37,705 nt of DNA from Kamptonema formosum PCC 10802 (GTDB lineage Bacteria; Cyanobacteriota; Cyanobacteriia; Cyanobacteriales; Oscillatoriaceae): assembly GCF_000332335.1 (NCBI RefSeq), contig NZ_KB235949.1:15104-52808 (forward strand), in the 5' to 3' direction. The first letter of the stretch is position 1; every line of letters begins with the position of its first letter. The notes under the pieces were generated by a model. The model had not been told where the DNA came from, did not search any database, and saw only the letters and a list, made by a program, of their open reading frames with translations. Below, piece by piece: positions 1 to 37,705 of this stretch. The translations under genes were made by a program, and so were the position numbers.

Positions 1-474
1 GAAGACGCCCGCATGTTCGCACTGCTGAACATCGCCCTAGCAGACGCCGGCATTGTCGCTTGGGACGCCAAATACGCCTACGATTTCTGGCGACCGGTCA
101 CCGCTATCCACCAAGCCGATACCGATGGCAACCCCCAGACAGCAGCCGATATTACCTGGGACCCCCTGATAGGAACCCCACCCTTTCCCGAATACGTTTC
201 CGGGCACAGTACGTTCAGTGGCGCAGCTGATGCAGTTCTCACTGAACTCTTCGGCGACAATTTCAATTTTACCACAACTTCGATTGGATTGCCAGGTGTT
301 GAGCGCCAATTTGACAGTTTTTCTGATGCCGCATCCGAAGCAGGTATGAGCCGGATTTATGGCGGGATTCACTTCCTGTCAGCCAACGAAGATGGCTTAG
401 CCGCCGGCAGGTCTTTGGGACATTACGTTGTTGAGAATTTTTTAACTCCTAATGTGCCAGACTCACTGATTTAG
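1..474 (+). CDS. Vanadium-dependent haloperoxidase / PAP2-type phosphatase, C-terminal part (5' end outside window)
   Basis: The frame is open from base 1, so this is the last 157 codons of a longer gene. The protein keeps the signature core of vanadium haloperoxidases and their acid-phosphatase relatives: FWRP near the start, then PPFPEYVSGHSTFSGAA with the Ser-Gly-His of the vanadate or phosphate pocket, then an Arg and His in RIYGGIHF followed by NEDGLAAG. These pockets bind vanadate for halide oxidation by peroxide, or act as phosphatases. Cyanobacterial members are often secreted, but the N-terminus is not visible here, so location cannot be judged. The stop is TAG at 472-474. Fold assignment is secure. 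Haloperoxidase rather than phosphatase activity is inferred from the spacing of the motifs. Confidence 0.85.
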   Translation, partial: EDARMFALLNIALADAGIVAWDAKYAYDFWRPVTAIHQADTDGNPQTAADITWDPLIGTPPFPEYVSGHSTFSGAADAVLTELFGDNFNFTTTSIGLPGVERQFDSFSDAASEAGMSRIYGGIHFLSANEDGLAAGRSLGHYVVENFLTPNVPDSLI

Positions 475-968
475 AACTGCCGGTTCGGTAGTGCCGGTGG
501 GGTGTTCTTGTGTTATAATATAAATCGCAACTTTTGGAGGCAATGGCTTCGGAGCTGCCGGCAACCGGTACCGGATTGGGCTAAAGCCCAACTACTTTCC
601 TTGGGCTAAAGCCCAACTACAAACCGATGGAAATTATACGCTCTTGCCAGGAGCGCCGGTTGGGCTAAAGCCCAACTACTTTCCTTGGGCTAAAGCCCAA
701 CTACAAACCTTTTCAAGTCAGCGCCTCAAGAACGCCGCGTTCCGGGGCGGAGACTGGGAACGAGGGAAACGAGGAAACCGCGCAGATTTTGAGAGTCTCG
801 CTCTTCTTAAAGCCCGCGTTGGGCGAAGCCCTTCCCGCAGGGTAGGCGGGCTTCGTTTGTATAGCCGCGATTTCTAATCGCCAGGATAGGAGCAATAAAG
901 ACAAAAACCCCTGCATTGTATTAATAATACATCCCAATTTTCTCAGTTTAAAACCTCTCTCACACCCC
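475..968. other. Repeat-rich intergenic region
   Basis: No convincing gene. It holds four copies of a 20-bp palindromic repeat at 576-705 (listed separately) and an imperfect GC-rich inverted repeat around 815-860 built on GGGCGAAGCCC and GCGGGCTTCG. No promoter or ribosome site for the next gene was recognised; the spacing directly before the ATG at 969 lacks a clear Shine-Dalgarno. Confidence 0.6.
576..705. repeat. Four copies of a 20-bp TTGGGCTAAAGCCCAA palindrome repeat
   Basis: Copies lie at 576-595, 601-620, 661-680 and 686-705, each TTGGGCTAAAGCCCAACTAC. They form two pairs with 25-bp spacing, and the second pair repeats the first 85 bp downstream. The same unit in the opposite orientation forms a five-copy array at 18321-18441. 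Each copy could fold into a short hairpin through TTGGGC/GCCCAA. This is a dispersed intergenic repeat; its function is unknown. Confidence 0.9.
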
Positions 969-1739
969 ATGACAGCCACAATTTCCCTAATTATGACCGT
1001 CTACAATCGAGAGCGCTATTTGGGCGCTGCGATAGAAAGTGTCTTGGCGCAAACGCGAAAGGACTTCGAGCTTCTGGTGTGGGATGACGGCTCCACCGAC
1101 AGTTCTTTAGATATCGCCGGCAATTATGCTAAACTAGACGAGCGGGTGAAAGTAATTGCTGCCCCTCATCAAGGGCGAACACCGACTCTCAAAGCGGCTC
1201 ATGCGATGTGTTCGGGAACTCACACCGGCTGGGTAGATAGCGACGATTTACTATCCCCAACAGCACTGGAAGAAACTGCCGGTTTTCTGGATGCCAACCC
1301 AAAAGTGGGACTCGTCTACACCGATTATCTGGTCATTGATGCGTTGGGCAATGTCAGAGGAATCGGACAGCGCAGCCAAATTCCCTATTCCAAAAACCGG
1401 CTGCTGATTGACTTCATGACCTTCCACTTCCGATTGATGCGGGCGGATGCTTACCTGGCTGTCGGTGGGATTGACCCCTCAATGGAACTCGCGGAAGATT
1501 ATGATTTGTGCTTGCGACTTTCAGAGATAATTCAAATTAGGCACCTCAATAAAGCCCTCTATTATTATCGCATACATGACGAGAATCTGACCCGCCGGCA
1601 AATTGATTTAATTCACTGGTCGGCTGTGGCGAGCCGGCGGGCCATAGAGCGTCGCGGACTTGCTGAACAGTATGAACTGGATGTGCAGATTATTGGCCGG
1701 TTTTCCTTGCGGCGGAAGAACCAGACAGAGCAATTTTAG
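969..1739 (+). CDS. Family 2 glycosyltransferase (GT-A fold)
   Basis: A 256-residue GT2 enzyme that would transfer a sugar from a nucleotide-sugar donor to a cell-surface glycan or lipid acceptor. The N-terminal TATISLIMTVYNRERYL strand, the WDDGSTDSS nucleotide-binding segment (about residues 36-45), the metal-binding VDSDD (about 90-94) and the acidic AEDYDLCLRL segment (about 177-186), where the catalytic base sits in this family, are all present. There is no membrane segment, so it is cytosolic. The ATG at 969 begins exactly at the family's usual N-terminus, although no clear ribosome site precedes it. It is isolated between repeat regions and not joined to the polysaccharide locus 17 kb away. 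Donor and acceptor cannot be told from sequence. Confidence 0.88.
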   Translation: MTATISLIMTVYNRERYLGAAIESVLAQTRKDFELLVWDDGSTDSSLDIAGNYAKLDERVKVIAAPHQGRTPTLKAAHAMCSGTHTGWVDSDDLLSPTALEETAGFLDANPKVGLVYTDYLVIDALGNVRGIGQRSQIPYSKNRLLIDFMTFHFRLMRADAYLAVGGIDPSMELAEDYDLCLRLSEIIQIRHLNKALYYYRIHDENLTRRQIDLIHWSAVASRRAIERRGLAEQYELDVQIIGRFSLRRKNQTEQF

Positions 1740-2131
1740 AGTTTATATTTTAGGGTTTAGATTGTTAAGCGTTGAGAGCGCCACCGGCAATCAGCCGAGA
1801 AAACTGCTCCCCGGTTGTAATATTTAGTATAGCAGTAGCCACTTAGATTAGGGCATTCTGGCCTCTCTTGTTCCCCTGCTCCCCTGCTTCCCTGCTCCCC
1901 TGCTTCTATTGTCCTAACCAATATGACTACTGCGAGATTTTTTGAGCGTAAAATTCTTTCCTGCCGCCTTTTTCAATGCAAAATCCTGGCATCTAAAATC
2001 CAAAATAGGTACGATTGCCATTGAGGTCGGAGGGAACGCCTGCCCTGCGGATATATCCGGCAGGACAGGCATGTTGCCTGTCCCTGGAAGGGGACTCGTG
2101 TGCCAAAACAGGGGGAAACAGCTGCCGACAA
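1740..2131. other. Intergenic region with a MITE-like element and low-complexity repeats
   Basis: No gene is supported. It contains the MITE-like copy at 1828-1933, whose interior is a low-complexity CCCCTGCT/TCCCTGCT run at about 1870-1905, and an imperfect inverted repeat around 2035-2090 (CCTGCC, ATATATCCGG, GGACAGGCA, TGCCTGTCC). Short ORFs here show no family resemblance. Confidence 0.55.
1828..1933 (+). mobile_element. MITE-like element, copy 1
   Basis: A 106-bp non-coding element. The left end begins TATAGCAGTAGCCACTTAGA. The right end, read on the minus strand, begins GCAGTAGTCATATTGGTTAG. The two ends form an imperfect terminal inverted repeat. The same two ends bound a second copy at 37429-37592 in the opposite orientation, where the inner sequence differs. 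A small element with matched terminal inverted repeats and no ORF is what a miniature inverted-repeat transposable element looks like. No parent transposase was seen in the window. Confidence 0.65.
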
Positions 2132-4225
2132 TTAAGCGGAGGTAATATTATCGCCTGCTGGAGTGCTGCGAGCGGCTATATACTGAGCGGTCGTATTGCC
2201 GGTGAGGAAGGGCTGGCTGGGTAAAAAGCGCAGCGGGGTGCCGGCGCTCAGGCGGTGGATTTCCTTCCAGATTTTTTCTGGCTCGGAACTATCGACTGTC
2301 ATCAGCAATTTCAAGATGGCAAAGGAGGGCGTATATGTGAAAAAATAGGCCCCGTGGTCATCAACTTTGCCCAGCATGTGCAAGACGTTATTGAGGATGT
2401 CTATCGCCACGCCGGTGAAGATGTTCAGAGGCAGCTTAACTCCGTTCAAACCCACCATTTCAGAACAGTCGATGTAGTTGAATTTTTGAAACAGGTCGTA
2501 GGCAGAGGTCGGCGCGACTGCCGGCAGGGAGCCAGACATATTGCGGATAAAGGGACGGTAGGGGGTGTCTTCGCCAGAAGAGGGCACCGGCTTGAGATAG
2601 ACATTCCCCAACCTCAGCCCGGACATTTCCAAACTGGGTTCGCTAAACCAGTTTCCCAGGGCTGACATGTAGCGCAATACGGTATCGCGATCGCTCGACA
2701 TTAGATAAATTTGCCGGCACCGGCGCATTGCCGAGCGCACGTAGTTATTGCGCCCTTCCCGCAGAAACTCCAAGGGAATATCCGGGGCAGCCAAAATCAA
2801 CTTGTCGAGCAGCATGTAATCGCCAATCCGATCGGCAGTCGCAGCAGAGAGGTATTGGGGAACCAATTGCTCTCCGGCGTCGGTTTGCACCAGCATCATA
2901 TCGGGAAGCACCGCCCCCCGGTCATCTTTGCCGAAACGATCGGACAGGATGCGCAGCACGTTGACCATCAGCAGCCCCCCCATGCTGTGCCCTATGAGAT
3001 TGACTGTCAGCAGTTGCGGGTTGGGAGTTGGGGATTGGGGAGTGGAAAACTGCCCCTCAAGCCCCTCTTTAGTCCCCTCCTGATTGATGGGTGCCGGGGT
3101 GTTTTGCTCAGATGAAAGGGGGGGTTGATCTGAGTCCAGCTTGCGCAGAGCTGTATCTAGCCGCCAAAAGAATTCTCCCAAGTCCGGAGCGCCGTAGTGA
3201 ATCGCCCGGTAGCGATCTCGCTGGTACGCCACAAGTCGCAACAGCTGCATCAGCAGCAGCCAGAAGATAAACACAATTGGCACAATCCAATACCAGACCG
3301 CTGCCGCTTCCACGGCGCGGCGAAAGTCGAGCAGGTCTTTTAGCTGAGCAATACTGGGCAGCATTCCCAGCCCTATGAGCAGGGGAATGACCAACAGTTT
3401 CAGCAGCGCATATACCAGTGTGCCAGCCACAGCTGCAAAACCGCCAAGCACAAATAAAAACTTCACGATAATGCCCCAGCTATAGCGAAAATCAACCCAC
3501 AGTCCTGGACTTAAGAAAGGCTCCTCACTGGGCCAGTGATAGCCGATGTAGAAGTGTTTGTTCCCCAGGTAATTTGGGGGCGATGGATTTATTTTGCTGC
3601 CGCTGTCAGCGGGGCGATTCAGCTGATCCGATTCGGCGATAAACAACTTGTAAAATACTCTGGCCGGGGTGGCATAGCCGTGGGTGCGCAGCGTCAAGCG
3701 CTCGCAGGAGCGCTCCCGCATGATTTCAGCCAATTCGTTTACATTGAACAGGGGCCTGTAGCGCACCATCGGCGGCAGATGCCGGTCTACATGCAGGGAA
3801 ATTGTCGCCGTGCTGGTGACTAAAAATACGTTCTCGTGCAACCGGTCGGCGTACACTTCAAAGTTGCGGCTGATGGCAGCGCTGAATTGCTTAGTTTTCC
3901 AGCTGTTGAGCGTTTTAATGACGTATTCTTCCCCCACAATTGCCGCCAAATCGGGATACTGATTCAGGTCGCACAAAGAGCGCACGGCTTTGGCAATTTC
4001 TGCCTCAGATTTTAAACCGGCATAGGTGGGCAAGGCATCAGCTGCCGGTGCGGCATCCGGCGGGTTGGGATACGCCAGCTGCACAATCCGCGCTTTCACC
4101 CACCAGTCGGAAAAGGGGGCGGAATTGCGGATAATCGATTCCAGCCACCGCTGGTCGTTGAGACACCTTTCGGGGTTTTTTGACCAGGAAAAGGGCAAAC
4201 TGTCGTAATGTCGTTCAATGTCCAT
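2132..4225 (-). CDS. Membrane-associated alpha/beta hydrolase (lipase/esterase-like), function unknown
   Basis: A 697-residue protein. About residues 177-187 read RLTLRTHGYATP, resembling the HG oxyanion loop of alpha/beta hydrolases. Residues 412-417 are GHSMGG, the Ser-nucleophile elbow. Between them lie two hydrophobic stretches, about 250-288 and 310-334, that look like membrane helices inserted within the hydrolase core. Just before GHSMGG is a Pro/Gln/Thr-rich linker (about 370-405) whose DNA at 3018-3045 is a degenerate heptamer repeat. I chose the ATG at 4225, beginning MDIERHYDSL. The 40 extra upstream codons run over a GGGTGAGAG-type low-complexity spacer and look non-coding. The gene stands alone and its substrate is unknown. 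The hydrolase fold is likely; activity is inferred. Confidence 0.72.
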   Translation of the reverse strand: MDIERHYDSLPFSWSKNPERCLNDQRWLESIIRNSAPFSDWWVKARIVQLAYPNPPDAAPAADALPTYAGLKSEAEIAKAVRSLCDLNQYPDLAAIVGEEYVIKTLNSWKTKQFSAAISRNFEVYADRLHENVFLVTSTATISLHVDRHLPPMVRYRPLFNVNELAEIMRERSCERLTLRTHGYATPARVFYKLFIAESDQLNRPADSGSKINPSPPNYLGNKHFYIGYHWPSEEPFLSPGLWVDFRYSWGIIVKFLFVLGGFAAVAGTLVYALLKLLVIPLLIGLGMLPSIAQLKDLLDFRRAVEAAAVWYWIVPIVFIFWLLLMQLLRLVAYQRDRYRAIHYGAPDLGEFFWRLDTALRKLDSDQPPLSSEQNTPAPINQEGTKEGLEGQFSTPQSPTPNPQLLTVNLIGHSMGGLLMVNVLRILSDRFGKDDRGAVLPDMMLVQTDAGEQLVPQYLSAATADRIGDYMLLDKLILAAPDIPLEFLREGRNNYVRSAMRRCRQIYLMSSDRDTVLRYMSALGNWFSEPSLEMSGLRLGNVYLKPVPSSGEDTPYRPFIRNMSGSLPAVAPTSAYDLFQKFNYIDCSEMVGLNGVKLPLNIFTGVAIDILNNVLHMLGKVDDHGAYFFTYTPSFAILKLLMTVDSSEPEKIWKEIHRLSAGTPLRFLPSQPFLTGNTTAQYIAARSTPAGDNITSA
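3018..3045. repeat. Degenerate heptamer repeat inside the hydrolase gene
   Basis: Four consecutive 7-mers (GGGTTGG, GAGTTGG, GGATTGG, GGAGTGG) lie within the coding sequence of the hydrolase and encode part of its Pro/Gln/Thr-rich linker just before the catalytic GHSMGG. Tandem heptamers (STRR) are known intergenic repeats of cyanobacteria. Confidence 0.7.
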
Positions 4226-4455
4226 AGGTTGTCTGTCGAGTTTCTCCTGCCTGAATCTGGTCACGGGGTGAGAGGGTGCGGGGGTGAGAGGGCGCAGGGC
4301 AGAACTTTTCTTCCTTCTTCCCTGTTCACGGTTCCCAAAACCCAAGTAAATTATATCGCCCTTCGGTCTGAAAAACCCGGTTTCTTGAGGATAATATCGT
4401 TATTGTAGCACAGGCGGGACGCCTGTGCCAACTTCTGCCTCCCCACCAGAAGAGG

Positions 4456-4489
4456 AGAAACCCGGTTTCTGGAAGAAACCGGGTTTCTT
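4456..4489. repeat. AGAAACCCGGTTTCT inverted repeat, copy 1
   Basis: AGAAACCCGGTTTCT followed after a short spacer by AGAAACCGGGTTTCT forms a nearly perfect stem. It lies 3' of the SLH-like gene. A half copy is at 4374-4386. Other full copies are at 6424-6456, 10138-10168 and 17217-17247, all outside genes. Confidence 0.88.
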
Positions 4490-4500
4490 ACTTACCAGCT

Positions 4501-5193
4501 TCAATCCGTGCGCGAAATCACTTGCTGGGGAGCTCTTAGCAAATAGGTGCGATTGTCTCTGTCTACCAGTCTGACAACGACATCGACTTTAGTCCCCGGC
4601 TCCCATTTTGGCCCGTTTCTGGCAACTTTTTCCAGCTGGTTCCCTGTGGGTTGCCTGCCCTCACCGGCTAGCTCAGTTTCCCACACCTGTCCCTCATCTT
4701 TGATCGCCCACAGCCGGTCCGCTTGCAGCGAAGAGGGAAAAGCTCCCTCATCCTTTGCCCTCACCCGAATCGAAGCGATTAGAGGTTTGCCCCCCGGCGG
4801 GCTTATTGGCATGAAATCCCGCCAGAGATAGGTTTCCAAAACATACTGCCGGCCCTCAATTTCTACGGCAGAGGGTGCCGATAATACAGTGTTCATAGGA
4901 GGAAGAGAGGCTATTTCGCCTTCGCCAATTTGGGATCTCTGACCTTGCAATCTTCGCAATTCATCTGCCGCCAGCGGGCCCCGATAAGGCCCGCAGTAGT
5001 GCATTTTCATCACAGCGTCAAACGCCCAGTGATCTGCCGGCACGTCTGAAAAAGGCACCGGCAAAGTGCGAATTTGGTCGGAGGCGCAAGCTTGCAGGAT
5101 TTGCTCTGTGTTCGGCTGGGTTTGCGCGCCAGCCGGCGCGGCTAGCCAAAGGGGAACCAACAAAGCCGTGGCAATTAGGATACTTCGTCTCAT
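4501..5193 (-). CDS. Secreted protein with one S-layer-homology-like motif, function unknown
   Basis: A 230-residue protein. It starts with a clear Sec signal peptide: MRRS, a Leu/Ala-rich core, then PAGAQTQ with likely cleavage after AGA. Residues about 47-72 read PFSDVPADHWAFDAVMKMHY, matching the first half of an SLH motif, which in cyanobacterial outer-membrane porins binds the pyruvylated peptidoglycan-linked polymer. The rest (about 75-230) is not recognised; it is hydrophilic and ends in a beta-rich segment (TKVDVVVRLVDRDNRTYLL). A single, partial SLH motif is unusual, as these normally come as one to three full copies with a partner domain. Periplasmic or wall-associated location is inferred. 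No strong ribosome site is visible and the gene is apparently monocistronic. Confidence 0.72.
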   Translation of the reverse strand: MRRSILIATALLVPLWLAAPAGAQTQPNTEQILQACASDQIRTLPVPFSDVPADHWAFDAVMKMHYCGPYRGPLAADELRRLQGQRSQIGEGEIASLPPMNTVLSAPSAVEIEGRQYVLETYLWRDFMPISPPGGKPLIASIRVRAKDEGAFPSSLQADRLWAIKDEGQVWETELAGEGRQPTGNQLEKVARNGPKWEPGTKVDVVVRLVDRDNRTYLLRAPQQVISRTD

Positions 5194-5240
5194 AGGCTTT
5201 GGAGCGTGACAAATATCGTCAGAGCTGGATTGCAGATATA

Positions 5241-5323
5241 AGCTGTTAGGCTTTTAACCTGCTTTTCCATTGAAAGGAGGCAGAGCCTCCAGATTGCGTT
5301 CCCAGCCTGAGGCTGGGAACGAG
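5241..5323 (-). repeat. 83-bp palindrome-bearing repeat, copy A (inverted with respect to 12987-13069)
   Basis: On the minus strand this begins CTCGTTCCCAGCCTCAGGCT, continues with GGAGGCTCTGCCTCC and ends in an AGGTTAAAAGCCTAACAGCT-like tail. The same 83 bp, with only scattered substitutions, occurs in the other orientation at 12987-13069. Shorter relatives lie at 8092-8130 and 9313-9364. It contains two hairpins (CGTTCCCAGCC/GGCTGGGAACG and GGAGGC/GCCTCC). It is a dispersed REP-like intergenic element. Confidence 0.85.
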
Positions 5324-5352
5324 AGAATCCTATCTGTATTACAGATATATTC

Positions 5353-6378
5353 CTAGGATACAACGTTCCGCACAATCTCGGAAGAAGTGGGCGCGCCGGT
5401 AACACACGCCCTCACAGAACACGCAAGAGCTTTTGCCAAAAGCGGAGGGACTGCATTGCCAATCTGCTCGCACCGGCTTTCCTCAGAACCCTTGAATTCA
5501 AACCAGTCGGGAAAGCTTTGCAGGCGAGCCCCCTCACGCACAGTGAGCCTTCGCCTGCGCCCATCGGGCAAGCGGACGCGCAGCATGTCGCCGGTGGCGG
5601 CGCTCAGGTTGCGGCAGGTCACCGTTCTAGCCGGAGCGTCTAGGTGCAAATCTCTAGGCTTAACGCATTTCGATGCTATCTCGTATTTTCTCACATATTC
5701 ATCCATCTTAGGTGTGAGAAATTTTGCGCCTGCCGGTGCGAGAAACGCCAGCTCTCCTAAAGCGTCACCGGCAGTGTAAGCTGAGTTGAGATGGGTCTTT
5801 ACTGGCCACTCCCACCCCCCTTTGTGGGCGACGCAAAAAAGACGCTCCCGGCGCTGCGGCACCCCATAATGGGCAGCATTGAGGATTTCCCACTCCACAA
5901 TATAGCCAAGATTTTTCAGTTCTGTAACAATCTCTTCAAAATAATCCCTGTTGCGAAAAAGCATCCCCCGCACATTTTCAAACAGGGCAATTTGCGGGCG
6001 ATAGCGCTCAACAGCCTTCAGAAAAATAGGGAAGCCGTCGCGGCTGTCGCGGAGTCCGAGTTGGTGCCCGCCAACGCTAAATGGCTGGCAGGGCGGCCCG
6101 CCAATGATTGCGACTGCCCCCTTGACTAAATCCGTGTTTTGTGTTAGAATAACTTCCTGACAAGTTCCCCCCAGATTGTGCCGGTAAGTCGCGCAGGCGT
6201 CTGGCAGCATTTCATAACCGGCAGTTCTGAAACCGGCAGCTTCAAACCCCAGCGCCATCCCCCCGCAGCCGGCAAACAAATCGATAGCCAGGGGCGAGAC
6301 GCCTGTGCTGCAGCGCTGAAGTTCTCGCTCGATGAACTCAAGGTAGGGAAATTTGCTGTTGGAGTTAGGGGGTTTCAT
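5353..6378 (-). CDS. Solitary DNA (cytosine-5-)-methyltransferase
   Basis: A 341-residue m5C methyltransferase, which transfers a methyl group from S-adenosylmethionine to C5 of cytosine in a specific DNA site. Family motifs are in the canonical order: I DLFAGCGGMALGFEAAG (about 33-49), IV GGPPCQPFSVGG with the catalytic Cys (about 93-104), VI ENVRGM, VIII QRRERLFCVA, IX RRLTVREGARLQSFPDWF and X QIGNAVPP. The target-recognition region lies between VIII and IX. The stretch PARTVTCRNLSAATGDM before motif IX reminds me of M.XorII-type enzymes acting on CGATCG, which are common solitary methylases in cyanobacteria; that specificity is a weak inference. No restriction endonuclease, Vsr or specificity gene is adjacent, so it looks like an orphan methylase. 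The start ATG at 6378 lacks a strong ribosome site. Confidence 0.93.
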   Translation of the reverse strand: MKPPNSNSKFPYLEFIERELQRCSTGVSPLAIDLFAGCGGMALGFEAAGFRTAGYEMLPDACATYRHNLGGTCQEVILTQNTDLVKGAVAIIGGPPCQPFSVGGHQLGLRDSRDGFPIFLKAVERYRPQIALFENVRGMLFRNRDYFEEIVTELKNLGYIVEWEILNAAHYGVPQRRERLFCVAHKGGWEWPVKTHLNSAYTAGDALGELAFLAPAGAKFLTPKMDEYVRKYEIASKCVKPRDLHLDAPARTVTCRNLSAATGDMLRVRLPDGRRRRLTVREGARLQSFPDWFEFKGSEESRCEQIGNAVPPLLAKALACSVRACVTGAPTSSEIVRNVVS

Positions 6379-6423
6379 CTCAAGTCGTTATTGAGGACTC
6401 ATGCAACGCGCCGAACCCCAAAC

Positions 6424-6456
6424 AGAAACCCGGTTTCTTAAAGAAACCGGGTTTCT
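6424..6456. repeat. AGAAACCCGGTTTCT inverted repeat, copy 2
   Basis: Same family as 4456-4489, here between the divergent spacer of the methyltransferase start and the 3' end of the SDR-CIA30 gene. It is followed by an extra half unit (GGGTTTCTT). Confidence 0.88.
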
Positions 6457-6511
6457 GGGTTTCTTGAACTCGCGTCTCTACAAACCGGCAGGTTTTAAAA
6501 TCATACCACGG

Positions 6512-8020
6512 TTACTTGTCAGATTTCAAACCGGCAAACAGAGTTTCCCAATCCTCCGGGCTGCCCCCATTGGGACTCTCTCTCACCTCAAAGGTGACAT
6601 TGCACGCTTTGGGTTCTGACAGCGCCCGCACGCACAGTTCGGCGATATCTTCCCGGCTGACTTTGCCCTTAATATTGTCGCCTTGGTCGAAGATCAGCGC
6701 CTTGCCCCCCGGTTCCTCCGTCATCGCACACGGCCTGATAATAGTATAAGGCAGTCCGCTAGCTCGGATCGCATCTTCGCCGCGCAATTTCCAGGTGAGA
6801 ATTCCCCCCAGTTGGTCGTTCAATCTCACCGCCGGCGGTTCTTCCTCTAATTTTAGTCCCGGACGTCCCGGACGAGTGACGCCGGCAGAACTGACCTGCA
6901 CGAATCGCGGTAAAATGGTGCTGCCATAGGCTTTGATGGATTCCAGTTGCAGCTGGAAAATCCCCGGCTCAAATCTGGGATTCAGCGCCCCGTCGTACTC
7001 AAATTTACTCAGCATCAGCTGGAAGGAGTAAATCTGGCTGGGGTCGAAGGGCTCGCCGGTTTTCAAGGTCTTGGCGCGAAACACGGGAATCAAGGCATCG
7101 AAGGGGATGCGGACTGTTATCCAGATATTGTACACTGTGTCGAAGGAATAGCAGTAGGCAACGCTATCCCATTTCGTCTCGTTGCGGACGATGAATTTAT
7201 ATCGCTTGCCGTCTCCTTTGACGCGCAAGTCGATGCCGGCACACCCGGTTAAGTTGAGCGGCGGGTCGAAGTTGCGGGTGCGCACGGAAGCGAATCCGCC
7301 GGAGTTTGCGGTTGAGACGAAGCCGGAAAATAGGGCGGTGGAATCGGCTATCCGGATGGAACTCTCGCTGACGCCACCCATTACGATGTCATCCAGTGCG
7401 CCCCAGGTGTCTTTCAAATCCTGCGACGGTTTTGTGAAGTCGAAAAGCATTTTTTCACCGCCGGCTTCTTCGCCGAGCTGCTGGCGTGCCGCTCGCAGCA
7501 GGTTCTCCATCCCCCTGCACTCTACAATTTCGGGAACGTCGGCGACTTCGGGCATGTAGAATTTGATGCCCTGATAGTATTTTTCGCGGGTTGGGGTGTC
7601 GCCTTCTTTCGGCTGCACCCGCGTGCCGGTGCAGCAGACTACGGCGGTAATGTCGCTCATCACCTGCGCAGTCAGCGTCTCTGGGATGGTGATGTCTCCC
7701 TCGACTATTTCCACAGTTAGCCCTAGGATTTCCCGCCCTCGTTTGGCATCTCTGACAAGGGCTCGCACTTTGTACCCCCGCTCTTGCAGCCGGCGCACCA
7801 CTCGCTTGCCGACGCCGCCGGTGGCACCGGCAACCAGTATGACTCCCTGTTTGTTGGTATCGGTGGCTTTCTGTTTTTTGCCGGCACCTTTGAGAAGCTG
7901 CTGTATCCAGCTGGCGTTACCCACGAAGGGGATAACGCCGAAATAGGTTAGGGTTTTCGCAAACCTGCCGGCGTCCCATTTGGAGGTAGTTTTTTCAGTC
8001 ACAACCCAAGTCCTCAGCAT
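6512..8020 (-). CDS. NAD(P)-binding SDR-family protein with an inserted CIA30 domain (HCF173-like)
   Basis: A 502-residue protein. Residues about 60-75 are ILVAGATGGVGKRVV, the Rossmann dinucleotide-binding loop of atypical short-chain dehydrogenases (NmrA type). After about 180 residues the Rossmann domain is interrupted by a CIA30 domain (about 190-360, from LFDFTKPSQDLKDTWGALDD, with DIVMGGVSES and the later WITVRIPFDAL). The SDR fold then resumes at FVQVSSAGVTRPGRPG and continues with LPYTIIRPCAM. This layout is that of plant HCF173, which promotes psbA translation for photosystem II; CIA30 itself is named for a complex I assembly factor. A role in photosystem or complex assembly is inference. 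It has no signal peptide, although residues 1-50 contain a weakly hydrophobic stretch. The ATG at 8020 has no clear ribosome site. Confidence 0.88.
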   Translation of the reverse strand: MLRTWVVTEKTTSKWDAGRFAKTLTYFGVIPFVGNASWIQQLLKGAGKKQKATDTNKQGVILVAGATGGVGKRVVRRLQERGYKVRALVRDAKRGREILGLTVEIVEGDITIPETLTAQVMSDITAVVCCTGTRVQPKEGDTPTREKYYQGIKFYMPEVADVPEIVECRGMENLLRAARQQLGEEAGGEKMLFDFTKPSQDLKDTWGALDDIVMGGVSESSIRIADSTALFSGFVSTANSGGFASVRTRNFDPPLNLTGCAGIDLRVKGDGKRYKFIVRNETKWDSVAYCYSFDTVYNIWITVRIPFDALIPVFRAKTLKTGEPFDPSQIYSFQLMLSKFEYDGALNPRFEPGIFQLQLESIKAYGSTILPRFVQVSSAGVTRPGRPGLKLEEEPPAVRLNDQLGGILTWKLRGEDAIRASGLPYTIIRPCAMTEEPGGKALIFDQGDNIKGKVSREDIAELCVRALSEPKACNVTFEVRESPNGGSPEDWETLFAGLKSDK

Positions 8021-8031
8021 TTGTTCTCGTC

Positions 8032-8193
8032 TACTTAGACTATAATTCAGTTTTCAGCTGGGTGGGAACCTATTGCTTCACCTCGTTCCCAGCCTCAGGC
8101 TGGGAACGCCACTTTGGAGGCTCTGCCTCATTCGGTGCACACCTTGGGTTACTTAGACTATAATTCAGTTTTCAGCTGGGTGGGAACCTATTG
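8032..8193. repeat. 44-bp direct repeat flanking a palindromic REP-like element
   Basis: Two identical 44-bp copies lie at 8032-8075 and 8150-8193. Each contains ACTTAGACTATAATTCAG and TTTTCAGCTGGGTGGGAACC. Between them are 74 bp that include the CGTTCCCAGCC/GGCTGGGAACG palindrome (8092-8130). The right copy lies 138 bp before the isochorismatase gene. Each copy carries a TATAAT hexamer (8041-8046 and 8159-8164) that could be a -10 box, though no matching TTGACA was found at the right distance. Confidence 0.85.
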
Positions 8194-8331
8194 GTTGAGA
8201 GCGTTGAAGCTAGCAGGGGTTTAGGAGAGCCGGCTAAAAATATCTCCTCAGGGGGATTCAGCCGTTCGCCGCCGTCAATTAATCTGGAGCAGCTTACAGG
8301 AAGCGAACGTCCACAGGAGGAGAGCGTCCAG

Positions 8332-8865
8332 ATGTCCGAGCCCTTACTCGTCGTTGACGTGCAAGCCGGTTTTATCAACCAGTACACGCATCATATCCCC
8401 CAGCGCGTCGCCCGCCTGATCGGGAGCGGCGAGTGCGCGCCGGTGCTGTTCACTCGCTTCATAAACGCGCCGGATGGGCCATACTATCGCTTTCTGGAAT
8501 GGCACGGCTGCGAACAAGAGCCTGAAATCAATCTTGTCCCGGAACTCGAACCTTTTGTCAAGCCCGGTACAGTCTTCTGCAAGTCTGGAGTGTGCGGGAT
8601 GCCAGATGAGCTAGCCGGCTACCTGCAGCAGCAGCATATTGAGAGCGTCTGTATCGCCGGCATCGACACGGATATGTGCGTGCTGAAAATCGCGATGGAT
8701 CTGTTCGATATTGGCATTGAGCCGGTTGTCCTGACGGATTGCTGCGCCAGCACCGCAGGATTGCAGGCGCACCTGGCGGGATTGGCGGTGCTCAGCCGCA
8801 ATATCGGTGCCAGCCGGCTGCGGGATGCCGGTCTGGGAAACGGAACTTTGGCAGCGCCGGTGTGA
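8332..8865 (+). CDS. Isochorismatase-like cysteine hydrolase
   Basis: A 177-residue member of the isochorismatase/nicotinamidase superfamily, cytosolic enzymes that cleave amides, carbamates or vinyl ethers. The N-terminal LLVVDVQAGF carries the catalytic Asp. The Lys of CKSGVCGM sits near the middle. The nucleophilic Cys is in IAGIDTDMCVLKIAMDLFD, followed by VVLTDCCAST, the usual C-terminal strand. I start at the ATG at 8332 because AGGAGGA lies about 10 bp upstream and the family normally begins right before the VVD strand; a longer in-frame TTG start at 8191 would add 47 unrelated residues. The 138-bp spacer after the 44-bp repeat may be its leader. The substrate is unknown; no pncA or siderophore genes are nearby. 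Confidence 0.87.
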   Translation: MSEPLLVVDVQAGFINQYTHHIPQRVARLIGSGECAPVLFTRFINAPDGPYYRFLEWHGCEQEPEINLVPELEPFVKPGTVFCKSGVCGMPDELAGYLQQQHIESVCIAGIDTDMCVLKIAMDLFDIGIEPVVLTDCCASTAGLQAHLAGLAVLSRNIGASRLRDAGLGNGTLAAPV

Positions 8866-9031
8866 GAGAGTGTTTATAAAGAAAACGTCAGCGAGTTAGA
8901 AACTGCGGGAGTCTCCGTGCGATCTCCGCCCTACAATTGCTGTATCCGCTTTTACTGACTCTTTCCCGTCTCAAGGCAGAGTTTTTACTTACCGGCACTG
9001 ATATTTTTACCTTTCCAAAGGTAGATGTCGC

Positions 9032-9064
9032 TTGACGCCGGCATTATTTACATTACTTAATATC
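9032..9064 (+). promoter_or_regulatory. Candidate hli promoter with HLR1-like (RpaB) site
   Basis: TTGACG at 9032-9037 resembles a -35 box. A degenerate -10 (TACTTA, 9054-9059) follows at 16 bp. Overlapping it, 9047-9064 reads TTTACATT-AC-TTAATATC. The first half fits the HLR1 consensus (G/T)TTACA(T/A)(T/A) fully and the second half, after the usual 2-bp spacer, fits 5 of 8. RpaB binds HLR1 and represses hli genes under low light when the site overlaps the core promoter. The site is 37 bp before the hli ATG. Confidence 0.5.
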
Positions 9065-9100
9065 CGGCACAGCAAACTTATCTCATTGGGAGATCGCACT

Positions 9101-9304
9101 ATGACTAACACACCAAAGGCAGAAAACCCGTACAACAGCCAATTAGACCGGAAATACGGCGAATTTGCGACTAAATTCGAGTTCGGTTCTAACCCCAGTG
9201 CCGAAATTTGGAACGGTCGTTTTGCCATGCTTGGCTTTCTGATTGCTCTGATTGTTGAGCTAACCACCGGTCAAGGAATCCTTCACTTCTTTGGTTGGAT
9301 GTAA
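9101..9304 (+). CDS. High-light-inducible protein (HLIP / small CAB-like, one-helix)
   Basis: A 67-residue thylakoid protein of the light-harvesting-like superfamily, which binds chlorophyll and carotenoid and protects photosystem II assembly intermediates. The chlorophyll-binding helix carries the signature [19 protein letters not shown] (ExxNGRxAMxGF), followed by [13 protein letters not shown], a typical HLIP C-terminus. The N-terminal 35 residues are hydrophilic, as in the longer Hli types. The ATG at 9101 has GGGAG about 8 bp upstream. An upstream extension to 9032 would read through the promoter and is rejected. Expression is probably light- and stress-dependent given the HLR1-like box. 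Downstream is a REP-like palindrome (9313-9364) that may act as a transcript end. Confidence 0.95.
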
Positions 9305-9312
9305 TGTTTCTT

Positions 9313-9364
9313 TCTCGTTCCCAGGCTCCCCCTGGGAATGAAGAGTGGGAGGCTCCGCCTCCCC
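9313..9364. repeat. REP-like CGTTCCCAGGC repeat, variant copy
   Basis: A variant of the palindromic element seen at 5241-5323 and 12987-13069: CGTTCCCAGGCTCCCCCTGG followed by GGGAGGCTCCGCCTCCCC. Both halves can form hairpins directly after the hli gene. A terminator role is possible, but there is no T tract. Confidence 0.7.
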
Positions 9365-9393
9365 CCTGAGCAAATTATAGCACAAACCGGCTG

Positions 9394-10044
9394 CTAATCA
9401 CCGAGAGCCTGAATTTGAGCGATTAGCCAAGTGTTTATCATTGTGCCATCACTTTCGCGACTCTGCCGCAGAGCCTCTTCGAGCAGGGTTAAGGGTAAAG
9501 CCGGCAACACTTGAGACTGGGTGATTTGCTTGCTTCCGCCACCAGCAACAGCAAAAGCAATTACTTGGCACTGACGCACATCCACAACCCAATATTCAGC
9601 CACTCCCAGCCTCTCATAGAGCAGGCGCTTGCTCCCCAAATCATCCGAGAGAGATGTCTTGGCAATTTCAATGACTAAATCTGGGGTCGGGTAAACATTT
9701 AAATCAACCTGAGAAGTAGCAAAGGGAATAATTTTGGCCGTTTCCCCAATGTAGATGGCTAAATCTGGCTGACAGTCCGCCTCACCAGGTTTTCTGAAAG
9801 TGCAGTTAGTCAGTCCCCGGATGGGAATACGTTTAAGACCGCTGAATATAGCGATAGCAGACCCGAGAGAGAAGTTATCGCAGGAGTGGTCGAAGCCTTG
9901 AGGAGTCATTTCAATTCGCAGCTGTCCATTGTAGTAATAGCATTTAGCGGGTTCGTAAGCTGGCTCAGCAATGGCTTGGATGTACTCATCCCAAGTGGCT
10001 GTCACCCATTCATCTGTTGCTAGTTTCGTTTGGGCTTGGGTCAT
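9394..10044 (-). CDS. Uma2 family protein (DUF820, PD-(D/E)XK nuclease fold)
   Basis: A 216-residue member of the large cyanobacterial Uma2/DUF820 family. It shows the usual order: WDEYIQAI near the N-terminus, YYYNGQLRIEMTPQGFDHSCDN, then QPDLAIYIGE, the core PTPDLVIEIAKTSLSDDLGSKR (acidic residues and Lys of the PD-(D/E)XK site), and LGVAEYWVVDVRQCQVIAF. These proteins are predicted endonucleases and are strongly multiplied in filamentous cyanobacteria; their real role is not established. I start at the second Met (10044), because the 14 codons upstream translate a GATTTTAG-type repeat that recurs before other genes. Monocistronic; no ribosome site is evident. Confidence 0.9.
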   Translation of the reverse strand: MTQAQTKLATDEWVTATWDEYIQAIAEPAYEPAKCYYYNGQLRIEMTPQGFDHSCDNFSLGSAIAIFSGLKRIPIRGLTNCTFRKPGEADCQPDLAIYIGETAKIIPFATSQVDLNVYPTPDLVIEIAKTSLSDDLGSKRLLYERLGVAEYWVVDVRQCQVIAFAVAGGGSKQITQSQVLPALPLTLLEEALRQSRESDGTMINTWLIAQIQALGD

Positions 10045-10137
10045 ATTGATTTTAGATTTTAGATTTTGGATGTTAGATTGAGTCAAAACTGCTAAAGGTT
10101 ATTTTATAGGGTTACTATTAGAGTTGTGAAAGCGTAT

Positions 10138-10168
10138 AAACCCGGTTTATTTGAGAAACCGGGTTTCT
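10138..10168. repeat. AGAAACCCGGTTTCT inverted repeat, copy 3 (variant)
   Basis: AAACCCGGTTTATTTGAGAAAC and its continuation form the same stem as at 4456-4489, with one arm diverged. It lies between the Uma2 and GUN4 genes. Confidence 0.82.
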
Positions 10169-10239
10169 GGCCCCAGAGGTTTCACCAATCATTTAGAACC
10201 GCTATATAACCTATCGTAACGCGCTGTCATCAAGACAGG

Positions 10240-10893
10240 CTACAGTTTACAAGCATCCCGTCTAGGAGAGAAGATATTCCATAAATTCTTAAACCCCTCT
10301 GCGCCTCCCACCCGCCGCGCCGGCAGGTGCCCAGCCGGGGCTCGAAGCTCGAAGGTCAAGTCATCGTAGTTGAGCCACTTGTTGTTCAATAACCATCCGG
10401 TGCGCTGGCCAAATTTATCCCAGTCTTGGCCCACTTCCTGCCAGATGCGCCTCTGCACGCTGAAGCCAAACTTGCCATTGCTGTATTTTACCCAAAGCTG
10501 ATCGATGGTGCGGAGGTCTGTGCAGGGAAATTTCTTCATACTTTGCGGATCGATCCATCCTTCTTTTTCACGAGCGGCTACCCAGAGCATAACTCTCCTT
10601 GTTTCCGCATCGGCTTCTTTAAATTTCCCAGATGCCAGCAGGTTTTGCAGTTCGCTGTAGCCTGCCCCTACTTCTGAAGCTAACGTGGCGGTTTGAGAGT
10701 AACTAACTGGGGTTGGTGGAGAAGGGTTAACCTTAGCTGGTGGAGAAGGGCTAACTGTGGTGTGTGTAGATGGGCATGACTCCGACGGCAAGCGAAAGAA
10801 GCATCTAATTTCTGGAGTTGCGAAAGCAGCAACTGCCACAATCAAGCTCAGTAGAGCAATTCCCTCTCCTCGGTTCCATCCACTTTGGCTCAT
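10240..10893 (-). CDS. Membrane-anchored GUN4-domain protein
   Basis: A 217-residue protein. The N-terminal hydrophobic segment (about 9-30, GIALLSLIVAVAAFATPEI) is a likely membrane anchor. A Pro/Ser/Thr-rich linker follows (about 38-66). The GUN4 domain runs from about 75 to 200: YSELQNLLASGKFKEADAET, then FPCTDLRTIDQLWVKYSNGKFGFSVQ, then LNYDDLTFELRAPAGHLP. GUN4 binds protoporphyrin IX and Mg-protoporphyrin and activates Mg-chelatase. The stand-alone enzyme regulator has a helical N-domain that is absent here, so this is a paralog of unknown job, perhaps a tetrapyrrole sensor. The start at 10893 has GGAAG about 10 bp upstream, better than the Met five codons earlier. A second GUN4 protein is encoded at 14534-15307. 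Confidence 0.9.
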   Translation of the reverse strand: MSQSGWNRGEGIALLSLIVAVAAFATPEIRCFFRLPSESCPSTHTTVSPSPPAKVNPSPPTPVSYSQTATLASEVGAGYSELQNLLASGKFKEADAETRRVMLWVAAREKEGWIDPQSMKKFPCTDLRTIDQLWVKYSNGKFGFSVQRRIWQEVGQDWDKFGQRTGWLLNNKWLNYDDLTFELRAPAGHLPARRVGGAEGFKNLWNIFSPRRDACKL

Positions 10894-11034
10894 AGACTTA
10901 ACTTCCAAGTGAAAATTTAAAGGCTACAGAGTTAGGCGCGACGAACACACCCGCTCCTAGCAGTATAATTCACTCTCCGGACAGATGGCAAGAGCCTCTC
11001 TGAGTGCATCATCTGAAGCCAGCTGCAACACAGC

Positions 11035-11421
11035 CTAAGCGCCGAGTTCCTGTTCCAGAATGTCTATTAACTCTACAATGCTCAGTGACCGGCTTGGCTC
11101 GACATTGGATTCCTCCCCTATGTGGACATGGTGCGGGAAATTCGGCAGATGGGGGAAATGCTTTACATTATCCCAGCGTTTCCTCAATACCTGCTGCGAC
11201 TTATCCATCCACTGATATCGATAGCGCTGCGTCACACAACGCCCCTCTTCAACAGTAAAATATTCTGCTATTTCCAAAAACTCCCCATTGCTGAGTGTTA
11301 GCCGCGCCCGGAAGTAACCCCGCTCCGGCAAGGCGTAATCTTCTATAACGCTAAAAGTAGCCACAGCAAAACTGGCCAGCAGTTGAGTCTGAATTTCCTT
11401 TAAATACTCCTGCGCTTCCAT
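11035..11421 (-). CDS. TumE-like toxin (DUF6516 family)
   Basis: A 128-residue protein matching what I recall of the DUF6516/TumE toxin family: YLKEIQTQLLAS at the N-terminus, ERGYFRARLTLSNGEFLEIAEYF in the middle, RYRYQWMD, then RKRWDNVKHFPHLPNFPHHVH with its conserved Trp-Asp-Asn and His residues, and a C-terminal helix LSIVELIDILEQEL. TumE proteins are toxins of type II toxin-antitoxin pairs. The ATG at 11421 overlaps the stop of the upstream partner by one base (TGATG), indicating translational coupling. The longest ORF would start 17 codons earlier, inside the partner. The family assignment is fairly firm; toxicity here is inferred. Confidence 0.78.
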   Translation of the reverse strand: MEAQEYLKEIQTQLLASFAVATFSVIEDYALPERGYFRARLTLSNGEFLEIAEYFTVEEGRCVTQRYRYQWMDKSQQVLRKRWDNVKHFPHLPNFPHHVHIGEESNVEPSRSLSIVELIDILEQELGA

Positions 11422-11747
11422 CAACTCGCTTCTGACTCCAAAATGGCTAATCGTTCCCGTACAGACAACCACATTTCATAAAAGATACTCCACTCCACCC
11501 AATCCATGTCATCGCCGAGTTCTCCGGTTTGGAAGCGCCGGTAAAAATCCGCTGATGACATCTCATACTGCGCTTCAAACCGCTGCAATCTGTTTTGCAA
11601 ACCGGCAGCATCCCGCTGAGCGGCTGCTATTTCCTGCGCGATAATCTTGTCTAGGGTTCGCTCTACGAGTTCACTGCCATATCCCCCCAACTGATAGAGT
11701 TTCTGCAATTTTTCCAGGTTTTCTAGCGTTTTCTCCTTAGCTGCCAT
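11421..11747 (-). CDS. Putative antitoxin partner of the TumE-like toxin
   Basis: A 108-residue, strongly helical and charged protein. It begins KEKTLENLEKLQKLYQLGGYGSELVERTLDKIIAQE and has a coiled-coil-like centre (AAAQRDAAGLQNRLQRFEAQYEM), then SSADFYRRFQTGELGDDMDWVEW and a final helix. This resembles a small cyanobacterial family that commonly sits directly upstream of DUF6516 genes. It is not the Xre-type HTH antitoxin (TumA) of the characterised pair. The Met at 11747 is chosen over two upstream Mets because GGAG precedes it by about 9 bp. The gene comes first in the pair and is coupled to the toxin through a one-base overlap, the usual antitoxin-first layout. The antitoxin role is inferred from context. 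Confidence 0.68.
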   Translation of the reverse strand: MAAKEKTLENLEKLQKLYQLGGYGSELVERTLDKIIAQEIAAAQRDAAGLQNRLQRFEAQYEMSSADFYRRFQTGELGDDMDWVEWSIFYEMWLSVRERLAILESEAS

Positions 11748-11969
11748 CTTCCTTCGCTCCATTTTTCTCAATTATACCACCGGCTAGCCAAGCCGCAAGC
11801 GCCATAATGTGCCGGTCAAATTCACGGGAACCCCCAAACATCTTCCAACCTCCTATTTCTCTGAGTTGTGCTGATTCCCGCCCACTCCCCTAGAAATGAG
11901 TGCTGACAGGCTGCAAACTGCCTCGCCCCGAAAGCCGGCTAGCCCTCCCCCTTTCCTCTCCTCTGTTCC

Positions 11970-11991
11970 CCCTCCCCGCGTGCGGGGAGGG
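11970..11991. repeat. GC-rich palindrome CCCTCCCCGC-GT-GCGGGGAGGG
   Basis: Perfect 10-bp arms around a 2-bp centre, within a C- and G-rich spacer (11748-12044) between the antitoxin start and the divergent esterase gene. Similar palindromes are dispersed in many bacterial genomes. No promoter was identified with confidence. Confidence 0.75.
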
Positions 11992-12044
11992 GGCTAGGGG
12001 GTGGGGTTTCCTGAGATAATAATACCAAATCCGAATCAACCCTA

Positions 12045-12962
12045 ATGCCCAATCAGATCCCCCTCTTACTGCTCCTCCCTTTCTTAGCAACTGCAGTAGA
12101 AACCTGTGCCAGCCAGCAACCCTCTCCCCTCCCTCAAAATTATACCTCTCCAATGACTCAAAATACTACTCCCCAACCCCCACAGCCGCCGGCAGTTACT
12201 AACGCCACTGCCGGCTGGAATAAAAACCTCAAGGTTGATGATGTTGCCTACGACCTTTACATTCCCAATAACTATCGCAACCGCACCCTTGTCGTGCTTC
12301 CCGGCTGGAATTTCCCGCGCACCAGCTGGGTGGAAAACTCCCGCCTCATCGAATATGCTGAAAAAGGCGGATACGCTGTCATTCTTCCGGAAATGCTGGA
12401 AACCCTTTACGAGAGTTCCTACTATCCGGAAACTGAACTAAAATGGAATCAGCTTCCGGGGGGAGAATTTATCAAAAAGCGATTCATTCCAGAAATGCAA
12501 AAAAGACACAACCTTCTCGTGCGAGGGGGAAACAATACGCTTTTGGGACTGTCCACCGGCGGCAGGGGCGTCGCCCTCATCGCCCTGGAAAATCCGGGGG
12601 TATTTGTTGCCGGTGCCAGCCTTTCTGGCGATTTCAGCCAGGAAAACACCCCCGACGACCGGCTAATGACTGCAGTGTACGGCGCATACGCGAATTTCCC
12701 CGAAAGGTGGAAAGGGCGCGACAACCCTCAGGCGCGAGTTTCAGAATGGATAATGCCCCTATATCTCGCCCACGGAACCGCCGATGATATCGTACCCGAA
12801 GAGCAAAGCCGGCTATTTTACGAAGCCCTAATCCGCCAGCACGGCAACACAATTGCTGTGGAATACCACCCTGTTGCCGGTGCCGCACACAACTACAAAT
12901 TCTGGGGAGGGCAGCTGCCGGCAGTCTTTGCATTCTTTGAGAAGACAATCGGCAGCCGGTGA
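12045..12962 (+). CDS. Secreted alpha/beta hydrolase (esterase-like)
   Basis: A 305-residue protein. The first 22 residues (IPLLLLLPFLATAV) are a hydrophobic export signal with little positive charge, followed by a Pro/Thr/Gln-rich linker to about residue 50. The hydrolase domain starts at KNLKVDDVAYDLYIPNNY and RTLVVLPGWNF. The nucleophile elbow is LLGLSTGGRGVAL (GxSxG, about 168-172). The acid is in LAHGTADDIVPEEQS, and the His in AGAAHNYKFWGGQLP. The family is that of putative esterases (esterase D/PHB depolymerase-like) acting outside the cytoplasm. There is no true lipobox: VETC lacks the usual small residues. The ATG at 12045 has no clear ribosome site and a start further in is possible. 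Substrate unknown. Confidence 0.82.
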   Translation: MPNQIPLLLLLPFLATAVETCASQQPSPLPQNYTSPMTQNTTPQPPQPPAVTNATAGWNKNLKVDDVAYDLYIPNNYRNRTLVVLPGWNFPRTSWVENSRLIEYAEKGGYAVILPEMLETLYESSYYPETELKWNQLPGGEFIKKRFIPEMQKRHNLLVRGGNNTLLGLSTGGRGVALIALENPGVFVAGASLSGDFSQENTPDDRLMTAVYGAYANFPERWKGRDNPQARVSEWIMPLYLAHGTADDIVPEEQSRLFYEALIRQHGNTIAVEYHPVAGAAHNYKFWGGQLPAVFAFFEKTIGSR

Positions 12963-12986
12963 TTCCAATTTTGGATTTTGGATTCA

Positions 12987-13069
12987 CTCGTTCCCAGCCT
13001 CAGGCTGGGAACGCAATCTGGAGGCTCCGCCTCCTTTCAACGGAAAAGCAGGTTAAAAACCTAACAGCT
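12987..13069 (+). repeat. 83-bp palindrome-bearing repeat, copy D
   Basis: Near-identical to 5241-5323 in the opposite orientation. It starts CTCGTTCCCAGCCTCAGGCT and ends in GGTTAAAAACCTAACAGCT. Both copies are intergenic and immediately 3' or 5' of single genes. Confidence 0.87.
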
Positions 13070-13183
13070 AATAACACAACAGCTAACCTCAATACTTCTG
13101 TCTCGGGGAGGATTTTTCCCATCTCTTCCCTTTTTCCCCTCTCCCCCTTTTGCAGAGACGCGATTTTTCGCGTCTGCGTTAAA

Positions 13184-13346
13184 AGTAGGGTGCGTTCCCC
13201 CCAAGGGAACGCACCCTACAGCTGTTTTAGCTAGCATAGGAATAATAGCTATTCCACCGGCCTAGGTTAGAAGTAGCGTTCCCCCCAAGGGAACGCACCC
13301 TACAACTGCTTTCGCTAGGATAAGGATAGCACCTATCGCACCGGCC
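13184..13346. repeat. Tandem pair of about 75-79-bp units with GTAGGGTGCGTTCCC palindrome
   Basis: Unit 1 is 13184-13262 and unit 2 is 13272-13346. Both start with AGTAG, contain CGTTCCCCCCAAGGGAACGC and ACCCTACA, and end in CACCGGCC. Unit 2 has lost the GGTG of the left arm and has several substitutions (for example TAGCTAGCATAGG versus CGCTAGGATAAGG), so the duplication is not recent. Shorter relatives of the palindrome are at 14383-14412, about 14491-14526 and 37419-37428. Confidence 0.82.
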
Positions 13347-13352
13347 AAGCAG

Positions 13353-14378
13353 ATGGTTCTCTCAACAGCACAGGACTTGTCCCATCCCTATCGGTTTACC
13401 TGGTTTGATTGGTTTTGCCTGTGGTATCCCCCAGCATGGCTGATTTTATTCAACCGGCACTGGCAGCACTACCACCCAAATCCAGACGGGTGGATTGGTT
13501 TGGAATACGCCCTATTTCTCCTTCCCGGCGGCTTTTACCTAGCACTGTTCAGCCGGTGGTTGCGCCTGGGGTGCCGGCTGCCCCAAACAGAAGATTGCCA
13601 AATCGAGCCGGCGTACCAGCAAGCCTTCCGAGACGAAATCCTCACCCCCATTGTAACACATTACTTTCAAGGCGAGTTAATCCAAACCGAACACATCCCC
13701 GAAACCGGCCCCCTGATTGTCATCCTCAACCATGCCGGCATGAACTTCCCTTGGGATTTCTTCGGATTAGCCTTTCTCTTAAGCCAGAAACAGCAATGGG
13801 TTGTGCAATCCCTCGCTCATACTAGCCTCTTTGACCACCCCTGGGTGAAGTGGTGGCTGCCCCCGGGTTGGTCCCAAATCCTGGGCGGAGTGCCGGCAAA
13901 AAAAGATACCTTTGAAACAGCACTTAACTCCCAAAACCAAAAAACTATTCTCCTTTACGCCCCAGAAGGCGGGCGCGGACCGGCCAAAGACTGGCGGCGG
14001 CGCTATCAACTCGCCAAGTTCGACCCGAGTTTTATTCGCCTCAGCGAGCGCTACCAAATCCCCATCCTGCCGGTCGTCTGCACCGGCAGCGAATCCCTGC
14101 ACCCTCTAGCGATTAATATTCAAAAATTAGCCCGTCTGGCAAAATTGCCATTTTTCCCCATTTCCTTTTTAATGATTCCTTTTGCGCTCTTTCCCTCAAT
14201 GGGAGTCTGGGCAATGAAAACCCGCCTGCGCTACTATATTCAGCCCCTCTACCGGCCTTGGGAAGATACCGGCTCTCAAACCCCTCCAGGAACAGAGCGA
14301 TCAGTTACTTATCATAAAGCAGAAGCCTTGCGAGCGCAACTGCAAAACCGACTCAACCAACTCCTGACCGAAGACTAA
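13353..14378 (+). CDS. PlsC-like lysophospholipid / glycerol acyltransferase family protein
   Basis: A 341-residue membrane-associated acyltransferase. The N-terminal third has two hydrophobic stretches (about 23-33 and 50-66). The catalytic block is VILNHAGMNFPWDFFG (about 123-138), a variant of the NHxxxxD motif with His and Asp seven residues apart. The second motif is LLYAPEGGRG (about 200-209), corresponding to FPEGTRS, followed by PILPVVCTGSESLHP. Such enzymes transfer acyl chains from acyl-ACP or acyl-CoA to a lysolipid or other alcohol. The longer H-to-D spacing and the APEGGRG variant place it in a divergent cyanobacterial subgroup, so the substrate is uncertain. It has no operon partner, and no clear ribosome site precedes the ATG at 13353. 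Confidence 0.8.
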   Translation: MVLSTAQDLSHPYRFTWFDWFCLWYPPAWLILFNRHWQHYHPNPDGWIGLEYALFLLPGGFYLALFSRWLRLGCRLPQTEDCQIEPAYQQAFRDEILTPIVTHYFQGELIQTEHIPETGPLIVILNHAGMNFPWDFFGLAFLLSQKQQWVVQSLAHTSLFDHPWVKWWLPPGWSQILGGVPAKKDTFETALNSQNQKTILLYAPEGGRGPAKDWRRRYQLAKFDPSFIRLSERYQIPILPVVCTGSESLHPLAINIQKLARLAKLPFFPISFLMIPFALFPSMGVWAMKTRLRYYIQPLYRPWEDTGSQTPPGTERSVTYHKAEALRAQLQNRLNQLLTED

Positions 14379-14533
14379 AAGTAGAGTGCGTTCCCCAGGG
14401 GAGAACGCTACAAACTTTCCTCTTCCTTCTTGGCGTCCTTGGCGTCTTGGCGGTTCATTCTTCCTGTTAATCACCCAGAAACTAAGGGGAAACGCACCCT
14501 ACCAACGAGGGTAGAGTGCGTTATCAACCCACC
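14379..14533. other. Spacer with relatives of the GTAGGGTGCGTT palindrome
   Basis: 14383-14412 forms a hairpin (GTAGAGTGCGTTC, then GAACGCTAC) just after the acyltransferase stop, and 14428-14455 is a CTTGGCGTC direct repeat. These could end transcripts of the two convergent genes, but no T tract is present. Confidence 0.5.
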
Positions 14534-15307
14534 CTACTGTGTGACAAGTTTTGCCACCAGCAGATTAAAACTCTCGCTCGCCGTACTTTTGCCAACGCCA
14601 TAACAGGCGCGCCGCCGCCACCCAATCACCGGCAAATGCCCCTCAGGAGCCTCAATACTGAATGTCAGATCGTCGTAATACTTCCAGTTGCCGGTGACGC
14701 GCCACCCCACAGTATCGCAAAAGTTTGTGTAGTCCCCACCGGCACCCTGCATGATCCGCAACTGCACGCTCAACCCAAACCGAGCGTTACTGTGCTGTTC
14801 CCAGAGCGTATCAATAGTGCGCAAATCCGTACTGGGAAAGTTTTTCATGTCCTCTACCGTCAGCCAGCCTTCCTCTTCCCGACCGGCCACTCTCAGCATT
14901 GCCCCCCAAGTCTCTTCATCCGCTTTTCGCCACTTCCCTTTTGCCAGCAGGTTCTGCAAGTGGCTGTAGTCCACCCCCACCTCAGAACTCAGATAGCCCT
15001 GGCTTTGCCCCCCACTGAGCCACTCTTCCAGCCGCCACAGGGAGTGCTGCATTTGCTCTGGGTTGAACTGTTCGAGCCGGTAGAGCACCCACTCCAGCTG
15101 AGACAGCAGGCTCGCTCTCTCCTGCGCCGCCTGCTGCAACTGCTCGTACAGCTGCGCTCTCTCCTGCGCCGCCTGCTGCAACTGCCCCTGCAATTCAAAA
15201 AGCCTCACTTCCAACCGTGACAGAGCCTCGCGAGTCCGCTCGCCCTTTTGTTTCGATTTGGCTTTCCGTGGCTTTTCGCCGGAATCGCTTTTAGACTTTT
15301 TAGACAT
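14534..15307 (-). CDS. Coiled-coil GUN4-domain protein
   Basis: A 257-residue soluble protein. A Lys/Ser-rich basic N-terminus (about 1-25) is followed by a coiled coil (about 30-95) with a duplicated 14-residue unit QLQQAAQERA, then a GUN4 domain (about 110-235): YSHLQNLLAKGKWRKADEET, FPSTDLRTIDTLWEQHSNAR, FGLSVQLRIM, WKYYDDLTFSIEAPEGHLP. The GUN4 core matches that of the protein at 10240-10893, while the N-terminal attachment (coiled coil versus membrane anchor) differs. Porphyrin binding is plausible from the conserved core; a role as an oligomeric tetrapyrrole sensor or scaffold is inference. I start at 15307, where GGGGA precedes the Met and the basic region begins. The 15-codon longer start has no support. 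Confidence 0.88.
   Translation of the reverse strand: MSKKSKSDSGEKPRKAKSKQKGERTREALSRLEVRLFELQGQLQQAAQERAQLYEQLQQAAQERASLLSQLEWVLYRLEQFNPEQMQHSLWRLEEWLSGGQSQGYLSSEVGVDYSHLQNLLAKGKWRKADEETWGAMLRVAGREEEGWLTVEDMKNFPSTDLRTIDTLWEQHSNARFGLSVQLRIMQGAGGDYTNFCDTVGWRVTGNWKYYDDLTFSIEAPEGHLPVIGWRRRACYGVGKSTASESFNLLVAKLVTQ
15114..15184. repeat. Direct repeat of 29 bp (42-bp period) inside the GUN4 coiled coil
   Basis: GCTCTCTCCTGCGCCGCCTG plus nine more identical bases occur at 15114-15142 and again at 15156-15184. The unit encodes one 14-residue turn of the coiled coil (LQQAAQERA). An in-frame 42-bp duplication would lengthen the coil without breaking the frame. Confidence 0.85.
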
Positions 15308-15818
15308 CGTTTTGGTTCCCCACTTCTCTCTTCCAATATGCTTGTCGCCCATTCAGCCAAAGGCTTGTCCTAGCCTCGCTTTCCTCCCCACCCCCCCACC
15401 CCTTTTCTCAAACTTTAATAAAAACTTATCATTCGCTTCTTGTTTTATAGAAAAATTAAATTATTCCCTGAGCGCCCCCTTCTCAGCTTTCGTTAATTTT
15501 TTTTACATGCAGCTTGACTTGCGCGTGCTAATATGCAGATAGCCTCCCACCTACGGCTGACTCCTCTCCCTGACTGCCTGGATATAGAGGCATCCTTTCT
15601 CCTCCCACCCCAGATATAGGGGCAAGGCCCAGTTGAGCGTGAATTTCAGCGTGACGGAACAGCCAGCCGCCTGCCGGCTGCCAGCGCCGCGCATTTTCTG
15701 AGTGCTTGAAATCACAAACTGGCAGGATTTTTGTCACATTCTCTCGAAGATTCCCATCACCCAGCGCCAGCCGAAAATCATTCATATTAGTAAGAGTGAG
15801 TTGTGTAGGTGGTGGAAG
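15308..15818. other. Divergent intergenic region between GUN4 and pentapeptide-repeat genes
   Basis: No gene is supported. It must hold the promoters for both divergent genes. An AT-rich stretch at about 15415-15510 is the likeliest promoter area for the GUN4 gene. No convincing -35/-10 pair was found on either strand. A poly-C tract lies at 15389-15402. Confidence 0.5.
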
Positions 15819-16583
15819 ATGAAACCTGAGATGTTGGCGCTGGCAGCAATACTGATGGCCTTCGGCATGGCGACCGAAGCGAAAGCGGAAAATCCGGAAC
15901 ACCTGAAACAGCTGCTCGAAACGATGCAATGTCAGGGGTGCGACCTCAGCGGAGCCCGGCTGGAAGGGTTTAACTTGAGTGGTGCCAACTTGAAGGGAGC
16001 CAACCTTAGGGGAACGGACCTCCAGGGAGCCAATTTGAATGAGGCCAACCTCAATAAAGCCGACCTGGTTGGCGCGTCGCTGCAGGACACGACGCTGATT
16101 GGTGCCAAACTGCACGGTGCTGTGCTCGATAATGCGGACTTGAGCGGTGCCAACCTCAGCATGGCCGGCTTGGTGATCGCCAGCCTGAAAAATGCCAACC
16201 TCAGTGAGGCCAACCTTATAGGAGCCAACCTGGAAAGTGCCGATCTCACCGGTGCCAACCTCTATAAAGCCCGCCAGTCTTTCGCCAGCAGCCGCAGTGT
16301 CGCTACGATCGGGGGCAGCCCTTACCCGATTGATGTCGCCGGCGTTAACCTGCGGGATGCGGATTTGAGTGACGCCAACCTCGCCGGTGCGAACTTCAGC
16401 GGGTCCGACTTGAGCGCCGCCAACCTCGCCGGTGCCAATTTGAACGGTTCTAACCTGGCCGGTGCCAACCTGGCCGGTGCCAATCTGGCCAATGCGGATC
16501 TCCGCAATGCCTTTCTCGAAGGCGCAAACCTTCCGGAGGGCGAGGGTAACACTCCCTCGGTGAGTTTGGTCAACAGCAACTGA
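15819..16583 (+). CDS. Secreted pentapeptide-repeat protein
   Basis: A 254-residue protein. The signal peptide is MKPEMLALAAILMAFGMATE ending in AKA, with cleavage before ENPEH. A short helix with a Cys pair follows (QCQGCDLSG, about 46-54). There are then two blocks of A(D/N)LxG pentapeptides, about 50-150 and 178-238, separated by a 27-residue break (ARQSFASSRSVATIGGSPYP). Such repeats fold as a right-handed quadrilateral beta helix. Secreted members are common in cyanobacteria, where a lumen or periplasm location is expected; function is unknown. I start at 15819 because the signal peptide begins there and AGGTGG lies about 7 bp upstream. The CQGC pair before the first coil is a frequent cap in this family. 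A strong intrinsic terminator follows the stop directly. Confidence 0.93.
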   Translation: MKPEMLALAAILMAFGMATEAKAENPEHLKQLLETMQCQGCDLSGARLEGFNLSGANLKGANLRGTDLQGANLNEANLNKADLVGASLQDTTLIGAKLHGAVLDNADLSGANLSMAGLVIASLKNANLSEANLIGANLESADLTGANLYKARQSFASSRSVATIGGSPYPIDVAGVNLRDADLSDANLAGANFSGSDLSAANLAGANLNGSNLAGANLAGANLANADLRNAFLEGANLPEGEGNTPSVSLVNSN

Positions 16584-16590
16584 TTTCTAG

Positions 16591-16623
16591 CAGTGGGGTG
16601 CCGCTAGCACCCCACTGTTTTTT
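16591..16623 (+). terminator. Intrinsic terminator of the pentapeptide-repeat gene
   Basis: A perfect 11-bp stem (CAGTGGGGTGC / GCACCCCACTG) with a 5-base loop CGCTA is followed at once by six T on the plus strand. It starts 8 bases after the stop. On the minus strand there is no T tract, so it serves the plus-strand gene. Confidence 0.92.
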
Positions 16624-16631
16624 CTGCCCTG

Positions 16632-17033
16632 CTAGCCAATCTGCATGGGCTCACTGGCTGAGTCCTCGCCAACCCCTGAGTCAGCGGGAATATCCTCCTC
16701 TTCTGGAAGCCGGATGATGTCATCCTCTCCCAGGTACTCGCCATTCTGAATTTCAATCATCACCAGGGGAATCACTCCTGGATTTTCCACTCGGTGCGGC
16801 GTGCATTGAGGAACGTAGGTTGAACAGTTCTGCGGAACCAATAACTCCTCCTCGCCGCAGGTCACTTTGGCCGTGCCAGACACGACCACCCAGTGCTCGC
16901 TGCGGTGATAGTGTATCTGCGTGCTCATGGTGTGCCCGGGCTTGATCTCAATTTGATTGATCCGGTAGCGCGATCCTTCTTCCAAAACCCTCACTTTTCC
17001 CCAGAATCGCTCTTGCGTATTAGAACTGGTCAT
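16632..17033 (-). CDS. Cupin domain protein, mannose-6-phosphate isomerase type II C-terminal-like
   Basis: A 133-residue single cupin. RFWGKVRVLEEGSRYRINQI at the N-terminus, IHYHRSEHWVVVSGTAKVT (about 40-58, metal-binding His and Glu) and TPHRVENPGVIPLVMIEIQNG, then GEYLGEDDIIRL, match the C-terminal phosphomannose isomerase half of bifunctional ManC/AlgA enzymes. These interconvert fructose-6-phosphate and mannose-6-phosphate for GDP-mannose supply. Only the isomerase cupin is present, without the guanylyltransferase half, and a 25-residue acidic tail follows. The ATG at 17033 has GGAGGGAG about 5 bp upstream. It might feed sugar nucleotides to the nearby exopolysaccharide locus (inference). 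It could instead be a non-catalytic cupin. Confidence 0.87.
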   Translation of the reverse strand: MTSSNTQERFWGKVRVLEEGSRYRINQIEIKPGHTMSTQIHYHRSEHWVVVSGTAKVTCGEEELLVPQNCSTYVPQCTPHRVENPGVIPLVMIEIQNGEYLGEDDIIRLPEEEDIPADSGVGEDSASEPMQIG

Positions 17034-17069
17034 AGCTTCTCCCTCCAGTCAGTGCCATCTCTATTGTCA

Positions 17070-17116
17070 GCTGTCAGGGGTCAGGTGTTGGGGGTCAGGA
17101 GTCACGGGTCAGGGGC
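17070..17116. repeat. Degenerate GGGTCAG heptamer repeat
   Basis: Consecutive 7-mers related to GGGTCAG, GAGTCAC and GTGTTGG sit upstream of the cupin gene. It is of the short tandem heptamer type known from cyanobacteria. Confidence 0.65.
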
Positions 17117-17216
17117 TGCCTGCCTGGGAGCGGGAGGAGTTAATGTTAAGTAATTAGCCGGACTTTGCAAATTATTCGTCACAGTTCAGCGCAGCCAGAC
17201 CCTCATTGCTGTTCAT

Positions 17217-17247
17217 AAACCCGGTTTCTTTAAGAAACCGGGTTTCT
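17217..17247. repeat. AGAAACCCGGTTTCT inverted repeat, copy 4
   Basis: AAACCCGGTTTCTTTAAGAAAC and its continuation form a near-perfect stem. It lies between the LD-carboxypeptidase stop and the cupin gene's upstream spacer. Same family as 4456-4489. Confidence 0.88.
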
Positions 17248-17284
17248 GTATTTTCCGTTTATTTGCGTCTTTATAGCGCTCCCG

Positions 17285-18307
17285 TCAGCTCACCGCCGGC
17301 TCTAGGAGCTTAACCGTACCCCGGAGGGCGTCAATTTCCACCAAAGCACCCACCGGCACCGTGAATTTATCCTTCATGTGGCCAATCATGGAACCGTACC
17401 AGGCGGGGATGCCTAAAGGTTTGATGTGTTCCGACAGCATTTGCCGGAAGCTCAGGGACTTGTCGGGCTCCTCAGGATCGCAATCCCTGCACTGGCCAAA
17501 GATAAACCCAGAAATCTGGTCCAAAATCCCCGCCAGTTTCAGGTGAGTCAGCATCCGGTCGATCCGGTAAACCTCCTCCCCAATCTCCTCGACAAACAAA
17601 ATCGCCCCCTGCCAGTCTGGGAGGTAAGGCGAGCCCACCATCCCCGCCAGCACCGACAAATTTCCCCCCACCAGTCTGCCCCGCGCCCTGCCGGCAGTCA
17701 GGGTTTCCACCCGGTAGTTCAAGTCATACCAGGGATTTCGCAGCGTCACCGCTTCCCCGCTGAACAGAATCCGCTTCACCCAGTCCAGCGTAAACCGGTT
17801 CCAGCTCGATGTCCCCACCGGCCCGTGAAAAGTCACCACCCCACTCCTAGCATAAATCGCCAGCACCAGAGCCGTAATATCGCTGTAGCCCATAATAATT
17901 TTAGGCTGCCGGCGTATCAAATCGTAATCCAGCCTCTGTAAAATCCGGCTGCTGCCCCAACCCCCGCGCATCGCAATCAGCGATCGCACCGATGAATCCG
18001 CGAACATACTATTGATATCGGCAGCGCGGTCAGCATCTCGTCCCCCCAGATAGCCGTACCTGTCGCGCACATGCGCTGCTAGCTTTACATTTAATCCCAA
18101 TTGTGCTAATTCTTTTTTGGCAATATCCACATCTTCCGGGTCAAGGAAACTGGCGGGATTAACCAAACCCACCGTATCCCCCACTCTCAAGCGGGGTGGC
18201 TTCAAAATCGGGGTTGGAGATTGGCTGTCTCGGGCGAATGCCGGCACCTGAGTGGCCAGCAAAGACAGCCCAAAAGTTCTCAGAAAGGAGCGGCGATTAG
18301 CTCTCAT
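17285..18307 (-). CDS. LD-carboxypeptidase (peptidase family S66), exported
   Basis: A 340-residue S66 peptidase, the LdcA/MccF family that cleaves the L,D bond of the tetrapeptide in muropeptide recycling. The N-terminus, MRANRRSFLRTFGLSLLATQ, is a twin-arginine (Tat) signal, with AFA before cleavage. The catalytic Ser142 is in GYSDITAL, Glu240 in ILFVEEIGE and His310 in GSMIGHMKDKF, the usual S-E-H triad order. The preceding MRGGWGSSRIL and later YRIDRMLTHL are also typical. Tat export suggests a periplasmic or lumen site, whereas the E. coli enzyme is cytosolic. It is probably its own transcript; the palindrome array at 18321-18441 lies just upstream of the start. Confidence 0.9.
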   Translation of the reverse strand: MRANRRSFLRTFGLSLLATQVPAFARDSQSPTPILKPPRLRVGDTVGLVNPASFLDPEDVDIAKKELAQLGLNVKLAAHVRDRYGYLGGRDADRAADINSMFADSSVRSLIAMRGGWGSSRILQRLDYDLIRRQPKIIMGYSDITALVLAIYARSGVVTFHGPVGTSSWNRFTLDWVKRILFSGEAVTLRNPWYDLNYRVETLTAGRARGRLVGGNLSVLAGMVGSPYLPDWQGAILFVEEIGEEVYRIDRMLTHLKLAGILDQISGFIFGQCRDCDPEEPDKSLSFRQMLSEHIKPLGIPAWYGSMIGHMKDKFTVPVGALVEIDALRGTVKLLEPAVS

Positions 18308-18320
18308 ACTAGACCCGTTC

Positions 18321-18441
18321 GTAGTTGGGCTTTAGCCCAAAGGTTCGTAGTTGGGCTTTAGCCCAAAGTTTGTAGTTGGGCTTTAGCCCAAAGTTTGTAG
18401 TTGGGCTTTAGCCCAAAGTTTGTAGTTGGGCTTTAGCCCAA
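18321..18441. repeat. Five-copy array of the GTAGTTGGGCTTTAGCCCAA repeat
   Basis: Copies begin at 18321, 18347, 18372, 18397 and 18422, with 5-6 bp between them (mostly AGTTT). It is the reverse complement of the unit at 576-705. The spacers are too short and too alike for a CRISPR. The array lies just upstream of the LD-carboxypeptidase start and downstream of the four-domain polysaccharide gene. Confidence 0.92.
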
Positions 18442-18485
18442 CCGGCGCACCCAATGACTAGCCGATCCGCCGTCAATTAACCGGC

Positions 18486-20486
18486 TTACTGCGACTGGTC
18501 TGTTTTGGCGTTTTCCTCAGACTGCAAATATATTACCTTGTCGCTGCCTGCCGGTGGCTGGGACATAGCAGCTTTTTTGCGATTCCTTCTTTTCCGCCCA
18601 ATTCTGTTCAGCTTCAACAAAATTTTTGCCATTCTATGCATCCGATGCTTGCCGCGCCTTTCCGGAAAGCCGTCACGCTCCAGCCATTCCCCAGTCATAC
18701 CCGGTTTAAAATTCAGACGGCTGCCATCTTGCAGGGCATATTTATTGAGATCCTTTTCCGTCAGGGCTCGTCTCCCTACCAAGCTCATCTCTCCCATCAA
18801 GACGTTCCAGAACTCGGGCAATTGCTCCAGTCCCGTCTTCCGCAAAAAACGCCCAACCCGAGTCAGCTTCGCTTCGCCTTCGCTCTCAACCAACTTATCA
18901 ATCACCCGGGAAGATACGGGCTTTGCCAACGTTCTCGCACCGGCTGCCGTCGCGCGAAATTTCCACAGGCGGAAGCGCTTCCCCATCAACCCACAGCGAA
19001 CCTGACTCAATAAAATTGGCCCCGGGCTCTCTAGCTTAATGGCGATACTGATGGGAATAAACACAATCGCTGTAATCGCCAGACCAATACAGCCCCCTAA
19101 AATGTCAGTGATACGCCCTGTGCGATTCGGGGCAGCAGAATGCAATGGCCGTGTGGGAGGCAGGGTTAGGCTGGGCGTGCGAACTGTTTCCGTGGCCGTT
19201 TCGATGGTTAACACATTATCCAGCTCAGCTTTCGATAAAATCAGCCTGACTTCAGGCCCCACACTCCAGAACACGAGCTGCCGGCCTAGAGAACGAGCGA
19301 TGTTGTGGATATCAACCAAAGTTTCCAAAGCCAGGCTATCAATGAACTTCGTTTTGCTCATATCCAGGACAATTTTTCGCACCTCTTTTGGGAATCCCTG
19401 CTGGAAATGTTTTTTGAATTCCCGGAAGGCCCGCTGGGTAAAAGCTGGAGGCGTGAGCAGGATCAAAGTATCTTTGAAAGTCACCATAGTCTGCGGCTTG
19501 CATTCTAAAGCAAGAGCTTCCCTTGATGGGGTCACCGGCTCCTCCCCAATATATTGAGCTTTCGGATAGAGACTGGCTATTTGTTTCCCTTGGACAATGA
19601 GTTGATCGATCCCCGATAAAGCTTGCAATATCCGAGCCGACAGACTCAGCTGCTTTAACCGAGTTTTGGATTCTACAAAGATCACCTGGCTGCCACAGAA
19701 GAATTTGGCGATCAGCAAGAAAGGAACTGCCACACCGGCACCCGTAGAAAGCACTAAATCCGGTTTTTCCAGACTGAGTATAACTTTGAACGCCAGCAGG
19801 AGGTTCCTGATTAAGTTAGGGATATTGCGATTGGTCGGACTGTAAGCCCAGTACACGCGCCCCTTTTCCGCTTGCAGCTCTGATGCTGTGGTGCCTGTCT
19901 TGAAAGTCACCCAGCAAACCTTTTCAAATTGACTCCAAAACCCTTTCAGCTGCCGCATCGCTTTATAGTGGCCACCTGAAGAGCAAACCAGCATCAGTTT
20001 TTTGTATTCCTGCCTGTCATAGCGCTGCTTCAGCGCCTGACAAATTTTGCTTTCATTGTTATTCTGAATCAGCCGGCAAGGAACCGGTGCGGCCAGAAAT
20101 CTGGCCAAATCCCCAACTGACCAAGCCACCGGCACGCCTTGCTGTTCTAAGGCTTCCGCCATCTCTATTTGATGGTCGTCAACATGCTCGCCAAACCGCC
20201 GGGTGCGCGGCACTAATATAAAAGGTTTCCCCAAGGATTCCAGCAGCATTGCTGTCCCTTCCCCACAGTGGGCGACAATAACTCGCGCCTCTTCCACTAC
20301 AGCTTGGAAGACGGACTCCGGCAGGCACTGGTATACTTTGGCTCCATCCGGAATTTTTGTGGATGAGCCATACTGCACAATCACTTCTTCCTTTCTGTCG
20401 ATTATCCCGTAGCGGATTAAGACATCCACCCAATCCATTAAGGCATTAAAGGGATATTGCTCGGTTCCTACTGTTACTAAAATCAT
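18486..20486 (-). CDS. Four-domain fusion: Alg13-like, Alg14-like, STAS and bacterial sugar transferase
   Basis: A 666-residue fusion. Residues 1-150 (MILVTVGTEQYPFNALMDWV, VAHCGEGTAMLLESLGKPFI) are an Alg13/PssE-like GT28 C-domain. Residues 163-315 (LMLVCSSGGHYKAMRQLKGF, PDLVLSTGAGVAVPFLL, IFVESKTRL) are Alg14/PssD-like. Residues about 335-430 (KIVLDMSKTKFIDSLALETL) are a STAS domain. Residues about 455-615 are a PssY/WcaJ-type sugar transferase with a membrane hairpin (462-486) and SPGPILLSQVRCG. Alg13/14 pairs transfer a sugar onto a lipid-linked acceptor; the transferase would normally prime the lipid carrier. Here the catalytic dyad (normally DELP) reads E554-Q555-LP, and the PRP motif reads RRA, so that domain may be inactive. 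The STAS Ser384 follows Asp383, but the usual phosphoacceptor position is Leu. Probably a membrane-bound glycosyltransferase with a regulatory STAS module. Confidence 0.85.
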   Translation of the reverse strand: MILVTVGTEQYPFNALMDWVDVLIRYGIIDRKEEVIVQYGSSTKIPDGAKVYQCLPESVFQAVVEEARVIVAHCGEGTAMLLESLGKPFILVPRTRRFGEHVDDHQIEMAEALEQQGVPVAWSVGDLARFLAAPVPCRLIQNNNESKICQALKQRYDRQEYKKLMLVCSSGGHYKAMRQLKGFWSQFEKVCWVTFKTGTTASELQAEKGRVYWAYSPTNRNIPNLIRNLLLAFKVILSLEKPDLVLSTGAGVAVPFLLIAKFFCGSQVIFVESKTRLKQLSLSARILQALSGIDQLIVQGKQIASLYPKAQYIGEEPVTPSREALALECKPQTMVTFKDTLILLTPPAFTQRAFREFKKHFQQGFPKEVRKIVLDMSKTKFIDSLALETLVDIHNIARSLGRQLVFWSVGPEVRLILSKAELDNVLTIETATETVRTPSLTLPPTRPLHSAAPNRTGRITDILGGCIGLAITAIVFIPISIAIKLESPGPILLSQVRCGLMGKRFRLWKFRATAAGARTLAKPVSSRVIDKLVESEGEAKLTRVGRFLRKTGLEQLPEFWNVLMGEMSLVGRRALTEKDLNKYALQDGSRLNFKPGMTGEWLERDGFPERRGKHRMHRMAKILLKLNRIGRKRRNRKKAAMSQPPAGSDKVIYLQSEENAKTDQSQ

Positions 20487-20761
20487 ACCTGCACCATTTA
20501 CTCGGCAGCGACAGTTCGCTTCTTCCAGTTATTAATCCCACTTGCTTGACCGAAATACTGCTAGTTCCTATTTTTTAAATTTTTCTTAAGCCTGCGCTCT
20601 GCTGGCTGCCTTAACGCTAGCTGGCTGAACGCTGACAAGCCCTCACCACCTCCCTCTACTCTGGTTGCCGTCATTTTAGCCCTGAAGAGTTCTGCTTAAC
20701 TTCAAAATTAATAATTCTTAACTTCCATTTAACCTGTCCGCACACCACCGGCCCGTATGGC

Positions 20762-20784
20762 AGGCTAAAGAAGCCTCTTTTTTT
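20762..20784 (+). terminator. Orphan intrinsic-terminator-like hairpin (possible small RNA end)
   Basis: On the plus strand AGGCT-AAAGA-AGCCT is followed by C and seven T. No plus-strand gene precedes it. An AT-rich stretch at about 20700-20735 could serve as a promoter for an RNA of some tens of bases. On the minus strand the hairpin has no T tract. Confidence 0.4.
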
Positions 20785-21061
20785 GGACAGACCCGCTCAA
20801 AGCTTCGCAGCTTCTCCCCTAGACTTGCCAGTCAACCCCGGAGAGAGTTTTTAATGAAGTTTTATCCCCAGCTTAGCCATAGGTAACCTAGAGAATTTAC
20901 GGTATAGCCCCTCTCAACTGTTAAGAAAAGTTTCTGAGCATCCGTAGATTTACTGTTAGATTCACCGGCTCAGGTTTTGCCACCGCACACCCTGGAGACC
21001 GGCGGTCTTCGATAGAGGATAGGTATTTTAACCATGATAGATCGGCACCGGGCTGAACCGC

Positions 21062-21092
21062 TTGTGCCAGAAAAAATCTTTTTTTAGCACAA
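21062..21092. terminator. Hairpin with A/T core 3' of the GH5 gene
   Basis: TTGTGC (21062-21067) and GCACAA (21087-21092) enclose an A6...T6 inner stem. It starts 34 bases beyond the GH5 stop on the minus strand and may terminate or stabilise that transcript. The T tract lies inside the hairpin and not after it, so it is not a textbook intrinsic terminator. Confidence 0.4.
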
Positions 21093-21125
21093 ACTGCCAC
21101 CGGCGCGTCAAATAGGTGTTCCTCC

Positions 21126-22268
21126 CTAAAGACCAATGGCGTGAAGGACAGACCAGTCAAGGGTATCCCGATTGCGGAGCTTTAATTCCGTCAGCAGCTT
21201 TTTGTCAAAAATACCAAATCCACCCTGGTACTCCCAGAGCGCATAGCCAATTTGGGAGCGAGAAAGCAAATTGGCCACATCCCTGTGCCAGTTGAGGCGG
21301 TCTGCCGCCGGCCCAACCTTCTTGTAGACGCCAAACTCGCCGCAGTACACCGGCACCCGGTACTGCTGGCGGAACTTCAACACCGGCTCCAAGTCGCGGG
21401 CGATATGGTCGCTATTGTACTTTTCATACTGGTACCAGTCAAGCCACTTTTGCGCCGGCGCAGCGGGAATCGACTGTCTGGCTAACCGGAACCGCGCCGC
21501 GTCGTAGGGGTAAGGGATATCCCTGACCTTTTCCAATCCCGAAATCCAGTCCGCTCCTTGGTGAGTGAACGTTTTGTGTTCGTAGAAGTGGAACGTGTAA
21601 ATGACATTGCCATCCCCCACCGGCTTCATATCGGCAAAACTTTGTGGATTGCTCCACCCGTGCGCCCCAACAATAATCGTGTGACGCCGGTCAGCGTCCC
21701 GAATGCGGCGGATCAGGGCATTGCAGATTTCTTGCCAAGCCGCCCCATCTTTGAGCTGGGGTTCATTGAGCAGTTCATAGAAAATCTTTCCCCCCCGATC
21801 GCTGTAGCGCTTGGCGATCTCCCCCCAGAGTGTCTCCAGCCGGCTCACCGCTGCCGGTTCTATGACATCGTTTGGCGACGGTGCCGGGTGGAGGTCAATA
21901 ATAATCGCCAAATCGTGCCGGTCAGCCCAGTCCAGCGCCCTGTCCAGATACTGAAAATTTTCAGGGCGAATCCTGTAGGGTTCTGTCTTTTCCTGCAACA
22001 GGTCCGGATCGACCGGCAGGCGCACGTGAGTCATCCCAATCGAGCGGACGAGAGCAAAATCATCTTCTACAATCGAGCTGTTTATCTCTTCTGGAGTCAG
22101 TGACGCCTGAGCCAGCCAGTGGCTCAAGTTAACCCCCTTAGCCAGGAGCTGAACCTCCTGATCCAGCAGCCGGTCGGCAACTGCCGGTCCGCGCCAAAAA
22201 GGAACCGCGACCAGTAAAATAGCTATCACAGCCACCCGTATAAATTTGCTACGACCAACCTGCATCAT
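21126..22268 (-). CDS. Exported glycoside hydrolase family 5 (endoglucanase-like)
   Basis: A 380-residue protein. An N-terminal membrane or signal segment (KFIRVAVIAILLVAVPFW, about 8-25) precedes a GH5 barrel: LLAKGVNLSHWLAQ, GMTHVRLPVDPDLL, LAIIIDLHPAPSP, the acid/base Glu in KIFYELLNEPQL, YTFHFYEHKTFTHQG, the nucleophile Glu in PVYCGEFGVYK and the barrel-closing YALWEYQGGFG. GH5 enzymes cut beta-linked glycans with retention. In an exopolysaccharide locus such a hydrolase may trim or release the polymer, as BcsZ does in cellulose systems (inference). I start at the Met at 22268, since upstream codons translate a heptamer repeat (22272-22345). No Shine-Dalgarno is visible. The spacer of 172 bp from the upstream GT2 gene is the repeat region. 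Confidence 0.9.
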   Translation of the reverse strand: MMQVGRSKFIRVAVIAILLVAVPFWRGPAVADRLLDQEVQLLAKGVNLSHWLAQASLTPEEINSSIVEDDFALVRSIGMTHVRLPVDPDLLQEKTEPYRIRPENFQYLDRALDWADRHDLAIIIDLHPAPSPNDVIEPAAVSRLETLWGEIAKRYSDRGGKIFYELLNEPQLKDGAAWQEICNALIRRIRDADRRHTIIVGAHGWSNPQSFADMKPVGDGNVIYTFHFYEHKTFTHQGADWISGLEKVRDIPYPYDAARFRLARQSIPAAPAQKWLDWYQYEKYNSDHIARDLEPVLKFRQQYRVPVYCGEFGVYKKVGPAADRLNWHRDVANLLSRSQIGYALWEYQGGFGIFDKKLLTELKLRNRDTLDWSVLHAIGL

Positions 22269-22271
22269 ATT

Positions 22272-22345
22272 GATTTTGGATTTTGGATTTTGGATTTTGG
22301 ATTTTGGATTTTGGATTTTGGATTGGGCATGGGGCATGGGGCATG
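22272..22345. repeat. Two adjacent heptamer tandem arrays (STRR type)
   Basis: Seven perfect copies of GATTTTG (22272-22320) are followed, after GATT, by GGGCATG repeated four times and a fading fifth (from about 22325). Both arrays have period 7. They occupy the 5' flank of the GH5 gene. Related GATTTT-based runs are at about 10047-10075 and 12970-12985. Confidence 0.88.
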
Positions 22346-22440
22346 GGGCATGGGGCAGTGGGCGATGGGGCATTGGGTCACTTATCACTTACGTCCTGAA
22401 ACCTAACCCCGTGCCCCCGTGCCCCCTAACCCTGTACCTC

Positions 22441-23463
22441 CTAACCCTTACTGCCTTTATAGATAATGCGTTCTTGGGATTTTACCACCTGACGCATCCC
22501 GCGCGCCTCCAGCCGGTCATAGAGTTTGCGCGGCAAAATAGCCAGCACATAAGCCGCGATCCAAGTCAGAATCGTCCGCCGGGGTTCTTGGACAATGATG
22601 CGGGGATCGGTGAGCAGGGCTTCGTGCAGCAGCTGGATGGCCATTTTCGCATCCCGGATCTGGACGGCTCGGCGCGACAGGTAGCGCAATTGATAGGCTC
22701 GCGCCAACTTCCCCCACTTGTCAACAATATCTGGCGCGTAGGAGCGAGTTTTCTCAATCGCCTGCTCCCAGGAGGCTAGCTGTTTTAGCACGCTCGCAGA
22801 AAGCCCGCCGGTGTTCACCCGGTACAGAGTCAGCGGCTCTGGAATGCCTTCAATTTCCCAATCGGTTTTAATCGAGATGCGAATCCAGCACTCAATATCT
22901 TCTGACTGGCGGAAGCGGTCATCAAAGTAGAAATCTTCTACAGTTCCGTGGATATTATCCTGAAACCGAATCGCTTCCAGCACTTCTCGGCGGATCACCG
23001 GCGCGGAGCCATTGCCAATCGGATTGCGGCACAGCAGGTGAGGCGTGGTAATGCCGGTGAGTTTCGGCATCTGATAGTAGTTTAAAGGGTTGCCCTCACC
23101 GTCAATGAAAGCTGACCGGCTGAAGCTGACCCCAACTTGCGGGCGACTGTCCAGGTGCTGGACGTGTCTCTCCAGCTTCTCTGGCAGCCAAAGGTCATCG
23201 GAATCGAGAAATGCCAGATAATCGCCTGTGGCGTGGCGGATGCCGGTGTTCCTGGCACCGGCCAGCCCTCGATTTTTCTGGCTGATAATTTTAATCCGGG
23301 AGTCTTGGAATTGCCGGCAAATTTCCACACTCCTGTCTGGAGATTCGTCGTCAACAACGATCAGCTCAAAATGCGGGTAGGTCTGTTCCAGTACAGATTG
23401 AATCGTCTGGGCGACGTATTTCTCTACGCTGTAGACGGGAACAATAACTGATACTTTTTTCAT
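22441..23463 (-). CDS. Family 2 glycosyltransferase of the polysaccharide locus
   Basis: A 340-residue GT2 enzyme. It shows VSVIVPVYSVEKYVAQTIQS at the N-terminus, VVDDESPDRS (about 36-45), GLAGARNTGIRHATG, the metal-binding FLDSDDLWLPEKL (about 89-101) and RQSEDIECWIRIS, where the catalytic base is expected. The C-terminal third (about 225-340) is helical with a hydrophobic segment (LTWIAAYVLAILP), which could associate with the membrane. It would add one sugar to the lipid-linked repeat unit. It starts 15 bp after the asparagine-synthase-like gene stop, so the two are co-transcribed. It resembles the HpsE type of hormogonium polysaccharide loci, but I cannot assign that name safely. The donor sugar is unknown. 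Confidence 0.88.
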   Translation of the reverse strand: MKKVSVIVPVYSVEKYVAQTIQSVLEQTYPHFELIVVDDESPDRSVEICRQFQDSRIKIISQKNRGLAGARNTGIRHATGDYLAFLDSDDLWLPEKLERHVQHLDSRPQVGVSFSRSAFIDGEGNPLNYYQMPKLTGITTPHLLCRNPIGNGSAPVIRREVLEAIRFQDNIHGTVEDFYFDDRFRQSEDIECWIRISIKTDWEIEGIPEPLTLYRVNTGGLSASVLKQLASWEQAIEKTRSYAPDIVDKWGKLARAYQLRYLSRRAVQIRDAKMAIQLLHEALLTDPRIIVQEPRRTILTWIAAYVLAILPRKLYDRLEARGMRQVVKSQERIIYKGSKG

Positions 23464-23478
23464 GGTACTTTAGAAAAA

Positions 23479-25362
23479 CTAGGCAACAAACTTATTTGTT
23501 GAGTCGCGGCGGACTGACCAATAATTCAGCAGCGTCAGAATCCGGAATAAAGAATAAGGTGAGTTGCCGTGACTCATCCCCTTCGAGTTGAGTACGGCTG
23601 GCTTTGACCACTCGGCAAGGGGCACGCTCCAAGGATCGCTCCCCCAAAGATCGCACATCAGCTGCCGGTCAGCAACCGGCGCGCTCTCCCACATTTCTCG
23701 CAAAGTGGTGCTGTGAGTCACATACCAGCCCAGGTTTGGCCAAGACCCATCGGTAGCCGGCCCTTGATGCTGCGCCACCGGCACTGGTTTCAGACGCCGC
23801 AGCACCCAGTCTTTGGCAAAAATCAGGAGTTTTTTGGCTTTGGAAGAACCGGGCCGCCAGCCCCGGTTAGCATCAACCACGTTTGTACCACAAATGCGAG
23901 CAACTGTCAACTCCCACAAAGTGCCGTTCAATTTCCACCGCGCCGGTATGCGGCTGTAGCACTCAGCGATGGCGCGGTCAGCGATGAAGGAATCGTAAGG
24001 AAAAAGGCGAAACATTACTGGCCCGGAACTGGCGGCGTGATAGCAGCCGGGCCGGTTTTGCTTGTCTTCAAATTTGAGGTGGTCTTGATTCGATTTGAGA
24101 TGATACGGTGTGTCCCCAAACCATTCCTTGATGCGGCGCTCCATCTCCGGGCCAAATTTTGGGGGTGCCGGTCGCTGCGGATGTTCATATCCAAAGCTAT
24201 CCTGCCGATCGCTTTCCAGCTGAAAAAAAGGCAGGTTGCGACCCAAGAATTGCTGGTAACTTTTTTCTAAATTGTCTCCTTTGAACAAATTGTCCACCGG
24301 GCAGGCTGTCAGCACTGTGCGAGCGCCCAGCTGTTGGAGCAGGTCGCGGGTTCCCAGAAAATGATTGTCTTCTGCTGACCACATCGCCCCGGACAGGCGC
24401 ACCCCAGAGCGCATCCAGCGCGGGTAATAGTCGTCGTCTCTGGCAAAGCCAATGTATCTCACACCGGCTGTCTCGCACAGTTGCTTGGCTAAAGCCGCTT
24501 CTTTATTGGGAACGTCATAGAGGTTGACGCCATATACGCACGACCGGTCAGCTGCAGAAAAAAGGACAGCTCGCGAATCCATGCCGCCGCTGGTGTAGCT
24601 GACAGCCGGACCGAGACGGGGGAGGGTGCGGATTTTAATCGCATTCTTTACAGCTTCCGAAAGTTGCTCTGCAGCCGTTTTCAAGTTGGGGAAAAAGCCC
24701 TCTTGAAAGGGCTGCCAGTAGGCCCGCTGCCGGCAGGTTGATTCCGCCAGGTCCCAGCACCAGTGGCTGGCAGCACCGGCATGTTTAATTTCGCTGTAGT
24801 AGGTGTGCGGTGGGGTGGCTTGCCACTCCCGCAAAAACTCCGCCATTGAGACATAATCGGGCGTGGTTTCTACCTCTGGGTCGTCTGCTATCGCATCGGG
24901 AAATGATGAGATCGCACACCCTTCTATGGCTTGGGGGCGGTAGAGGAACACCGGATAAAAACCAAAATGATCTGTCAGCAGGTGCAGCTGCTGCGAGCGC
25001 GGGTCCCAAATCAGGAGTGCCGCCGAACCGTTGTGCCGCTCAATGGCGCTGATCCCTCCAGAGAGGTATTTATCCAGGAGGAGCCGATTGCTCAAACCGC
25101 CGGTGTATTCCTTCATTTTCTCGGCTCTTTGCCAGTCAGGCTCATCCCACGCCACCCGCCCTGCCGTCACCACCCGCACGCCGGTTTGCGCGTGGTGTGC
25201 CGGTGCGAACAGCTCGGGCGGGTCATGGCTGACCCAAGCAATCCCTAACCCAGGCTCCTCAATGATTGAGGCGTGTTCGCCAGGGAAAAAAGTGAGCCGC
25301 TGCGCCGCTGCGAAGATGCGGCGGGTATTCGTGTTGCCAATCGTTACATACAGTCCTGCCAT
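23479..25362 (-). CDS. Asparagine-synthase-like protein lacking the glutaminase cysteine
   Basis: A 627-residue AsnB-like protein. The N-terminal half (1-175) has the class II glutamine amidotransferase layout (FPGEHASI, HNGSAALLIWD, LLTDHFGFYPVFLY), but it starts MAGLYV where an active enzyme has Met-Cys-Gly, so glutamine hydrolysis should be lost. The synthase half keeps the PP-loop AVSYTSGGMDSRAV (about 254-266), yet the later signature is degenerate (CPVDNLFKGD). It may adenylate a carboxylate and amidate it using free ammonia, for example a uronic acid of the polymer. This is inference, since such proteins recur in cyanobacterial surface-polysaccharide loci without known reactions. Its ATG overlaps the stop of the upstream flippase by one base (TAATG). 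Confidence 0.87.
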   Translation of the reverse strand: MAGLYVTIGNTNTRRIFAAAQRLTFFPGEHASIIEEPGLGIAWVSHDPPELFAPAHHAQTGVRVVTAGRVAWDEPDWQRAEKMKEYTGGLSNRLLLDKYLSGGISAIERHNGSAALLIWDPRSQQLHLLTDHFGFYPVFLYRPQAIEGCAISSFPDAIADDPEVETTPDYVSMAEFLREWQATPPHTYYSEIKHAGAASHWCWDLAESTCRQRAYWQPFQEGFFPNLKTAAEQLSEAVKNAIKIRTLPRLGPAVSYTSGGMDSRAVLFSAADRSCVYGVNLYDVPNKEAALAKQLCETAGVRYIGFARDDDYYPRWMRSGVRLSGAMWSAEDNHFLGTRDLLQQLGARTVLTACPVDNLFKGDNLEKSYQQFLGRNLPFFQLESDRQDSFGYEHPQRPAPPKFGPEMERRIKEWFGDTPYHLKSNQDHLKFEDKQNRPGCYHAASSGPVMFRLFPYDSFIADRAIAECYSRIPARWKLNGTLWELTVARICGTNVVDANRGWRPGSSKAKKLLIFAKDWVLRRLKPVPVAQHQGPATDGSWPNLGWYVTHSTTLREMWESAPVADRQLMCDLWGSDPWSVPLAEWSKPAVLNSKGMSHGNSPYSLFRILTLLNYWSVRRDSTNKFVA

Positions 25363-26681
25363 TATGCCGCTCCCGTCAGGTTAGTTGTTTTTGTAACCAG
25401 ATATCGCGTCACCCACAAGGTATACAGGGGGAGTGCAACTGCGTGGGCGAGGAAAACCGCCGCAGCCACGCCCAGAATATTCCAGTTCGCCCCTATCAGT
25501 AAGGCTGCAGAAAAAATCACTGTGAACGCTAAATTCCAGCGCAGGTCCCAGTCGGGTTTATCTATTGCCCACAACCCCTGGGATGCTGCATTGGCGAAAG
25601 GCCGGGGTATTGCCGACAGGCAAATTAATATCAAAATAGGAATGGCGGGAATCCATTTCTGGCCAAAAACAATGGGCACGTACCAGGGGGCTAAGCAAGA
25701 TTGCAGGAGAACCACTGGCAGGATCAGGAGAGCGATGTTTTTTAAGCTGCTTATATAGGTTTTCCTGAATTCCTCTGGCTCCGACCGGCTCGCGCACAGG
25801 TGGGGGAATAAGGCCGAGTCTATCGCGTTGATAACGCTCAGGCTAATCCCCAATCCGGCGTTAAAGGCAAAGTAATACACTCCTAGCGCCTCAATCCCCA
25901 GGAAGCGTCCCGCAATTAAGTAGTCTATGTTTTGCCTTAAGGTTTGCAGGAGTTCAATGCCCAGAATACTGCGACTGAAGCGGAAAATTTCTCCCGCCCG
26001 AGATAACCTAAACTTCTTAGGCCAGCGCCATTTATAGTGGATGCAGTGGACAGTCACCCAGACAGGAGCGACTAGCACTTTCGGCAAGACAATCGCCCAC
26101 ATCCCCAACCCCAAAAAAGCCAGAATAACGGTTAAAACGTTGTCGGATGACACTTGCAGTGCGTTAGCGAGCGCCGTTACCTGCAAGCGATTTTCCCGCT
26201 GAACTAGGGCGGCTTGAATGGCCCCCAGGGGAATCATTAAATAAACGAGAGCGATTGTGCAGATTGGCCAAATGACTTGGCTGTCTTTGTAGAACCACCC
26301 GACGGCTAAAGCGACAAGGCACTGAATAGCAAACAGGGAGCCACAGATCAGCCAAGTTAGCCAATAAGCAGTCTGGCAAAGCTCCTCTAAATCCTCCTCA
26401 TCCGCTTGAACTAGCTTATCCCAGATGCCATTGCGAGTGAAAACACTGACAAATTCATTGGTTGTCAGGACAACCGCAGCCAAGCCATAATCGTAAGGCG
26501 TGAGCAAGCGGGCCAGAACCACCGTGGCGGCCAATCGGGAAATCCGGATGAAAACTTCTGCCGCCCCCATCCAGCCAACGTTGCGGACAAACCGATTGGA
26601 TAGCTTTTGATTTAAAAAATCAATCAGTCTTGTAAGATTTCCCAAATTAAGCTCTCCCACTGAATAACATAGTTTTTCCAT
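25362..26681 (-). CDS. Polysaccharide flippase (Wzx/PST type), paralog 1
   Basis: A 439-residue integral membrane protein with about 12 hydrophobic segments, of the polysaccharide transporter (Wzx/RfbX/WzxC) family that flips undecaprenyl-linked repeat units across the membrane. Landmarks are VVLARLLTPYDYGLAAVV (about 56-73), GRFLGIEALGVYYFAFNAG and VFGQKWIPAIPILILICLS. It is strongly similar over its whole length to the protein at 27800-29062. The longest ORF begins at ATG 26681 and overlaps the preceding GT4 gene by 58 bases. A TTG at 26645 with GGGAG about 9 bp upstream fits the paralog's N-terminus better and may be the true start. It is translationally coupled to the following asparagine-synthase-like gene. 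Confidence 0.88.
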   Translation of the reverse strand: MEKLCYSVGELNLGNLTRLIDFLNQKLSNRFVRNVGWMGAAEVFIRISRLAATVVLARLLTPYDYGLAAVVLTTNEFVSVFTRNGIWDKLVQADEEDLEELCQTAYWLTWLICGSLFAIQCLVALAVGWFYKDSQVIWPICTIALVYLMIPLGAIQAALVQRENRLQVTALANALQVSSDNVLTVILAFLGLGMWAIVLPKVLVAPVWVTVHCIHYKWRWPKKFRLSRAGEIFRFSRSILGIELLQTLRQNIDYLIAGRFLGIEALGVYYFAFNAGLGISLSVINAIDSALFPHLCASRSEPEEFRKTYISSLKNIALLILPVVLLQSCLAPWYVPIVFGQKWIPAIPILILICLSAIPRPFANAASQGLWAIDKPDWDLRWNLAFTVIFSAALLIGANWNILGVAAAVFLAHAVALPLYTLWVTRYLVTKTTNLTGAA

Positions 26682-27607
26682 GCGTCCCTGACTGATTCGC
26701 GACCCCGCTGCCCCCAGTCTTTCAGCGCTGACTCGGGGAGAGAGCAGAGTTTTTCGAGCGCGCCGGCTAGAGATTCAGGCTCGTCTGGTGTTACTAGAAT
26801 ACCGCAATCACTGAGCTGTTCAATCAAGCCATCCACACGGCTGGCAATCACCGGCTTGCCTGCCGCTTTCGCTTCCAGACACACATTCCCCCAAGGCTCC
26901 CACCGCGAGGGAATCACCACCGCATCGCAAGCGTTTAAAAAAGCCGCGACATCACGGACGGTTCCGAGAAACTTAATATTTTCTTGTCCCCGGGCCAATT
27001 CTTGCAAAGCCGCTTCATCTGGCCCATACCCTCCCAGGTAAAGTCGCACATTTGCCTGAGGGATCAGCCGCATGGCCTGGATTAAAACATCAAATCCCTT
27101 CTGCCGGGAAAAGCGTCCGTAGGCTCCCAAGATTAGGGGCGACTTCACCGGCTTAGGGGGAAGCGCTAGGAGCTCTTCTATCTTTGTACTCTGTTGAATG
27201 ACTCTCAGTTTAGACGGTTTAACCAGCCTGTTTTCTGCCATCCACTGCGCCTGAGCGTGAGAAACGGCCACCACCCGATCGGCCAAACCGTAGGCCAATT
27301 TCAGCATCAGGCGAAATCGGGAGGGCCTGGCAACATTGTAAGTTTCAAATCCCTGGCAGTATTGGTGGTCGTGAATAATTAATTTGCTCCGGCTCTTCAA
27401 AAAAATTAGCTCCACCATTTTTAGCCACGCCGAGCTCTCATGAAAAATGATTAAATCGGGAGCGTATTCATTTATAAATGCCCAAGAATAGATCTCCCAT
27501 TCAATCACTTTGTAGTGCTCTCTCAGCGATTCATTCAGAAAATCTAAAACCTTATTAACTCCTCCCAGCCTCCTGTCGTTTATTAAGTGTAAAATTCTGG
27601 CCCTCAT
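26624..27607 (-). CDS. Family 4 glycosyltransferase (GT-B fold)
   Basis: A 327-residue GT4 enzyme. The N-terminal half (RILHLINDRRLGGVNKVLDF, IIHDHQYCQGFET, VVAVSHAQAQWM) binds the acceptor. The C-terminal half has LILGAYGRFSRQKGFDVLIQ (about 182-201), then VRLYLGGYGPDE and the donor-binding IPSRWEPWGNVCLEAKAAGK with the E-x7-E pair, as in GT4 retaining transferases. It is cytosolic or membrane-associated and adds a sugar to the lipid-linked unit. I start at 27607 (MRARILHL), with a G-rich stretch 7 bp upstream; two Mets a little upstream are alternatives. It lies 192 bp after the flippase paralog 2 gene and overlaps the next gene. The donor sugar is not predictable. Confidence 0.89.
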   Translation of the reverse strand: MRARILHLINDRRLGGVNKVLDFLNESLREHYKVIEWEIYSWAFINEYAPDLIIFHESSAWLKMVELIFLKSRSKLIIHDHQYCQGFETYNVARPSRFRLMLKLAYGLADRVVAVSHAQAQWMAENRLVKPSKLRVIQQSTKIEELLALPPKPVKSPLILGAYGRFSRQKGFDVLIQAMRLIPQANVRLYLGGYGPDEAALQELARGQENIKFLGTVRDVAAFLNACDAVVIPSRWEPWGNVCLEAKAAGKPVIASRVDGLIEQLSDCGILVTPDEPESLAGALEKLCSLPESALKDWGQRGRESVRDAWKNYVIQWESLIWEILQD

Positions 27608-27680
27608 CCCCATACCCCCCAATAAAATACAGGTCCGTCTCATACCAAGTTGGGATAGATAGTATTTTCCCCTCGGGGTG

Positions 27681-27703
27681 AAAAGGCTTTATTGCCGCCT
27701 TTT
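27681..27703. terminator. Weak terminator-like hairpin between flippase 2 and GT4 genes
   Basis: AAAAGGC (27681-27687) pairs with GCCTTTT (27697-27703) around a 9-base loop. On the minus strand the 3' arm ends in four T. It might reduce read-through from the first half of the locus into the second. Confidence 0.35.
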
Positions 27704-27799
27704 TCAGTCCAAAATCTAAAATCCCAAATCCCAAATTGGTATAAATCCTTACCTTTCAGGCTGAAAAAATTCCCAAACCCTACTGGCCCGTCCCAACCC

Positions 27800-29062
27800 C
27801 TACATTTCAGGCTGTAAAAATTTCACAAATACATAACGGCTGGCCCAAACGGTAAACAGAGGCAGTAAAATCACGTGAGTTAAGAAAACCGACGCCGCCA
27901 CCCCAGTCGCGTCCCACTGAACGCCAACCAGCAGTCCGCCGGTGAACAGGGCTGTAAAGATCATATTCCAGCGCAAGTCCACGTCAGGTTTGTCCACGGC
28001 CAGCAACAGCTGAGACGCCGCATCAGCAAAAGGACGGGGAATTGCCGACAGGCAAATCAAGACCAGGATGGGAATCGCACCCACCCATTTTTGCCCAAAA
28101 ACAACCGGCACATAGAAAGGCGCTAGACTCGATTGTAACAGCACCAGGGGTACAATGATGGTGGTAATCGTTTTCAGGCTGCTGAAATAGCGAGCCTTGA
28201 ACTTGGACACTTCTGACCGGACCGCACAGAGGTGGGGGAGCAATGCTGAATTGATGCCGTTGATAATGCTGATGCTAATCCCCAACCCGGCATTGAAGGC
28301 AAAGTAGTACAGCCCCAGAGCCTGAATTCCCAAAAAACGGCCTATAATTAAATAATCTAGGTTATTTCGGAGAGTCTTTAGCAACTCAACTCCCAGAACG
28401 TTCCGGCCAAAGATGAAAATTTCCCTCCAGTACTGGGTGGTAAATCCTGAGGTGCGCCGCCAGGGGTGATTGGTATAGTTGATCGCCACCCAAATCGGCC
28501 CAACTAAAACTTTCGGCAGGACAATAGCCCACATCCCCATGCCCAAAAGAGCAAAAATTAAGGTCAGTACATTATCTGCAGAAATTTGCAGCGTACTGGC
28601 GAAGGCTTGGATTTTCAGCCGGTTGTCTCGACGAATCAGAGCCGACTGCACCGCCGCTATGGGGATCATTAAATACACTAAGCCGGTGACGCATATCGGT
28701 AAAATCAGCTGGCTGTCATGGTACAGCCAGGCTATCGGGAAGGCCACCGCACACTGAATGACAAATAAACTGGAAAGAACCACCCAGTTTAACCAGTAGG
28801 CTGCATTGCACAGGGTTTCTAAATTTTCATCGCCGGCCTGAATCAGTTTGGCCCCAATGCCGTTGCGGGAAAACACCCGCGTGAACTCATTCGTTGTCAG
28901 CACCACAGCGGCCAAGCCGTAGTCGTAGGGGGTCAGCAAGCGGGCTAAAACCACCGTTGTGACCAGCCGGAATATCCGGATAATCAACTCTGACCCACTG
29001 AGCCAGCCGATATTGCGAATAAACGGATTGCTCAGCTTCTTTTTGAGAAAATCCAGTGACAT
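27800..29062 (-). CDS. Polysaccharide flippase (Wzx/PST type), paralog 2
   Basis: A 420-residue membrane protein with about 12 hydrophobic segments, of the same family as the protein at 25362-26681. Shared blocks include VVLARLLTPYDYGLAAVV, GRFLGIQALGLYYFAFNAG, VFGQKW and LICLSAIPRPFADAASQ. It would flip a lipid-linked oligosaccharide to the periplasm. I start at MSLDFLKKKL (29062), which has AAGGAA about 7 bp upstream and lies 14 bp after the methyltransferase stop. A longer form from 29089 would overlap that gene. Its 3' end (about 27803-27830) is partly repeated downstream at about 27749-27776 (TTTCAGGCTG then A-rich), suggesting a local duplication. Confidence 0.88.
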   Translation of the reverse strand: MSLDFLKKKLSNPFIRNIGWLSGSELIIRIFRLVTTVVLARLLTPYDYGLAAVVLTTNEFTRVFSRNGIGAKLIQAGDENLETLCNAAYWLNWVVLSSLFVIQCAVAFPIAWLYHDSQLILPICVTGLVYLMIPIAAVQSALIRRDNRLKIQAFASTLQISADNVLTLIFALLGMGMWAIVLPKVLVGPIWVAINYTNHPWRRTSGFTTQYWREIFIFGRNVLGVELLKTLRNNLDYLIIGRFLGIQALGLYYFAFNAGLGISISIINGINSALLPHLCAVRSEVSKFKARYFSSLKTITTIIVPLVLLQSSLAPFYVPVVFGQKWVGAIPILVLICLSAIPRPFADAASQLLLAVDKPDVDLRWNMIFTALFTGGLLVGVQWDATGVAASVFLTHVILLPLFTVWASRYVFVKFLQPEM

Positions 29063-29076
29063 TGGGGTTCCTTTTC

Positions 29077-30309
29077 CTATCGCAAGCAAGCAAAGAGAGT
29101 GCGACCGTAGCGATCTGCGAACGGGGGGACACTGTCCGAGTCTGTCCCCAGCCGGCAGATTTTCGTGAAGCTAGTCTTGTCTCGCAGCCACTCCTCGATG
29201 CGGTCAGCGTCCCAACCGGCCAGGGAGTCGCGAAACGGGGCTTCGTGGCCCTGCCCCATCTCCAAAAACAGGACGCTGCCGGTGATCTCGTCGAGAAACC
29301 GCAGCATTTCCTCCGCCGAGATGCTGCCCTCACCCAAAAGGAAGCGGTGCAGCAGGCCCAGGCAGGTGGTGACATCGTAGCGTTCTGGATGGCTTTCCAG
29401 GAAGCTAACTGCTTCAGATCGAATCAGTTGAGCCGGTGCCAGACCGTAGGCCACCTTGCCGGCCTCAATGCATGCCCAGTCCAGATCCACCCCCCGGGCC
29501 TCAAACCCCAGCTGGCTGAATGCCCGCACGAACCAGCCGTAACCGCAGGGGATATCCAAGTACGTCCGGCACTGGGGCGGCATCAGGCTGTGCGTTTCCA
29601 GAAACCGCTGCATCATCTCAAACCGGTCGGTGCAGCGGCGCATCACCACCCATTTTTTTCCCAGTTCGGGACTGGAAATCGGCTGGTACAGCATTAGCTC
29701 GCCCCGCAGCCAGCCAACTTCTAGCAACCGCTCTTGCAGCGGCGTCAGGCTGGCCGGGCCGAGGGGGCGCACCGGGTAGGTTTTCTCGCCGCGCACATAA
29801 GCGAGGGCCAGCCGGTGGTTGCCATCCATGACCTCGTAACAGTTTGAGTGCTGGATGGGGTGCACGCAAACCTGTGAGCTCGTTGAGGAAAAGTAAGCAG
29901 AGTAGGCCGAGGGAAGCGGGGTCGAGTCTCGGGGGGTTTCGTTGCCCAACCGGCTGACGAACCGGCGGGCCACTTGCTCGACTTGCTCGGGGCGGGTGCA
30001 GCTGAAGTAGTGGCCTGTCACGTTGATGCACTCAGCTGCATTGGCAAAATAAGCCGTTTCCTGGAATACCTCCGGGCGGAAAATCTCGTCCCCGATTTGC
30101 TGGTACTGTTCCAGCAACTGGACGTGAGGCGACTGGGAAAAGGGGGTGGAGGGCCGGCGGCAGTTGCCGGTGTGGCGTGCGTACTGGGCCGCCGACAGCC
30201 AGTCCTCCCCACCGCAGAGCAAGCGGTCGAAGGGAACGCGCTTGGTGTTCAGCTTCCGCCAAGTCTGGCGCACAATGTTCAGTATCTGATTAGTTGGCGA
30301 TATCGGCAT
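29077..30309 (-). CDS. ParB-like (DGNHR) domain fused to a class I SAM-dependent methyltransferase
   Basis: A 410-residue protein with two parts. In the N-terminal half, YEVMDGNHRLALAYVRGEK (about 158-176) matches the DGxHR core of ParB/sulfiredoxin-fold domains. The C-terminal half is a Rossmann methyltransferase: RTYLDIPCGYGWFVRAFSQL (motif I, about 248-267), FEARGVDLDWACIEAG (acidic loop binding SAM, about 270-285), then YDVTTCLGLLHRFLLG and SVLFLEMGQG. In a polysaccharide locus it may methylate a sugar, while the ParB-like part could bind nucleotide or phosphorylate a small molecule, as SerK does (inference). It starts 13 bp after the polymerase stop, with AAAGGA 5 bp before ATG 30309. 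Cytosolic; no membrane segment. Confidence 0.78.
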   Translation of the reverse strand: MPISPTNQILNIVRQTWRKLNTKRVPFDRLLCGGEDWLSAAQYARHTGNCRRPSTPFSQSPHVQLLEQYQQIGDEIFRPEVFQETAYFANAAECINVTGHYFSCTRPEQVEQVARRFVSRLGNETPRDSTPLPSAYSAYFSSTSSQVCVHPIQHSNCYEVMDGNHRLALAYVRGEKTYPVRPLGPASLTPLQERLLEVGWLRGELMLYQPISSPELGKKWVVMRRCTDRFEMMQRFLETHSLMPPQCRTYLDIPCGYGWFVRAFSQLGFEARGVDLDWACIEAGKVAYGLAPAQLIRSEAVSFLESHPERYDVTTCLGLLHRFLLGEGSISAEEMLRFLDEITGSVLFLEMGQGHEAPFRDSLAGWDADRIEEWLRDKTSFTKICRLGTDSDSVPPFADRYGRTLFACLR

Positions 30310-30322
30310 TTTTCCTTTAAAG

Positions 30323-31546
30323 TTACCGCAGCAAACCCCGAGAGGGGATTTTTTCTCTAAAGGCCACGCCCATGATCACTAGGGCCGGCCAAAAGAGATA
30401 GGCTAGTATCTCTAAGTTTTCCCCAAACGTGTACAGAAATAGAATCAGCACCATACTCAACCCCACCCGAGCCACGGCACTGTTCTGGGCCTTGACCAGC
30501 AAGTCGGCAAAACTCCACAGCATCGGCACGGCGAGGGCCAGCAGCCCGACGATGCCTTTCACGAACAGCAGGCCATACCAGCTGTGGTGAGAGCCGATGG
30601 GCATGAATTCCACTAAGTGCGGCCCTTTTTCGACAACGCCGTGCCCCCATACCGGCGCTTCGCTCTCCCACCGGGCTACGGCGATTTTCCCCAGCTCGCC
30701 CCGCACCCGCGACGAAGCGGCGCGAGCACTTTTGAATTTGTCCCAGAAAACGGAGATCCCGTCCAGAATCGCGGGAGCGGCAAACCCGGCAAAAGTCGAG
30801 CCCAACCCCATGAGGATCAGCAGCACTGGCTGGCTTAAATTGCTTAATAAGGACGTCACGCAGGCCACCACCGGCAGGCACAGCAGCGCCAGCCTCGATT
30901 TCGACATCAGGCACATGAGAATGCTGCCGGCAATCCCGAACCAGCGCCATTTTTTCTCTTTTTCCTGGAGCGCGAAGAAAAAATAAATGTTGGCCACAAA
31001 CCCCACTGCCGGTGCCCAAGGCGTGAACAGCCGCCACCGGGGTGCGCCAGAGTCTGGTTCGAGCTCGTAAAGATTAAAGGAAAAAAACTCGTCTCCCGGT
31101 CCGCCCACTAGTCTTAGCGGCGAGACGTAGAGCATTGGCGGCAGGTGCAGCTTCTGGGCCAGGATAAAGATGGGCGCGAGCAGCACGGTGTGGTAGCAGA
31201 CGATACAGGCGGCGCGATAGATCAGCTGGGGGCGAACTGGCAAGCAGCCAATCAGGGGAAAGATTGCCATCAGCGCCCAGCCTTTGGCCCAGCCTATCGA
31301 GGATTTGATGGTTGCCGGCAAGCCCAAGTTGTAATCGAGGTGGCCCATGACCAGCGCCAGTTCCATCACCAGCATGGCGATCGCCCACACCCACACTCCT
31401 AAAGGAATCGAGATCCGCTCCTCCTCCGGGGTTCGGTCGGTTTGCTCCCACAGCTTTTTGCCCAGGTAAAACAGCAAAATCCAAGCGATGACAGGAGCGA
31501 CTACATACAGCCCCCCGATCGCGTAGAACCCGTAGGTGCCTACCAT
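30323..31546 (-). CDS. O-antigen ligase / Wzy-like polysaccharide polymerase
   Basis: A 407-residue membrane protein with about 10-11 hydrophobic segments. A large loop near the C-terminal third (about 270-325) reads SSRVRGELGKIAVARWESEA, PVWGHGVVEKGP, then GSHHSWYGLLFVKG. Arg and His in this loop are typical of the O-antigen ligase/polymerase superfamily. It joins or transfers lipid-linked repeat units on the periplasmic face of the membrane. Whether it polymerises or ligates is not decided by sequence. I start at MVGTYGFYAIG (31546), 11 bp after the stop of the upstream co-polymerase gene. A longer form from 31606 would overlap that gene by 49 bases and cannot be excluded. Confidence 0.85.
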   Translation of the reverse strand: MVGTYGFYAIGGLYVVAPVIAWILLFYLGKKLWEQTDRTPEEERISIPLGVWVWAIAMLVMELALVMGHLDYNLGLPATIKSSIGWAKGWALMAIFPLIGCLPVRPQLIYRAACIVCYHTVLLAPIFILAQKLHLPPMLYVSPLRLVGGPGDEFFSFNLYELEPDSGAPRWRLFTPWAPAVGFVANIYFFFALQEKEKKWRWFGIAGSILMCLMSKSRLALLCLPVVACVTSLLSNLSQPVLLILMGLGSTFAGFAAPAILDGISVFWDKFKSARAASSRVRGELGKIAVARWESEAPVWGHGVVEKGPHLVEFMPIGSHHSWYGLLFVKGIVGLLALAVPMLWSFADLLVKAQNSAVARVGLSMVLILFLYTFGENLEILAYLFWPALVIMGVAFREKIPSRGLLR

Positions 31547-31557
31547 AGAGTGCCAGA

Positions 31558-32979
31558 TCAGTTTTTCTGGGAAATTTCTTGGTGATATCGTCGCTCGCGC
31601 ATCCACAACAAAATCAGCCCCGCTGTTACAAACAGTGTTCCTAAAGACGCCCCCGCTAACACCAGCAGTGTCTTGAGATTATTCGGTTTCTCCGGCGGTA
31701 CGGGTTTCTTGAGCAGCTGCACCAGCGGATACGCCGCGTAAATGTCGGATTTCCCGACATCTTGCTGGGCCATTGTAGAGCGGAAAACCGTTTCTGCCGC
31801 TTGCAGCTGGCTTTGCAAATCCTCTAACTTCGCCGCTTCCTCTATTTTTTGCGGCTGCTTGCTCTCCAGCTGCGCAATCTTCCGCCCCAGCTCCTCCGCT
31901 TGACCGGTCAGACCTTCTAGCTGCGCCCGCACGGAAATCAGCTCTTGAAACAAGTCCGCCCGTTTGTTGCTGACATCGCTCAGCATTAAAGGCTGCAGCT
32001 CTTGCTCGGACAGCTCTCGCCCCACTAACAGGCGAATGCGCTGCATTAATGCCTGACGAGCCGCTTCTTGTTTGGCTTGCTCGTCAACGACTCCGGGATG
32101 GGTTGGCGACCATTTGGACAGGTACGCTTTCAGGAGGGCGCTCGATTCAGCATAGTTTTTCAGGTATTGCTGAAAGACTGTATCAGCTTGCAGGACAAGG
32201 GCATCCGCAGCTTGCTGCGGTGTCAGCCCCAGACTTGCTGACATCTGCGCTTGCTTGCGATTTAATTGCTCTTGCTCCGCCTGCACCTCTATTTGCTGTT
32301 TCCGCAATTGCTCGATGTTGAGCGAGATTTCTCTAAACTGGTCTATAGATGCCAAGCCGGTGCGGGATTGATAAGCCAGCAACTCCTGCTGCGCCTTTTG
32401 CAGCTTATCTCTAGCTCTTTCGATGGTATCTCGAACTCCCTGCTGTCGCTGCCGAGCTTCCTCCGCCCTCAGTTCTGCGAGTCGCTGTTGGAAGGCTTCG
32501 TAGAGCGCCAGCGATTTCTTTGTCGAGCCTTCAGCACTCTTGGCGCTCACGCTAATATTCATCACAGCAGTTTGAGGGACGAGCTTGATTTTCGGCTCGC
32601 CTAAATCTTTAACCTCTATCCCCAGCTTTTGCGCCGCCGCTTCCAGGACGGGATCGCTTTCTAAGATCGCCTGGTAATTGGCTCTCGGATCTAGAGATAA
32701 ACTGGAGTAGGGAGAATCGCTCGAGGAAGATGCCTGTCCGATGTTATTTATGGAAACGTTTGATTTTACCCCGGTTTCCGGCAAAATCAAAGACCACTCA
32801 CAGATGTAACTGGGAGGCGCTACTTTCAAATACGTTACCACTACCCCCCAGAGCAGGGCGTTTGCTCCCACCCCCGAAACTGTATAGCGCACCCAGCTCC
32901 AGCGCCCGGTTTTCACTTTTCCTGTTTCAGGTTCTTCTATAGAGTCCAACCAATTAGATTTTTCAACGCTCTTCGTCAT
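31558..32979 (-). CDS. Polysaccharide co-polymerase (Wzz/chain-length determinant-like) without kinase domain
   Basis: A 473-residue protein with a membrane segment near the N-terminus (about 40-58, ANALLWGVVVTYLKV), a long periplasmic region dominated by coiled coils (about 150-400), and a second membrane segment (about 440-462) preceded by the Pro-rich LLKKPVPPEKPNNLKTLLV that is diagnostic of Wzz/PCP proteins. It ends in a short basic cytosolic tail, with no Walker motifs or Tyr-rich cluster, so a kinase partner is not fused. It controls chain length and export with the downstream polymerase. It is the first gene of the locus. The start at 32979 (MTKSVEKS) has AAGGT 6 bp upstream. A long gene-free leader lies before it. 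Confidence 0.88.
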   Translation of the reverse strand: MTKSVEKSNWLDSIEEPETGKVKTGRWSWVRYTVSGVGANALLWGVVVTYLKVAPPSYICEWSLILPETGVKSNVSINNIGQASSSSDSPYSSLSLDPRANYQAILESDPVLEAAAQKLGIEVKDLGEPKIKLVPQTAVMNISVSAKSAEGSTKKSLALYEAFQQRLAELRAEEARQRQQGVRDTIERARDKLQKAQQELLAYQSRTGLASIDQFREISLNIEQLRKQQIEVQAEQEQLNRKQAQMSASLGLTPQQAADALVLQADTVFQQYLKNYAESSALLKAYLSKWSPTHPGVVDEQAKQEAARQALMQRIRLLVGRELSEQELQPLMLSDVSNKRADLFQELISVRAQLEGLTGQAEELGRKIAQLESKQPQKIEEAAKLEDLQSQLQAAETVFRSTMAQQDVGKSDIYAAYPLVQLLKKPVPPEKPNNLKTLLVLAGASLGTLFVTAGLILLWMRERRYHQEISQKN

Positions 32980-33956
32980 TACAAGACCTTCAGTGGGAGG
33001 CAAAAGGCACAGTTCAACAATCTTTAAGAGTTCTATTTTGCTGTGAGATTTCGGAGGCTAGTTTATCACTGTAGCGCAGTACAGGGCCATACTTCTCTCC
33101 TCTCACTCTGAACATCTTTAACGCACCGCACTTAGAATAAATTAAAATGATCCAAACCACCTCTCTTTTGAGAAACTAATTTTTACTCGCCCTGATTCGC
33201 GGCTGGTTGTGGGAACTCCCTCTCACTCCTTCAAGTCTAACCCCTCTTGTCTGCCCTCCCTCCTGGCTGCAAGCTTTCTTAATACTTTTAAAGAAACTAT
33301 TAAAGTAAAAGACTTGACCGAGAGAATCTCTGGCTGTATTTTATGAAAACCTGCCGGCTGACTCAACGAGAACAAAGGTAAAATTCCAAGCTTACTCCTC
33401 TCCCAAGCCTCCTGACGAGATACCATTTAAACCCTTCAGGCCAAAAAGGGGCTCCCCATCGCCCTGAAGATTTGCAGCGGGAACTCACTTGAGCGAGTGT
33501 TTCCCCTCACACACTGTTCGCAATCCCACCAGTCCCAGTCGGACTGCTGACGAGCTGCTGGCATCACCCCAAGCTCCTTCTCCGTCACAGCACCCTGCCG
33601 ACTCGTGAGCGCCACTGATCGCCCTGCGGCGTCCCCCAGACAAGTCGGTCACAAGACGGTTGCCAAACACCCCTCACTGAGAAAAGTTCTGAACGCCCAC
33701 TTTAGGGAATTTTTTTGTTCAATACGCAAGTATAGCACGAAATATTCTGTTTCTCTGTTTTTTAGAACTTTTCTTAATTTGAAGTTCTGCCGGCACTCCG
33801 GCTTCCCAGTGGCTTCACGCCCAGTTTCCGGCTGAAGGCCCTGATTGGGGATCGCACCGGCATTTCTGCAATCTTAACTCCTGCAGCGAGTCCCTGGCAC
33901 CCGCCGGTGGCAGCGGCAAGGGAGCTGCCGGTTGAGTCCAGCGGCGAAAGCCACTC
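32980..33956. other. Long gene-free region upstream of the polysaccharide locus
   Basis: 977 bp without a supported gene. It is the 5' flank of the minus-strand polysaccharide genes and the 3' flank of the winged-helix gene (33957-34715, also minus). It holds a hairpin at 33434-33469, a plus-strand promoter-like pair at 33314-33342 (TTGACC, 17 bp, TATTTT), and an inverted repeat AGAACTT/AAGTTCT at about 33763-33787. No riboswitch class could be identified. Confidence 0.55.
33434..33469 (-). promoter_or_regulatory. Nested hairpin in the presumed polysaccharide operon leader
   Basis: The outer stem is CTTCAGG/CCTGAAG (7 bp). On the minus strand the inner part is GGGG-AG-CCCC followed by five T, which looks like a short terminator enclosed by the outer stem. 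If the leader starts upstream, the two foldings could compete as an attenuator. It is 455 bp before the first gene. Confidence 0.35.
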
Positions 33957-34715
33957 CTATTGAGCCTCGCTCTTGCCGGTTCCCGTAGCGAGAGGAGAAA
34001 AGGTCTTGGTGGCGGGGCTGTACTCCCAGGCGATTCCCGCCGGATCTTTGCTGCGACTCCATTCGGGGAATTCCGCCTGGGTTTTCCGCTTGCTGACTGT
34101 GTTGGCGTGGACATTGAACCGGCGAGCCAATTCAGCCTGGTTGAGGGGCGATGGCAAACAGAACGGATTGGCCACCGGCTCCAATGGCTGAGTTTCTTTC
34201 TGCGCATTTTCAGCCGGCAGTGCCGCTTGCGGGCGGACAGCCATCCCTGGCAGCTCAGCGCCACTCCCGCTCTCCCGAGCCGCCACTTCAATGGCCGCTG
34301 GCATGCTTTCGAGCTGTTTGGCCGGTTCTTTGCGTTCGCCAGCAGGGGTTGTTTCAAAGCAATACATCACTCCCCCTTTCTCAGACACGTCAAACTGGGC
34401 CGAGAATTCTACCGCCCGCTCCTCCAGATACTGTCGGGCTTCCTCTCCAGAGAGATTCGCTTTGATGGCAAAGTCCAGCGCCGTAATCCGCCCGCCATTG
34501 TCCTGAATCAGCCGGTAAAAGATCGTATTCAGGTGCGCCTGTTTTTTCTTCTGCTGCTGGTAGCGCTTCCACCCCCACGCCAAACCGAGCACCACAGCCA
34601 CAGGGGCAGCGATGCGACTGGCACCGACGAGCGCCACCATCCCCAGGGCCACCGGCAGGACGATAGGTACATATCCCCAGAGGCCGCTATTTCCGTCAAA
34701 GCTGCTCTTAGCCAT
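33957..34715 (-). CDS. Membrane protein with winged-helix/HTH-like soluble part, function unknown
   Basis: A 252-residue protein. There is a hydrophobic pair near the N-terminus (about 15-45: YVPIVLPVALGMVALVGA and APVAVVLGLAWGW), then a basic WKRYQQQKKK, consistent with a cytosolic C-terminal part. Residues about 58-115 (LNTIFYRLIQDNGGRITALD, IKANLSGEEARQYLEERA) look like a winged helix of the kind found in many small cyanobacterial proteins. An Ala/Pro/Glu-rich linker follows (about 120-185). Residues about 190-215 (SPLNQAELARRFNVHANTVS) resemble a helix-turn-helix. No family name is recognised; a membrane-tethered regulator is possible. I start at 34715, where GGAA lies about 8 bp upstream; the 21 upstream codons are unsupported. 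Its stop lies about 980 bp upstream of the polysaccharide locus. Confidence 0.72.
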   Translation of the reverse strand: MAKSSFDGNSGLWGYVPIVLPVALGMVALVGASRIAAPVAVVLGLAWGWKRYQQQKKKQAHLNTIFYRLIQDNGGRITALDFAIKANLSGEEARQYLEERAVEFSAQFDVSEKGGVMYCFETTPAGERKEPAKQLESMPAAIEVAARESGSGAELPGMAVRPQAALPAENAQKETQPLEPVANPFCLPSPLNQAELARRFNVHANTVSKRKTQAEFPEWSRSKDPAGIAWEYSPATKTFSPLATGTGKSEAQ

Positions 34716-35043
34716 TCTCAATTCCTTTTCACCGCTGTCTGTGCTACGGGAGCATCCCCGTTGTGCAAATCTGCCCAAATGAATGCGACAATGATTTCAG
34801 CAGGGGGTAGGAGCGGATGATTTTTTGCCAGCTGAATCCCGGAAACGGGATTGAAACCTGCGGAAAGCGCCATCACCGCTCTTGGCCGGCCCCTAGTGCC
34901 GGGGCCAAAAGCCAAACGCCACAAAGCACAAACACTATCCCTCTAATTTTAAAGTGTTCTGCCCTCCAGGTAGACCGGCTCGCCCCGCCCGCAGCCATTG
35001 GCAACCCCCAGCGCCCCCCGATTAAACTTTTTTTGCGAAAAAG

Positions 35044-35072
35044 TTGACAGTTGCCAACTTTATATTTATAAT
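35044..35072 (+). promoter_or_regulatory. Consensus sigma-70 promoter with overlapping inverted repeat
   Basis: TTGACA at 35044-35049 and TATAAT at 35067-35072 are separated by exactly 17 bp, the ideal spacing for the major sigma factor. AAGTTG (35041-35046) and CAACTT (35055-35060) form an inverted repeat over the -35 box that could be a repressor site. It faces the porin gene at 35432 across a presumed leader of about 350 bases containing the tnpB relic. Confidence 0.72.
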
Positions 35073-35189
35073 CATGAAACTCTTAAGACAATGGGCCATC
35101 GTCCGAAAACAGCCCTCAGAAGGCGAGAGCCGCCACAGGAATAGCTGCGGGCGAGAGTTGCAAATGGGCAATTTGGGCCCCTTTATTAG

Positions 35190-35411
35190 GGTGAGGAGAG
35201 CAAGACTCGCACTCGCTGCGGTCACGTTCGCGCCCGTAATGGTGGCTCCAAAGTTTTCCACTGTCCCAATTGCGGGTTTACGCTATATCGGGACTGGAAT
35301 GGGGGTTTCGGGATCTTCCTGAAAGCTTTGCGGGATAACGCCTCTATCGTCTTTGATGGCGATAGCGATCTCGTTGCATTGTCCCGGAATTGCCGGACAA
35401 ATGTCGCGTAA
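35190..35411 (+). pseudogene. TnpB (IS200/IS605 family) C-terminal remnant
   Basis: In one frame, between the stop TAG at 35187 and TAA at 35409, the translation contains ESKTRTRCGHVRA, then KVFHCPNCGFTLYRDWNGGF and GIFLKALRDN. This is the C-terminal zinc-ribbon and RDxNGAxxIF segment of IS200/IS605 TnpB proteins; the usual second ribbon Cys before CGH is replaced by Thr-Arg. Only about 70 codons remain, there is no start, and the upstream part is not TnpB-like. It is therefore a decayed fragment. No TnpA or clear element ends were seen. It ends 20 bp before the porin ATG, inside the porin leader. Confidence 0.8.
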
Positions 35412-35431
35412 ATGTATCAGAAAAGCTAAAA

Positions 35432-37396
35432 ATGGCAAAAATTTTGTGGGCTGGCACCGGCGTCAGCCTTGGTGTGCTAGCCGCAACGCTAGCTTTCGCA
35501 TCGAGTGCTAGTGCCGGTGTCACACCGGCACTAGCCGGCAGCACTGACAGCTTGGCTGAGGTGCCGGCAGGACCGAGCGATTTAGAACAGAGTCTCGCAT
35601 CGGGTGCGCAGGCACCTGTGACACCGGCACCCGCCGGCTCGACGGACATTACGGCTCAGGTGCCGGTACAGCCAATAGGTTCTCAACAGAGTGTCGGAGC
35701 GGGTGCTTTCGCCGCAGTCACACCGGCACCCGCAGGTCCTGCGGACAGCATCGCTCAGGTGCCGGCACAGCCAATAGGTTCTCAACAGAGTGTAGGAGCG
35801 GGTGCGCAGGCACCTGTGACACCGGCACCCGCAGGTCCTGCGGACACCATCGCTCAGGTGCCGGCACAGCCGGGCGGTTCAGAAAATCAAACCGCCAGCG
35901 ACCAAGGGATGGGCCAAGTCACCTCCGTGTCCCAGCTGTCGGACGTCCAACCCACAGACTGGGCCTTCCAAGCCTTGCAGAACCTAGTGGAGCGCTATGG
36001 CTGCATCGCAGGCTACCCAGACGGGACATTCCGGGGCAACCGGGCCATGACCCGCTATGAATTCGCTGCCGGTTTAAATGCCTGTCTGGAAAGAATCGTT
36101 CAGCTGATTGGGCGCACCGACACGTCCAACCTGGTCACCAAACAAGACTTAGCAGCGCTGCAGCGCCTGACAGAAGAATTTCAGGCAGAACTGGCCACCC
36201 TGCGCGGTCGCGTCGATGCCCTGGAAGCTCGCACCACCGAACTGGAAGCCAATCAATTTTCCACCACCACCAAGCTAAATGGTGAAGTCATCTTTGCCGC
36301 TGCAGACGGCATCGGTAAGGGTTCGAGCAGTGTGCCTTTTGTGGGATACCGGACTCGGCTTAACTTTGACACCAGCTTCACCGGCGAGGATTTGCTCAGG
36401 ACGCGACTGCAAGTGGTGGGGATGAATGGATTTTACCCCAATTCCAACCCCTCACCCGAGGGCGAGTTGCGATACAGTGCCGGTGCTTTCGGCACAGGAA
36501 GCAATCAAGTCGGCTTAGATGCGCTCCTGTACAGCTTCCCCCTGGGCAAAAAGACAACTGTTATCGTGGAAGCCAATGCCGGTGCGGCGGATGACTTTAC
36601 CAACACCGTCAACCCTTTCATTGATGGTGACGGCGGTAGCGGTGCCGTTTCCAACTTTGGGACTCGCAACCCAATTTACTACCTTCTAGGCGGTGCCGGT
36701 CTCGGTCTCAGACACCAGTTTAGCGACCGGCTGGAACTCAGCTTGGGCTATTTAGCCACAAATGCCTCCAATCCGGCAAAAGGCAGCGGCCTTTTCGACG
36801 GGCCCTACGGTGCGCTGGCCCAGCTAACCTTCAAGCCCAGCGAGCGCTTCACCCTAGGACTGACCTACGTCAACTCCTACAACACCGAATCGCTCACCGG
36901 CAGCCGGCGGGCCAATCTGCGTTCGATTCTCAATAACGAAGCTGGTTTGGATCTGCCGGTTTCCAGCAACTCCTTCGGGGCGGAAGTGTCGTGGCAACTG
37001 AGCAAGCGGTTTGTCCTGGGCGGTTGGGTTGGCTACACCAAGACCAACGTCCTGTCCACACTGAGCGGGCTTGTTGACCGGGGATCTCTGGAAACCTGGA
37101 ACGGGGCTGTGACCCTGGCGTTCCCCGATTTGGGCAAAAAAGGCAACGTAGGGGGTATCATCGTTGGCATAGAGCCCAAGGTAGGCAGTTCCAGCGTCAG
37201 TACGGCGGTGCCCGGACTCTCCGATCTGTTTGGGGAGGACAAGGACACATCCGTGCACGCGGAAGCGTTCTACCAGTATCAGGTGACGGATAACATTGCC
37301 ATCACCCCCGGTGTCATCTGGATTACGGCACCGGATCACAACAGCAATAACGATGATGTTGTGATTGGCACACTGCGCACCACCTTTACATTCTAA
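35432..37396 (+). CDS. SLH-domain OprB-family porin
   Basis: A 654-residue outer-membrane porin of the cyanobacterial SLH-OprB family, which passes small solutes and ties the outer membrane to peptidoglycan. The signal peptide is MAKILWAGTGVSLGVLAATL ending in SASA (cleavage near residue 28). Residues 28-159 form 33-residue tandem repeats rich in Ala, Pro and Gln. The SLH motif spans about 165-220: LSDVQPTDWAFQALQNLVE, GCIAGYPDGTFRGNRAMTRY, EFAAGLNACLERI. A coiled coil follows (about 235-275, LAALQRLTEEFQAELATLRG), then the beta-barrel (about 285-654). The C-terminus is RTTFTF, with the terminal Phe used by BAM. The start ATG at 35432 precedes the signal peptide directly. The likely promoter is at 35044-35072. 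Sugar specificity is not inferred. Confidence 0.94.
   Translation: MAKILWAGTGVSLGVLAATLAFASSASAGVTPALAGSTDSLAEVPAGPSDLEQSLASGAQAPVTPAPAGSTDITAQVPVQPIGSQQSVGAGAFAAVTPAPAGPADSIAQVPAQPIGSQQSVGAGAQAPVTPAPAGPADTIAQVPAQPGGSENQTASDQGMGQVTSVSQLSDVQPTDWAFQALQNLVERYGCIAGYPDGTFRGNRAMTRYEFAAGLNACLERIVQLIGRTDTSNLVTKQDLAALQRLTEEFQAELATLRGRVDALEARTTELEANQFSTTTKLNGEVIFAAADGIGKGSSSVPFVGYRTRLNFDTSFTGEDLLRTRLQVVGMNGFYPNSNPSPEGELRYSAGAFGTGSNQVGLDALLYSFPLGKKTTVIVEANAGAADDFTNTVNPFIDGDGGSGAVSNFGTRNPIYYLLGGAGLGLRHQFSDRLELSLGYLATNASNPAKGSGLFDGPYGALAQLTFKPSERFTLGLTYVNSYNTESLTGSRRANLRSILNNEAGLDLPVSSNSFGAEVSWQLSKRFVLGGWVGYTKTNVLSTLSGLVDRGSLETWNGAVTLAFPDLGKKGNVGGIIVGIEPKVGSSSVSTAVPGLSDLFGEDKDTSVHAEAFYQYQVTDNIAITPGVIWITAPDHNSNNDDVVIGTLRTTFTF
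35513..35908 (+). repeat. 99-bp in-frame tandem repeats (33 residues each) in the porin gene
   Basis: Units begin at 35513, 35612, 35711 and 35810, the last being partial. Each encodes about VTPAPAGxxDxxAQVPAQPI followed by GSQQSVGAGA. Units 3 and 4 are near-identical at DNA level over long runs while unit 1 is the most diverged, as expected for an array that grows at its 3' side. The array lies between the signal peptide and the SLH motif. Confidence 0.92.
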
Positions 37397-37428
37397 GTGG
37401 GGCGAACAAAACCAAAACTAGGGTGCGT

Positions 37429-37592
37429 TATAGCAGCAGTCATATTGGTTAGAACAATAGAAGCTTCGGGAGCTCTGGAGCAAGGGAGGCTGGAATGTAG
37501 CTTTCCTAAATGCTTACTGCTATATAGACGTAGGGCAGGCGTCCCGCCCCCCCTGAAGGTCTAATGTTCTAATCTAAGTGGCTACTGCTATA
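37429..37592 (-). mobile_element. MITE-like element, copy 2
   Basis: A 164-bp non-coding element. On the plus strand it starts TATAGCAGCAGTCATATTGG and ends, read on the minus strand, TATAGCAGTAGCCACTTAGA. These ends match each other imperfectly as terminal inverted repeats and match the two ends of the 106-bp element at 1828-1933, in reverse order. The interior differs from copy 1 and contains an extra CTTACTGCTATATAG and a GGCAGGCGTCCCGCC palindrome. Confidence 0.68.
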
Positions 37593-37623
37593 CCGGACGG
37601 TGGGAGCGCACCCTAAATGATTT

Positions 37624-37646
37624 GTGAGAGCCCTCTCACTTTTCTT
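37624..37646 (+). terminator. Candidate terminator downstream of the porin gene
   Basis: GTGAGA-GCCC-TCTCAC (6-bp stem, 4-base loop) followed by TTTTCTT on the plus strand. It is 228 bases after the porin stop, beyond the MITE-like element, so it may have been displaced by the insertion. Confidence 0.4.
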
Positions 37647-37705
37647 ACCTTGGCGCTCCTTCACGGGAGCGGAGAATTATAAAAATAACTTTTCCAGATC
37701 AATTA

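Follow-up and report, generated by a model that had tools for sequence, protein, structure and literature searches.

Can a single polypeptide start exopolysaccharide synthesis by transferring a sugar phosphate, go on to add the next sugar, and be switched as one unit by a STAS partner? This question is raised by a gene of the filamentous cyanobacterium Kamptonema formosum PCC 10802 (18486..20486, minus strand) in the window, that is, the whole 37,705-nt stretch of DNA analysed here (positions 15104-52808 of its contig; whole genome 8.59 Mb). The gene was found to be one uninterrupted ORF on the minus strand, with its ATG at 20486 and its stop ending at 18486, and it encodes a 666-residue chain of Alg13-, Alg14-, STAS- and PGT-like parts (ORF call, Pfam, NCBIfam and orthologues), the PGT being the initiating sugar transferase. 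As the original prediction had claimed, four domains stand in this order in one chain, for all four segments were recognised by Pfam profiles above cut-off: GT28_C at residues 1-116 (36.1 bits, cut-off 22), Alg14 at residues 222-314 (51.7 bits, cut-off 27), STAS at residues 355-431 (43.2 bits, cut-off 22.6) and Bac_transf at residues 458-603 (121.2 bits, cut-off 27), the last covering just positions 2-138 of the 179 in the profile.

On the minus strand, the Alg13/PssE/EpsF-like part spans residues 1-135 (20082..20486; profiles and motif alignment) with HCGEGT intact at 73-78, and the Alg14/PssD/EpsE-like part spans residues 161-320 (19527..20006) with an intact CSSGGH that contains His173. The NCBIfam models for PssE (NF041548; residues 2-129, 76 bits) and PssD (NF041549; residues 165-314, 100.9 bits) matched below their equivalog cut-offs of 120 and 110, respectively. 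These are followed by the STAS domain at residues 331-435 (19182..19496), which was identified by Pfam above cut-off, by a fold match and by motif alignment, and by a degenerate monotopic PGT domain at residues 447-603 (18678..19148; Pfam and alignment). A PDB profile search with the glycosyltransferase (GT) half gave no significant match; the PDB fold matches of the predicted model fell mainly on residues 160-314 and 331-432, and the Alg13 and PGT parts were absent from the fold listing. The fusion gene is the single Alg13/14 match in its own genome.

A frame error or a chance ORF was ruled out by two further assemblies with the same frame. The orthologue of Oscillatoria princeps RMCB-10 (G002) is unbroken over its full length and 88% identical to the window chain, and that of Oscillatoria sp. 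Prado101 (G001) is unbroken and 90% identical over residues 1-532, where its contig ends; the continuity between domains that the original prediction relied on was thus confirmed in both, in the latter to residue 532. Ka/Ks between the window and G002 chains (Nei-Gojobori) was 0.26 overall, which together with the shared frame shows the gene to be conserved rather than a random ORF or a product of misassembly. By part, Ka/Ks rose from 0.10 (Alg13) and 0.13 (Alg14) to 0.28 (STAS), 0.37 (PGT, residues 441-603) and 0.50 (C-terminal tail).

In the PGT half, the catalytic Asp-Glu was found by alignment to be replaced by Glu554-Gln555 (codons at 18822..18827, minus strand). This pair is described as the catalytic dyad of monoPGTs (PMC10942596). 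In the PGT alignment (loci L001-L035), the sequence at this place is GLEQLPEF in the window and O. princeps chains and SLDE(L/F)PQ in every other row that reaches it; Asp-Glu is present in the four other PGTs of the window genome (L001-L004). The DPR, (T/P)RP and C-terminal GR(S/N) motifs were also missing from the window and O. princeps PGT domains. A basic tail of 63 residues (604-666; 18486..18677, minus strand) replaces the PGT C-terminal core, and a three-frame read revealed no frameshift relic of a normal PGT end. A predicted membrane helix region was retained at residues 462-487 (19026..19103, minus strand, from the alignment; 455-486 in the model), which we take to be re-entrant from what is known of the family. 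In AlphaFold models built from an alignment of only 37 rows, pLDDT was low across most of the window PGT core from about residue 498, whereas a class I chain (see below), modelled from these 37 rows reordered, had a core of mostly high confidence. Judged from these sequence features, the PGT half of the window protein is probably dead; Glu554 still offers a carboxylate at the nucleophile position, and some residual PGT chemistry may persist. A Pfam match alone should be no ground for annotating this protein as a sugar-phosphate transferase.

To place the window chain among its relatives, GTDB species contigs were scanned with the Alg13-Alg14 part and two peptide patterns, a procedure whose counts are lower bounds. 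The scan yielded at least 58 loci, all cyanobacterial, with unique fused chains in 39 of the 58, so that 40 chains including that of the window were classified. Class I (16 chains, Pseudanabaena) has both halves intact, with the GT motifs and the STAS SSG in 16/16 and the PGT Asp-Glu pair in 15/15 readable chains, the sequence of L103 being cut before the pair. Class II (17 chains), a Pseudanabaena paralogue, has an intact PGT pair in 17/17 and lost GT motifs (HCDE; GG-Tyr or, once, Ala); thirteen genomes carry one chain of each of these two classes. Class III comprises 7 chains including the window chain, with the GT half intact (GGH in 7/7; HCGE in 6/7, the exception being L114 with a frame break in its Alg13 part) and the PGT dead or gone. 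Its PGT pair was intact in 0/5 readable chains: it reads EQ in 2 and DK in 3, where the kept Asp also leaves some chance of residual PGT chemistry, is unreadable in L097 at a contig end, and is absent along with the whole PGT from the 460-residue frame of Stenomitos (L101). The latter frame ends about 150 bases before the contig end, beyond which a PGT gene may lie.

The His of GGH is reported to be required for activity in the archaeal homologue Agl24 (PMC8993221), and class II, in which it is lost, is by this analogy very likely without GT activity. The dead class II GT half was nevertheless not free of constraint. Mean identities of class II versus class I over 78 genome pairs were 82.6 versus 82.9% for Alg13, 68.9 versus 76.6% for Alg14, 73.2 versus 77.1% for STAS and 82.4 versus 86.0% for PGT; since Alg13 is equally conserved and the other three parts less so, class II appears to evolve faster overall with its GT half still constrained.

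In an Alg13+14 tree of 57 rows with the motif columns removed, the fused chains all lay on one side of a 100/100 branch, class I and class II each forming one group and class III one or two. In the PGT tree (in which L151 is represented by another PGT from its locus), class III branches were very long and the placement of the class was not decided. The fusion thus appears, from these sequence comparisons, to have a single origin. It also appears to be an unusual architecture: in a phylum-wide draw, Alg13+Alg14+STAS chains, which we read as four-domain, were found in 4 of 386 genomes (G000, G230, G379 and G316) at E <= 1e-45. Longer fusions suspected in G011, G014 and G124 proved to be separate genes when their ORFs were checked. 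A 473-residue Alg13-STAS-PGT chain without Alg14 was observed in G047 (L082:8637-10055), with DCGK instead of HCGE in its Alg13 motif and an intact PGT pair; its gene adjoins, on the opposite strand, a match to the kinase HMM described below.

The STAS part was compared with SpoIIAA, to which the free STAS-PGT protein (see below) aligns across FMDSSG. In the test for a D-S-(S/T/A)-G motif, the window STAS was found to retain Ser384 (codon 19335-19337) at the phosphoacceptor position, followed by Leu-Ala in place of Ser-Gly; the alignment places the acceptor at the first Ser, so that outright loss of the phosphoserine was ruled out. Of the SpoIIAA structures, 1th8 reads MDSSG and 1tid MDASG, the latter being presumably a non-phosphorylatable mutant. 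The acceptor Ser is present in 16/16 class I, 12/17 class II and 4/7 class III chains, counts that reflect few events and not many independent ones, the classes being tree groups.

Partner genes were sought with an HMM grown from the 175-residue HATPase_c_2 protein encoded elsewhere in the window genome. Within 2 kb of the fused chains, 0/40 rows showed an RsbW-like kinase gene (39 unique chains; the rows are 39 named loci and a second O. princeps fetch, and 30 of them have at least 1.5 kb on both sides). No kinase-HMM match was found in the 1.5-kb flanks of the window gene (L006), and no HATPase_c_2 domain among the 20 window ORFs scanned. The proposed switching of the window chain by a STAS partner is thus not supported: the motif keeps Ser384 but has Ser-Gly changed to Leu-Ala, the serine is missing in 3/7 class III chains, and no partner gene was found within the distances searched. 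That this chain is one self-contained switchable unit for both transfers, as the original prediction had it, is therefore highly improbable: its architecture is right, and class I of Pseudanabaena retains both active sites and the STAS motif, but Glu-Gln stands for Asp-Glu, DPR, TRP and GRS are gone from the window chain and its full-length orthologue alike, and no kinase gene was found beside fused chains.

The window chain is, on its sequence, probably an Alg13/14-type glycosyltransferase with a pseudo-PGT and not a self-contained two-step unit. It combines an intact Alg13/Alg14 half with a STAS fold and a PGT without its catalytic pair, in a genome that holds a separate, intact STAS-PGT. 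The reading that we favour, with a probability of roughly 0.6, is that the gene encodes a membrane-attached glycosyltransferase of the EpsEF/PssDE type that adds the second sugar, its pseudo-PGT serving as an anchor or docking site and its STAS part as a spacer or dimerisation element. The acceptor of the enzyme would be the first sugar, carried on undecaprenyl diphosphate, of an exopolysaccharide made by the Wzx/Wzy route. EpsE/EpsF enzymes are described as adding a sugar to lipid-linked glucose (PMC8993221), the step that directly follows the PGT, which suggests that the window lineage kept step two and left step one to the free STAS-PGT. The role of the pseudo-PGT is suggested by its retained membrane helix, and docking would place the transferase beside the lipid-linked product of the free STAS-PGT. 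The STAS part would be an inherited element rather than a phospho-switch. We infer a single origin of the fusion in cyanobacteria, in the form of a two-step enzyme coupling steps one and two, followed by loss of either active site in later lineages.

Against the anchor, the relaxed Ka/Ks of the PGT part also suits a decaying relic, with function confined to the Alg13/Alg14 half and the C-terminal half on its way out. For comparison, the window genome and G002 gave a Ka/Ks of 0.027 over the PGT part of their free STAS-PGT, which counts for the favoured reading, and nonsynonymous to synonymous changes were 29:23 in the window PGT half versus 2:25 in that part (Fisher p = 2e-5, on rounded counts). 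Decay would also agree with the higher Ka/Ks of PGT and tail (0.37 and 0.50, against 0.10-0.13 in the GT half), with the differing PGT motif losses and very long PGT branches among class III chains, with the acceptor Ser gone in 3/7 of them, and with the L101 frame that has no PGT, which likewise indicates that an anchor is not always needed. Yet the frame is intact in two complete chains of the genus and to the contig end in a third, the membrane helix is kept, and the STAS (0.28) and PGT values, being below 1, show the fused PGT half to be relaxed but still constrained; we thus regard a mere relic as unlikely, though a contender to be taken seriously.

The position of the gene beside an exopolysaccharide cluster was borne out by the genes upstream on the same strand. 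A GH5 cellulase-like glycosidase lies 639 nt upstream (21126..22388, minus strand; profile match), and a cluster at 22441..33003 (minus strand; profile matches) comprises a GT2, an AsnB-like amidotransferase, two Wzx flippases and a GT4, with weak matches to methyltransferase, Wzy-like and chain-length-determinant-like proteins. In Pseudanabaena UWO311 (L102, class I) the fusion is followed by a Poly_export gene and then by homologues of six of these upstream genes (40-73% identity); such homologues also adjoin the fusion in L101 and, more weakly, in L099. None were found beside L098 (9 kb covered) or beside L122, the only class II locus examined, which partly contradicts the idea that the fusion travels with one cluster. 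The cluster core was also seen to vary between close species, since 25362-33003 holds two flippases and a methyltransferase-like gene, where O. princeps (L075/L095) has one flippase and a different 943-residue ORF. Repeats were observed around these genes: a 25-bp tandem repeat (GTTTGTAGTTGGGCTTTAGCCCAAA, 18317-18441, 5 copies, 98%) immediately past the fusion gene, a 25-bp repeat resembling it in opposite orientation at 660-711, 2.9 copies of a 99-bp repeat, whose length is divisible by three, in the N-terminal part of an SLH-OprB porin gene (35390-37396), and heptamer arrays (GATTTTG x7.6 and GGGCATG x7.4) at 22272-22377, within the 5' end of the GH5 ORF, whose listed GTG start is probably too early.

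The intact free STAS-PGT of the window genome lies on another contig (C3) than the fusion, and the 175-residue HATPase_c_2 protein (PF13581, 4.4e-21) is encoded right after it (the arrangement at L081:9378-11004). Of the unique free STAS-PGT loci, 57 have 1.3 kb or more of downstream sequence; 43 of these had an RsbW/SpoIIAB-like kinase gene within those 1.3 kb on the same strand and 14 did not, proportions that should not be read as phylum frequencies since the sample was picked by similarity to the window protein; the gene was present in 18 of the 22 loci that also have Alg13/14 upstream. In ten loci (Tolypothrix, Dolichospermum, Nostoc, Trichormus, Richelia and Anabaena) a free STAS gene comes after the kinase gene. 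Such an arrangement, with the free STAS in several loci, resembles a partner switch whose target is an initiating sugar transferase. Separate genes in the order Alg14-Alg13-STAS-PGT were found at 17 loci (L131-L135, L137-L142, L144-L147, L149 and L151), which indicates that simple read-through of the split order would not have produced the fusion, and the acceptor Ser is present in all 17 of their free STAS-PGTs. At L132 an extra STAS ORF lies in between, at L145 the STAS-PGT reads in pieces, and at L152 a PGT that has no STAS match lies upstream of Alg14 and Alg13.

A full-length free STAS-PGT was matched in four of the six class III genomes searched (G000, G002, FACHB-36 and UBA11370; the incomplete G001 was left out). 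Among the matches listed, Stenomitos (G420) and CRU_2_3 (G421) had small PGTs and no full free STAS-PGT, and the 11 Pseudanabaena-type genomes had no match spanning STAS and PGT outside fused chains. The co-occurrence of both proteins in one genome would also suit a pseudo-PGT acting as a regulator that forms mixed dimers with the free STAS-PGT, through STAS-STAS or PGT-PGT contacts, and so controls or localises the initiating step. The large monoPGT WbaP is described as a functional dimer, and EpsZ as an enzyme that a regulator probably activates by bringing about its dimerisation (PMC12802240). We give this reading very little credence, as the free gene has a kinase gene of its own on a different contig and the STAS motifs of the fused and free proteins have diverged.

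The proposed link between exopolysaccharide synthesis and signalling through STAS thus fits, judged on sequence, the free STAS-PGT genes, with their kinase gene downstream in 43/57 unique loci, better than the window chain, for which it is not supported. The best and strongest new lead of this work is that a partner-switch kinase may directly target an initiating sugar transferase, as the free STAS-PGT beside a kinase gene suggests. Tentatively, and at somewhat less than even odds, cyanobacteria may control exopolysaccharide initiation through a partner switch built into the enzyme, with the PGT-fused STAS phosphorylated by an RsbW/SpoIIAB-like kinase, and the fused lineages may have left the kinase and lost one active site. 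In such a scheme the second-step Alg14-Alg13 genes would often be found upstream, with a competing free STAS downstream. Lineages in which the second-step enzyme became joined to the switch would have parted from the neighbouring kinase, and one active site would then have been lost, giving complementary half-dead chains such as that of the window.

Several known systems resemble parts of these arrangements. All4160 of Anabaena PCC 7120 is described as an N-terminal STAS joined to a glycosyltransferase (PMC8256260) and is counted among the genes on which heterocyst envelope polysaccharide depends (PMC4390870). The free STAS-PGT genes are probably of this type, going by the description of All4160 and not its sequence. 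The available description mentions no Alg13/Alg14 part, and the free relatives found here keep the catalytic pair; compared with this type, known by description, in which STAS leads directly to an active PGT, the window chain carries a GT half in addition and has lost the PGT pair. PssE/PssD, Cps14G/F and EpsF/EpsE are homologous to its N-terminal half, with motifs intact, but are mostly split genes, whereas the window chain joins Alg13 to Alg14 and adds STAS-PGT. WelK and other re-fused Alg14-13 enzymes carry both halves in one chain, as the window protein does. Such re-fusion is reported to have occurred several times, with the order inverted in some eukaryotes (PMC8993221). WelK has the other domain order, since window residues 2-118 match positions 169-285 of its 319-position model, which, unlike the window chain, is without STAS or PGT.

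Bi-PGTs, in which a functional domain is described as fused to a monoPGT core (PMC10942596), share the domain-plus-monoPGT design; the window lineage differs in that the core of its PGT seems to be inactive. In the Myxococcus EpsW-EpsZ pair, a signalling protein is described as acting on an initiating PGT (PMC12802240), but by that account through a response regulator and not a STAS with an RsbW-type kinase. In the HmpU/V/W partner switch of Nostoc punctiforme, a STAS protein and a kinase are described as controlling hormogonium motility and polysaccharide (PMC8256260, PMC6495340); the STAS protein is separate there, and the available accounts describe no PGT fusion. Among literature titles and abstract openings, in which subscription journals are thinly covered, we found none on an Alg13-Alg14-STAS-PGT fusion or on a STAS-PGT with a kinase.

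These arrangements bear on when bacteria commit undecaprenyl phosphate to exopolysaccharide. The mirror-image loss of active sites in the four-domain chains makes the physical coupling of the first two repeat-unit steps testable, and the free STAS-PGT beside a partner-switch-type kinase gene makes the gating of the first step by STAS phosphorylation testable.
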